Assembly: GCA_944324135.1 (NCBI GenBank)
Contig: CALUVE010000019.1
Location: 1-39,781 of the forward strand
DNA from: Candidatus Gastranaerophilales bacterium
Lineage (GTDB): Bacteria; Cyanobacteriota; Vampirovibrionia; Gastranaerophilales; Gastranaerophilaceae
Reading direction: 5' to 3'
Length of the DNA: 39,781 bases
A program made the translations under genes and the position numbers. Below the pieces are notes generated by a model. That model saw only the letters and a list, made by a program, of their open reading frames with translations. It was not told the origin of the DNA and ran no database searches. Positions 1-39,781 of the stretch are shown here, one piece after another (position 1 is the first letter of the stretch; each line of letters begins with the position of its first letter).

Positions 1-332
1 TAATTATGCAATGGAAGAGATTTTTCTAAAGCTGTTTTATGTACCGGAAAATCCGGAGTTGTTTTAGGCTTATCCTGGGAATAATTTGAATAATAATAAG
101 TTTCAGCTATATTCTTTTCACAATCAGAGATATTATATATATAAACATCCTCTCCATCCAGATAGAATTTCACAACCCCTCTGTACTTGTATAAATTTTC
201 AGTTTTTTCAATACTATCTGTATCAAGCAACACCGTAAGTTTGCTATCTTCCGAAAGATTTAACCATTGTTCAGAATGCGCAGTATTCACTGTATACAAC
301 AAAGAAAGAATTAATAAAAAAATCTTTTTCAT
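1..332 (-). CDS. Secreted protein, 5' part only (runs off left edge)
   Basis: The frame is open from an ATG at 332 down to base 1 with no stop, so about 110 residues of a longer protein are visible. Residues 1-20 form a signal peptide: two lysines, a hydrophobic core (IFLLILSLLYTV), and a likely signal peptidase I site after NTAHS. The mature part starts EQWLNLSEDSKLTVLLDTDS. A Trp near the start followed by a D-x-DSI stretch and a charged beta-strand-like segment resembles small periplasmic proteins of the surface-adhesin-E-like type, but this is a weak likeness. Two cysteines are not evident; one Cys lies in the ISDCEKN segment. The function is unknown. The upstream spacer holds repeats, and I see no convincing promoter. 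Confidence 0.75.
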   Translation of the reverse strand, partial: MKKIFLLILSLLYTVNTAHSEQWLNLSEDSKLTVLLDTDSIEKTENLYKYRGVVKFYLDGEDVYIYNISDCEKNIAETYYYSNYSQDKPKTTPDFPVHKTALEKSLPLHN

Positions 333-428
333 ATTCACTATCGTATCAAAGCCCCCCCCTATATGTCAATTTTAAACAAATATTATTTTTGTCAGGCAGT
401 GCCTGACCTACAAAAACTCGCTCTGCTC

Positions 429-482
429 ACTTATTTTCGGAACACGCTCCCGCTCTGCTCTCGCTATCGTCCTCAAATAAGT
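429..482. repeat. Hairpin element with conserved loop, copy A
   Basis: Arms ACTTATTT (429-436) and AAATAAGT (475-482) pair perfectly. After two mismatched positions, GGA (439-441) pairs with TCC (470-472). The loop segment 439-473 is 32/35 identical to 22447-22481, while the arms differ completely between copies. A partial core, CGCTCTGCTC, also occurs just upstream at 419-428. Confidence 0.6.
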
Positions 483-503
483 TTTCTGTATTCTGTTGTA
501 TCT

Positions 504-548
504 GTCATTCTGACCCCGGTGACAATTCAGGGGTGAAGAAGCTTTTTT
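504..548. repeat. Short dispersed intergenic repeat, copy 1
   Basis: It starts GTCATTCTGA, continues through AATTCAGGGGTGAAGAA and ends in a T run. A near-identical copy lies at 33917-33961 inside the phage-derived block. It belongs to the common class of bacterial intergenic repeats containing GTCATTCTGA and GAAGAATCT. Confidence 0.6.
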
Positions 549-579
549 AGTGAATAGTGAATAGAAATTTACATTAACA

Positions 580-780
580 TGTCATCCTGAAAGCGTAGAA
601 AATCCGTTTTATTTTTGAAAAACGAGATTTTCAAGCTATTCAGGATCTTGCCATTCCGAAAATCTTGTCAGTACGCCAAAATATCAGACCCTGAACCAAG
701 TTCAGGGTGACAGAAGAATGAAACTGACTTAACCTCTTAACGTCCTTTTTAAACCTATTTTCTACGCTTTCAGGATGACA
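580..780. repeat. MITE-like element with 24-bp perfect terminal inverted repeats
   Basis: Bases 580-603 are the exact reverse complement of 757-780 (24 of 24; outer end TGTCATCCTGAAAGCG). The 153-base interior holds a 9-bp perfect hairpin, ACCCTGAAC/GTTCAGGGT (688-708, loop CAA). There is no transposase. An open frame across it on minus (640-846) reads as translated repeat and is not a gene. No target-site duplication is obvious. Together with 429-548 this fills the gene-free stretch 333-861; I see nothing else there. Confidence 0.6.
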
Positions 781-793
781 ATATTGCAATAGA

Positions 794-822
794 AAAGGTT
801 GGACAATTTTCATCCAACCTTT
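794..822 (-). terminator. Probable lysS terminator
   Basis: A 10-bp perfect stem, AAAGGTTGGA (794-803) with TCCAACCTTT (813-822), lies 40 bases past the lysS stop. The downstream tract on minus is only moderately T-rich, so efficiency is uncertain. Confidence 0.5.
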
Positions 823-861
823 CAACTCTTTTATTAAATTTTTCACTAAGAACTTTATTTT

Positions 862-2397
862 TTAGTCTCTTTTCTTCAAAGTCGGGAATGCAATGACGTC
901 TCTGATTGACGGAGAATTTGTCAAGAGCATAACCAGACGGTCAATACCCATACCCAAACCGCCTGTCGGAGGCATACCGTGCTCTAATGCACAGATAAAG
1001 TCTTCATCAATTTCCATTGCTTCTTCATCCCCGTTTGCCTTTGCAAGAGCCTGAGCTTCAAATCTCATTCTCTGGTCAATAGGATCTGTAAGTTCTGAGA
1101 ACGCGTTACAGATTTCCCAGCCGTTAACACGGGTTTCAAAACGTTCTGTCAATCTGTCATTATCTCTGTGAACTTTTGCCAGCGGTGATATGTCTCTCGG
1201 ATAATCTATGATGTGCACCGGCTGAATTAATGTCGGTTCAATTTTTTCTTCAAAAATTCTGTCGATAACCTGTCCCCAGTTTTCGCAATCATCAGCGTTA
1301 ACTCCGGCTTCTTTTGCTTTTGCTCTGGCATCAGAAATTGTGAAAATCTGGTTGAAGTCAATGCCTGTTGCTTCTTTTACAGCACCGAGCATTGTTTTTC
1401 TGTCCCAAGGAGGTGTAAGGTCAATTATATTATCACCGTACTGAATTTTCATAGTACCCAGAACTTCCTGCGCTACAGTTGACACAAGGTTCTCAATCAA
1501 TACCATCATTTCGTTGTAATCAACGTATGCCTGATAAAGTTCTACCATTGTAAATTCAGGGTTGTGGCGTGTGTCGATACCTTCATTTCTGAAACTTCTG
1601 TTGATTTCAAAGATTTTTTCACTCATACCGCCAACCATAAGACGTTTCAGATAAAGTTCCGGCGCAATTCTCAAATACATGTCCATATCAAGCGTATTGT
1701 GGTGAGTTATGAACGGTCTTGCATTAGCGCCGCCTACCTGCGGATGGAGCATCGGAGTTTCTACTTCCAAAAATCCCTGTGATGTCAAATACTGTCTGAT
1801 TTTTTGGATAATCAAACTTCTTGTCTGGAAAGTTTTTCTCACATCTTCGTTACAAATCATATCCACGTATCTTTGACGGTATTTAGTTTCAACATCGCTG
1901 AATGTATGGAATTTTTCCAACTCTTCAAGTTTTTCTTTGCTGATTTGTTTGTTAGGAAGCGGCAACAGGGCTTTTGATAAAAGTTTCAAAGAAGTTGCTT
2001 TGATAGAAAGCTCGCCGCGCGGAGTTCTTCTGATTGTACCTGTAAAACCGACAATATCTCCGATATCAATGAGTTTTAAAAGTTTCATCTGGTCTTCGTT
2101 TAAATTTTCTTTGTGAGAAAATATCTGGATTTTTCCTGACGGATCAACCAAATCTATAAACATACCGGAATTTCTGATAACCATTACACGGCCTGCAACT
2201 GAATAGCAATCTTCAGTTTCTGCACCGTTTTCAAGGTCTTTATATTTTTCCTGCAAATCTGCAGCATTTGCATCTTTATTAAAAGAATACGGGTATGGAT
2301 TAATGCCGCGGTCTGCAAGTTCAGCAAGTTTTTGAATTCTTGTCTGTCTTATTTGTTCTTGAGCCGAAATTGGCTCGTGAGCTGTTTGTTGTGTCAT
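862..2397 (-). CDS. lysS: Lysyl-tRNA synthetase, class II
   Basis: Charges tRNA-Lys with lysine using ATP, in the cytoplasm. The 511-residue length is normal for bacterial LysRS. An N-terminal OB-fold anticodon-binding domain (about 55-170) precedes the catalytic core. Class II motif 1 is around FLEVETPMLHP, motif 2 includes FRNEGIDTRHNPEFT, and motif 3 is GGLGMGIDRLVMLL near the C-terminus. The start ATG has AAGGA 10 bases upstream. The gene is transcribed away from pilT, from which a terminator at 2451-2484 separates it, so it probably has its own promoter in the 108-base gap. It appears complete and canonical. Confidence 0.97.
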   Translation of the reverse strand: MTQQTAHEPISAQEQIRQTRIQKLAELADRGINPYPYSFNKDANAADLQEKYKDLENGAETEDCYSVAGRVMVIRNSGMFIDLVDPSGKIQIFSHKENLNEDQMKLLKLIDIGDIVGFTGTIRRTPRGELSIKATSLKLLSKALLPLPNKQISKEKLEELEKFHTFSDVETKYRQRYVDMICNEDVRKTFQTRSLIIQKIRQYLTSQGFLEVETPMLHPQVGGANARPFITHHNTLDMDMYLRIAPELYLKRLMVGGMSEKIFEINRSFRNEGIDTRHNPEFTMVELYQAYVDYNEMMVLIENLVSTVAQEVLGTMKIQYGDNIIDLTPPWDRKTMLGAVKEATGIDFNQIFTISDARAKAKEAGVNADDCENWGQVIDRIFEEKIEPTLIQPVHIIDYPRDISPLAKVHRDNDRLTERFETRVNGWEICNAFSELTDPIDQRMRFEAQALAKANGDEEAMEIDEDFICALEHGMPPTGGLGMGIDRLVMLLTNSPSIRDVIAFPTLKKRD

Positions 2398-2450
2398 TTT
2401 TACTTTTCCTTATTTTTAGTAATCCTTATAACCAAATTTTAGCACAAACA

Positions 2451-2484
2451 AAAAAAGGTACAAACCTCAAAGGGGTTGCACCTT
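2451..2484 (-). terminator. Rho-independent terminator of pilT
   Basis: On minus, AAGGTGCAACC pairs with GGTTTGTACCTT (one mismatch and one bulge) and is followed directly by a run of seven T. It lies 22 bases after the pilT stop. Confidence 0.75.
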
Positions 2485-2505
2485 GTTTGTATGTTTTATC
2501 TGAAA

Positions 2506-3570
2506 TTACTGGAGCAAACGTTTAAGCTCATCAGGACGTGATGTTTTTGACATTGCATCTTCCATTGATATGAGTTTTTCTTTATACAATTTAGATAGTG
2601 CCATTTCAAGAGTTTGCATACCCAACCCCTGGTTCATCTGAATTGTAGAATAAATTTGAGCTGCTTTTGCTTCACGAATAAGGTTTGCAATCGCCGGTGT
2701 TACAATCATAATTTCCTGCGCCATAACGCGGCCTTTTTTAGTTCCGTCCGGCTGGAGTTTTGGAACAAGTGTCTGAGAGAAAACAGCAACAAGTGAGTTT
2801 GCCAGCTGTACACGAATTTGCTGCTGCTGACCTTCAGGAAATACGTCAATGATACGGTCAATTGTTTGGGAAGCTGATGAAGTGTGCAGGGTTCCGAACA
2901 CAAGGTGACCTGTTTCAGCTGCAGTTAGCGCAAGGGCGATGGTTTCGTGGTCTCTCATCTCACCTACCAGAATAATATCCGGGTCTTCACGTAATGCCGA
3001 TTTCAACGCATTTGCAAATGAACGGGTATCCATACCGAGTTCACGCTGGTGAATAATACTTTGTTTTGACTTGTGCACAAATTCTATAGGGTCTTCAATC
3101 GTCAGAATATGCTCTGCTTTTGTTGAATTAATATAGTCAATCATCGCGGCTAGGGTTGTAGATTTACCTGAACCTGTAGGGCCTGTTACCAGAACAAGAC
3201 CACGCGGTTTTTCCGCCATTCTTCTAACCGTCTCCGGCAGACCGAGAGACTCAAATGACGGGACTGTGTCTGTAATCGTTCTGAATGCGGCAGCGTAATT
3301 TCCTTTGTCTCTGTATATGTTTACACGGAAACGGCTCAACCCTTCAACACCATAGGAAAAGTCAAGCTCCCATTCCTGTTCAAGCTTTCTTCTCTGCTCA
3401 TTTGAAAGCATAGGGAAAAGTAAATTTTCAACATCCTGCGGAGAAAGCGACGGACAGTCAAATCTTCTTAATTTACCGTCGATACGCCCTGCCGGCTGCA
3501 AATTACTTGTAATATGCAAGTCACTTCCGTTCTGGCTTACAAGTTGTTCTAAAAGTTCTTCTATCTGCAT
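2506..3570 (-). CDS. pilT: PilT, type IV pilus retraction ATPase
   Basis: A hexameric cytoplasmic ATPase that depolymerises the type IV pilus (twitching, DNA uptake, adhesion). The 354-residue length is typical of PilT. Walker A GPTGSGKST is at about 130-138. The Asp box lies around TIEDPIEF. Walker B is at about 200 (IILVGEMRDHET), followed by the His box TGHLVFGTLHT. A C-terminal ANLIREAK matches the AIRNLIRE retraction motif that separates PilT from PilB. The gene for an 83-residue protein sits 18 bases upstream and is probably cotranscribed. No pilin or assembly genes are in the window, which is common because pilT is often scattered. Confidence 0.95.
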   Translation of the reverse strand: MQIEELLEQLVSQNGSDLHITSNLQPAGRIDGKLRRFDCPSLSPQDVENLLFPMLSNEQRRKLEQEWELDFSYGVEGLSRFRVNIYRDKGNYAAAFRTITDTVPSFESLGLPETVRRMAEKPRGLVLVTGPTGSGKSTTLAAMIDYINSTKAEHILTIEDPIEFVHKSKQSIIHQRELGMDTRSFANALKSALREDPDIILVGEMRDHETIALALTAAETGHLVFGTLHTSSASQTIDRIIDVFPEGQQQQIRVQLANSLVAVFSQTLVPKLQPDGTKKGRVMAQEIMIVTPAIANLIREAKAAQIYSTIQMNQGLGMQTLEMALSKLYKEKLISMEDAMSKTSRPDELKRLLQ

Positions 3571-3588
3571 TGGTTAATCCCCTTATTA

Positions 3589-3840
3589 CTATTCGTTAAA
3601 ATTTAATATAGCTTCATTCTCTTCCATAGCCAATTCTATGAGTTTGTATGCCATATAAGCACCGAGAGCAACGGCTTTCGGGTCAAGAGAAGTTTTATTG
3701 GCTGCCTCAATTATAGCTGTATTTATCTCTGGATTTTCGTCCTTGATATAGTGAATCATTTTTTTACGCCATGCCGGCATATCTTTAAAAATTTCCGTGA
3801 ATGCTGCTGCAGCATTTTCTTCCGTAATAATCGGTATCAT
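3589..3840 (-). CDS. Small helical protein upstream of pilT
   Basis: 83 residues, mostly predicted helix, no signal peptide or membrane segment. The sequence is acidic at the C-terminus (ELAMEENEAILNFNE) and basic in the middle (AWRKKMIHYIKDEN). I do not recognise a family. It ends 18 bases before pilT and is probably its operon partner; it could be a soluble regulator or chaperone of pilus function, but that is only a guess from position. Its start ATG lies 110 bases from recF on the opposite strand, so the two share a divergent promoter region. Clean coding frame and operon spacing argue that it is real. Confidence 0.7.
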   Translation of the reverse strand: MIPIITEENAAAAFTEIFKDMPAWRKKMIHYIKDENPEINTAIIEAANKTSLDPKAVALGAYMAYKLIELAMEENEAILNFNE

Positions 3841-3911
3841 ATACTTTTCCTTGCCTCAAAGGGCTTTTTACCATATTACCCGAAATTATATCCCAAATTT
3901 TAAACGCCGTC

Positions 3912-3940
3912 TATACATTAGAAAATGTATTTGATAAAAT
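3912..3940 (+). promoter_or_regulatory. Candidate recF promoter with palindrome
   Basis: TATACA (3912-3917), 17-base spacer, TAAAAT (3935-3940). A 7-bp perfect inverted repeat ATACATT/AATGTAT (3913-3930) covers the -35 and spacer and could be an operator. The expected transcript start is within 0-4 bases of the ATG at 3951. Confidence 0.5.
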
Positions 3941-3950
3941 ATTTTTGAAT

Positions 3951-5069
3951 ATGAGATTAGCGGATTTAAAATTAACAAATTACAGAAATTGCAAGGAACT
4001 TAGTCTAAACTTTGATTCCGATAAAATTCTCATCATCGGAAAAAATGCACAGGGCAAAACCAATATCCTTGAAAGTATTTATCTGCTCTCTGCATTAAAA
4101 AGCCCCCGCACCTCAAACAACATTGAGCTTATTAATTTTGAGGTCGACACTGCAGATGTTCACGCCAACATAATAAAAGCTGACACTGATATTGAACTTG
4201 ATTTTGCATATAACAAAGAAAAAAAACGCGAACTGAAAATTAACGGGGTAAAATCACGTCCGAAAGATTTTAAAACCGTATTAAAAACAGTATTATTTTC
4301 GACAACGGATTTGCTCTTGCTCAGAGGAACCCCTCAGGACAGACGTGATTGGCTGGATAGAGCCATCTCGCAAATCTACCCGGCTTATGATGACAGACTA
4401 TCTAAATATGATAAAATACGCATACAGAAAAATAATTATCTGAAAGAATATCTCAAAACCGGATATACCAATGATACTCTGCTTGAGGTCTACAATGAAC
4501 AACTCGTCATCACAGGCAGCAATATAATTTATCTCAGAAAAAAATTCTTAAATGAAATTGAAAAAACAGCAAAAGAAAAACACAGAATTATAAGCGAGAC
4601 AGAAGATTTAAAAATCACTTACGACTGTTCTTTTTTAAGCGGGGATGAAAATGAGGTTGAAGAAATAGCCGCATCATTCAGAAATTCTCTTGAACAGCGG
4701 CGTTCGGAAGAAATGCGCAGGGGACAATCCTGTGTAGGACCGCACAGAGATGACATTGTGTTTTTCATAAACAACAATGAAGCAACAAAATTTGCCTCCC
4801 AGGGACAGCAAAGAACAATTGTCCTTGCGCTGAAACTTTCAGAGCTTGATATCATCACCGAAAAAACCGGAGATACCCCGATACTTTTGCTTGATGATGT
4901 ACTGGCAGAACTCGACGATATCAGACAAAATTACCTGCTGAAATCCATAAACCGCGATACCCAGACAATAATAACTTCTGTTGATACAGTGCTGTTTGAA
5001 GAAGAATTTTTGAAAGATGTACTCATATACAAAATAGAACAGGGCAAAATTGTTTCACCCCAGCAATAA
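3951..5069 (+). CDS. recF: RecF, recombination/gap-repair ATPase
   Basis: An SMC-like DNA-binding ATPase that with RecO and RecR loads RecA at single-strand gaps. Residues 1-14 (MRLADLKLTNYRNC) match the family start. Walker A GKNAQGKT is at 30-37. The ABC signature region is SQGQQRTIVLALKL. Walker B is ILLLDDVLAELD near the C-terminus. About 372 residues, normal size. I chose ATG 3951 over an in-frame TTG at 3945 because the family begins there. There is no Shine-Dalgarno sequence, and the -10 box ends 10 bases before the ATG, so the message is nearly leaderless. It is not next to dnaA/dnaN, unlike in many bacteria. Confidence 0.96.
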   Translation: MRLADLKLTNYRNCKELSLNFDSDKILIIGKNAQGKTNILESIYLLSALKSPRTSNNIELINFEVDTADVHANIIKADTDIELDFAYNKEKKRELKINGVKSRPKDFKTVLKTVLFSTTDLLLLRGTPQDRRDWLDRAISQIYPAYDDRLSKYDKIRIQKNNYLKEYLKTGYTNDTLLEVYNEQLVITGSNIIYLRKKFLNEIEKTAKEKHRIISETEDLKITYDCSFLSGDENEVEEIAASFRNSLEQRRSEEMRRGQSCVGPHRDDIVFFINNNEATKFASQGQQRTIVLALKLSELDIITEKTGDTPILLLDDVLAELDDIRQNYLLKSINRDTQTIITSVDTVLFEEEFLKDVLIYKIEQGKIVSPQQ

Positions 5070-5094
5070 AAATGCCGGAAACTTCGGATATTAT

Positions 5095-5126
5095 AAACGC
5101 CTGACTTTTTCAAAAATCAGACGTTT
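5095..5126. terminator. Hairpin between convergent genes
   Basis: AAACGCCTGA (5095-5104) pairs with TCAGACGTTT (5117-5126) with one mismatch. It sits between the convergent ends of recF and the 1053-residue gene. No T run follows on either strand, so termination is only suggested by position. Confidence 0.35.
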
Positions 5127-5152
5127 ACAAACCACTACAAATTTTGTACCTT

Positions 5153-8100
5153 TTATCCTTTAATCGGAGGCATATCTTTATAGAATCTTCTATAATCAAT
5201 ATCATTAAAATTAGATGCGAAAATTGCTTTCATCGCTTTAGGGGAGATAATCTGCGGCATAGTTGCATACATTTGTTCATATGCAGGAATTTCACTGCGT
5301 GCAGCTGAATCTTTTTGCTGTTTTTGCTCATCACCGTAGATAGCTTCTCTTGCGATTTTTTCAATATTTGCAGAGAAGAAGTTGGACTTAAGAATAAATT
5401 TAGCGCCTTCTTTTTTAGCCTCACCGCCGGAATTCAACATTGCAATAGCCACAATATTAATTACCTGAAGAGGAAGTCCAGGAATCTTCAAGATAGCGGA
5501 ACCGTGGTTAGCTGCAATTGATTTGAGCAAATTCGGGCAATACATTGCTATTTTAATATAAGCTTCTTTTTTATTACCATCAGAGAGTCTGTCGATGAAA
5601 GCACTGAGGTCTTTTACATTGCTGAATTTTTCTGAATAGTATTTGCGGCGTTCTTCCTGAGTCATATTAGCAACATCTGGATTGCTTGCATCAAGATTAT
5701 GTTCTATAACCGCATCAGCTACATCAGAAACAATCTGCTGAGTATATTTTGCTTCGGTTTCAGCAATAACCTGCTGAATAGAAGAGCTATTTTGAACGCC
5801 AGAATTTGAAGAACTTGATGAGCTTGAAGAATTAGAAACACTTTCATTTGCTGCAATTTCATTAGAAACGCGGGTGGCTGCATCAAGTAATCTTTCATTG
5901 CCTGTTTCTTTAGCAAATTCTATAGCAATTTCAATAGCTTCCTGTTGTATAGAGGAATCATACTTGCTGATATTATTGATTGCCTGTTCCAGAACTTCTT
6001 CGTACTGGAATGTCATAATTTCTTCATGAGCAGGAAGTTGAACATCTTTATGCAACAATGGAATTTCGTTTGCAAGAGTTTTACCAACTCTTATAGAATC
6101 TTCTTTATTAGATAAATTCTTAGCAGCGTCAACTGTTTTAGGGAAATATTTAGCCTGATCTTCTTTAGTATGTTTATGTATACTGCCGCCAAAAGCATCA
6201 ATCATATCGACTTCGCCGGTTTTAAGAGTTTTTTCAACCTGCTGGTCGCGGATTCCTTCATTAACAACATGCAAGTTAGCCGCATAATTAGTACGGGTTT
6301 CCAGAGAATATTTACCCTCTTTATTTTCAATGAGAGCAGTACCAACTTTATCAGCTTCCTCATCAGTCAAATTACCTTGCTCAAGAGTAGTTATTAATGA
6401 AGCATCCACTTCTCTATCATTTGCTTCAAGAGCAGTTGCCACAACTTTATCAGCCGGTAATTCATTGAATATTCGCGGACGCAAAACCAATTTTGTCAAT
6501 GGTTTTGCTTTTATTATATCTTTACCAACTGCATGTGTTATTTTTTCAAGAACACAATTTTGACGCTTAGGATTTCCACTATCAGAAGCACCAATAATCT
6601 CAATATTTGCATCAGATTCGCTGTCAACAGTACTGATATCACCTGCGCCTGGATTTTGATTCTGGAATTCATACGCAAGATCAAGCAATAAGAGTTTTTC
6701 CGGCAAGTATTCGCAGTTATCCATCATTCCGGAAAATACTTTTTGATACATAGTTATTGCATCTTCTTGACTAAGCGGTGCTCCGGTCTGAGCATCATAG
6801 AATTGACCATTTTCAAATGTTGCTACAGATCTAAGTTTTTCCTGAAGGTAGGCTTTTGTTGCAAGTTTATGTGCGAGCTTTTTAGTCTCTATGTCATCGT
6901 TGACATCATAAAGATTATTTTTATAAACTTCATTAAATTTGTCTTGATAACCCTTATCCTTTTTCATAACAGCGAAAGTTGATGATTCATGATCGCGTGA
7001 ATATGTTCCTAATTCACGTAAACTCAGACCTTTATCTCTTATGCTTTCATATGTTTCTAAATGATCTTGTTCAATTTGTGTTAAACAACTTCTGTCACCA
7101 TTATTTTGTGCAATTTTTGCTTTAATATAGTTATAACGCATTTCATCAACATAGGTGCCGTCTTTGTAGTCATTAAGATCCTCACCTTTGAAATCGCTAT
7201 ATTCTTTCTTGACAAAATCAAGTACATCTTTATTAAATTCTACATTTTCCTGTACTCTTTGCTCTTTTTTTGTTCTTACTGTAACTATATAATCAATAAC
7301 TTTGTTTATCTGAGTGTTTAAATTATCACTTTTGTTTATATCCTGATTGTTATCACGGAAAGAAAGATAAGAACCATTAAGTAAAAATGCTCTTGCAAGA
7401 CTTACTCTATCCTCCGGAATCATTTTGCCCCAGTTAGGGATTTCAGATGCAAGTTTTTCTTCCATTGCCTGTGCTCTTGCATTCTGTTCTTCCGGAGAAA
7501 GTTTACTCCATTCTTCTTCTGCCAATTTAGGCAGCATATTTGCATACAAGAATTCTTTACTGTTTTTTTTTGCGGTTTGCGCCCAGCCTTTTGCTTTCAA
7601 ATAAGCTTGCTGTTCTTCCGGAGACATACTTTCAAATTTAGTCTTTGCATATTCGTATTTTGCTAAACTGTTTACAAAGAAATTTTCTTTTTCTTTTTCA
7701 GTTAACTTTGCATTTTCACCGGTCTCATCAAAATCCCAATCGAAAACTTCTTGTCCATCCTTGTTAGCTTTAATATGGAAACTTTTAAAGCCCTCAGATG
7801 TTAAATCTGATTCAATTTCAACATTTTGAGTTCCTGCAGGGGAAGCAGCTTTGGCTTCTGTTGCAGGAGCAGAATTAGTTGATTTAACGGGAGTATTTGC
7901 AGATGCTTGGTTTGCAGTTTGAGCAGCATCAGTTGTTACTGTTGTGTTAACAACAGTTGAACTTGTCTCTGTTGCAGCAGGCTGCACGTTACCTGCTGAT
8001 GAGGCTTTTTGCGGCGCTGCTTCTGTATTTGCGGCAGAAACAACATCCCCGTCGGGATTAGAAGCCGGATGAGTCTGATAAAATTCATTCAGACAATTTG

Positions 8101-8314
8101 TTAATTCCATATCTGAAATATTGTTAGGGTCTAATCCTTTTGCTCTTATGAATGCTTCCTGTTCAGGTGTTAATTTTCTTTTTTCTACTTTTGGCGCACC
8201 ACTATCTATGACCGAATTCGGCTTTGCCTCTTTTTGTGGAGAAGAGGTTGTTACTTCACCTGTGTTAACCAACATAGTCAAGTCGGTAATTTTTACTGAA
8301 TTTGAAGAAGTCAT
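5153..8314 (-). CDS. Large hypothetical helical protein, 1053 residues
   Basis: I recognise no family. There is no signal peptide or membrane segment. Residues 1-75 are polar, followed by a low-complexity A/T/S/N-rich linker (about 90-170). After this come repeated short units of the form (L/M)(T/S)PE(E/Q)Q-x-A around residues 48, 227 and 270. A long, highly charged, mostly helical body follows. Near residue 825 a serine tract (eight Ser in a row, then NSG) forms a second linker before the C-terminal domain. The start has a weak GAG site upstream. A 93-base gap separates it from the 350-residue gene upstream on the same strand, so they may form an operon. The build (linkers, all-helical, no signal) could suit a structural or non-classically exported protein, but that is inference. 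Confidence 0.8.
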   Translation of the reverse strand: MTSSNSVKITDLTMLVNTGEVTTSSPQKEAKPNSVIDSGAPKVEKRKLTPEQEAFIRAKGLDPNNISDMELTNCLNEFYQTHPASNPDGDVVSAANTEAAPQKASSAGNVQPAATETSSTVVNTTVTTDAAQTANQASANTPVKSTNSAPATEAKAASPAGTQNVEIESDLTSEGFKSFHIKANKDGQEVFDWDFDETGENAKLTEKEKENFFVNSLAKYEYAKTKFESMSPEEQQAYLKAKGWAQTAKKNSKEFLYANMLPKLAEEEWSKLSPEEQNARAQAMEEKLASEIPNWGKMIPEDRVSLARAFLLNGSYLSFRDNNQDINKSDNLNTQINKVIDYIVTVRTKKEQRVQENVEFNKDVLDFVKKEYSDFKGEDLNDYKDGTYVDEMRYNYIKAKIAQNNGDRSCLTQIEQDHLETYESIRDKGLSLRELGTYSRDHESSTFAVMKKDKGYQDKFNEVYKNNLYDVNDDIETKKLAHKLATKAYLQEKLRSVATFENGQFYDAQTGAPLSQEDAITMYQKVFSGMMDNCEYLPEKLLLLDLAYEFQNQNPGAGDISTVDSESDANIEIIGASDSGNPKRQNCVLEKITHAVGKDIIKAKPLTKLVLRPRIFNELPADKVVATALEANDREVDASLITTLEQGNLTDEEADKVGTALIENKEGKYSLETRTNYAANLHVVNEGIRDQQVEKTLKTGEVDMIDAFGGSIHKHTKEDQAKYFPKTVDAAKNLSNKEDSIRVGKTLANEIPLLHKDVQLPAHEEIMTFQYEEVLEQAINNISKYDSSIQQEAIEIAIEFAKETGNERLLDAATRVSNEIAANESVSNSSSSSSSSNSGVQNSSSIQQVIAETEAKYTQQIVSDVADAVIEHNLDASNPDVANMTQEERRKYYSEKFSNVKDLSAFIDRLSDGNKKEAYIKIAMYCPNLLKSIAANHGSAILKIPGLPLQVINIVAIAMLNSGGEAKKEGAKFILKSNFFSANIEKIAREAIYGDEQKQQKDSAARSEIPAYEQMYATMPQIISPKAMKAIFASNFNDIDYRRFYKDMPPIKG

Positions 8315-8407
8315 AGTAATATACTCTCGTTATTCGTGCATACATCATGAAAAACATACAAAAACGGATAATTGCTTTACATGTCAAATTATTTACAATT
8401 CTTTACA

Positions 8408-9460
8408 TTAGTTTTTCGGATATACAACACCATTCAAAACTGACACTACAGAATTTGTTAATGAAGTCTGGAATGCCTTATTGTAGCCTGTATCACGCAT
8501 CAATCCCGCAAGCGCTTCAAAAAGTTCATTGTTTACAAGCTTTGCGGTTTTGTCACTGTGTCTTTTGTTGACTTCAATAACGCCAATTGAAAGATCCGCT
8601 ATTTTGTCACCAAAATCTTCCATCTTAATTTTAGCGCCGCGTAAAGCCGAAACCTTAAATTCCGGGCCATTTTCACGTTTAATAGTCACAACTTCAAAAT
8701 CATTCCGGCTTTCATCTAAATCGTAGACTGTTACACGGTAATTACCATTTTCTGTTTTGACATCAAGATGTCCAACCTCTATACCGAAAGCTTCTTTAAC
8801 TCTTGCACCCTCGTCAAGCCAGCTTGTGCTCGGTGCAACATTCTGCAGTTCGCAATCGTTTCCGAAACGGACTTTTCTTTTTACATCCTGAACACTAATT
8901 GCGTTGTTATTTTTGACAGCAGAGAGTTTTCCGTCAAGGAAATTCTGGACATACTCACATCTTTCCGGGTTTGAATCACCCATTACAACAGAGTTGTCAG
9001 ATATCGGCTCTAGAATTAACTGCGGGAATTTTATTTCACCGGCAGAAAAACCGTCATCGCCGACAATCTCTATAGTTGTATTTACAAGTCTTTTTACGTC
9101 AAAAGGATAGCCTGTCATTCTGAGGACAACCTCGTCTATGCTTTTTTTGTTATTAGTCTTGCTGTAAAACTGGAAACGGCTGCGCTCTACAGGGGATTCC
9201 TCGTGAACAAGCTTGATGTTGTTCTGCGCATTTTCACTTAACAGCTCAATATTATTAACAGCAGCATCCTGACTTGTGTTCTCAATTGCACCTGAATTTA
9301 GCGGACTCATCGCAATCAGCACCGCAAGCGGTACTGCCTTTATCATAGGTGTAGAAACTCTTTCTTGATTTAATCTTTCACTATTTTTCTTTCCAAAAGA
9401 TACCGCATCATTTCGCGTATTATGATGCAAACTTATACTTGAAACAGGCATTATTGCCAT
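8408..9460 (-). CDS. Hypothetical protein, 350 residues, single N-terminal hydrophobic segment
   Basis: No family recognised. The N-terminal 40 residues are polar (SISLHHNTRNDAVSFGKKNS), then one hydrophobic stretch (MIKAVPLAVLIAMSPLNSGA, about 39-58) could be a signal anchor. The rest is mixed alpha/beta with many charged residues and a hydrophobic C-terminus (SVVSVLNGVVY). AAGGAG 11 bases before the ATG supports the start. It lies upstream of the 1053-residue gene on the same strand. The intergenic region to fba, 293 bases, holds an 11-base direct repeat. The function is unknown. Confidence 0.8.
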   Translation of the reverse strand: MAIMPVSSISLHHNTRNDAVSFGKKNSERLNQERVSTPMIKAVPLAVLIAMSPLNSGAIENTSQDAAVNNIELLSENAQNNIKLVHEESPVERSRFQFYSKTNNKKSIDEVVLRMTGYPFDVKRLVNTTIEIVGDDGFSAGEIKFPQLILEPISDNSVVMGDSNPERCEYVQNFLDGKLSAVKNNNAISVQDVKRKVRFGNDCELQNVAPSTSWLDEGARVKEAFGIEVGHLDVKTENGNYRVTVYDLDESRNDFEVVTIKRENGPEFKVSALRGAKIKMEDFGDKIADLSIGVIEVNKRHSDKTAKLVNNELFEALAGLMRDTGYNKAFQTSLTNSVVSVLNGVVYPKN

Positions 9461-9484
9461 AATTTCGTCTCCTTTACTTTATTC

Positions 9485-9570
9485 TTAACCCACAGTATTT
9501 TTTCGTATGTTATTTAAAGGCAAGTACAAAAATTTTTTTGCTACCTGTCTTTTTATCATTTAACCCACAG
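9485..9570. repeat. 11-base direct repeat TTAACCCACAG, two copies 75 bp apart
   Basis: Identical copies at 9485-9495 and 9560-9570 lie upstream of the minus-strand 350-residue gene and of fba on plus. They could be binding sites for one regulator of the divergent pair. No other function is visible. Confidence 0.4.
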
Positions 9571-9683
9571 CCCTTATTATATATATGTTTTCAGGGTTTG
9601 TAAAGTAGTATATACGATATTTACATAACTTTACATCATCTATATGAGAAGTAATCGTCACCGCATCGAATAAAAGAGCTGTC

Positions 9684-9735
9684 TTGTATTAAAACTTTGT
9701 TTGTTGTATTTTACATGTGTGTAAAATATTTTACA
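9684..9735 (+). promoter_or_regulatory. Candidate fba promoter with overlapping operator
   Basis: TTGTAT (9684-9689), 17-base spacer, TATTTT (9707-9712). A perfect inverted repeat TTTTACA-tgtg-TGTAAAA (9709-9726) overlaps the -10, and a third TTTTACA follows at 9729-9735. A repressor bound there would block initiation. Confidence 0.5.
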
Positions 9736-9753
9736 AGAAGAAGGAGACCTCAC

Positions 9754-10713
9754 ATGAGTGAAAGAAAATTAGTTGGAACAGGAGAAATGTTCAAAAAAGC
9801 ACTCGCAGGCGGTTATGCTATCGGTGCTTACAACGTTAACAACATGGAAATTTTGCAAGGTATTGCAGAAGCAGCTGAAGAAACCCAATCACCTATTATT
9901 TTGCAGGTTTCAGCAGGTGCAAGAAAATATGCTAACCAAACTTACTTAATCAAACTCGTTGAAGCTGCTCTGGCTACAACTACAGTACCTATCGCTTTAC
10001 ACTTAGACCACGGTGCTGATTTTGAAATTTGTAAAGCTTGTATCGACGGCGGTTTCTCATCAGTTATGATTGACGGTTCAAGATTCCCGCTTGAAGAAAA
10101 CATCAAGTTAACTAAACAGGTTGTTGACTACGCTCACCCGCGCGGAGTTTCAGTTGAAGCTGAACTCGGTAAACTTGCCGGTGTTGAAGATGATGTTAAA
10201 GTACACGCTAAAGATTCAACTTACACAGACCCTGAAGAAGCTGCCAGATTTGTTAAAGAAACAGGCTGCGATTCTCTCGCTGTAGCTATCGGTACTTCTC
10301 ACGGCGCTTACAAATTCAAAGGCGAAGCTAAATTAGACTTTGAAAGACTTGCTGAAATCAAAAAAGCAGTAAATGCAGCTGTTGGCTATGATTTTCCGCT
10401 TGTTCTTCACGGCTCTTCATCAGTTCCTAAAGAATTTGTAGAAAAATGCAACAAGTTCGGCGGCAATTTGCCTGATGCACAAGGTGTTCCGGAAGATATG
10501 CTTAACTACGCTTCTAAACACGGCGTTGCTAAAATCAATATTGATACTGACTTGAGACTTGCTATGACTTCTACAATCAGAGAATTCTTTATTGAACACC
10601 CTGAAAAATTTGACCCGAGAGAATATATGGGTCCTGGCAGAACTGCTGTTAAAGAAATGGTTAAACACAAAATGGTTGACGTTCTCGGTACTGCAGGACA
10701 CGCTAAAGACTAG
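9754..10713 (+). CDS. fba: Class II fructose-bisphosphate aldolase
   Basis: Zinc-dependent cleavage of fructose 1,6-bisphosphate to dihydroxyacetone phosphate and glyceraldehyde 3-phosphate, for glycolysis and gluconeogenesis. 319 residues. Catalytic and metal-binding features seen: LHLDHGADF (Asp85, His86), VEAELGKLAGVEDD (metal/cation Glu region), SHGAYKF, and LVLHGSSSVP (second zinc His). The start at 9754 follows AAGGAG by 8 bases; an upstream in-frame ATG at 9697 would add a basic, non-homologous leader. It is monocistronic, with a terminator 26 bases after the stop. Codon use is stronger and more GCT/GAA-biased than its neighbours, as expected for a highly expressed enzyme. Tagatose-bisphosphate aldolase is a related alternative. 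Confidence 0.95.
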   Translation: MSERKLVGTGEMFKKALAGGYAIGAYNVNNMEILQGIAEAAEETQSPIILQVSAGARKYANQTYLIKLVEAALATTTVPIALHLDHGADFEICKACIDGGFSSVMIDGSRFPLEENIKLTKQVVDYAHPRGVSVEAELGKLAGVEDDVKVHAKDSTYTDPEEAARFVKETGCDSLAVAIGTSHGAYKFKGEAKLDFERLAEIKKAVNAAVGYDFPLVLHGSSSVPKEFVEKCNKFGGNLPDAQGVPEDMLNYASKHGVAKINIDTDLRLAMTSTIREFFIEHPEKFDPREYMGPGRTAVKEMVKHKMVDVLGTAGHAKD

Positions 10714-10738
10714 TATTTCTTTTGTCGGAAATAATCCT

Positions 10739-10772
10739 AAAATCCCGCCTCTTATGAGAGACGGGATTTTTA
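10739..10772 (+). terminator. fba terminator
   Basis: Stem AAAATCCCG...CGGGATTTT (10739-10747 with 10762-10770), extended inside by TCT/AGA, followed by TTAT. Confidence 0.85.
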
Positions 10773-10792
10773 TATTTAGACAAAAGTTTAAA

Positions 10793-10822
10793 TTGACCGG
10801 AATAACAAATACATAGTATAAT
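10793..10822 (+). promoter_or_regulatory. Sigma70-type promoter
   Basis: TTGACC (10793-10798), 18-base spacer, TATAAT (10817-10822). It lies just after the fba terminator and 26 bases before the ATG at 10849. Confidence 0.75.
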
Positions 10823-10848
10823 ATATATATAATAAATAGGTGGTGAGA

Positions 10849-11466
10849 ATGAAAAAAATTCTTTGCGGATTAATGTTATCCATACTTTGCTTGAATACCG
10901 CGGCATTTGCCAAAGAAATTCCTAATGTCTCAGCTGTTATGACAGAAATAGACGCAAAAGAGTACAAACACAAAACTGTCAGAAAACACTATAACGTATA
11001 TAATCTAAAAATTACCAATAAAAATACAAAAGCTGTTCTTTTATCTTCAGATACAGAAGTCAGCTTTATTTCCGACTATCAGGATGATGTAACCTCAGCA
11101 ACAAGACGACAGCAATACCGCAATTCAAGAAAAAGAGATATGGGAAGATATTACGGAATTGCACTCCCCGGAGCTTTGCTTTCAGGATGTATAACCGTTG
11201 CCACTTTATTTATCGGCTCACCGGTTGCTGCGGCTGTTTTTGCAGGGATGTATCTTCCGACAGATAAAGCTGTCAGAACAAATGTTGCAATATCACAGGA
11301 TTTATTTGCTGAAAACGCATTACCGATAAGATTTGAGCCAAACCAGACATATAATGTCAGAGTTCTGGTTCCAAACGATATAGATGTTAATGGAATCGTG
11401 TTCTCTAACGTTTCATACGACTTAAAAGAAATGTACGAATTGCACGCAAAAGTTGAGGAATTATGA
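10849..11466 (+). CDS. Exported/membrane protein of unknown function
   Basis: 205 residues. The signal peptide MKKILCGLMLSILCLNTAAF has a likely cleavage at AFA/KE. A middle hydrophobic segment (about 105-135: IALPGALLSGCITVATLFI and following AAAVFAG) could span the membrane. The remainder has short beta-like strands (NVRVLVPNDIDVNG). An upstream in-frame GTG at 10840 was rejected because it overlaps the AGGTGG ribosome site at 10838-10843 that serves ATG 10849. The stop overlaps the next start by ATGA, so translation is coupled to the lipoprotein. Together they probably form a two-gene envelope unit. The family was not recognised. Confidence 0.8.
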   Translation: MKKILCGLMLSILCLNTAAFAKEIPNVSAVMTEIDAKEYKHKTVRKHYNVYNLKITNKNTKAVLLSSDTEVSFISDYQDDVTSATRRQQYRNSRKRDMGRYYGIALPGALLSGCITVATLFIGSPVAAAVFAGMYLPTDKAVRTNVAISQDLFAENALPIRFEPNQTYNVRVLVPNDIDVNGIVFSNVSYDLKEMYELHAKVEEL

Positions 11467-11921
11467 AAAAATTTTTAATGCCGGCACTGCTGCTTGGAAT
11501 ATGTCTGTACACAAGCGGGTGCAATCAATATATCACAACTGAAATAACCTCACAGGACGGAGAAGTCTATTATGGCGCATATAACAGACGTGATATGATT
11601 CATGCAGACGTCAAACTTTTCCAGAAAGGAACTAATCGCGAATGCGACGGGGTAATCTTTTTGAACGCACCATCAAGAAGTATTACTCTTAAAAACGACC
11701 GCGTTGATGCTACAATGATTGTCGGCTGCAACGATAAAACCATAATAAAAACCGAGTGGCAGCTTAAAAAACGAACTTTCAATGACGGATTCGGTGAGGG
11801 TGTTGACCAGTTTAACAATATTTACAGTTTCAAAACCATCTCTAAAAAAGAATTTCAAGAAATCGCAGGTTCACAAAAAATAAAATTTGCAAAAGAAAAC
11901 GAGTCCTATCTAAAATATTGA
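11463..11921 (+). CDS. Small lipoprotein
   Basis: 152 residues. Residues 1-20 end in a lipobox-like YTSGC (Cys20), so the protein is probably lipid-modified and anchored in the envelope. The mature part is beta-rich with motifs such as DGEVYYGAYNRRD and SRSITLKND, and has two further cysteines (NRECDG, VGCNDK) that could pair. It overlaps the previous stop by four bases (ATGA). A strong terminator follows at 11954-11987. The pairing with the upstream signal-peptide protein suggests they act together at the envelope. Family unknown. Confidence 0.8.
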   Translation: MKKFLMPALLLGICLYTSGCNQYITTEITSQDGEVYYGAYNRRDMIHADVKLFQKGTNRECDGVIFLNAPSRSITLKNDRVDATMIVGCNDKTIIKTEWQLKKRTFNDGFGEGVDQFNNIYSFKTISKKEFQEIAGSQKIKFAKENESYLKY

Positions 11922-11953
11922 TTGCATAAGGCTTGAAACCTGAATAACATTAA

Positions 11954-11987
11954 GAAAGCCGTGTTTGAAAATTCAAACGCGGCTTTT
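11954..11987. terminator. Bidirectional terminator between lipoprotein gene and ftsZ
   Basis: Stem AAAGCCGTGTTTGAA pairs with TTCAAACGCGGCTTT (one G-T), with A/T tracts on both sides. It serves convergent genes ending at 11921 and 12010. Confidence 0.9.
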
Positions 11988-12009
11988 ATCTTTTTCATAC
12001 TTACTGTTT

Positions 12010-13164
12010 CTATTTTTTCAAGAAATCAGGAATTTCTATGTTTGAAAAACTTGGTGACATTTCCGGCATAGATGGTCTCTTCGGCTGATTGAAGTTGTTA
12101 GCGAAGAAATCAGATGCGCTTAATTGTTTCACTTCAGTTTTTTGTTCAGGTTCTTGATTATTTTTCAATTCAAAACCGGTTGCAATAACTGTAACTTGGA
12201 TTTCACCTTGAATATTTTCGTTAACAGCAGTACCGATAATAACAGTAGCATCGTCAAGAACTGCATCGTGGATGATATTTGCAGCATCAGAGATTTCGTG
12301 CAATGTCATATCAGGTCCGCCGGTAATGTTAACGATAACGCCTGATGCACCGTTGATTGAAGATTCAAGTAATTTAGAGTTAATAGCGATTTCAGCAGCT
12401 TTAACAGCTCTGCCCTCGCCCTGACCGCGGCCGATACCCATAAGTGCTGAGCCGGATGACTGCATAACACATTTAACATCGGCAAAGTCAACGTTGATAA
12501 GCCCCGGAACGGTGATGATATCTGAAATACCTTGAACACCGCGGAGGAGAACTTCATCAACAATAGAGAATGATTCTGATAAAGTAACTTGTCTGTCAAC
12601 AACCTGAAGAAGTTTATCATTAGGGATAACGATAACGGCATCAACCGCTTCTCTTAATTTTTCCAAGCCCTGACAAGCTTGATTTTGTCTTTTTCTGCCT
12701 TCCCAGGAGAACGGTTTGGTAACAACTGCAATTGTCAAGATACCGAGTTCTTTGGCAATTTTAGCAACTACAGGAGCTGCACCTGTACCTGTGCCGCCGC
12801 CCATACCTGCTGTAATAAATACCATATCAGCACCATCAATTGCTTCGGTAATTTCCTGCTGTGCTTCTTCAGCAGCTCTTTCACCGACTGTAGGGTCTCC
12901 GCCAGCACCAAGACCGGCTGTTGATTTAGCACCTAATTGAATTTTGTTTTTGGTTTGACCGTATTCCAAAACTTGTAAATCTGTATTCATTAACCAGAAT
13001 TCTACGCCTGAAAGACCTGCTTTAATCATTCGGTTAACAGCGTTTCCGCCGCCGCCGCCAACACCTATAACTTTAATGTTGGTAGGGTTGATTGGAGTCC
13101 TTTGAGTCTGGTTATTTGATGGTTCTTCTTTTCTAGCGAAGATATCTGATACGTAATTTTCCAC
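12010..13164 (-). CDS. ftsZ: Cell division GTPase FtsZ
   Basis: A tubulin homologue that forms the division ring. 384 residues. Glycine-rich [16 protein letters not shown] at 31-46, tubulin signature GGGTGTGAA at 122-130, and synergy-region segment NVDFADVK. The C-terminal conserved peptide EIPDFLKK would bind SepF or other anchors, after a Q/K/P-rich linker. The start is GTG at 13164 with AGAGG about 10 bases upstream. It ends the cluster yggS-sepF-nadK-ftsZ. No ftsA is present, consistent with SepF as the membrane anchor, as in Cyanobacteria and Gram-positives. Confidence 0.97.
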
Positions 13165-13363
13165 TATTTTTACCTCTTATATTGATTATTACTTGACTTC
13201 AGTTACTTTATACTCATTTTATCAATGAATACATTAATAATATAATATCATACTATTTTAAATAGAAAAAAAGTACAATAATTTGTGTATAATTATGAAC
13301 AAAAATTAAGGCAAACCCCAGTAAATAAGAGGTAAAATTTAAATACATAATTCTTAATCATTT

Positions 13364-14158
13364 TCAGATATTGGCAGGAGAAGTACCCCAGTGAAGTTTG
13401 TCTTTCAATACAGAATAAAAATCTGCCCCGTCAAGAAGCGCCAATTTAGCGGTAAAATCGGATTTTCTTATATCAATTTCTGATTTGAATTCATAAAATT
13501 CCTGACCGTCAGTCGAGGCGACATAATGCATATCGGGATTGCCTGCAGAAATTGTTATTTTTTCATTATCAGGAATAACAATAGGGCGGGCAGTAAGGGT
13601 ATGCGGACAAATAGGAACAACAACAAATGCGTTCAGAGCCGGTGATATAACCGGCCCGCCTGCTGACAGACCGTATGCGGTTGAACCTGTCGGAGTTGTG
13701 ATGATAATACCGTCTGCGAGATAGTCACAGACCAGTTTATCGTTAATTTTCAGCGAAAATTTTGAAGTTCTGCCGGTAGAGGAACCTTTCACAACAAAAT
13801 CATTCAAAGCCAGTCTGTCGCCGCTTTGGAGCATAGTCCTCTCTTCAATTATGTATTTTTTCTTCAAAATCTTTTCTACGGATGTTTTTATGCTGCTTCT
13901 TGAACACTGTGACAAAAAGCCGAGGCGTCCAAGGTTTACACCAAAAATAAGAGTAGATGACTTTGCATAAAAGCGTGCAGCTTTCAAAATTGTTCCGTCA
14001 CCGCCGATTACAAATACAAACCTGTATCCGTCTTTTAAATTATCAATGTCAAATACATCCGGACGAATATTATTACGTCCGAGGACAAACTTCAACTCCG
14101 TCATTGCCTCTGAGGAGTGTTCTATATTTTTATTGTAAGCTATTGCGAATCTTTTCAT
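13364..14158 (-). CDS. nadK: NAD kinase
   Basis: Phosphorylates NAD to NADP. 264 residues, slightly short for the family (usually about 290). GGDGT is at 52-56, with the following ILKAARF helix. GVNLGRLGFLS is the second conserved block, LALNDFVVKG the substrate-binding Asn-Asp, and TPTGSTAYGLSAGGP the hallmark nucleotide loop. The ATG follows the sepF terminator by about 50 bases, so it may have its own promoter. It lies between sepF and ftsZ, a location I do not know from standard division clusters. Confidence 0.95.
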   Translation of the reverse strand: MKRFAIAYNKNIEHSSEAMTELKFVLGRNNIRPDVFDIDNLKDGYRFVFVIGGDGTILKAARFYAKSSTLIFGVNLGRLGFLSQCSRSSIKTSVEKILKKKYIIEERTMLQSGDRLALNDFVVKGSSTGRTSKFSLKINDKLVCDYLADGIIITTPTGSTAYGLSAGGPVISPALNAFVVVPICPHTLTARPIVIPDNEKITISAGNPDMHYVASTDGQEFYEFKSEIDIRKSDFTAKLALLDGADFYSVLKDKLHWGTSPANI

Positions 14159-14206
14159 ACACTACATATAACACAACTGACAACTTATATCAAATGATAC
14201 ATAAAG

Positions 14207-14237
14207 AAAAGGGAATGTTTTCTGCATTCCCCTTTTT
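14207..14237 (-). terminator. sepF terminator
   Basis: Stem GGGAATG (14211-14217) with CATTCCC (14225-14231), extended by flanking A/T runs. On minus it is followed by TTTTCTTTAT. Confidence 0.75.
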
Positions 14238-14270
14238 ATACAACTATCTCTTCTTATCTTCCCGATAGAC

Positions 14271-14771
14271 CTATTGCAGAGGACCTCTCCACAATGAATC
14301 GTTAAATTTATTCTGGTTAGCATTAACTTCAACAGACAAAGTTACATTGCTCGGAGTGAATACAAATACTAAATCACCTACTTTTTGCGGTTTGCCGCAT
14401 AATGCGTGAGCAGCGCCGCATACAAAGTCGATTGTTCTCTGTGATTGTTCTTTATCTAAAAGATGGAGGTTAAGAACAACTGTTTTTCTGTCTTTAAGGT
14501 TTTGTACAATATGGGCAGCATCATCAAAAGAACGAGGTTCAATTACCATTACTTCATATCCTCTGTAATTCGGATGATTAACAACTTTCAAGTCGTTTGA
14601 TTTTTCCATTTTAGATTGGAATGAATAAGCAGGATCAATTGCAAGATTATCCTGAACAGGATATTCTTCATTCATTTCATCTGCCATTTCATCAAAAATT
14701 GTTTCTCTTGGTTCAAACCCTTTTACCAAAAAATCAACTACTGATTTAATTTTGTCTGTTACTACTGCCAC
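14271..14771 (-). CDS. sepF: Cell division protein SepF
   Basis: Binds the FtsZ C-terminal peptide and the membrane and bundles FtsZ filaments. 166 residues. An N-terminal amphipathic start (KIKSVVDFLVKG) could bind membrane, then an acidic linker (about 20-50) and the SepF domain (about 68-145) with VMVIEPRSFDDAAHIVQNL, KTVVLNLHLLD and FVCGAAHALCG. A typical GDLVFVFTPSNV strand lies near the end. Yggs is 24 bases upstream, the same order found in Cyanobacteria and Firmicutes. The two genes probably share a transcript. Confidence 0.94.
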   Translation of the reverse strand: MAVVTDKIKSVVDFLVKGFEPRETIFDEMADEMNEEYPVQDNLAIDPAYSFQSKMEKSNDLKVVNHPNYRGYEVMVIEPRSFDDAAHIVQNLKDRKTVVLNLHLLDKEQSQRTIDFVCGAAHALCGKPQKVGDLVFVFTPSNVTLSVEVNANQNKFNDSLWRGPLQ

Positions 14772-14794
14772 CGATTTATCCTCCGTTAATTTAC

Positions 14795-15460
14795 TTACTC
14801 AAATAATTTTCTACCTATTCTTAACATTGTTGAGCCGCAGCGGGCTGCTATTTTATAATCCTGACTCATCCCCATAGAAATATCTTTTAACTCACAGTTG
14901 AATTTATTTTGAAGTTCATCTCTGAATGCCACTACATCAGCAAAAAGATTTTCAAGAGTTTTTTCCTCTGCACCCAGAGGAGCCATATTCATCAAACCTA
15001 GAACATTTACTCCGGGGAGAGCTTTTATTTTAGGAAAATCTTCCAAAAGGCTCTCTTTTGAATAACCAAACTTTTGAATTTCACCTGCGTTGTTCAGCTG
15101 GAGCAGTATGTCCTGAACTTTCCCGTGTTTTAGAGCTTCTTCGGATATTATCTCAGCAAGCTTGTAAGAATCTACCGAGTGAATTAAATCAAAAACACCG
15201 ATAACCTTTTTAACCTTGTTAGTCTGAAGATGACCGATAAAGTGGAATTTTGAATTATTCTTTAATTCATCAGACAACCGTTGAATTTTTTCAACAGCCT
15301 CCACAGCTCTTGATTCTCCGAAATTTCTAAGACCTGCTCTGTACGCAGCCTCTATAGCACTTTCATCAAAATATTTCGTCACTGCAATGATATTCAATCT
15401 ATAAGGTGCAATTTCTTCTTGTATTCGCAAAAAATTCTGTCTTATTCGTTCTTCTTGCAT
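14795..15460 (-). CDS. yggS: YggS/PROSC family pyridoxal-phosphate homeostasis protein
   Basis: A PLP-binding alanine-racemase-fold protein that buffers vitamin B6, with no known enzymatic reaction. 221 residues from the ATG at 15460. The PLP lysine is Lys29 in NIIAVTKYF. GLRNFGESRA and KFHFIGHLQTNKVKKVIG are family blocks, and LGLMNMAPLG and DISMGMSQDYKIA the C-terminal phosphate-binding part. I prefer ATG 15460 to an in-frame GTG at 15472 because AGGGGTGA lies 8 bases before the ATG and overlaps the GTG. It heads the division cluster with sepF directly downstream. Confidence 0.94.
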   Translation of the reverse strand: MQEERIRQNFLRIQEEIAPYRLNIIAVTKYFDESAIEAAYRAGLRNFGESRAVEAVEKIQRLSDELKNNSKFHFIGHLQTNKVKKVIGVFDLIHSVDSYKLAEIISEEALKHGKVQDILLQLNNAGEIQKFGYSKESLLEDFPKIKALPGVNVLGLMNMAPLGAEEKTLENLFADVVAFRDELQNKFNCELKDISMGMSQDYKIAARCGSTMLRIGRKLFE

Positions 15461-15746
15461 ATAATTTCTCACCCCTACAAGAACAAGCTCTTAATTAGAG
15501 CATATAATAATTTTACTCTAACTGTTTTGAGCAGACAACTATTTTATTTATTTGTTGAATGCCTCCTCTCCTTTTCCCTGAAAACCATGAGTCTGCCATG
15601 ATTTCAGGCTTATTAACTTTTCTTAATAATACAGTTACAATTTGTAATATTACACTTTTTGCACTTATAAAAACATGCCATTTTCTTAACAAATCGTAAA
15701 ATATATTATTTCTCTATATACAGAATAAACTATTTTAAGTGTAATT
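15461..15746. other. AT-rich spacer upstream of yggS
   Basis: 286 bases without a gene. It holds a short palindrome GCTCT-taatt-AGAGC (15487-15501) upstream of yggS, and otherwise AT-rich sequence. I see no terminator with a clear stem for the glycosyltransferase gene ending at 15747 and no RNA gene. Confidence 0.4.
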
Positions 15747-16787
15747 TTATCCTTTAAACAGATGAGTTTTTAAATTTTTGAGTTTTTTACCAAAGTTCAG
15801 CCATAAATAAATCTGGTATCCGAGCCAGTCTCTGCTCTTCATTGCAGAAAGAAGCTTGAAATTCTTCAATTTTTCACATATTGCAGGATTTAGGGTATCT
15901 AAAACACCATCAAAAACTGCCGCTTTCATCCTTTCATAGAAAGCTTTTTTATACTTCCAGTCAGCTTTATCAAAAAGGGCTGTGAGCTGCTCGTATTTGT
16001 ACTGAAAAAATGCGTATTTAAAGGCATTTTTCATATGCAGCTCCTCTATAGTTATCTCGAGGTCATTTATAACATTAAATATCTGGAAAATGTTTTCCGT
16101 ATAATTTTTGGTCAAAGAGCCTGAATTTGTCTGGTTATATGTATAATACGGCGCCGGAGTGATTTTAATACTTTCCGCATACAAAAAAGCCTGCAGGCAG
16201 AACAGAAAATCTTCAAAAGGATTGTATTTAAGAAATTTCAACTTTCTATTCCTTAGAAAATCCGTTCTGTATATCTTGTTCCATACAGCAAGCCCCGAGC
16301 AGAAAGGATTGTTACAATCCTCAAAAGTCAATTCACTGTTCACATCCTGCCAGTTGTCCCAGACTTCGACAGAAAATGAATATTTAGGCATAATATCAAC
16401 GGTATCGCATTCATCATAAAACCCGGCATTAAAAACAAATATATCAAGAATCCCGCCTCTTACTACCGAGGCAAAATCTGTATAAAGTGACAAATTCAAC
16501 CAATCATCCGCATCAACAAAATGAAGATACTCCCCTTTTGCAAGCTCTATACCTCTGTTACGGGCGACAGATGCCCCTTGATTTTGCTGTTTTTCAATGA
16601 TTATTCTGGAATCTTTGGAAGCGTATTCCTGTAGTATTTGCGGGGAGTTATCCGTTGAACCGTCGTCAATACAGATTATTTCAAGGTTTTCATGTGTCTG
16701 ATAGATAATTGAATCCAGACAGTGGCGCAAAAACTTTTCTGCGTTATAAACGGGGATTATTACTGATATTTTAGGATATTTAAACAT
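15747..16787 (-). CDS. GT2 glycosyltransferase, type A (last of four)
   Basis: 346 residues. A GT-A domain at 8-110: ISVIIPVYNAEKFLRHCLDS start, nucleotide-binding IICIDDGSTDNSP, and the metal-binding DADDW (DXD) at about residue 92. The C-terminal half carries CNNPF(C/Y)SG, NKIY, FEDFLF and AFFQYKYE, all shared with the gene at 17818-18804, its paralogue. A soluble inverting transferase adding a sugar to a surface glycan is likely; acceptor and donor cannot be read from sequence. The start ATG overlaps the stop of the upstream gene by 8 bases (ATGTTTAA). Confidence 0.9.
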   Translation of the reverse strand: MFKYPKISVIIPVYNAEKFLRHCLDSIIYQTHENLEIICIDDGSTDNSPQILQEYASKDSRIIIEKQQNQGASVARNRGIELAKGEYLHFVDADDWLNLSLYTDFASVVRGGILDIFVFNAGFYDECDTVDIMPKYSFSVEVWDNWQDVNSELTFEDCNNPFCSGLAVWNKIYRTDFLRNRKLKFLKYNPFEDFLFCLQAFLYAESIKITPAPYYTYNQTNSGSLTKNYTENIFQIFNVINDLEITIEELHMKNAFKYAFFQYKYEQLTALFDKADWKYKKAFYERMKAAVFDGVLDTLNPAICEKLKNFKLLSAMKSRDWLGYQIYLWLNFGKKLKNLKTHLFKG

Positions 16788-17757
16788 AATTTTTCACCGC
16801 CTTACAAAACGCACTGTAATTACAGCTCAAAATCAGGGATATAATTCTGTAATTTTTACTTTTCTCAAGAGCTTTTCCGTCATACGCACGAAAATCGAAT
16901 TTTGAAAAATAATCTTTTAACGCATAAAAAAATTTTTCCCTGTATTCCGGATTAATTTTACTAAAATCATGCACGGCCAGCATCATATTAAAGTGCATAA
17001 GAGCATTTTTATATTTCTCAAATTTGTAATGTTCCTTAAAAATTTTATCAACATAACTGAAACTCTTGACTAAATCAAGGTCTTTTGCATCTTTTTTATC
17101 TAATATAGACCCTTCTCTAAGCACTCTGTAGAAATATGGCGTCATATTTGTAAAAACCATTCTTTTTGCCAGCAGATAAACTTCAGCAGCAAAAGGCAAA
17201 TCCTCAAAAATCATATTTTCCTTAAATCGCAGCCCGTTCTCGTTTATTAAAGATGACGAATAGAATTTGCACCAGGCTGTAGGGTGAATTTCAAAATAAA
17301 AACGTCCTGGCAGCTCCGTTTCTGTAATTACTTTACCGTCTATAGCCTTATCAAAACTAATATAATGCTTTAACATTTTGAGATGTTTTCCGATTACAGA
17401 ATAAAACATAAAGGAAACAAAATCAGCACGTCCAATTTTTATAAAATCACGAGCCTTTTCCACAAGGAAATGAGATACAAAATCATCAGCGTCTACAAAA
17501 GAAAGATATTTACCGCCGGCTGCGTCCATACCGGCATTTCGAGCGGAAGAAAGCCCGCCGTTTGATTTGTTTATAATCTTTATCCGCTTATCCAATCTGG
17601 CATAATGTTCAAGAATCACAGGCGAAGTATCAGTTGACCCGTCATTCACGCAAATAATTTCAATATCTTTAAATGTTTGATTTACCAAGCTATCAAGACA
17701 AAAAGAAAGATATTTTTCAACATTATAAACAGGTACGATAATAGAAACTTCCGCCAT
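16780..17757 (-). CDS. GT2 glycosyltransferase, type B
   Basis: 325 residues. A GT-A fold: MAEVSIIVPVYNVEKYLSFC, IICVNDGSTDTSP, and DADDFVS at about residue 91. The C-terminal half has TAWCKFYSSSLI, FEDLPFAAEVY, PYFYRVLREGSI, FEKYKNALMHFN and a C-terminal SCNYSAFCKAVKN. These match the fourth gene (18797-19771), not its immediate neighbour. Role in a surface polysaccharide or protein glycosylation is inferred from the cluster. It is coupled to the type A gene that follows. The 60-base gap upstream contains TTAAAAGATTGATTAC on minus, also found before the other type B gene. Confidence 0.9.
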   Translation of the reverse strand: MAEVSIIVPVYNVEKYLSFCLDSLVNQTFKDIEIICVNDGSTDTSPVILEHYARLDKRIKIINKSNGGLSSARNAGMDAAGGKYLSFVDADDFVSHFLVEKARDFIKIGRADFVSFMFYSVIGKHLKMLKHYISFDKAIDGKVITETELPGRFYFEIHPTAWCKFYSSSLINENGLRFKENMIFEDLPFAAEVYLLAKRMVFTNMTPYFYRVLREGSILDKKDAKDLDLVKSFSYVDKIFKEHYKFEKYKNALMHFNMMLAVHDFSKINPEYREKFFYALKDYFSKFDFRAYDGKALEKSKNYRIISLILSCNYSAFCKAVKNYV

Positions 17758-17787
17758 ACTTTAAGAGTAAACCAATTTTTACGGGAA

Positions 17788-17803
17788 GTAATCAATCTTT
17801 TAA
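17788..17803 (-). promoter_or_regulatory. Shared 16-base upstream element, copy 1
   Basis: On minus TTAAAAGATTGATTAC lies 31 bases before the type B start at 17757. An identical copy is at 19803-19818, 32 bases before the second type B gene. It is either a duplicated promoter part or the duplication edge. Confidence 0.45.
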
Positions 17804-17817
17804 TGTAAAAAACGCAG

Positions 17818-18804
17818 CTAATTTTGTTTCAAAAAGTTATACAACTCAAGCCAGCCGCAGGATTGTAATTTTTCAAAAATTATATAGTTTTTCAAATGTC
17901 TGCATAATTTTTTGTCCAGTGAATTTATTTCCGCAGGAACTATACAGCAGTCTTTCATTTTTTTGTGGAATTTTCTGCGCCACTTCATTTTGGTCTGCTT
18001 GTACAAAGTTGCAAGAAAATCGTACTTATACTGGAAAAACGCATATTTATAAATGTCTGTAAGTTTTTGACGCTGCAGGCATTTTTTTATTTCATCAATT
18101 ATGATAAATGCGTCAAAAACCTTTTCGTCATAAACTTTGGTAACAGAAGATACATTATCCTGATTGTACCAGTAGAAAACATCCGGATTAATTTTAAGAG
18201 ACTTAGCAGTCAATAGAGTTTGGAGATTAAACAAAGTATCTTCAAAAATAATCCCCTCGTAGAATTTTATATTGTGTTCTCTGAGAAATTTCAGAGAATA
18301 AATTTTGTTGCACACAGACATTCCGGAATAAAACGGATTATTACAATTATCAAAAGTTAAAATCGTATCAGGCGACTGCCAGCCGTCCCAATCCTCCAGT
18401 TTTACACTGTTTTTGTTCAGGTTTTTCATATTTTTCTTAAAGCAGAATCCAAGGTTAAAAATCCACACATCAACAGGAGATTTACGGCAAGCTTCTGCAA
18501 AAATTTCGTATAGCGTTAAATTAACCCAGTCATCCGCATCAACAAAAGATACATACTCCCCTGTTGCAGCTTCCAATCCTGCATTTCTGGCAGAAGCTGC
18601 GCCCCCGTTTTCTTTTTCTATAACAACAATTCTCTTATCCAGTTTTTCGTATTTTTTCAATATATCGCCTGAATTATCGGTTGAACCGTCATTCACACAG
18701 ATTATCTCCAGATTTGGATAAGTCTGCAGCAAAAGTGACTTCAGACATTTTTCAAGATAAACAGCTGCGTTATACACAGGTACGATTACTGAAATCTCAG
18801 GCAT
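17818..18804 (-). CDS. GT2 glycosyltransferase, type A paralogue
   Basis: 328 residues from the ATG at 18804; an in-frame TTG at 18822 was rejected because it would overlap the upstream gene more deeply and lies before the family start PEISVIVPVYN. Conserved IICVNDGSTDNS, GGAASARNAGLEAA and DADDW mark the GT-A domain. The C-terminal half shares CNNPFYSG, NKIYS, FEDTLF and KYAFFQYKYD with the gene at 15747-16787. The start overlaps the upstream stop by 8 bases (ATGCCTGA), the same geometry as in the other pair. Confidence 0.9.
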   Translation of the reverse strand: MPEISVIVPVYNAAVYLEKCLKSLLLQTYPNLEIICVNDGSTDNSGDILKKYEKLDKRIVVIEKENGGAASARNAGLEAATGEYVSFVDADDWVNLTLYEIFAEACRKSPVDVWIFNLGFCFKKNMKNLNKNSVKLEDWDGWQSPDTILTFDNCNNPFYSGMSVCNKIYSLKFLREHNIKFYEGIIFEDTLFNLQTLLTAKSLKINPDVFYWYNQDNVSSVTKVYDEKVFDAFIIIDEIKKCLQRQKLTDIYKYAFFQYKYDFLATLYKQTKMKWRRKFHKKMKDCCIVPAEINSLDKKLCRHLKNYIIFEKLQSCGWLELYNFLKQN

Positions 18805-19771
18805 TGTGCACCGCCTTTTCAAAATCCTGATATGAACAAATCAAGAATAACTCTAAATAATTATTCTTTTTCTCATCATCAAGTTCGCAATGCCCGCCGC
18901 AATAGAGCATAAATGATTTAAAATATTCTTTAGCCGCATTGAAATATATTTCTTTTACCTCGCCGGAAAGACGATTATAATGGTAAAGAATTAAATCGAC
19001 ATTAAGTCTCAGGATAGTATTTTTATACTTTTCAAAGCGTCCGTGCTTTTGCATAACTTCATCTCCGAGCTTGAGGCTTGTTATGACATCCATAACGCTT
19101 TTGTCTTTTTTCATCATAATAGACCCCTCGCGGGCTGCCCGGTAAAAATAAAGCGGAGTATTTGTAAGAAAAAAGCTTTTGCAGGCACAAAAATATTCAT
19201 ATCCCCACGGCCCATCCTCATATTGTATTCCCTCAACAAATTTGAGATTGTTGTCTTTAATAATTTTAGTTTTGTACAACTTGCTCCAGGCAGTAAGCGG
19301 AATATCAGCGAGAACAGAAGCAGGAAGAGATTTTTCTGTGAGAAGTTTATCTTCAAGTGAATTATCCACAGCGCAAAATGAGAGGTATAACTTGCGGGTA
19401 TTTTGCATAAACACAAAGTTGTTAAACGAAAGAAAATCCGGATTGTGCTCCTTTGCAATATTCAAAACATTTTCAACCAGAAGCGGTGATACATAATCAT
19501 CCGAATCGACAAATAAAATATACTCGCTGTTAACGGCCTCAATTCCTGTATTTCTGGCAGCAGAAAGCCCGCCGTTAGGCCTGTTGATAATCTTTATACG
19601 TTCGTCAAAATCGGCATAGCGTTCCAGAATAAAAGACGATTTGTCGGTAGAACCATCGTTCACACAAATAATCTCAATATCGTGAAAAGTTTGGTTCAAA
19701 ATACTGTCCAGACAAAAGGACATATACTCTTCAACATTATAAACAGGAACAATAATAGAAACTTCTGCCAT
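18797..19771 (-). CDS. GT2 glycosyltransferase, type B paralogue (first of four)
   Basis: 324 residues from the ATG at 19771, chosen because the paralogue also begins MAEVSIIVPVYN; an in-frame TTG at 19810 would lie in the conserved upstream element. IICVNDGSTDKS, GGLSAARNTG and DSDDYVS (DXD) define the GT-A domain. The C-terminal half has TAWSKLYKTKII, YEDGPWGYEY, YFYRAAREGSI and FEKYKNTILRLN as in the gene at 16780-17757. It heads the four-gene run, 60 bases past the rpsP terminator. A surface glycan role is inferred. Confidence 0.9.
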   Translation of the reverse strand: MAEVSIIVPVYNVEEYMSFCLDSILNQTFHDIEIICVNDGSTDKSSFILERYADFDERIKIINRPNGGLSAARNTGIEAVNSEYILFVDSDDYVSPLLVENVLNIAKEHNPDFLSFNNFVFMQNTRKLYLSFCAVDNSLEDKLLTEKSLPASVLADIPLTAWSKLYKTKIIKDNNLKFVEGIQYEDGPWGYEYFCACKSFFLTNTPLYFYRAAREGSIMMKKDKSVMDVITSLKLGDEVMQKHGRFEKYKNTILRLNVDLILYHYNRLSGEVKEIYFNAAKEYFKSFMLYCGGHCELDDEKKNNYLELFLICSYQDFEKAVHNA

Positions 19772-19802
19772 AATTTCAAGGTTACAAGAATTTGCTTTTT
19801 GT

Positions 19803-19818
19803 GTAATCAATCTTTTAA
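19803..19818 (-). promoter_or_regulatory. Shared 16-base upstream element, copy 2
   Basis: Identical to 17788-17803; see that entry. It sits between the rpsP terminator and the first glycosyltransferase gene. Confidence 0.45.
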
Positions 19819-19831
19819 ATGAATAAACATC

Positions 19832-19864
19832 AAAAAAGCCGCGGACAAAATCCGCGGCTTTTTA
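19832..19864 (-). terminator. rpsP terminator
   Basis: A perfect 13-bp stem, AAAAAGCCGCGGA with TCCGCGGCTTTTT, loop CAAAA, followed by T-rich sequence on minus. Very strong. Confidence 0.92.
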
Positions 19865-19879
19865 TAAAGTTTGTATGAC

Positions 19880-20290
19880 TTACGCTTCGGTAGCAGCTGT
19901 TTCTTCGGCAGGAGCAGCTTCTGCGGCTTCTGCAGCGGCAGCTGCGGCTGCTTTAGCTTCTTCTTCAGCTTTAGCTTTTGCTTCAGCTTCTGCTGCAGCT
20001 TTTGCTTGTGCTTTTTTAGAAAGTTTAACAGTTTCTTTCTTTTTGTAGTTCAAAGTACCGTCTGCATTGCAGTTTTTGATTAAATATGCAACGGTTTCAG
20101 TAGGTTGAGCACCTTTTTTAACCCAATCTTGAGCTGCTGCAAGGTCTAATTGCATAACTTTAGTTTTTGGATTGTAGTGACCCAATTCCTGAATAGGTCT
20201 GCCTTCGCGTTTTGTAGTTGAATTAATAACAATAATTCTGTATGTAGGGTTCTTTTTTGCACCCAATCTTTTTAATCTGATTTTTAACAT
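19880..20290 (-). CDS. rpsP: 30S ribosomal protein S16 with Ala/Glu-rich C-terminal extension
   Basis: 136 residues from the ATG at 20290 (AAGGA 9 bases upstream; the longer frame to 20332 was rejected). The first 80 residues are S16: MLKIRLKRLGAKKNPTYRII, GRPIQELGHYNPKT, WVKKGAQPTETVAYLIKN. Family members usually end near 80-90. Here a KLSKKAQAKAAAEAEAKAKA-type tail of about 45 residues follows, ending in ETAATEA. A basic-then-acidic helical tail of this sort occurs in S16 of some lineages. It is monocistronic with its own terminator. Upstream lies a long leader with hairpins. Confidence 0.93.
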   Translation of the reverse strand: MLKIRLKRLGAKKNPTYRIIVINSTTKREGRPIQELGHYNPKTKVMQLDLAAAQDWVKKGAQPTETVAYLIKNCNADGTLNYKKKETVKLSKKAQAKAAAEAEAKAKAEEEAKAAAAAAAEAAEAAPAEETAATEA

Positions 20291-20480
20291 TTGAATTGTC
20301 CTTCTCTTTATTTGAGTTAACTGCACTGCCATTACAAGAGATAATGGCTTTAAAATGCTTATCGCACCGGCATCGCCGCCGCCGCTTGCGGATTTGCCTT
20401 GAACGGGCTAAAGAGGAATTACCCAGTTCCGATTTTAGTAAAACACAAACAAAATCTCATAGCAATAGTGTTTTAAGAAA
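20291..20480 (-). promoter_or_regulatory. Long structured leader of rpsP, unusually GC-rich core
   Basis: About 190 bases between the upstream terminator and rpsP. A perfect hairpin GCCATTA-caagaga-TAATGGC (20328-20348) and a GC-rich core around 20370-20405 (containing CCGC/GCGG and GCCGCCGCCGC) stand out in an AT-rich genome. It may be a cis-acting regulatory RNA of S16, or an unrecognised small RNA. No known family matched by eye. Confidence 0.4.
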
Positions 20481-20483
20481 TAT

Positions 20484-20514
20484 AAAAAGCTGAAAACCCT
20501 TACGGGTTTTCAGC
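20484..20514 (-). terminator. Terminator of the 119-residue gene
   Basis: A perfect 11-bp stem GCTGAAAACCC (20489-20499) with GGGTTTTCAGC (20504-20514), loop TTAC, followed on minus by TTTTTATATTT. Confidence 0.9.
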
Positions 20515-20540
20515 ATAAAAATTAGTTAGGATTAAAAAAT

Positions 20541-20900
20541 CTATTTTGCGGCAAATTTTGTTAATTTTTCACCGAGCTTGCCGGCCCAGCCCTTGCACAT
20601 ATCAGTTAATCCGCCGACACCTTTTGACAGATTAGGATGTTTTGCAAGAAAACCGCTGAATTCTGTAGAAATTGCAGAGCCTGCCTTTTTCAACAAAGAC
20701 GGTTTGAAAATTGCAGTCAAAAGCAGAGCAGCCGTTGTAAGAGTACCTGTCAAAGCCATTGCATTTTTTGCCGTGCTGCATCCTGAATTATCCGGTACGG
20801 TTGGAACCAGTCCGGGACGCCAGCCGCAATCGCGCGGATTTCTCCCGGGTATATAACAATATCTTTGCGGATAACCTAACATAACTCCATATTCAGACAT
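20541..20900 (-). CDS. Small membrane-associated hypothetical protein
   Basis: 119 residues. An N-terminal cysteine-containing polar part (GYPQRYCYIPGRNPRDCGWR) is followed by one hydrophobic segment (ALTGTLTTAALLLTAIF, about 49-65) and a basic amphipathic C-terminal half (KAGSAISTEFSGFLAKHPN, KGWAGKLGEKLTKFAAK). AAAGGAG lies just before the ATG, and a strong terminator follows the stop, so it is an isolated expressed unit. No signal peptide and no recognised family. It is divergent from the FliI-like gene, whose start is 141 bases away. Confidence 0.7.
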   Translation of the reverse strand: MSEYGVMLGYPQRYCYIPGRNPRDCGWRPGLVPTVPDNSGCSTAKNAMALTGTLTTAALLLTAIFKPSLLKKAGSAISTEFSGFLAKHPNLSKGVGGLTDMCKGWAGKLGEKLTKFAAK

Positions 20901-21006
20901 AACATAACTCCTTTTACACTATAAAAAATAACCTACACATTCTTATAAAGTTTTTGCGGGCGTGAATAGTGTCTGATTTTAAAGAAATCTTTACAAACTT
21001 TAATAT

Positions 21007-21035
21007 TTGTTCTTTAGTGGAAATATCATTATAAT
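21007..21035 (+). promoter_or_regulatory. Leaderless-type promoter of the FliI-like gene
   Basis: TTGTTC (21007-21012), 17-base spacer, TATAAT (21030-21035). The ATG is at 21042, exactly where transcription should begin. No Shine-Dalgarno sequence is present. Confidence 0.65.
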
Positions 21036-21041
21036 GAAAAT

Positions 21042-22388
21042 ATGCAGGAATTAGACACATCAAAACTTGAGCATCTAAAAGAGCAGGTAAGAAGCAAACT
21101 TGAATCTACCCAGCTGTACGGCTTTAAAGGTACAGTATCTAAACTGCTCGGTTTGACTGTAGAGGTTAAACTTCCCGGGCTGAAAATCGGAGATTTATGT
21201 TTTATCGAAACATACGACGGCAGAAAAAAGCCGGCGGAAGTTGTAGCTTTTAAAGGGGAGGCAGCCCAATTGCTCTTGCTGTATGACGGAGAGGGCATAG
21301 GACAGGGAAGTCTTGTTACAACAACAGGACGGCCGATTATTATACCAGTCGGAGATTTTCTGCTCGGCAGATTGATAAACCCTATGGGAGACCCGATTGA
21401 CGGTAAGCCTATGGATACAACAGGAGCATTATGGAGACCGATAGAAGGGCCGCCGCCGGGGCCGTTTGAACGTCCTATTATTACCGAAATATTTTCAACA
21501 GGCGTCAGAGCAATTGATTCTTGTATGACAATGGGCTGCGGACAGCGTCTGGGGTTATTTGCTGGTTCCGGGGTTGGTAAAAGTACACTGCTCGGTATGA
21601 TTGCAAGAAATTCCGATGCTGATGTAAACGTAGTTGCACTAATCGGAGAACGTGGAAGAGAGGTTAAGGAATTTGTAGAAGATGCTCTCGGAGAGGACGG
21701 TATGCGCAAATCCGTACTGGTCTGTTCAACCGGAGACCAGCCGCCTTTGATTAGACAAAAAGCACTTTTAACAGCAACTGCGGTTTGTGAATATTTTAGA
21801 GACCAGGGAAAAAAAGTTTTTCTTATGACAGATACCGTCACACGTTGCGCGATGGCCGGACGTGAAGTAGGGCTGTCTATCGGCGAACCGCCAACAATGA
21901 AAGGTTATCCGCCGTCAATATTTTCATGGCTGCAAAAAGTTCTTGAACGTGCCGGAAACAGTCCCAGAGGTTCTATCACTGCGTTATACACCGTACTTAT
22001 GGAGGGGGATGATATTTCAGACCCTATTGTTGATATCGTGCGTGGTATTGTAGACGGACACATCTTCCTTTCCAGAAAAGTAGCGGAGATGAACCATTAT
22101 CCTGCTATTGACGTTCTCGGAAGTATCTCAAGACTTATGTCAGCCATAGCGACTCCCGAACATAAGGAGGCCGCCGGTAAAATGAGAAAAATTCTTGCTA
22201 TGTACAGGGAAAATAAAGACCTTATTGATGTAGGTATGTACCAGCCGGGTTCCAACCCAAAACTTGATATCGCAATTGAGATGATGCCTCAGGTTAACGC
22301 GTTCCTGCAGCAGCGAACTACAGATATTGTAAGTATGGATACAACAATCAGCACACTGGTTGATATGATGCGCAATGTCGACATCTAA
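21042..22388 (+). CDS. fliI: FliI/SctN-type export ATPase (flagellar or type III secretion)
   Basis: An F1-beta-like ATPase that powers unfolding and delivery of substrates to a type III export gate. 448 residues, normal length. KGTVSKLLGLTVEV and IGDLCFI match the family N-terminal beta domain. Walker A GSGVGKST is at 175-182 in the block GQRLGLFAGSGVGKSTLLGM. Walker B region KKVFLMTDTVTR and the FliI/SctN block REVGLSIGEPPTMKGYPPS follow. The C-terminal GSNPKLDIAIEMMPQVNAFL is conserved. These blocks separate it from F1/V1 subunits and Rho. No other flagellar or secretion gene is adjacent, so it is an orphan here; whether it is FliI or SctN I cannot decide. The start choice is supported by the promoter position. 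Confidence 0.9.
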   Translation: MQELDTSKLEHLKEQVRSKLESTQLYGFKGTVSKLLGLTVEVKLPGLKIGDLCFIETYDGRKKPAEVVAFKGEAAQLLLLYDGEGIGQGSLVTTTGRPIIIPVGDFLLGRLINPMGDPIDGKPMDTTGALWRPIEGPPPGPFERPIITEIFSTGVRAIDSCMTMGCGQRLGLFAGSGVGKSTLLGMIARNSDADVNVVALIGERGREVKEFVEDALGEDGMRKSVLVCSTGDQPPLIRQKALLTATAVCEYFRDQGKKVFLMTDTVTRCAMAGREVGLSIGEPPTMKGYPPSIFSWLQKVLERAGNSPRGSITALYTVLMEGDDISDPIVDIVRGIVDGHIFLSRKVAEMNHYPAIDVLGSISRLMSAIATPEHKEAAGKMRKILAMYRENKDLIDVGMYQPGSNPKLDIAIEMMPQVNAFLQQRTTDIVSMDTTISTLVDMMRNVDI

Positions 22389-22435
22389 AGATAAATAGCA
22401 ATTGGTATTAAATTAGACATAACGGCTATAGAGAA

Positions 22436-22491
22436 ATGTCTTTTTAGGAACACGCTCTCGCTCTGCTCCCGCTATCATCCTAAAAAGACAT
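22436..22491. repeat. Hairpin element with conserved loop, copy B
   Basis: A perfect 14-bp stem ATGTCTTTTTAGGA (22436-22449) with TCCTAAAAAGACAT (22478-22491). The segment 22447-22481 differs from 439-473 at only 3 of 35 bases. Stem sequences differ between copies but pair in both. It lies between the FliI-like gene and the ZIP gene. Confidence 0.6.
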
Positions 22492-22582
22492 ATAAAACAA
22501 GCATACCTTTATACAAACCTTTTTCCTTGAAAAACTCCCCGAAAAAAATCTTTATGGTAGAATAAATTGCGGAGGGGAAATT

Positions 22583-23377
22583 ATGCCTGATAACTATGGA
22601 ATAGCGTTTTTAATAACACTTTTGGCAGGATTGGCAACAGCAATCGGCGGCGGAATTGCTTTTATGGTAAAGAAAGATAATCTGAAAGCTCTTTCTGTCG
22701 GACTCGGATTTTCTGCCGGTGTAATGATATTTTTATCTTTCAATGATATAATTCCGGAGTCAAAAGAGCTGCTGGCAATGAATTTCCCGCACAAATTTGA
22801 ATGGTTAGCACTCATCGGTTTTGTTTTTGGGATTGTGGTTGCAATTTTAATAGACTACTTTCTGCCTGACCACATTGACCCTGACGAACTGCTTGAACCT
22901 GACGCACCATGCCGGCATAACCACAAAATTAAAAGAGCCGGACTCCTCACGGCAATTGCTATCTGCGTTCACAACTTTCCGGAGGGGATGGCAACATTTT
23001 TGACAACGACACAGGATTTTGCAATGGGTTTATCAGTTGCAATGGCTATTGCAATCCATAACATTCCGGAGGGGATTGCAGTGGCGTTACCTATATACCA
23101 CGTAACAGGCAAAAAACGTTATGCAATGCTTTACGCAGCACTATCAGGGATTACAGAACCTATCGGAGCATTGATAGGTATGGCGCTATTTAGTATTTTA
23201 CTTCCGCAGCTGCTTGTTGGTATTTTACTTGCTGCCGTTGCAGGGATTATGATTTATCTTTCATTTGATACTTTACTGCCGCTGGCTCGAGAATACGGGA
23301 ACTGGCACCTTTCAATGATAGGTATTGTTTCCGGAATTTTGTTCATCTGGATTAGCCTGATATTAATCGGCGAATAG
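22583..23377 (+). CDS. zupT: ZIP-family metal transporter (ZupT-like)
   Basis: An inner-membrane importer of zinc, manganese, iron or other divalent metals. 264 residues with about eight hydrophobic segments. The hallmark metal-site helices are HNFPEGMATF (His130) and HNIPEGIAVALP (His159). A cytoplasmic or periplasmic loop DHIDPDELLEPDAPCRHNH is acidic and His-rich, as in ZIP variable loops. Codon 1 is preceded by GGAGG. The ending QLLVGILLAAVAGIMIYLSF matches the family. It is followed after 26 bases by the radical SAM gene, probably an operon. Confidence 0.93.
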   Translation: MPDNYGIAFLITLLAGLATAIGGGIAFMVKKDNLKALSVGLGFSAGVMIFLSFNDIIPESKELLAMNFPHKFEWLALIGFVFGIVVAILIDYFLPDHIDPDELLEPDAPCRHNHKIKRAGLLTAIAICVHNFPEGMATFLTTTQDFAMGLSVAMAIAIHNIPEGIAVALPIYHVTGKKRYAMLYAALSGITEPIGALIGMALFSILLPQLLVGILLAAVAGIMIYLSFDTLLPLAREYGNWHLSMIGIVSGILFIWISLILIGE

Positions 23378-23403
23378 ATAAAACCTTTATAAAGGAGATT
23401 AAA

Positions 23404-24474
23404 ATGTTTAATTATTCTGATTTGTTTGACTTAGGACGCGACTTGTATGCCCTGCCGTCATACAAATCCAGAAGCGGCAAAGCTTTAATCCCTTTGAGAT
23501 ACTTTTTTGAACTTACTTACAGATGTAATCTTCAATGCCCGTACTGCTATGTAGGAAATGAACGCAACAGGGAAGAATTAACAACTGATGAATGGTTCAA
23601 GATTATAGACCAGATACCGTTTTATTCTTTTGTAACATTAGTGGGAGGCGAACCTTTAGTCAGAAAAGACTTTGTTGATATACTGATGAGAACTGCGAAG
23701 AAAACTGCCGGAAAATTAAATGTGGTCTCAAACGGAATTCTTATTAATGATGAAATTATTGATGCGTTTATAAAGAGCAAAATGATGCTGTTATCAGTCT
23801 CGCTTGACGGTTACGGCAAAAATCACGATATAAACAGGGCAAAAGACGGGATCTGGGATAAAATAATGAATAATTTTGAAAAAATGAACTCCCGCCATAA
23901 ACGTCCTATGGTCGATATAAAAACCATCGTTCTGGAAAATAATCTTGACGATTTAGTCAAATTATATAAGATGTGCGATGAGATGAAATTTAATTTTCTC
24001 TCAATTTCATTTCTCCGGAACAACAACCTTAAACAAAATTCTGTCTTATTTGACAGCTTTGTACCGGAATTCAATGCATCATATCCGATAAAAAAATATT
24101 TTGATATGGAACATTTTAAAGAAGTCTACAGGGAACTTCAATCGCTCAAAAAACATTCGAAAGTCGAATTAAGATTTTCGCCGAAATTTGAATACAACTC
24201 AGACCCTCTTAAAAAAATTGAAGAATTTTTTAACACACCTGCGGACAAACCTGTACAGGAAATATATTACCCGTGCAAATATCCGTTTTCCAATATGATG
24301 ATAAATCCGTCAGGAGATGTTTACCCGTGCCTTTCACAAAAAATAGGCAACGTAAAAGATATGCCGTTAAAAGAGGTATTTAACCTGCCTCATTACAGAT
24401 GTTTCCGCAAAAACCTGCAGGTTGCAAAAGTATTCGGCGCATGTCAGATGTGCTGTGAACTTAAAGTAAGATAG
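23404..24474 (+). CDS. Radical SAM protein with SPASM-like C-terminus
   Basis: 356 residues. The radical SAM cluster is Cys41, Cys45, Cys48 in ELTYRCNLQCPYCYVGN; the following LVGGEP corresponds to the GGE SAM-binding motif. The C-terminal SPASM-like region has YYPCKYPF, INPSGDVYPCL, and FGACQMCCELK, enough cysteines for auxiliary clusters. Such enzymes modify peptides or proteins (PqqE, AnSME, RiPP maturases). No precursor peptide gene is visible between it and its neighbours. AAAGGAG precedes the ATG. It probably shares a transcript with the ZIP gene. The substrate cannot be stated. Confidence 0.9.
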   Translation: MFNYSDLFDLGRDLYALPSYKSRSGKALIPLRYFFELTYRCNLQCPYCYVGNERNREELTTDEWFKIIDQIPFYSFVTLVGGEPLVRKDFVDILMRTAKKTAGKLNVVSNGILINDEIIDAFIKSKMMLLSVSLDGYGKNHDINRAKDGIWDKIMNNFEKMNSRHKRPMVDIKTIVLENNLDDLVKLYKMCDEMKFNFLSISFLRNNNLKQNSVLFDSFVPEFNASYPIKKYFDMEHFKEVYRELQSLKKHSKVELRFSPKFEYNSDPLKKIEEFFNTPADKPVQEIYYPCKYPFSNMMINPSGDVYPCLSQKIGNVKDMPLKEVFNLPHYRCFRKNLQVAKVFGACQMCCELKVR

Positions 24475-24523
24475 TTTAAAAATAACTTATTTACATGCTG
24501 CGGGGAATTTCTACGATTTTTGT

Positions 24524-24560
24524 ACGTAAAATTACGTACGTAAAATAACGTAGATATAAA
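24524..24560 (+). promoter_or_regulatory. Tandem operator and promoter at the phage-block start
   Basis: Two abutting 14-base units, ACGTAAAATTACGT (24524-24537) and ACGTAAAATAACGT (24538-24551). A promoter TTACGT (24532-24537), 17-base spacer, TATAAA (24555-24560) is embedded in them, so a bound regulator would occlude RNA polymerase. Confidence 0.6.
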
Positions 24561-24600
24561 TACGGACTTTTATTTTTTTGAAAAAAGTTTATACTTAAAA

Positions 24601-24707
24601 ATGTAGACGATTAAGGCTCAAGCCCGCAGGAAAGAAAAACCTGCCATAGTTGACGGCAAAGCTGTTTATCGGCAGAACAGAGATGTTTTGTGTTCAGAAG
24701 GGAGAAT
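24601..24707 (+). promoter_or_regulatory. Structured 5' leader of the control gene
   Basis: Three local stems are visible: GCAGG/CCTGC (around 24626-24645), an outer CTGCC/GGCAG pairing, and GAACA/TGTTC just upstream of the start. The core GACGGCAAAGCTG recalls, but does not match, known riboswitch motifs. Could be a regulatory leader. Confidence 0.35.
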
Positions 24708-25091
24708 ATGGGATATATACATTGCTGCGGAGGGCTGCGTAAGTGCAGAACTTTTAGCCTCACTCCGCGCGAAAATTACGTATTATCAGAACTGGATTAT
24801 CTAAAATCCTGTCCTGTATGCGGACATACTGTTGTTCAACTCACCAGAGTCAATACGGAGGACAACATTTCCGTTATAAGAAAAGTAAATAAGAAAGCTA
24901 TAGACTTTTTTAAAAAATTAAAAAGTGAAATTTTATACGAAATAAAACCACAAAAAGAAACAATCCCTAAAGGGAGTTTCTATCTTAATTACAATGAATA
25001 CGGCGTGAGAAAGAGGTGTTATTCAAATCTCAGCGCCTTAAAAATAGGGTTGACTGAAAATAAATTTTTAAATATCGCTAAAACTCTTTAA
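24708..25091 (+). CDS. Small Cys-rich (zinc-finger-like) protein
   Basis: 127 residues from ATG 24708, preceded by GGGAG at short spacing; an in-frame GTG at 24690 was rejected. Cysteines at 6, 7, 13, 35 and 38 (SCPVCG) could form a zinc finger in the first 40 residues, recalling Com-like phage translational regulators but with poor similarity. The rest is basic and helical (KVNKKAIDFFKKLKSE) with a C-terminal basic YGVRKRCYSN. It is followed by a terminator and preceded by an operator and structured leader, so it is an early control gene of the block, by inference. Confidence 0.65.
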   Translation: MGYIHCCGGLRKCRTFSLTPRENYVLSELDYLKSCPVCGHTVVQLTRVNTEDNISVIRKVNKKAIDFFKKLKSEILYEIKPQKETIPKGSFYLNYNEYGVRKRCYSNLSALKIGLTENKFLNIAKTL

Positions 25092-25118
25092 AATCCTTTA
25101 ATTATCTTACCCGAAACA

Positions 25119-25144
25119 CAGGGAAGCATTAAGCTTCCCTTTTA
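25119..25144 (+). terminator. Terminator after the control gene
   Basis: A perfect 7-bp stem GGGAAGC (25121-25127) with GCTTCCC (25133-25139), loop ATTAA, then TTTTT. Confidence 0.85.
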
Positions 25145-25177
25145 CTTTAAAAATTGGAAATATTATTAACAAAAAAA

Positions 25178-25195
25178 ATTAGCACTTAGGCTAAT
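25178..25195 (+). promoter_or_regulatory. Palindrome upstream of LuxR-type gene
   Basis: ATTAGC-acttag-GCTAAT (25178-25195) is a perfect 6-bp inverted repeat, directly followed by TATAAA (25195-25200). It may be the operator of the downstream HTH gene. No good -35 box is seen. Confidence 0.4.
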
Positions 25196-25240
25196 ATAAA
25201 AACAATATAAAAAGCTCAAAATCCAAATAAAGGAATTAAG

Positions 25241-25447
25241 ATGAAACTATCACAGAAAGAGACGGAAATTATAACTTTGGTTGCGAGGGGTTTTGAAGAC
25301 AAAGAAATCGGCACAAAGCTTAAAATTTCAGGGCGGACAGTACAGACTCATCTTACACGAATTATGCTGAAGTTGAATGCCAGAAACAGAACCGCTGCAG
25401 CCATCAGCTACATTAAGCACAATCCGGAATATCTAAAACAACTTTAA
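25241..25447 (+). CDS. Stand-alone LuxR/GerE-type HTH regulator
   Basis: 68 residues that are only a LuxR-family DNA-binding domain: LSQKETEIITLVARGFEDKE (helices 1-2), IGTKLKISGRTVQTHLTRIM (helix-turn-helix with the recognition helix), and LKLNARNRTAAAISYI (dimer helix). Signature residues K/E, ARG, EIG and VQTH are present. Family members are normally fused to a receiver or sensor domain; GerE is the stand-alone exception. AAAGGAA lies before the ATG. The gene is 19 bases from the amidase gene and is probably the transcriptional switch for the downstream cassette. Confidence 0.88.
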   Translation: MKLSQKETEIITLVARGFEDKEIGTKLKISGRTVQTHLTRIMLKLNARNRTAAAISYIKHNPEYLKQL

Positions 25448-25465
25448 ATCAGGAGAGAATAAACA

Positions 25466-25966
25466 ATGAAAAGAATCATACTGCACTGGACTGCGGGCAG
25501 CTATACACCCAATGCCCATGATTTAGAATGCTATCATTATTTAATAGATTCGACGGGCAGCATACATAACGGTAAATTCAAGCCGGAGGACAATCTTGTG
25601 TGCAAAAAAGGAGGCTACGCCGCGCATACCGGAGGGGGGAATACAGGTTCAATAGGGGTAAGTTTTTGCGCTATGTATGGCTATAAAAACAAAAACAACG
25701 CCGGCAAATATCCTATTACCCCGAAACAATTTGAAGCTGGGATGAAATTATGCGCAGAACTCGCCTTGAAATACAATCTGGAGATTACCCCACAAACTGT
25801 TATGACGCATTATGAATTCGGAGAGAAAAACCCCAACACAACAAGCGCCGGCAAAATAGACATAACATATATCCCGCCGTATCCGTGGGTTGACAAAAAT
25901 GATGCCGGCAGCTTTATCCGCTCGAAAATCAAATGGTACAAAAATCAAATACAGGAGAAAAAATAA
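25466..25966 (+). CDS. N-acetylmuramoyl-L-alanine amidase (endolysin-like)
   Basis: 166 residues, a single amidase_2/PGRP-type domain. It cleaves the amide bond between N-acetylmuramic acid and L-alanine of peptidoglycan. The likely zinc ligands are His7 (IILHWTAG), His115 (VMTHYEF) and Asp132 (GKIDITY). YHYLIDSTGSIHNG and NTGSIGVSF match family strands. No signal peptide, so release would need a holin or a virion position. Placement just before the tail nozzle gene suggests a lytic enzyme or tail-associated enzyme. Its stop overlaps the next start by one base (TAATG). Confidence 0.9.
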   Translation: MKRIILHWTAGSYTPNAHDLECYHYLIDSTGSIHNGKFKPEDNLVCKKGGYAAHTGGGNTGSIGVSFCAMYGYKNKNNAGKYPITPKQFEAGMKLCAELALKYNLEITPQTVMTHYEFGEKNPNTTSAGKIDITYIPPYPWVDKNDAGSFIRSKIKWYKNQIQEKK

Positions 25967-27480
25967 TGGAAGTTGCATACTACAATCTATCCGGCGGGAT
26001 AAATCAATCTCTGACAAAAACAGAATTAGGGCTGGATACAAAAAAAATTTACTGGAGTGATGCGGAAAATGTTGAAATTTTACAGAACCGCGGAATTTGC
26101 AAGCAAAACGGAAACATCTGTTTTTTAGAACTTCCTGCAGCAGAAAGCGTCACAGGGATGCATGAGATAGATGCTGATAATGAAAAATTTCTTTTTATCA
26201 CAACATACTCAGGCAAAATATACGTTTATAAAAACAACGGGAATACTCCTACTCTTCTATCAAAAACTCTGAGCGGCAAAACTCCGGTTTTCACCAATTT
26301 TCTTGACGGAGTATTAATTTCTTCGGAAGCTGACTGCCCGTTTTATGTAAAAAATAACCTCTCAATAGTTGAAACAAATGCAAAGGATATAAATAAATCC
26401 ACGCTAACTTCAACAATTACCACTGTTTACAAAGGTCGAATATGGATTGCAAAAGATTCGGTAATTTATTATTCTGCACTCGGTTCATACACTGATTTTA
26501 CAACTGAAAATGACGCCGGCTACATTAGAGATTTTCATACCGACACAGCAGATATTATTGCACTAAAGCCGTATAAAGATTACCTTGCAATTTACAAAAA
26601 AAATAAAGTCTACCTCCTGACCGGCACAAGCCCTGATGATTTTGCAATAACACCGTTTGCAGAAAAAGGAGCACTCTCTTCCGGCTCTATAGTGAATGTT
26701 GAGAACAAACAGTATTTCTTAAGCAACGGAATCTTTGCGCTGGAACAGGTAGGAGAACTTAATCAAATCCAGCTCGGGTCAGAAATTTCACTGAAAATCA
26801 AACCTGAATTTTCAAAATTTGACAAAGCAAGACTAAATGAAACTCTGGCACTCCATTACGAAAACAGAAGCCAGATATGGTTTTTCTTCCCATACTATGA
26901 CTCCACATATTTTCAGACAATATGGATAAACGATTATGTGAACAAATGCTGGTACAAAAGAGTCCTGCCGCAAAATATAACAACCGCAGCAATTTATGAT
27001 GGCTATGTAATAACAGCGGATAATGAGGGAAAAATCTACAGGGAGGATTACGGAACATCTTTCAACGGAGAGCCTGTAAAATTTATGTGGAAGTCTCCTT
27101 TTCTTGCAATATCTTCAGCACACCACAGAAAAACCATTGATGAATTCTACTTTCTGCTGGATGAAGCCTATGACAACAACTTTGATTTTTCCGTATACAA
27201 AGATTACGACAGCGAATATTCTGATGATTTGGAAAAAATATATTCCATCCATTTTGACCACCTAATATGGAGCAACGGCACGGAAACACAACATTACAAA
27301 GACTATTGGCCTGAAGATGATGAAACCGGTCCGGTTTGGGCTATCGGAAGAAACACTCTTGAAAAAGCTGAAATATCAGAAGCTAACTATTCAATTCAGC
27401 TATGCGTAACAGGAACAACCGCCAAACAAGCCTGCGGAATTATAGGTTTGCAATTCAGGGAAATTTATAACGACGACTGA
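25966..27480 (+). CDS. Podovirus-like tail nozzle/hub protein
   Basis: 504 residues from the ATG at 25966 (AGGAG 10 bases upstream; a longer in-frame start at 25933 was rejected). Many repeating strands of the form KIYVYKNN, RIWIAKDSVIYYSAL and YLAIYKKNKVYLLTG suggest a beta-propeller, as in the gp10-like/gp12-like nozzle proteins of short-tailed phages. YYSALGSYTDFTTENDAGYI is a phrase typical of these. It would cap the portal and adaptor and close the DNA channel. Assignment rests on fold-like pattern and neighbours rather than a clear motif. Confidence 0.6.
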   Translation: MEVAYYNLSGGINQSLTKTELGLDTKKIYWSDAENVEILQNRGICKQNGNICFLELPAAESVTGMHEIDADNEKFLFITTYSGKIYVYKNNGNTPTLLSKTLSGKTPVFTNFLDGVLISSEADCPFYVKNNLSIVETNAKDINKSTLTSTITTVYKGRIWIAKDSVIYYSALGSYTDFTTENDAGYIRDFHTDTADIIALKPYKDYLAIYKKNKVYLLTGTSPDDFAITPFAEKGALSSGSIVNVENKQYFLSNGIFALEQVGELNQIQLGSEISLKIKPEFSKFDKARLNETLALHYENRSQIWFFFPYYDSTYFQTIWINDYVNKCWYKRVLPQNITTAAIYDGYVITADNEGKIYREDYGTSFNGEPVKFMWKSPFLAISSAHHRKTIDEFYFLLDEAYDNNFDFSVYKDYDSEYSDDLEKIYSIHFDHLIWSNGTETQHYKDYWPEDDETGPVWAIGRNTLEKAEISEANYSIQLCVTGTTAKQACGIIGLQFREIYNDD

Positions 27481-27545
27481 TTTATAAACACTACTCATCA
27501 AAAAATATAAGTACAACAGAGAAAAAAAAAGAAAGGAAAAACTAA

Positions 27546-28466
27546 ATGTCAAACAAATACGCCGCATTTATTCCGGAAATCTGGAGCCAAAAGTTAAACA
27601 CTATGCTTGAAAAAGATTGCGTAATGCTTCAGTGTGTAAACAGAAATTACGAAGGAGACATCAAAAATCAGGGTGACAAAGTTAAAATCATCACTCCTGC
27701 AAAAGTAAATGTTTCCACCTTGAGCGATGCTGCATTGACCTACAACGAACTTGAACCGACATCAATGGAACTTGTCATTGACCAGAAAAAATTCTTCGCA
27801 TTCAAAATCAATGATGTCGCAGCGGTACAGGCAAACACAGATATTATGGAAGCACATCTTGCCAATGCTAAAAAAGCAATTGAAGAAGTTCAGGATTCAT
27901 ATCTGCTCGGGCAGCACGCCTACGTAGACTCTTCAAATATTATAGGAAGCGACGACTCTCCGATAACATTGAACAAAACAACTATCTACGAACAATTTGT
28001 AAAACTTGCACTTGCCCTGAAGAATTCAGATGCTGTCACAGGCTCAAAACGTCCATGGGTTGTGATTAACCCTACAATTGAATCTTACCTTCTCCAGAGC
28101 ACTGAATTTATCGGTGCGCACAATGTTGCAGACGAAACTTTGAGAGAAGGCGCTATAGGCAGAATTGCCGGAATGGACGTACTTGTCAGCACAAACCTGA
28201 CAGAAGTTGACGGTCTGTATTATGTTCTTGCAGGGACAAACGAAGCAATCACATTTGCTTCCCAGCTTGCGAAAGTAGAAAGTCTGAGAGACAAAGACAG
28301 CTTCTCAGACCTTATCAGAGGCTTGTATTTGTACGGGGCAAAAACAGTTCAGCCAAAAGCGCTTGCCAAAATGGTTGTGTCAGCACCGGACGCATCAGTA
28401 TCTGGTTCAGAAGCTGATTCAGACTCTGATACTGACACAGATACAGACACTGATAACGATGTATAA
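27546..28466 (+). CDS. Major capsid protein (HK97-like)
   Basis: 306 residues. The N-terminal half (MSNKYAAFIPEIWSQKLNTM; KNQGDKVKIITPAKVNVS) and the central PWVVINPTIESYL and GRIAGMDVLVSTN phrases are typical of coat proteins of the P22/HK97 group. The terminal tail SGSEADSDSDTDTDTDTDN is a low-complexity acidic repeat encoded by repeated GAYACW hexamers (28408-28463). GGAAA lies upstream of the ATG. A hairpin terminator at 28496-28530 follows, which would uncouple its expression from the downstream genes. No protease or HK97 delta domain is visible. Confidence 0.82.
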   Translation: MSNKYAAFIPEIWSQKLNTMLEKDCVMLQCVNRNYEGDIKNQGDKVKIITPAKVNVSTLSDAALTYNELEPTSMELVIDQKKFFAFKINDVAAVQANTDIMEAHLANAKKAIEEVQDSYLLGQHAYVDSSNIIGSDDSPITLNKTTIYEQFVKLALALKNSDAVTGSKRPWVVINPTIESYLLQSTEFIGAHNVADETLREGAIGRIAGMDVLVSTNLTEVDGLYYVLAGTNEAITFASQLAKVESLRDKDSFSDLIRGLYLYGAKTVQPKALAKMVVSAPDASVSGSEADSDSDTDTDTDTDNDV

Positions 28467-28495
28467 GAGTTCAGGTTAACTTCCTTACCCCGAGA

Positions 28496-28530
28496 AGCAC
28501 CCGCAGATTTCCTTATATCTGCGGATGCTT
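28496..28530 (+). terminator. Terminator after capsid gene
   Basis: Stem AGCACCCGCAGAT (28496-28508) with ATCTGCGGATGCT (one mismatch; 28517-28529). A weak T tract (TTTATAAG) follows. Confidence 0.65.
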
Positions 28531-28551
28531 TATAAGAAAGAAAGGATAAAA

Positions 28552-28824
28552 ATGTTTGAAAAATTTAAAGAAACGGTGAAAGAATTGGCACACACAGCAG
28601 TTCTAAAAGCAGAAGATGCTCTCGGAAGCAAAACCGGTCAGATGAAAAAAGAAATGGCTCTGAATTATATAATCAAAAATCTTCCGCTGCCATCATTTCT
28701 GAAACCGCTCATCGTAAAACTTATATCCGGCTTTATAGATGACGCTATAGAATTTGCCGTGGATTACATGAAAAAGCACAATTGTGAAGAACCGCAATCA
28801 GGAGAAAAAAATGATGAACTATAA
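28552..28824 (+). CDS. Small helical phage protein
   Basis: 90 residues from the ATG at 28552 (GAAAGGA 8 bases upstream); an in-frame TTG at 28525 lies in the terminator hairpin and was rejected. Amphipathic helices; a moderately hydrophobic stretch (LPLPSFLKPLIVKLISGFID) could touch or span a membrane, so a holin-like role is possible but not supported by a charged tail pattern. The C-terminus is acidic. Overlaps the next gene by 14 bases. Family not recognised. Confidence 0.65.
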   Translation: MFEKFKETVKELAHTAVLKAEDALGSKTGQMKKEMALNYIIKNLPLPSFLKPLIVKLISGFIDDAIEFAVDYMKKHNCEEPQSGEKNDEL

Positions 28825-29413
28825 TGAACGACAACAAATTTCATCACCTGCCGAAAATCAAAACCCCGTTTTGGAACAGGAGATTAATGCATACTTAAAA
28901 CAAAAATTAGGGAATCAGAATTTCACAGGGACACAGCAGGAAATGTTGAAGAAGATGTTACTAAATAACGAACAAGGGAGTTCTTTGTTGAAAGATTATC
29001 TAAATAGTGTGTGTGATGCAATTATCAAAAATAATGCAAAAACTTCAACAGCCGCCAATGATAACCTGAAAAAATTCTTTGATATGGATGGTAGAAATGA
29101 AGTAATGAATTATCTCAAAAATTCCAACATGGATTTTGATAATGATGAAATACAAAAAATATCAACAATTGTAGAAAAAATAGAAAACTCTGCAATAGAT
29201 AGATATTTAAAACAAAAAGCACGCGAAAAAACAATGCTGGAAGAAAATGAATATGCAAAACAAAAGCTAAAATCCAATGCGCAAAATTCAGGATACAATT
29301 CTTCCGGCAGCAAAATATTTACCCGCGAGCAAATCGGCAAGATGAGTAGTGCGGAATTTGCAAAAAATGAAAAATTAATTATGGAGCAACTGCGCCAGGG
29401 ATTAATACAATAA
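28811..29413 (+). CDS. Coiled-coil, Gln/Asn-rich phage protein (scaffold-like?)
   Basis: 200 residues from ATG 28811, preceded by AGGAG. Strongly helical, rich in Q, N, K and E: DYLNSVCDAIIKNNAKTS, NSAIDRYLKQKAREKTML, and a C-terminal basic/hydrophobic helix. Scaffolding proteins of P22-type phages are helical and charged and usually lie before the capsid gene; here it follows it. It could also be an internal head protein. Overlaps the 90-residue gene by 14 bases and ends before a terminator. Confidence 0.6.
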   Translation: MMNYNERQQISSPAENQNPVLEQEINAYLKQKLGNQNFTGTQQEMLKKMLLNNEQGSSLLKDYLNSVCDAIIKNNAKTSTAANDNLKKFFDMDGRNEVMNYLKNSNMDFDNDEIQKISTIVEKIENSAIDRYLKQKAREKTMLEENEYAKQKLKSNAQNSGYNSSGSKIFTREQIGKMSSAEFAKNEKLIMEQLRQGLIQ

Positions 29414-29428
29414 CAAATTCCAAAAATC

Positions 29429-29463
29429 GACGGGGTTAACATTAACAACCCCGCCGGTTTTTA
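29429..29463 (+). terminator. Terminator before the adaptor gene
   Basis: A 7-bp stem CGGGGTT (29431-29437) with AACCCCG (29447-29453), loop AACATTAAC, followed by CCGGTTTTTAT. Confidence 0.75.
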
Positions 29464-29478
29464 TAAAAGGAGAACACG

Positions 29479-30117
29479 ATGAATTATTTTGAAATAATGA
29501 ACAAATGTCTGGTAGAACTGGGCTATAAACAGGTCAACGTTTTTGCAGAATTGACAAAAAACGACCACCTGAAACTTAAAAACATAATTAATATTATAAA
29601 TAATACAATATGCAGATATGACAACTGGTATTTTTTAATGAGGAAAAAACAGCTGGAGCTTGAATCAGGCAACACCGAAATTCCGAATACAATAGACGGC
29701 AGAATTATAAAAGTCATGATTGATAATCAGGAATATGATTACCTGATAAATTACGAAGATTTTATAGGCCGTACAATTCCGGAAAAATGTTTCACCGTCT
29801 GCGGGGACAAACTTATTTTTCCTGAGTTCAAAAATGAAAAAACTATCAGCATAACTTATTACACCAAAAACACTGCAATATCAGCAGACGGGACAGAAAA
29901 AAGCATGCTTGAAGCCGAAACTGATACTTCTCTGATACCCATGCCGTTTGTAGAACCGCTCCTTGTCTATGGAAGCTGTATGAGACTCAAAGCTAATCCG
30001 CAGCATGTCAAATTCAGCTACTGGTACGGCATGTACAAAGAAGCACTTTCTGATATGAGAGCACAAATTTCAATATCGGCAAAAGAGATGCCTCTAATCA
30101 AAATGCACAGGAAATAA
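29479..30117 (+). CDS. Head-tail adaptor, podovirus gp4-like
   Basis: 212 residues. WYFLMRKKQLELESGNTEIP, DYLINYEDFIGRT, CGDKLIFPEF and ITYYTKNT are typical of adaptor proteins that bind below the portal in P22/T7-like virions. Helical N-terminal and C-terminal parts flank a small beta domain. AAAGGAG precedes the ATG. The next gene begins 163 bases downstream after a spacer that may hold a promoter. Its presence, with a nozzle-like protein and no tape measure, implies a short-tailed particle. Confidence 0.72.
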   Translation: MNYFEIMNKCLVELGYKQVNVFAELTKNDHLKLKNIINIINNTICRYDNWYFLMRKKQLELESGNTEIPNTIDGRIIKVMIDNQEYDYLINYEDFIGRTIPEKCFTVCGDKLIFPEFKNEKTISITYYTKNTAISADGTEKSMLEAETDTSLIPMPFVEPLLVYGSCMRLKANPQHVKFSYWYGMYKEALSDMRAQISISAKEMPLIKMHRK

Positions 30118-30279
30118 CACAGACGCTAAACAACCGTGTATCTGGCAAATTTGGGCAAAAAAAACAGGAAGTTTTCATTCCCCCCTGTTAAGATTTACAC
30201 TAGCCGAAATATAAATAGCATGTTTATTATACCTTTTTTTTTGAAAAAACGCAAATTTTGATAAGAAATGTAAAAAATA

Positions 30280-30723
30280 ATGTCACAAAAAATGAAACAA
30301 TTAACACAACAACAAAAAACGTTTGTATCAGAATACATAAAAACACTGGACGGAGAAGATGCAGCTAAAAAAGCCGGCTACAAATCGAAAGACTTCAAAG
30401 AAACTGCAAACAAACTGCTTGCTGAAAATCACATCGTAAAAGAAATTAAAAATCAGATAAACAACCAGATATACTCACTGCGTGTGCAAAAGGGATATGT
30501 AATACAGAAACTTTTACAGATAGCTGAATTTTCGCTTGAGGAAGAAGAAATCACGGACAAAGACGGGAATTATACAGGCAAAAAGAAACTCCGGGATACA
30601 GGAGGCGGCTTAAGAGCACTGGAGAGCCTGTGCAAATATCTCGGAATAAATTCGCCAGAAAATGACGAATACAAACCGGCTAAAATTATTACGATATCTA
30701 ATCTGGACGATGAAAAAATTTAG
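30280..30723 (+). CDS. Terminase small subunit
   Basis: 147 residues. The N-terminal DNA-binding domain is of the terminase_2 type: LTQQQKTFVSEYIKT, DGEDAAKKAGYK, NKLLAENHIVKEIKNQI. It recognises the packaging site and stimulates the large subunit. There is no convincing Shine-Dalgarno sequence before the ATG. The C-terminal acidic part (EEEEITDKDGNY) and LRALESLCKYLGI also fit. The large subunit lies 3.4 kb further on, after the portal, a wider separation than usual. Confidence 0.85.
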   Translation: MSQKMKQLTQQQKTFVSEYIKTLDGEDAAKKAGYKSKDFKETANKLLAENHIVKEIKNQINNQIYSLRVQKGYVIQKLLQIAEFSLEEEEITDKDGNYTGKKKLRDTGGGLRALESLCKYLGINSPENDEYKPAKIITISNLDDEKI

Positions 30724-30744
30724 CAGGAAGAAAGGATTAAAAAA

Positions 30745-31104
30745 ATGAAAAACAACAAAGATTTAGAAGAAGTTTTGATAAATAAAAAAAGCATGGATGA
30801 ACTGATAAAAATGAAAATAGAGAAAGAATTCCAAACAGAAATATCAGCCTCCAGACATAAAAAAACAAAAAAAATTATAACAGACATCAAACAAGTTCCC
30901 AAGGACAAACTTTTCAGTAAACAAGCAGTATTCAAAATTTACAACAGACAAACAGGAACAGAATCCACAATAAACGGCATTCAGGCAGAGGGCATGCTTG
31001 GTTTACAAAACTCCGAGAGAACAAAACTTTTGAATGGAGAAATAACCTCCTTTGCAACAGATGATACTTATATTAAATTTGAAAAAATATGTTTAATTTC
31101 TTAA
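30745..31104 (+). CDS. Hypothetical basic protein
   Basis: 119 residues, highly basic in the first 50 (IKMKIEKEF; SRHKKTKKIITDIK), then a strand-rich section (AVFKIYNRQTGTESTINGIQ). No family recognised. It begins 21 bases after the small terminase stop with AGGAAG upstream, and its end overlaps the acetyltransferase start by 16 bases. It could be a DNA- or capsid-associated accessory protein, but only its location suggests so. Confidence 0.6.
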   Translation: MKNNKDLEEVLINKKSMDELIKMKIEKEFQTEISASRHKKTKKIITDIKQVPKDKLFSKQAVFKIYNRQTGTESTINGIQAEGMLGLQNSERTKLLNGEITSFATDDTYIKFEKICLIS

Positions 31105-31637
31105 CTCTTAATCTTAAACTACAAGACCAAAACACTGCTAACACCAATTTACTTCTTGGCATGCATTTACCCCGCCTTTTCTTTCTTTATAAAAAATACG
31201 AAAAATTACTGCACGATGACTATACACCGCCTGTAAATTTCAAAAAGTTTCTTGATTTTGTTCTTGGGAACAATTTTTTCTGGCTGATAACAGAATCCGA
31301 AACGAACAAATTCGCAGGATTTGTATATCTTGATAATATCACCGGTGACGGTAAACGCTTTCACAGCGCAGAAATCACCACATGCTTTGAGCGGAATTTT
31401 TGGGGAGAAAAGACCAGACTGTGTGCAATGGAATTTTTTGAATATGTTTTTGAAAAATTCGGATTCTACAAAATAAAAGCAGAAATATACCCGCAAAATT
31501 TCAGAGTAAAGACTTTACTGAAAAAATGCGGCTTTATAAAAGAATGCACCCTCAAAAATGAAACTCTGCGAGAGGGGAAACTACAAGATTTAGAAATATA
31601 CGCACTAATAAACAAAAAGAAATGTGAGGAACAATGA
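31089..31637 (+). CDS. GNAT-family acetyltransferase
   Basis: 182 residues. A RimJ/RimL-like layout: a beta strand ending in KFAGFVYLDNI, a CoA-binding region before RNFWGEKTRLCAMEFFEYVF (loop less typical than R/Q-x-x-G-x-G/A), KFGFYKIKAEIYPQNFRVK, and KKCGFIKECTLK toward the end, which match motif B of the fold. It would transfer acetyl from acetyl-CoA to an amine; the substrate is unknown. The next gene overlaps by ATGA. A GNAT between small terminase and portal is unusual for a packaging operon. Confidence 0.75.
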   Translation: MFNFLTLNLKLQDQNTANTNLLLGMHLPRLFFLYKKYEKLLHDDYTPPVNFKKFLDFVLGNNFFWLITESETNKFAGFVYLDNITGDGKRFHSAEITTCFERNFWGEKTRLCAMEFFEYVFEKFGFYKIKAEIYPQNFRVKTLLKKCGFIKECTLKNETLREGKLQDLEIYALINKKKCEEQ

Positions 31638-33298
31638 AAATAGAAACAGAAGATTTAACGGTACAAATTGACGAAACCGAAGAAAAATTTTTATCAAATA
31701 TGATAATAAAAAAATACGACACGCTGGAAAACGAAAGATTATCCCAAATAAGTGATATCAAACTTGTCCGCAATTCTATTTATAATCAAACTATACCAAA
31801 AATAAACGCCTGGGAGAGCAAAATTGAATTGCCTGACATCTATGAACTTGCGCAGACACTCAAATCGCATCTGGCACAGAATCTTTATTCACATCCTGAC
31901 GCAATGTTTGACGTCGCAGGGACTTCACCGGAGACACAGGAATATGCCAATAAACAAAAAGCAATGCTTGTGAATACTTTTGAACAAATGAAATTTGAAG
32001 ATGAGATAGAAAAAATAATAGACAGTGTAGTCGAAACAGGAGAATGCACACTATTTGTCGGCTGGGAAAGCAGAATTAAACAAATACGCAGACAGCTTAC
32101 CCCTGATGAACAGAGCGTAAATCCTGAGGGCAAAAATTTTGTTGTGGAAGAAAAACTCATCTATGACAACGCAAGAATAAAACACATAAAAGCAGAAGAC
32201 TTTGTATTTGAAAAATGCTCAAATCCCGACTGGGACAACTGCGCAAAGATATACAGAACTTATTCTTCATTAGAAGAAATTCTTGGCGACAGTTCAAACA
32301 ACCTGCTGAATGAAGAAAAACTGGAAGCACTGAAAGGAGTGATGGCAAAGAACAAAAAAGAATCCACAAAAGCAGTAGAAGAGAACAAACTGGAGATATT
32401 AGAATACTGGGGAGACATAGAACTCTCGGACGGCAGAATTTTAAAGAATAAACTTGCAGTACTTGCAGGCAGACAGGAACTAATAAGATTTGAATCAAAT
32501 CCATTTGTAATAAACCCGTTTGTCCACGCTAACATAATAGAAAACCCGACAACCGGACGTGGGATATCGCCGCTTAGAGTGGCACTTATTTTGAACAATC
32601 TTGCATCAACTATTTTAAACAAACAAATAGACGCTCTTGCATTAATGATGAACCCACCATACCTTGCGCCCAAAGGATGTTTCCGCGGCGAACAGGACGT
32701 CAGCCCAGGGAAAATTATAGAATATGATGCTGCTTTAATGCCGACACAGCCGATTCCTCTTAGTTTTGACAAAGCTATGCAGGGCTGGGATTTTCTGAAC
32801 TATTTTAAAGCAACAATTGAAAGCGCCACAGGTATTTTCAAAAATATGGCAGGCAATATACAGACACAGGAAAGAACTGCCACGGAACTGAACTACTCTG
32901 CTAACGGACAGGAAGCCCGTCTTAACCTTTTGATTGAATCCATCAACCGCAAAATACTGATTCCGACAATAGAAAAAACAGCAGAAATCATCTCAAACTT
33001 CAAACTCGGCCCGGAAACAATCACATTGAACAACCACGGCAAAACTGAATTTATAGATATTGACGACAACATCAGAAATGCAAACTACATTTACCGTTAC
33101 GGAGACAGAAAAGCGCATTTTGAAAGAAAATCAAAGTTGAAAGAGCTGTTTGAGATAGTAAGCTCATTTGCTCAGGTAGACACCGTAGCCAGACAAATAG
33201 ACTGGATAGAATGTTTCAAATTTGCACTTGAACAATACGGCATTGAAAATTCAAGTAATTTTCTTCTGGAAAATCCGTCAGGTAATACAAATGCTTGA
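31634..33298 (+). CDS. Portal (head-tail connector) protein
   Basis: 554 residues. INAWESKIELPDIYELAQTL, CTLFVGWE, FVFEKCSNPDWDNC, NPTTGRGISPLRVALILNN and GIFKNMAGNIQTQERTATEL are typical of podovirus portals; MMNPPYLAP and the C-terminal helical region fit the family's barrel/wing arrangement. It forms the 12-subunit ring through which DNA enters. Starts by overlapping the acetyltransferase stop (ATGA). A disordered membrane-anchored protein follows after 37 bases. Confidence 0.85.
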   Translation: MKIETEDLTVQIDETEEKFLSNMIIKKYDTLENERLSQISDIKLVRNSIYNQTIPKINAWESKIELPDIYELAQTLKSHLAQNLYSHPDAMFDVAGTSPETQEYANKQKAMLVNTFEQMKFEDEIEKIIDSVVETGECTLFVGWESRIKQIRRQLTPDEQSVNPEGKNFVVEEKLIYDNARIKHIKAEDFVFEKCSNPDWDNCAKIYRTYSSLEEILGDSSNNLLNEEKLEALKGVMAKNKKESTKAVEENKLEILEYWGDIELSDGRILKNKLAVLAGRQELIRFESNPFVINPFVHANIIENPTTGRGISPLRVALILNNLASTILNKQIDALALMMNPPYLAPKGCFRGEQDVSPGKIIEYDAALMPTQPIPLSFDKAMQGWDFLNYFKATIESATGIFKNMAGNIQTQERTATELNYSANGQEARLNLLIESINRKILIPTIEKTAEIISNFKLGPETITLNNHGKTEFIDIDDNIRNANYIYRYGDRKAHFERKSKLKELFEIVSSFAQVDTVARQIDWIECFKFALEQYGIENSSNFLLENPSGNTNA

Positions 33299-33335
33299 TG
33301 CAAAAGAGAAAAGAACCATGCTACTATAAACAGAT

Positions 33336-33851
33336 ATGAGATGGCAGAGCAAAATACTATTCTTAATGCTGTTTTTCCCGATGATACTGGTAGGGATATT
33401 ATTTTCTTTTCTCAGCATGAATGAACTTGCAGAGAACGAAAAAGCCAAAAGGCAATCCGTTCAGGAGCAGATAGAAGAGGAGGAGGAACTAAATGACCCG
33501 ACACTATGGCCGGAAGAGAGAAAACGGCTGAAAGAAAAGCGGCGGTTAGAGAGGGAAGCAGCACAGCAAAGAGCACAAGAACAGCAAACTTTTTCGGAAG
33601 CTGAATCTGTCGAACAGGAAGAATACAACAATGATACCGGCAATGAATACAGCGGACAGGAAAATGTCTACGATGAAACAGAAACACGCCGGTCAAACAA
33701 TCAAAACGCCTACAACGAATATAACCAACAGGAAAATCCTGATAGTTATGAATCAGAACAAGAATCTCACCAGCCGCAACAGGAGTATGCTTCCCAGGTC
33801 AGATACCCCGAACAAACACTGGAAGAAATTCCGATAGAAGAGTTTCAATAG
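33336..33851 (+). CDS. Membrane-anchored acidic Q/E/N-rich protein
   Basis: 171 residues. One N-terminal transmembrane helix (ILFLMLFFPMILVGILFSFL, residues 7-26), then a charged coiled-coil-like segment (EEEEELNDPTLWPEERKRLK), and a long disordered tail rich in Q, E, N, Y and S. No Shine-Dalgarno sequence; TATAAA ends 5 bases before the ATG. An inner-spanin-like lysis protein would have a similar anchor plus coiled coil but not this tail. Function not assigned. Confidence 0.65.
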   Translation: MRWQSKILFLMLFFPMILVGILFSFLSMNELAENEKAKRQSVQEQIEEEEELNDPTLWPEERKRLKEKRRLEREAAQQRAQEQQTFSEAESVEQEEYNNDTGNEYSGQENVYDETETRRSNNQNAYNEYNQQENPDSYESEQESHQPQQEYASQVRYPEQTLEEIPIEEFQ

Positions 33852-33877
33852 AGGATATACTGTTTGGAAAGAATATC

Positions 33878-33956
33878 AGATTCTTCGCTTCCCTCAGAAT
33901 GACAGAAAACATGATGGTCATTCTGAACCCGATAGCAATTCAGGGGTGAAGAATCT
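33878..33956. repeat. Inverted repeat, host-type intergenic repeat inside phage block
   Basis: Outer arms AGATTCTTC (33878-33886) and GAAGAATCT (33948-33956); inner arms CAGAATGAC (33895-33903) and GTCATTCTG (33917-33925). Its right half, 33917-33961, repeats 504-548. It fills part of the 220-base gap before the large terminase gene. Confidence 0.6.
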
Positions 33957-34073
33957 TTTTTCCAATAATTAACGTTTTTATCGTCCTATCCGTATAAACG
34001 TCATTACGACTCCACTTTGACATTCTTCCATCAGCTCCGCGGGGGATAACTGTAGTCTACACTTGAAAAATAT

Positions 34074-35378
34074 ATGATAGATAAAAAAATGGAATATAAA
34101 CTTTTAAAAGCACAACGAGAATTTTTGGAAATTCCGCACAATTATACGTTGGATGTTGCGGTATATCAAGGCGGTTATGGCTCAGGTAAAACCTTTGCCG
34201 GTTCGCTTTTAGGGATACTGTTATGTATGAAATTTCCCGGGATACGAGGGCTTGTCGGGGCACAAACCTATACTCTGGTAAGAGATACAACCTTGCAGAC
34301 ATACCTTGAACATCTTGATAATATGAATTTTCAGGAGGGAGTGGATTATGAGTGGTCGTCAACACTACAAAAACTTGTGTTTAGAAACACCTCAGAAATC
34401 CTTTTCCGGCATTTCGACGAACCAAACAAGCTGAAATCATTAAATTTAGGATTTGTAGAGATAGAAGAGATGTCAGATATACCCTATGAGACATTTAAGA
34501 TGCTCCTTGGCAGAATGCGCCAGCAGCCTAAAAAAGAGTGGAAGAATTTCACCTACAGGATATTCGGGCATACAAACCCGGAACCGCAAAAAGGCTGGAT
34601 ATACAAAACTTTTATGCAGAATCCTGCCCCGAACTACAGACTGATAACGGCACCTACAACACAAAATATTTATCTGCCGGAGGGCTTCTGCGAGGAACTG
34701 AAAAAAATCTATGATGAACAGTACTACAAGATATTTGTGCTGGCACAAAACGGAGAATATAATACCGGACTTGTAATCAAAGATTTTACGGAAGAAAACA
34801 TAAAAGAGATAAATTACCAGAATGACTGTGACTTACACATCAGCTGTGATTTCAACGTAGATCCGATGTGCTGGGTACTGGCGCACAAAACAGAGGAAAA
34901 AGTATTTTACTTTGACGAAATAGTGCTGGAGAACACAACGACCGCCAAAGCCTGCGAAGAGTTCTGCCGCAGGTATCCGAACCACAAAGGAGCAATTATC
35001 GTAAACGGGGATGCCTCCGGGGATAATCGCAGCTGTACAAGCGAATATACAAATTATGTAATTATTAAAAAAAAACTTTTACAATACGGTTATGATGCCG
35101 ATATAAAAATAAAGGCCTTTAACCCGCCGATAAAAAACCGCATCGCGGCTTTCAACTCCAAAATACGCAACGCTAACGGGGAAGTTTGTCTTTATGTGGA
35201 CAGAAAATGCGAAAAACTACTCTATAATATATATAACTTAAAATACAAAGAGGGAACTTCGCGCATAGATATTCCTGCCTACACCCAGATTAAACAGAAC
35301 AAAGAGCTTAAATTTCTATCCCATCCGATAGATGCCGCCTCATATCTGGTTGACTTTTACTGGCCGATAACTCTTTAA
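34074..35378 (+). CDS. Terminase large subunit
   Basis: 434 residues. The N-terminal ATPase has Walker A GGYGSGKT (33-40), a Walker B-like FVEIEEMSD, and a motif III-like FGHTNPEP. The C-terminal RNase H-like nuclease includes ISCDFNVDPM, VNGDASGDNRS and SHPIDAASY, giving the three acidic metal ligands. PBSX/terminase_6 type. It drives DNA packaging into the portal. The start has no clear ribosome site; the ATG at 34089 is an alternative. It lies far downstream of the small subunit. Confidence 0.9.
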   Translation: MIDKKMEYKLLKAQREFLEIPHNYTLDVAVYQGGYGSGKTFAGSLLGILLCMKFPGIRGLVGAQTYTLVRDTTLQTYLEHLDNMNFQEGVDYEWSSTLQKLVFRNTSEILFRHFDEPNKLKSLNLGFVEIEEMSDIPYETFKMLLGRMRQQPKKEWKNFTYRIFGHTNPEPQKGWIYKTFMQNPAPNYRLITAPTTQNIYLPEGFCEELKKIYDEQYYKIFVLAQNGEYNTGLVIKDFTEENIKEINYQNDCDLHISCDFNVDPMCWVLAHKTEEKVFYFDEIVLENTTTAKACEEFCRRYPNHKGAIIVNGDASGDNRSCTSEYTNYVIIKKKLLQYGYDADIKIKAFNPPIKNRIAAFNSKIRNANGEVCLYVDRKCEKLLYNIYNLKYKEGTSRIDIPAYTQIKQNKELKFLSHPIDAASYLVDFYWPITL

Positions 35379-35397
35379 ACACTAATGGAGACAAGTA

Positions 35398-35640
35398 ATG
35401 GAAAATATACTGATGCACTATTCTCCAATCCTGATTGCAATTATGATATTTCTGATTCAACAGCGGATTGTTGTGACTCCGGAACAGTTGGAGAAAAAAC
35501 ACAGAGAAATAATTGAAGATGTCGAAGAAAAATTTGTTACAATCCATAGTTTTCAGGATTTGAAAGAACAATTTTCCGAAATGAAAGATAAAATAGACAA
35601 AATTTATGACTGCGTTATGACAAATAATATAATAAATTAA
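35398..35640 (+). CDS. Small membrane/coiled-coil protein after terminase
   Basis: 80 residues. An N-terminal helix (YSPILIAIMIFLIQQRI) spans the membrane; the remainder (TPEQLEKKHREIIEDVEEKF) is a charged coiled coil. Small proteins of this form often follow large terminase genes in phage genomes and have no assigned role; holin-like or lysis accessory functions are guesses. AAUGGAGA lies before the ATG. It is the last gene that I assign to the block. Confidence 0.6.
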   Translation: MENILMHYSPILIAIMIFLIQQRIVVTPEQLEKKHREIIEDVEEKFVTIHSFQDLKEQFSEMKDKIDKIYDCVMTNNIIN

Positions 35641-35700
35641 ATGTAAACAATTATTACAAAAATATCGAATATATTTAAAGTTTTTCTTCAAAATAGCCGA

Positions 35701-35727
35701 TAACATGAACAAAAGGACTACATGTTA
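35701..35727 (+). promoter_or_regulatory. Inverted repeat before the flagellin-shaped gene
   Basis: TAACATG (35701-35707) and CATGTTA (35721-35727), 7-bp perfect, 13-base loop. It may be an operator or mRNA hairpin. Confidence 0.4.
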
Positions 35728-35758
35728 CTAAATTAATTGAAAGGCAAAAGTTACACGA

Positions 35759-37402
35759 ATGGGACTGGCAGCATCACAAGCGAGATTTCTAGCAATCACA
35801 GCGCGTAAAACCGACTGTGAATTAAAGTCTACCCAACTGGCGCAGGATAAACTTTCTGTAACCAATGAGTTGACCGAAGCTACTGAACAATATCAGAGCT
35901 CCTTGAATGCTACAAAATTAATCTGGGATACAGACGGTTCAGGTTTGAATATGTATGAAGTTTCATACGATTTGTTGATGACTCCGTCTGCACTCAATAT
36001 GTACGACCCGTATCTGGTAACAGACCCTTCAGGCAGAATTGCTCTGGACGCAAGACTTGCTGCAGCGGCAAGGAATGCAAAGATAGACCCTAAAGGCGGT
36101 ACTACTGCATCTGAAGCTGGCAGAGAAGATTTTATAAATGCATTAGTTACAGCCGGTGCAATTACTGGCTCAACCGGTGCAACCATATTAGAGAATGCAT
36201 ATTCAGAATCTGCAGGTGTCGGCGGAATCCCGCTTGACAAAACTGCAGCTTATGCTGTTTCTAACGAAACTCTTGCTAATTATTTAAGTGATGAGGCATA
36301 CAAATTAGATATTAAAGATGTTTTAGGCAAATTTGGCGAAACTGAATTTGCAACAGGCAAAAAAGGCGGCGTAAATATTGCTATAAACGGTAATGCAATG
36401 TCCAGTGTAGATTCAATGAAAGAATTAACCCTCGGCGATTTGTTACAAAACGAATATACTTTCCTTGCATCAGGCGGGGATAACCAAGGGGTTGCTCCTG
36501 GCAGTCAGAATTGCAAAGAGTTCATGAACGCTGTATTCGGATGCGAAAGCAGCGAAGATATTCTGGATTTAAGTCTTAACACCAATTCAATCTTTGGTAG
36601 AATAGCTACTATGTTAACAAACCTCTTAGGGATTGACGATGCAAGCTTAAAAGCTTTAGATTTTGCATATAACAAAATAATGCAAAGCTACACAAATCAT
36701 AACAATGTTATTAATGCCGGCAAACCGGGTTCAACTACTTCGGCATATAATGACGCAAATGCAAAAGCGAATGAATATAACGCTGTTGTATACACATCAG
36801 ATGAAGACTTGAATAAAAAAGAGAATGCTTACAACGCTGTTAACTTGACAAACCTTGTAAATTCATTCTTAACTTACTATGCACAGCAATTATCAAGCAG
36901 TGATTACTTAGTAAGCAGAATTGATGAAAGAAGTTATTACGTAACAGACGATGTTAACTATATGTACACATTGAGAAACGAAGAAGCTGTTACAGAAAAA
37001 GACTTATTAATCACTGACTTCTACAACTCATTATACAACAACATCTGTGCAAGCGGCTGGACAGGAGCATACGCAGATTATTTAGGCGATGAGGACTACT
37101 TCCAAAACGCACTGAAAAACGGTCAATTATTCGTATCAGTACTGGCAACAGACGGCTATTATTATCAGGAAGTTTACAACGATAACGGATATATGGTAGA
37201 AGTTACTGATGATGATGCTATTGCACAGGCTGAGCTTGAATTTGAAATAATCAAGAGCAAGCTCAATGCTAAAGAAGAAAAACTTGATATTGAGATGAAA
37301 AATGTTGATATGGAAATTTCTTCACTCACTACAGAATACGACACGGTTAAAAACCTTATCTCCAAAAATATCGAAAAAGTATTCACAATGTTCCAATCAT
37401 AG
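35759..37402 (+). CDS. Secreted-type protein with flagellin-like coiled-coil ends
   Basis: 547 residues. The N-terminus MGLAASQARFLAITARKTDC and the following helical LAQDKLSVTNELTEATEQYQ, plus a C-terminal helix (EFEIIKSKLNAKEEKLDIEM to EKVFTMFQS) flank a large variable middle rich in N, S, T, Y and G. This is the layout of flagellin/FlgL-like export substrates, with no Sec signal. I associate the N-terminal pattern with proteins common in Melainabacteria, but cannot verify that. The ribosome site is weak (AAGG, 14 bases upstream). A terminator follows at 37441-37472. It is not obviously phage-related and may be an independent locus. Confidence 0.75.
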   Translation: MGLAASQARFLAITARKTDCELKSTQLAQDKLSVTNELTEATEQYQSSLNATKLIWDTDGSGLNMYEVSYDLLMTPSALNMYDPYLVTDPSGRIALDARLAAAARNAKIDPKGGTTASEAGREDFINALVTAGAITGSTGATILENAYSESAGVGGIPLDKTAAYAVSNETLANYLSDEAYKLDIKDVLGKFGETEFATGKKGGVNIAINGNAMSSVDSMKELTLGDLLQNEYTFLASGGDNQGVAPGSQNCKEFMNAVFGCESSEDILDLSLNTNSIFGRIATMLTNLLGIDDASLKALDFAYNKIMQSYTNHNNVINAGKPGSTTSAYNDANAKANEYNAVVYTSDEDLNKKENAYNAVNLTNLVNSFLTYYAQQLSSSDYLVSRIDERSYYVTDDVNYMYTLRNEEAVTEKDLLITDFYNSLYNNICASGWTGAYADYLGDEDYFQNALKNGQLFVSVLATDGYYYQEVYNDNGYMVEVTDDDAIAQAELEFEIIKSKLNAKEEKLDIEMKNVDMEISSLTTEYDTVKNLISKNIEKVFTMFQS

Positions 37403-37440
37403 CAACTTAATATTATTCACTATATATCTAACAACATTAC

Positions 37441-37472
37441 GGCAGGCAGTCAATTTGACTAACCTGCCTTTT
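37441..37472 (+). terminator. Terminator with embedded promoter element
   Basis: Outer stem GGCAGG (37441-37446) with CCTGCC (37463-37468); inner AGTCAA/TTGACT (37448-37460), followed by TTTTAAT. TTGACT also serves as the -35 of spmA. Confidence 0.75.
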
Positions 37473-37483
37473 AATGTTTAAAT
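37455..37483 (+). promoter_or_regulatory. Leaderless-type spmA promoter
   Basis: TTGACT (37455-37460), 17-base spacer, TTAAAT (37478-37483). The ATG at 37490 lies at the expected transcription start. No Shine-Dalgarno sequence. Confidence 0.55.
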
Positions 37484-37489
37484 AGCGGT

Positions 37490-38095
37490 ATGAATTATAT
37501 TTTTTACGGGTTGATAGTAATTTCAATAATAATAGGAGCGATAAACGGGCGATTGCAGGAGGTTGTCAATTCAATCCTAACGGGAGCAGAATTATCCGTC
37601 AAAGTCGCATTTTCCTTGATAGGAATAATGGCATTCTGGCTTGGAATAATGAAAATAGCAGAGGATAGCGGAATAGTTAACTTTATATCCAAATTAATCA
37701 AGCCTGTCACAAAAAGATTATTCAAAGAAATTCCGGAGGATTCGCCAGCCATCGGAGATATCGCAATGAGTGTTTCCGCAAACGCACTCGGGCTTACAAA
37801 TGCGGCAACTCCTATCGGCATAAAAGCAATGGAAGAACTCCAAAAACATAATAAAGACAAATCCACAGCCTCCAATGCAATGTGTATGTTTCTTGCAATG
37901 AACACAGCAGGATTTCAACTAATACCTGCAACAGTTATTGCCGTATTGATAGGAATAGGATACAAAAACCCTACAGAAATTATTGCCCCGACGCTTCTTG
38001 TCACAACAATAGCATTTATATCGGCAATAATTTTAGCAAAAGTATTTGAAAAATTCTGGACACCGCAGCAGGATAAAACAGGAGGGGATACATAA
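37490..38095 (+). CDS. spmA: SpmA-like spore maturation / Gate-domain membrane protein
   Basis: 201 residues with about five transmembrane segments (YGLIVISIIIGAING; VAFSLIGIMAFWLGIMKI; MCMFLAMNTAGFQLIPATVI; LLVTTIAFISAIILAK). SANALGLTNAATPIGIKAME is the hallmark block. SpmA and SpmB form a nucleoside-transporter-like Gate pair; in Bacillus they affect spore core dehydration. Homologues occur widely in non-sporulating bacteria, so the name carries no evidence of sporulation. It is followed by spmB with a one-base TAATG overlap. Confidence 0.93.
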   Translation: MNYIFYGLIVISIIIGAINGRLQEVVNSILTGAELSVKVAFSLIGIMAFWLGIMKIAEDSGIVNFISKLIKPVTKRLFKEIPEDSPAIGDIAMSVSANALGLTNAATPIGIKAMEELQKHNKDKSTASNAMCMFLAMNTAGFQLIPATVIAVLIGIGYKNPTEIIAPTLLVTTIAFISAIILAKVFEKFWTPQQDKTGGDT

Positions 38096-38628
38096 TGTTT
38101 CAGACAATAATGAATTTCCTCTCACTCTGGGCACTTCCTGCAATAATAATTGTTATCTTAACCGTTGCACTGTTCAAAAAAGTTCCGCTGTACGAAACCT
38201 TTACAGACGGAGCAAAAGACGGATTTAAGGTAGCGGTGAATATAATCCCGTATCTGGTAGCAATAATTGTCGGGATATCAATGTTTAGAGCCTCCGGCGC
38301 TATTGATATGCTGGGGCAGGCACTATCGGGGATACTGAATACGCTGAAAGTACCGCCGGAAGTTTTACCAGTAATGATAGTCCGCCCGCTTTCGGGGTCT
38401 GCCGCACTTGGAGTTTTTTCAGATATAGCGCACACTTTAGGGCCTGACAGCTATGCAACAAAACTTGCGGCGGTAATGATAGGCAGCAGTGAAACCACTT
38501 TTTACGTTCTGGCTGTATACTTTGGCGCAATAGGAATATCAAAAATCCGTTATGCACTGATAGTAGGGCTTCTGGCAGATATTATCGGATTTGCCGCAGC
38601 AATTTTGGTGTGCCGCTGCATGTTCTAG
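38095..38628 (+). CDS. spmB: SpmB-like membrane protein
   Basis: 177 residues, four to five transmembrane helices. The Gate-domain phrases are NIIPYLVAIIVGISMFRASG and VMIVRPLSGSAALGVFSDIA, followed by IGSSETTFYVLAVYFG and the C-terminal ADIIGFAAAILVC. It pairs with spmA in a putative membrane transport complex of unknown substrate. The 3' end overlaps the convergent zinc-ribbon gene by 47 bases (38582-38628). Confidence 0.93.
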   Translation: MFQTIMNFLSLWALPAIIIVILTVALFKKVPLYETFTDGAKDGFKVAVNIIPYLVAIIVGISMFRASGAIDMLGQALSGILNTLKVPPEVLPVMIVRPLSGSAALGVFSDIAHTLGPDSYATKLAAVMIGSSETTFYVLAVYFGAIGISKIRYALIVGLLADIIGFAAAILVCRCMF

Positions 38629-38962
38629 CTGCATCAGCCCAGCTCTGGGTAAATTCTTTATACTCATTCGGCACTACCGTTTTAATCAAAACAGCATAAT
38701 TTATATCAATAAAATTAATTTTTTGGACTCGCTCTACAACAAATTCTTGAGCGCCGCAATTATGGCAAAATTTTTCCTGCGGTACCACCTGACCATTTTT
38801 AATCATTGATTGCAGCTTAACTCCACAGCAGGCGCAGCGGGTAAGATACCACTGATTTTCAATTAATTCTCCGCAATCAGGGCAATAAGTAACATCTGAA
38901 TCTACCGGCACTTTCTCGTGACAGCAATCTTTGTTTCCAAATAAAAACTCCATTAACATCAT
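38582..38962 (-). CDS. Zinc-ribbon protein
   Basis: 126 residues. Three CxxC knuckles: YCPDCGE, RCACCGV and FCHNCGA (the last starts the second ribbon), plus two upstream cysteines (KDCCHEK). Four pairs could bind two zinc ions. The C-terminus is a charged helix-strand region. No enzymatic motif. Start among MMLMEF is uncertain; there is only a weak ribosome site, AAGAAA. Its tail overlaps spmB antisense by 47 bases. Function unknown; such proteins can be regulators or assembly factors. Confidence 0.72.
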   Translation of the reverse strand: MMLMEFLFGNKDCCHEKVPVDSDVTYCPDCGELIENQWYLTRCACCGVKLQSMIKNGQVVPQEKFCHNCGAQEFVVERVQKINFIDINYAVLIKTVVPNEYKEFTQSWADAARTCSGTPKLLRQIR

Positions 38963-39001
38963 ACTTTTCTTATAATGCTGAAAATCAAAAAGTCAACAAA
39001 A

Positions 39002-39391
39002 TTACTTATTAAGCTGAAAAATATCAAAATTAAGCCTGAAAGCAATAAACAACCAGATCATATAAGGTATCTGCAAAACACCTAAAATAAATGAAATTTC
39101 AAAAAACACCCCGGTCATAACAATAACAGTCACGAGCAGAAAGAACAAATCCACGAGCGCCAAACCGATTTTTTTGTATTTAAAGAAAAGGGGAGTCCAG
39201 AGGAGATTTAAAATCAATTGGAGAAAGAAAAGAGGAATCCCAAAGAATTTTGCCAGACTCATCGGCTGAAAATAAAAAATTACAAAAGAAACACCCATCA
39301 AGACATACAGAAAAGTCCACACGGGGCGGAATATTTTTCTATCCGGCGCGTACAGGGGTTTTTGAATTTCATCATAAAAATCGAAGTCCAT
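39002..39391 (-). CDS. tspO: TspO/MBR family membrane protein
   Basis: 129 residues from ATG 39391; in-frame TTG 39442 and ATG 39427 were judged less likely because the family starts near DFYDEIQKPLYAPDRKIFRP. Five transmembrane helices are visible. The family features are FRPVWTFLYVLMG, NLLWTPLFFKYKKIG and YMIWLFIAFRLNFDIFQLNK. TspO proteins bind tetrapyrroles and other ligands. It lies 39 bases past the zinc-ribbon start on the same strand, so an operon is possible. Confidence 0.88.
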   Translation of the reverse strand: MDFDFYDEIQKPLYAPDRKIFRPVWTFLYVLMGVSFVIFYFQPMSLAKFFGIPLFFLQLILNLLWTPLFFKYKKIGLALVDLFFLLVTVIVMTGVFFEISFILGVLQIPYMIWLFIAFRLNFDIFQLNK

Positions 39392-39468
39392 AATATAAAT
39401 AATAAACTTTGAAAAATAAAATTTCATTCTACCAACAGACAATTCAAAGTTAATAATATGTACATAGT

Positions 39469-39500
39469 AAAAAAGCCCCCAGACTAATCATCTGAAGGCT
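39469..39500 (-). terminator. 5S rRNA terminator, copy 1
   Basis: On minus AGCCTTCAGA pairs with TCTGGGGGCT (two G-T pairs), followed by TTTTTT. An almost identical copy is at 39666-39697. Confidence 0.85.
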
Positions 39501-39510
39501 CTGTAAATTA

Positions 39511-39627
39511 GGTGCTGGCAACGAGCTATCTTCCCAGGCGGTGGCCCGCCAAGTATTTTCACCGATGTGAGTCTTTACGACCGTGTTCGGGATGGACTCT
39601 GCCGAACAAAACCTGACTTAATGTCTG
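39511..39627 (-). rRNA. rrf: 5S rRNA, distal copy, abnormal 5' third
   Basis: The 3' two-thirds is clearly 5S: loop C CATCCCGAACACGG, helix IV GGCGG-gcca-CCGCC, GATAGCTCGTTGCCAGC at the 3' end. Upstream of loop C, however, the expected helix I strand (complement of GTTGCCAGCACC) is absent; instead GTTCGG...CCGAAC makes an alternative hairpin. The 5' end is therefore uncertain and this copy may be defective. A second copy lies 197 bases to the right. Confidence 0.7.
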
Positions 39628-39665
39628 GTTTTGTGAGAGGGGGTGGTTTCCTCTTTTCTCCACTT

Positions 39666-39697
39666 AAAAAAGCCCCCAGATTAATCATCTGAAGGCT
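39666..39697 (-). terminator. 5S rRNA terminator, copy 2
   Basis: Same stem as at 39469-39500 with TTTTTT on minus, one base different in the loop. Confidence 0.85.
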
Positions 39698-39707
39698 CTG
39701 TAAATTA

Positions 39708-39781
39708 GGTGCTGGCAACGAGCTATCTTCCCAGGCGGTGGCCCGCCAAGTATTTTCACCGATGTGAGTCTTTACGACCGT
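39708..39781 (-). rRNA. rrf: 5S rRNA, 3' part (runs off right edge)
   Basis: Bases 39708-39781 are identical to 39511-39584. The 5' part lies outside the window, probably as the last gene of an rRNA operon on minus. Confidence 0.85.

Follow-up and report, generated by a model that had tools for sequence, protein, structure and literature searches.

The window analysed here is contig C19 in full (39,781 bases); it belongs to a genome of 1.82 Mb in 47 contigs of Candidatus Gastranaerophilales, which are non-photosynthetic gut members of the cyanobacterial phylum. Between 24.5 and 35.6 kb it carries a cassette of 15 intact reading frames, all on the forward strand, preceded by a radical SAM (rSAM) gene that ends at 24474 and followed by a gene of a host family that starts at 35759. 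Gene families were assigned by Pfam and PHROGs searches and by fold matches. The products are a zinc-ribbon-like protein, a LuxR-type HTH protein, amidase, nozzle, capsid, holin, adaptor, TerS, GNAT, portal, TerL and four small proteins of unknown function. The family searches recognised neither an integrase nor any gene for replication or lysogeny in the cassette, none was seen among the flanking frames of the 39.8-kb contig, and a search for att-like direct repeats flanking the cassette found none. A receptor-binding protein gene was not found, and the cassette is also without tail fibre and typical scaffold genes, both expected of a phage.

The conserved first gene, g1 (24708-25091), encodes a protein of 127 amino acids with zinc-ribbon-like cysteine pairs and has the ribosome-binding site GAAGGGAG before its ATG. 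It is followed by the genes of a stand-alone LuxR-type (GerE) HTH regulator of 68 amino acids (25241-25447; Pfam GerE 5e-17), an endolysin-like N-acetylmuramoyl-L-alanine amidase (25466-25966; Amidase_2 3e-14, phrog_5867 1e-34) and a tail nozzle protein (25933-27480; phrog_3287 2e-20). Sequence search of the PDB returned no relatives of the nozzle, which was matched there by fold only; the best structural matches of its AlphaFold model (pLDDT 79) were phage tail or nozzle entries including P22 gp10, Sf6, T7 gp12 and SU10. Next come the major capsid protein (27546-28466; phrog_267 4e-52), a holin-like protein (28525-28824; Phage_holin_6_1 3e-4, which is below the cut-off, and phrog_6918 1e-6) and g209 (28784-29413), a conserved helical protein with an all-alpha model and a conserved C-terminal domain (FTREQIGKMS..IMEQLRKGLI); this is a possible scaffold, for which the fold search gave weak scaffold matches only. 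The head-tail adaptor (29479-30117; SU10_adaptor 3.5e-5, phrog_6013 2e-9) precedes the terminase small subunit TerS (30280-30723; Terminase_2 4e-15). Since the N-terminal Terminase_2 region of TerS is retained, packaging may be site-specific. The remaining genes encode g119, a conserved protein syntenic in relatives (30745-31104), a GNAT acetyltransferase (31089-31637; Acetyltransf_3 2e-8), the portal (31634-33298; SU10_portal 1e-15, PDB 9k09 portal 5e-14), g171 (33336-33851), which is genus-specific with homologues only in G001-G003, the terminase large subunit TerL (34074-35378; Terminase_3 1e-20) and g80 (35398-35640), a small conserved protein linked to TerL, the homologues of which also occur in related phages. 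A host-type dispersed repeat with 47 matches in its own genome lies inside the cassette, between g171 and TerL (33860-34060, forward strand). A scan of ten non-structural or small cassette proteins for defence families gave no match, the shared HTH aside.

A sequence-only reading of the locus had named TerS, TerL, portal, capsid, adaptor, nozzle, amidase and a stand-alone LuxR-type switch, lying between chromosomal genes with host-type repeats inside, with intact frames and without integration, replication or lysogeny genes. Each of these claims held, the nozzle call through the fold of its model. That reading missed the holin-like gene (28525), the GNAT (31089), the 119-aa and 209-aa genes and the 80-aa gene after TerL, as well as the promoter and leader RNA at 24523-24673.

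This control region starts with a tandem dyad operator of the TACGTA type (24523-24552, forward strand), a palindrome inferred to be the binding site of the LuxR-type protein of the cassette. A conserved promoter, consisting of a GGACTTTTA element and a TATACT -10 box with a poor -35 box (24564-24595, forward strand), and a structured leader RNA with P1, P2, P3 and an optional extra hairpin (24606-24673, forward strand), expected at the transcript start, lie between the operator and g1. The tandem dyads, the GGACTTTTA element, the -10 box and the leader are common to the upstream regions of g1 in 19 genomes. From an alignment of 40 leader sequences RNAalifold predicted 13 pairs, of which 11 show compensatory changes. 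The 11 core pairs were formed in 99.8% of 440 cells, compared with 27-58% in slid controls, and the covariation score was reached by none of 500 shuffles, thus the covariation of the RNA is shown. The possibility that the leader is a coding sequence was rejected, as its spacer lengths vary by 2, 3 and 5 nt. It does not belong to a known Rfam riboswitch or leader family, no family having scored above its gathering score (best E-value 1.7). The covariance model found the leader in 23 of 116 genomes, at the cassette head in each, and did not find it in the locus types B, C and D described below. The leader is missing mainly in loci without g1, and on the basis of this co-absence it is possible that the g1 protein and the RNA act together.

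The class of the operator matches the recognition helix of the LuxR-type protein without exception in the 35 loci where both are readable: RTVQ pairs with ACGTA (10 loci), YxTVR with CATG (24 loci), and the divergent helix of G020 with a TGTACA operator. The helix class has undergone about four transitions on the cassette tree. While the co-variation itself is shown, the conclusion that the LuxR-type protein is the operator-binding regulator of the cassette, which we consider likely, is inferred from it. Since the -35 box is poor, activation rather than repression would be expected; the direction of regulation is an inference from sequence alone.

TerL was detected in 52 of the 116 relatives searched, mostly once per genome. 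The order g1-luxR-amidase-nozzle-capsid-holin-g209-adaptor-terS-g119-GNAT-portal-terL-g80, designated type A, is kept, apart from a few gene losses, in about 30 genomes from 17 genera, each with a single copy, and many of these genera have it at the same site, FliI-ZIP-rSAM-cassette-dn547. The gene dn547 was rejected as a cassette gene, since it belongs to a host family, for which this genome gives about 16 matches. Another subclade carries the same core genes in a different order (type B), and one genus has a third arrangement (type C). A link with flagellar export genes, considered for the type B cassettes, was discarded, for it is found at L105 only and not at the other type B loci. At the corresponding site of G004, which is empty, ZIP adjoins an SpmA-like gene. 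This was rejected as a pre-insertion state, because rSAM and dn547 are missing from the gap as well and because G004/G043 lie nested within the carriers; owing to this nesting, loss of the cassette is the simpler and more parsimonious reading.

The host phylogeny was based on rpoB/rpoC of 71 genomes. All type A carriers fall inside one 40-tip clade (support 0.999), 29 members of which have the cassette; those without it are G004/G043, G006, G028 and one seven-genome subclade. Presence of the cassette requires 5 parsimony changes on this tree, against a mean of 22.6 and a minimum of 16 after shuffling. The concatenated cassette tree of 23 genomes has 13 of 20 splits in common with the host tree (random mean 0.4), and the Mantel correlation of the two was 0.82, a value reached in none of 2000 permutations. 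There are a few supported conflicts between the trees, e.g. in the positions of G012/G049 and G058, so that neither occasional transfer nor an error in the trees can be ruled out.

All 25 type A loci examined have TerL, portal, capsid and amidase at full length; for the nozzle this holds in 23, and the other two lack it. The dN/dS values between congeners (NG86) were 0.02-0.03 for TerL, 0.02-0.08 for the portal, 0.02-0.13 for the capsid and 0.05-0.15 for the nozzle, close to those of the host neighbours rSAM and ZIP (0.02-0.08); g171 is the sole gene that looks weakly constrained. Since dS is near saturation the ratios are rough, but even so neutral decay is excluded and the core genes of the cassette are under strong purifying selection. 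Vertical inheritance, synteny and the dN/dS of TerL, portal and capsid (0.02-0.13) were the checks put forward with the sequence-only reading. All three favoured domestication: the carriers are held by one host clade with agreeing trees, and the gene order is kept in 17 genera, often at the same site. The outcomes named in advance as refuting, i.e. presence and absence between close strains with att sites, a linked integrase or clear pseudogenes, were not met; there are no att sites and no linked integrase in the contig. Its view that simple decay is less likely also held, in the light of the intact frames and the purifying selection, while the option of a small-genome prophage is disfavoured, as the true phages related to the cassette carry genes for integrase, DnaB and RusA. 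The cassette is thus very likely a domesticated, vertically inherited phage module; the choice between a GTA, defence or another role is undecided.

One genus, g18 (G020 and G055), deserves separate treatment. Its cassette no longer has nozzle, holin, GNAT and g80, and no nozzle turned up in the rest of the genome either, yet the capsid, portal and terminase are still under purifying selection. DNA injection may therefore not be the universal role of the cassette, and the losses in g18 argue against such a role being obligatory. In both genomes a second copy of the leader RNA, with the same operator and promoter, heads an operon beside recA, which encodes secreted TonB-like proteins and a GHSEGG hydrolase-like protein.

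The nearest true-phage relatives have 54-57% TerL identity; two of them, L145 and L146, lie on viral contigs of 46-48 kb that also encode an integrase, a DnaB-type helicase and RusA. The type A clade of the TerL tree comprises 85 distinct sequences and no full-length phage. Viral contigs with a TerL of more than 74% identity are all 18.5 kb or shorter, and where they are long enough to judge, the cassette is present, often together with its host neighbours; some of the public viral contigs are thus in fact fragments of a host chromosome. Identity to the best isolate phages is 29-32%. The type D chromosomal loci are intermixed with viral contigs in the TerL tree and are likely to be ordinary prophages.

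We propose that the head, packaging and lysis module of a short-tailed phage was captured in the ancestor of a large Gastranaerophilales subclade, would have lost every gene for mobility and replication, and has been passed down with the chromosome ever since. According to this model the cassette-specific LuxR-type protein would bind the dyads upstream of the main promoter and switch the operon on, with the structured leader RNA at the 5' end as a putative second layer of control. The products would assemble a capsid with portal, adaptor and nozzle, which TerS and TerL would fill with chromosomal DNA. The main argument for a GTA is that the cassette cannot excise or replicate, hence the packaged DNA should be chromosomal. 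Holin and amidase would release the particles, and these may carry DNA into related cells, possibly aided there by uptake of the ComEC type; all 22 genomes tested have ComEC, whether they carry the cassette or not. The gene content, the intact state of the genes, their vertical inheritance and the purifying selection on them are shown; that particles are assembled, filled with host DNA, released and able to transfer it is inferred only.

GTAs have been defined by six features, namely caudoviricete-derived proteins, packaging of mostly random host DNA, endogenization, partial-genome capacity, co-diversification and DNA delivery (PMC9662315). The caudoviricete derivation of the proteins is met by the Pfam, PHROGs and fold matches. 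Full endogenization is met by the single copy, the host genes on both sides and the lack of integrase and att, and vertical inheritance with co-diversification is met as well. The size of the locus is 11 kb. It does not fulfil the criterion of a temperate prophage (integrase/excision, replication and lysogeny genes) or that of a phage satellite of the PICI or cf-PICI kind (integrase, att, mobility between strains). We regard it as likely that this is a vertically inherited cassette for short-tailed, GTA-like particles, of independent origin and working as a GTA. The losses in g18 are the main argument against this; the missing receptor-binding protein, the retained Terminase_2 region of TerS, the members of the clade without the cassette and the few tree conflicts also count against it. 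As packaging and transfer are inferred and no particles have been seen, it is filed as GTA-like and not as a GTA.

The most serious rival is that the capsids were domesticated for another host job, such as phage interference, kin-directed lysis, or DNA disposal or storage. Vertical inheritance and purifying selection fit it equally well, g18 has kept the packaging genes without nozzle, holin, GNAT and g80, and the second operon next to recA in that genus uses the same promoter and leader RNA. We nevertheless consider it unlikely, since all of the packaging machinery (TerS, TerL, portal) has been retained, at the lowest dN/dS, most genera have kept the nozzle, and the scan of ten cassette proteins gave no defence family match apart from the shared HTH. 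The compact set of capsid and packaging genes and the presence of related phages in the same hosts would also suit a phage satellite or helper-dependent element, similar to a capsid-forming PICI, that is still mobile with help. This is very unlikely: there is no integrase, att repeat or replication gene, the distribution of the single-copy cassette follows host clades, and the empty site in G004 also lacks the neighbouring host genes.

Two further explanations are rated least likely. A functionless, decaying prophage remnant would account for the missing early genes and the absence of some expected virion genes (tail fibre, typical scaffold), but the core frames are intact and full-length in 25 genomes at near-saturated dS, and the regulatory RNA and operators are conserved with compensatory change. 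As for an intact small-genome temperate phage spreading between cells, the cassette is derived from phages and some genera are without it; against this, it has no replication or integration genes, its TerL clade holds no full-length free phage, the best isolate phages are only about 29-32% identical, and the related free phages are 40-47 kb long with integrase and DnaB. The GTA-like cassette remains the preferred interpretation: it looks like a tamed virus particle that probably passes the cell's own DNA to relatives, although no particle has been seen.

A bolder version of it would be that the cyanobacterial phylum has here its first GTA lineage, that a short-tailed phage was domesticated independently before the 17 host genera separated, and that the decision for lysis and spread of DNA is made through a new sensory leader RNA and a dedicated LuxR-type activator, which co-evolves with its operators and in one genus controls a second operon. 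Taken as one joint claim, we would at present lean against it. GTAs are known from few lineages, and nothing relevant on GTAs in Gastranaerophilales or Melainabacteria was found in the literature searched, which was not exhaustive; if true, the cassette would represent an independent origin in a phylum without a GTA paper in that literature. It spans 17 genera of animal-gut Gastranaerophilales, its compact circuit of operator, LuxR-type protein and leader RNA is open to direct testing, and the natural nozzle-less variant in g18 bears on the purpose of such particles.

Among known systems, the temperate phages of Gastranaerophilales (L145, L146 and the type D loci) resemble the cassette in TerL (about 55% identical) and in having amidase and g80 homologues, but they are 40-47 kb long with integrase, DnaB, RusA and fibre-like genes. 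Short-tailed phages of the SU10/P22/T7 type share the portal, adaptor and nozzle families or folds; they are full phages, whereas the cassette is without replication, integration, fibres and ejection proteins. The compact capsid and packaging gene set is also found in cf-PICI; such satellites carry integrase and replication genes and move, which the cassette does not. BaGTA (Bartogtaviriformidae) and the RcGTA-like type I GTAs are likewise endogenous caudoviricete-derived head and packaging clusters that co-diversified with their hosts (PMC9662315). As far as the family matches show, the cassette differs from them in its phage ancestry, an SU10/P22-like short-tail module, and is on this ground placed in no recognised GTA family; it also has its own LuxR-type protein and leader RNA, and there is no packaging evidence yet. 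Among working systems FpGTA of Faecalibacterium comes closest; it is a podovirus-like operon of about 10.5 kb with demonstrated particles of about 40 nm containing about 8.5 kb of DNA (PMC12946183). Its host belongs to the Firmicutes, and its holin, endolysin, fibre and RBP are encoded in a second locus, while holin and amidase are in the main cassette here. The TerS of FpGTA has no obvious DNA-binding domain (PMC12946183), in contrast to the cassette TerS with its Terminase_2 N-terminus. Without direct sequence comparison, the two are alike in TerS, TerL, portal, capsid, podovirus-like proteins and the lack of mobility genes, and the FpGTA operon is carried by every genome of a gut genus (PMC12946183).

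Downstream of the cassette lies dn547 (window 35759-37402), a member of a large host family with approximately 16 matches in the genome of the window; the N-terminus of the family carries the conserved MGLAASQARFLAITARK, and the C-terminus is conserved too. At 52 of the 66 loci with the gene order of the window (type A), a member of this family was found within 2.5 kb downstream of TerL. Three contigs entered as viral in IMG/VR (L111, L114 and L119) likewise contain the cassette and the adjoining host-family gene. Since both are present on the same contig, these entries appear to be chromosome fragments rather than viruses.

Directly upstream of the cassette a radical SAM/SPASM gene is located (window 23404-24474), and in several genera (genomes G018, G053, G033 and G064) such a gene still adjoins the cassette on this side despite the different site. 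Elsewhere in the window, four family-2-type glycosyltransferase-like genes form a tandem run (15747-19810).

The type B cassette (L097-L110, L289 and L290), found in a different subclade, consists of the type A core genes in another order. It too begins with a LuxR-type gene, and the host flanks vary among the genomes. At the type C locus L286 (G048:C4), several genes resembling g209, a possible scaffold, stand in tandem upstream of the capsid gene.

In the genus g18 (G020 and G055), the nozzle, holin, GNAT and g80 genes are cleanly absent from the cassettes (L276 and L278), the rest being intact. In the same genus the cassette promoter and its structured leader RNA are present as a second copy (L357 14765-16861; L358 10670-13385); the genes downstream of this copy, next to recA, encode TonB-like proteins that are secreted, as well as a GHSEGG hydrolase-like protein. 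Weaker leader-RNA matches were also observed upstream of other genes, one near a PAPS-reductase-like gene (L359 1283-1338, G053) and one with an XRE-type regulator (L360 5542-5629, G030).
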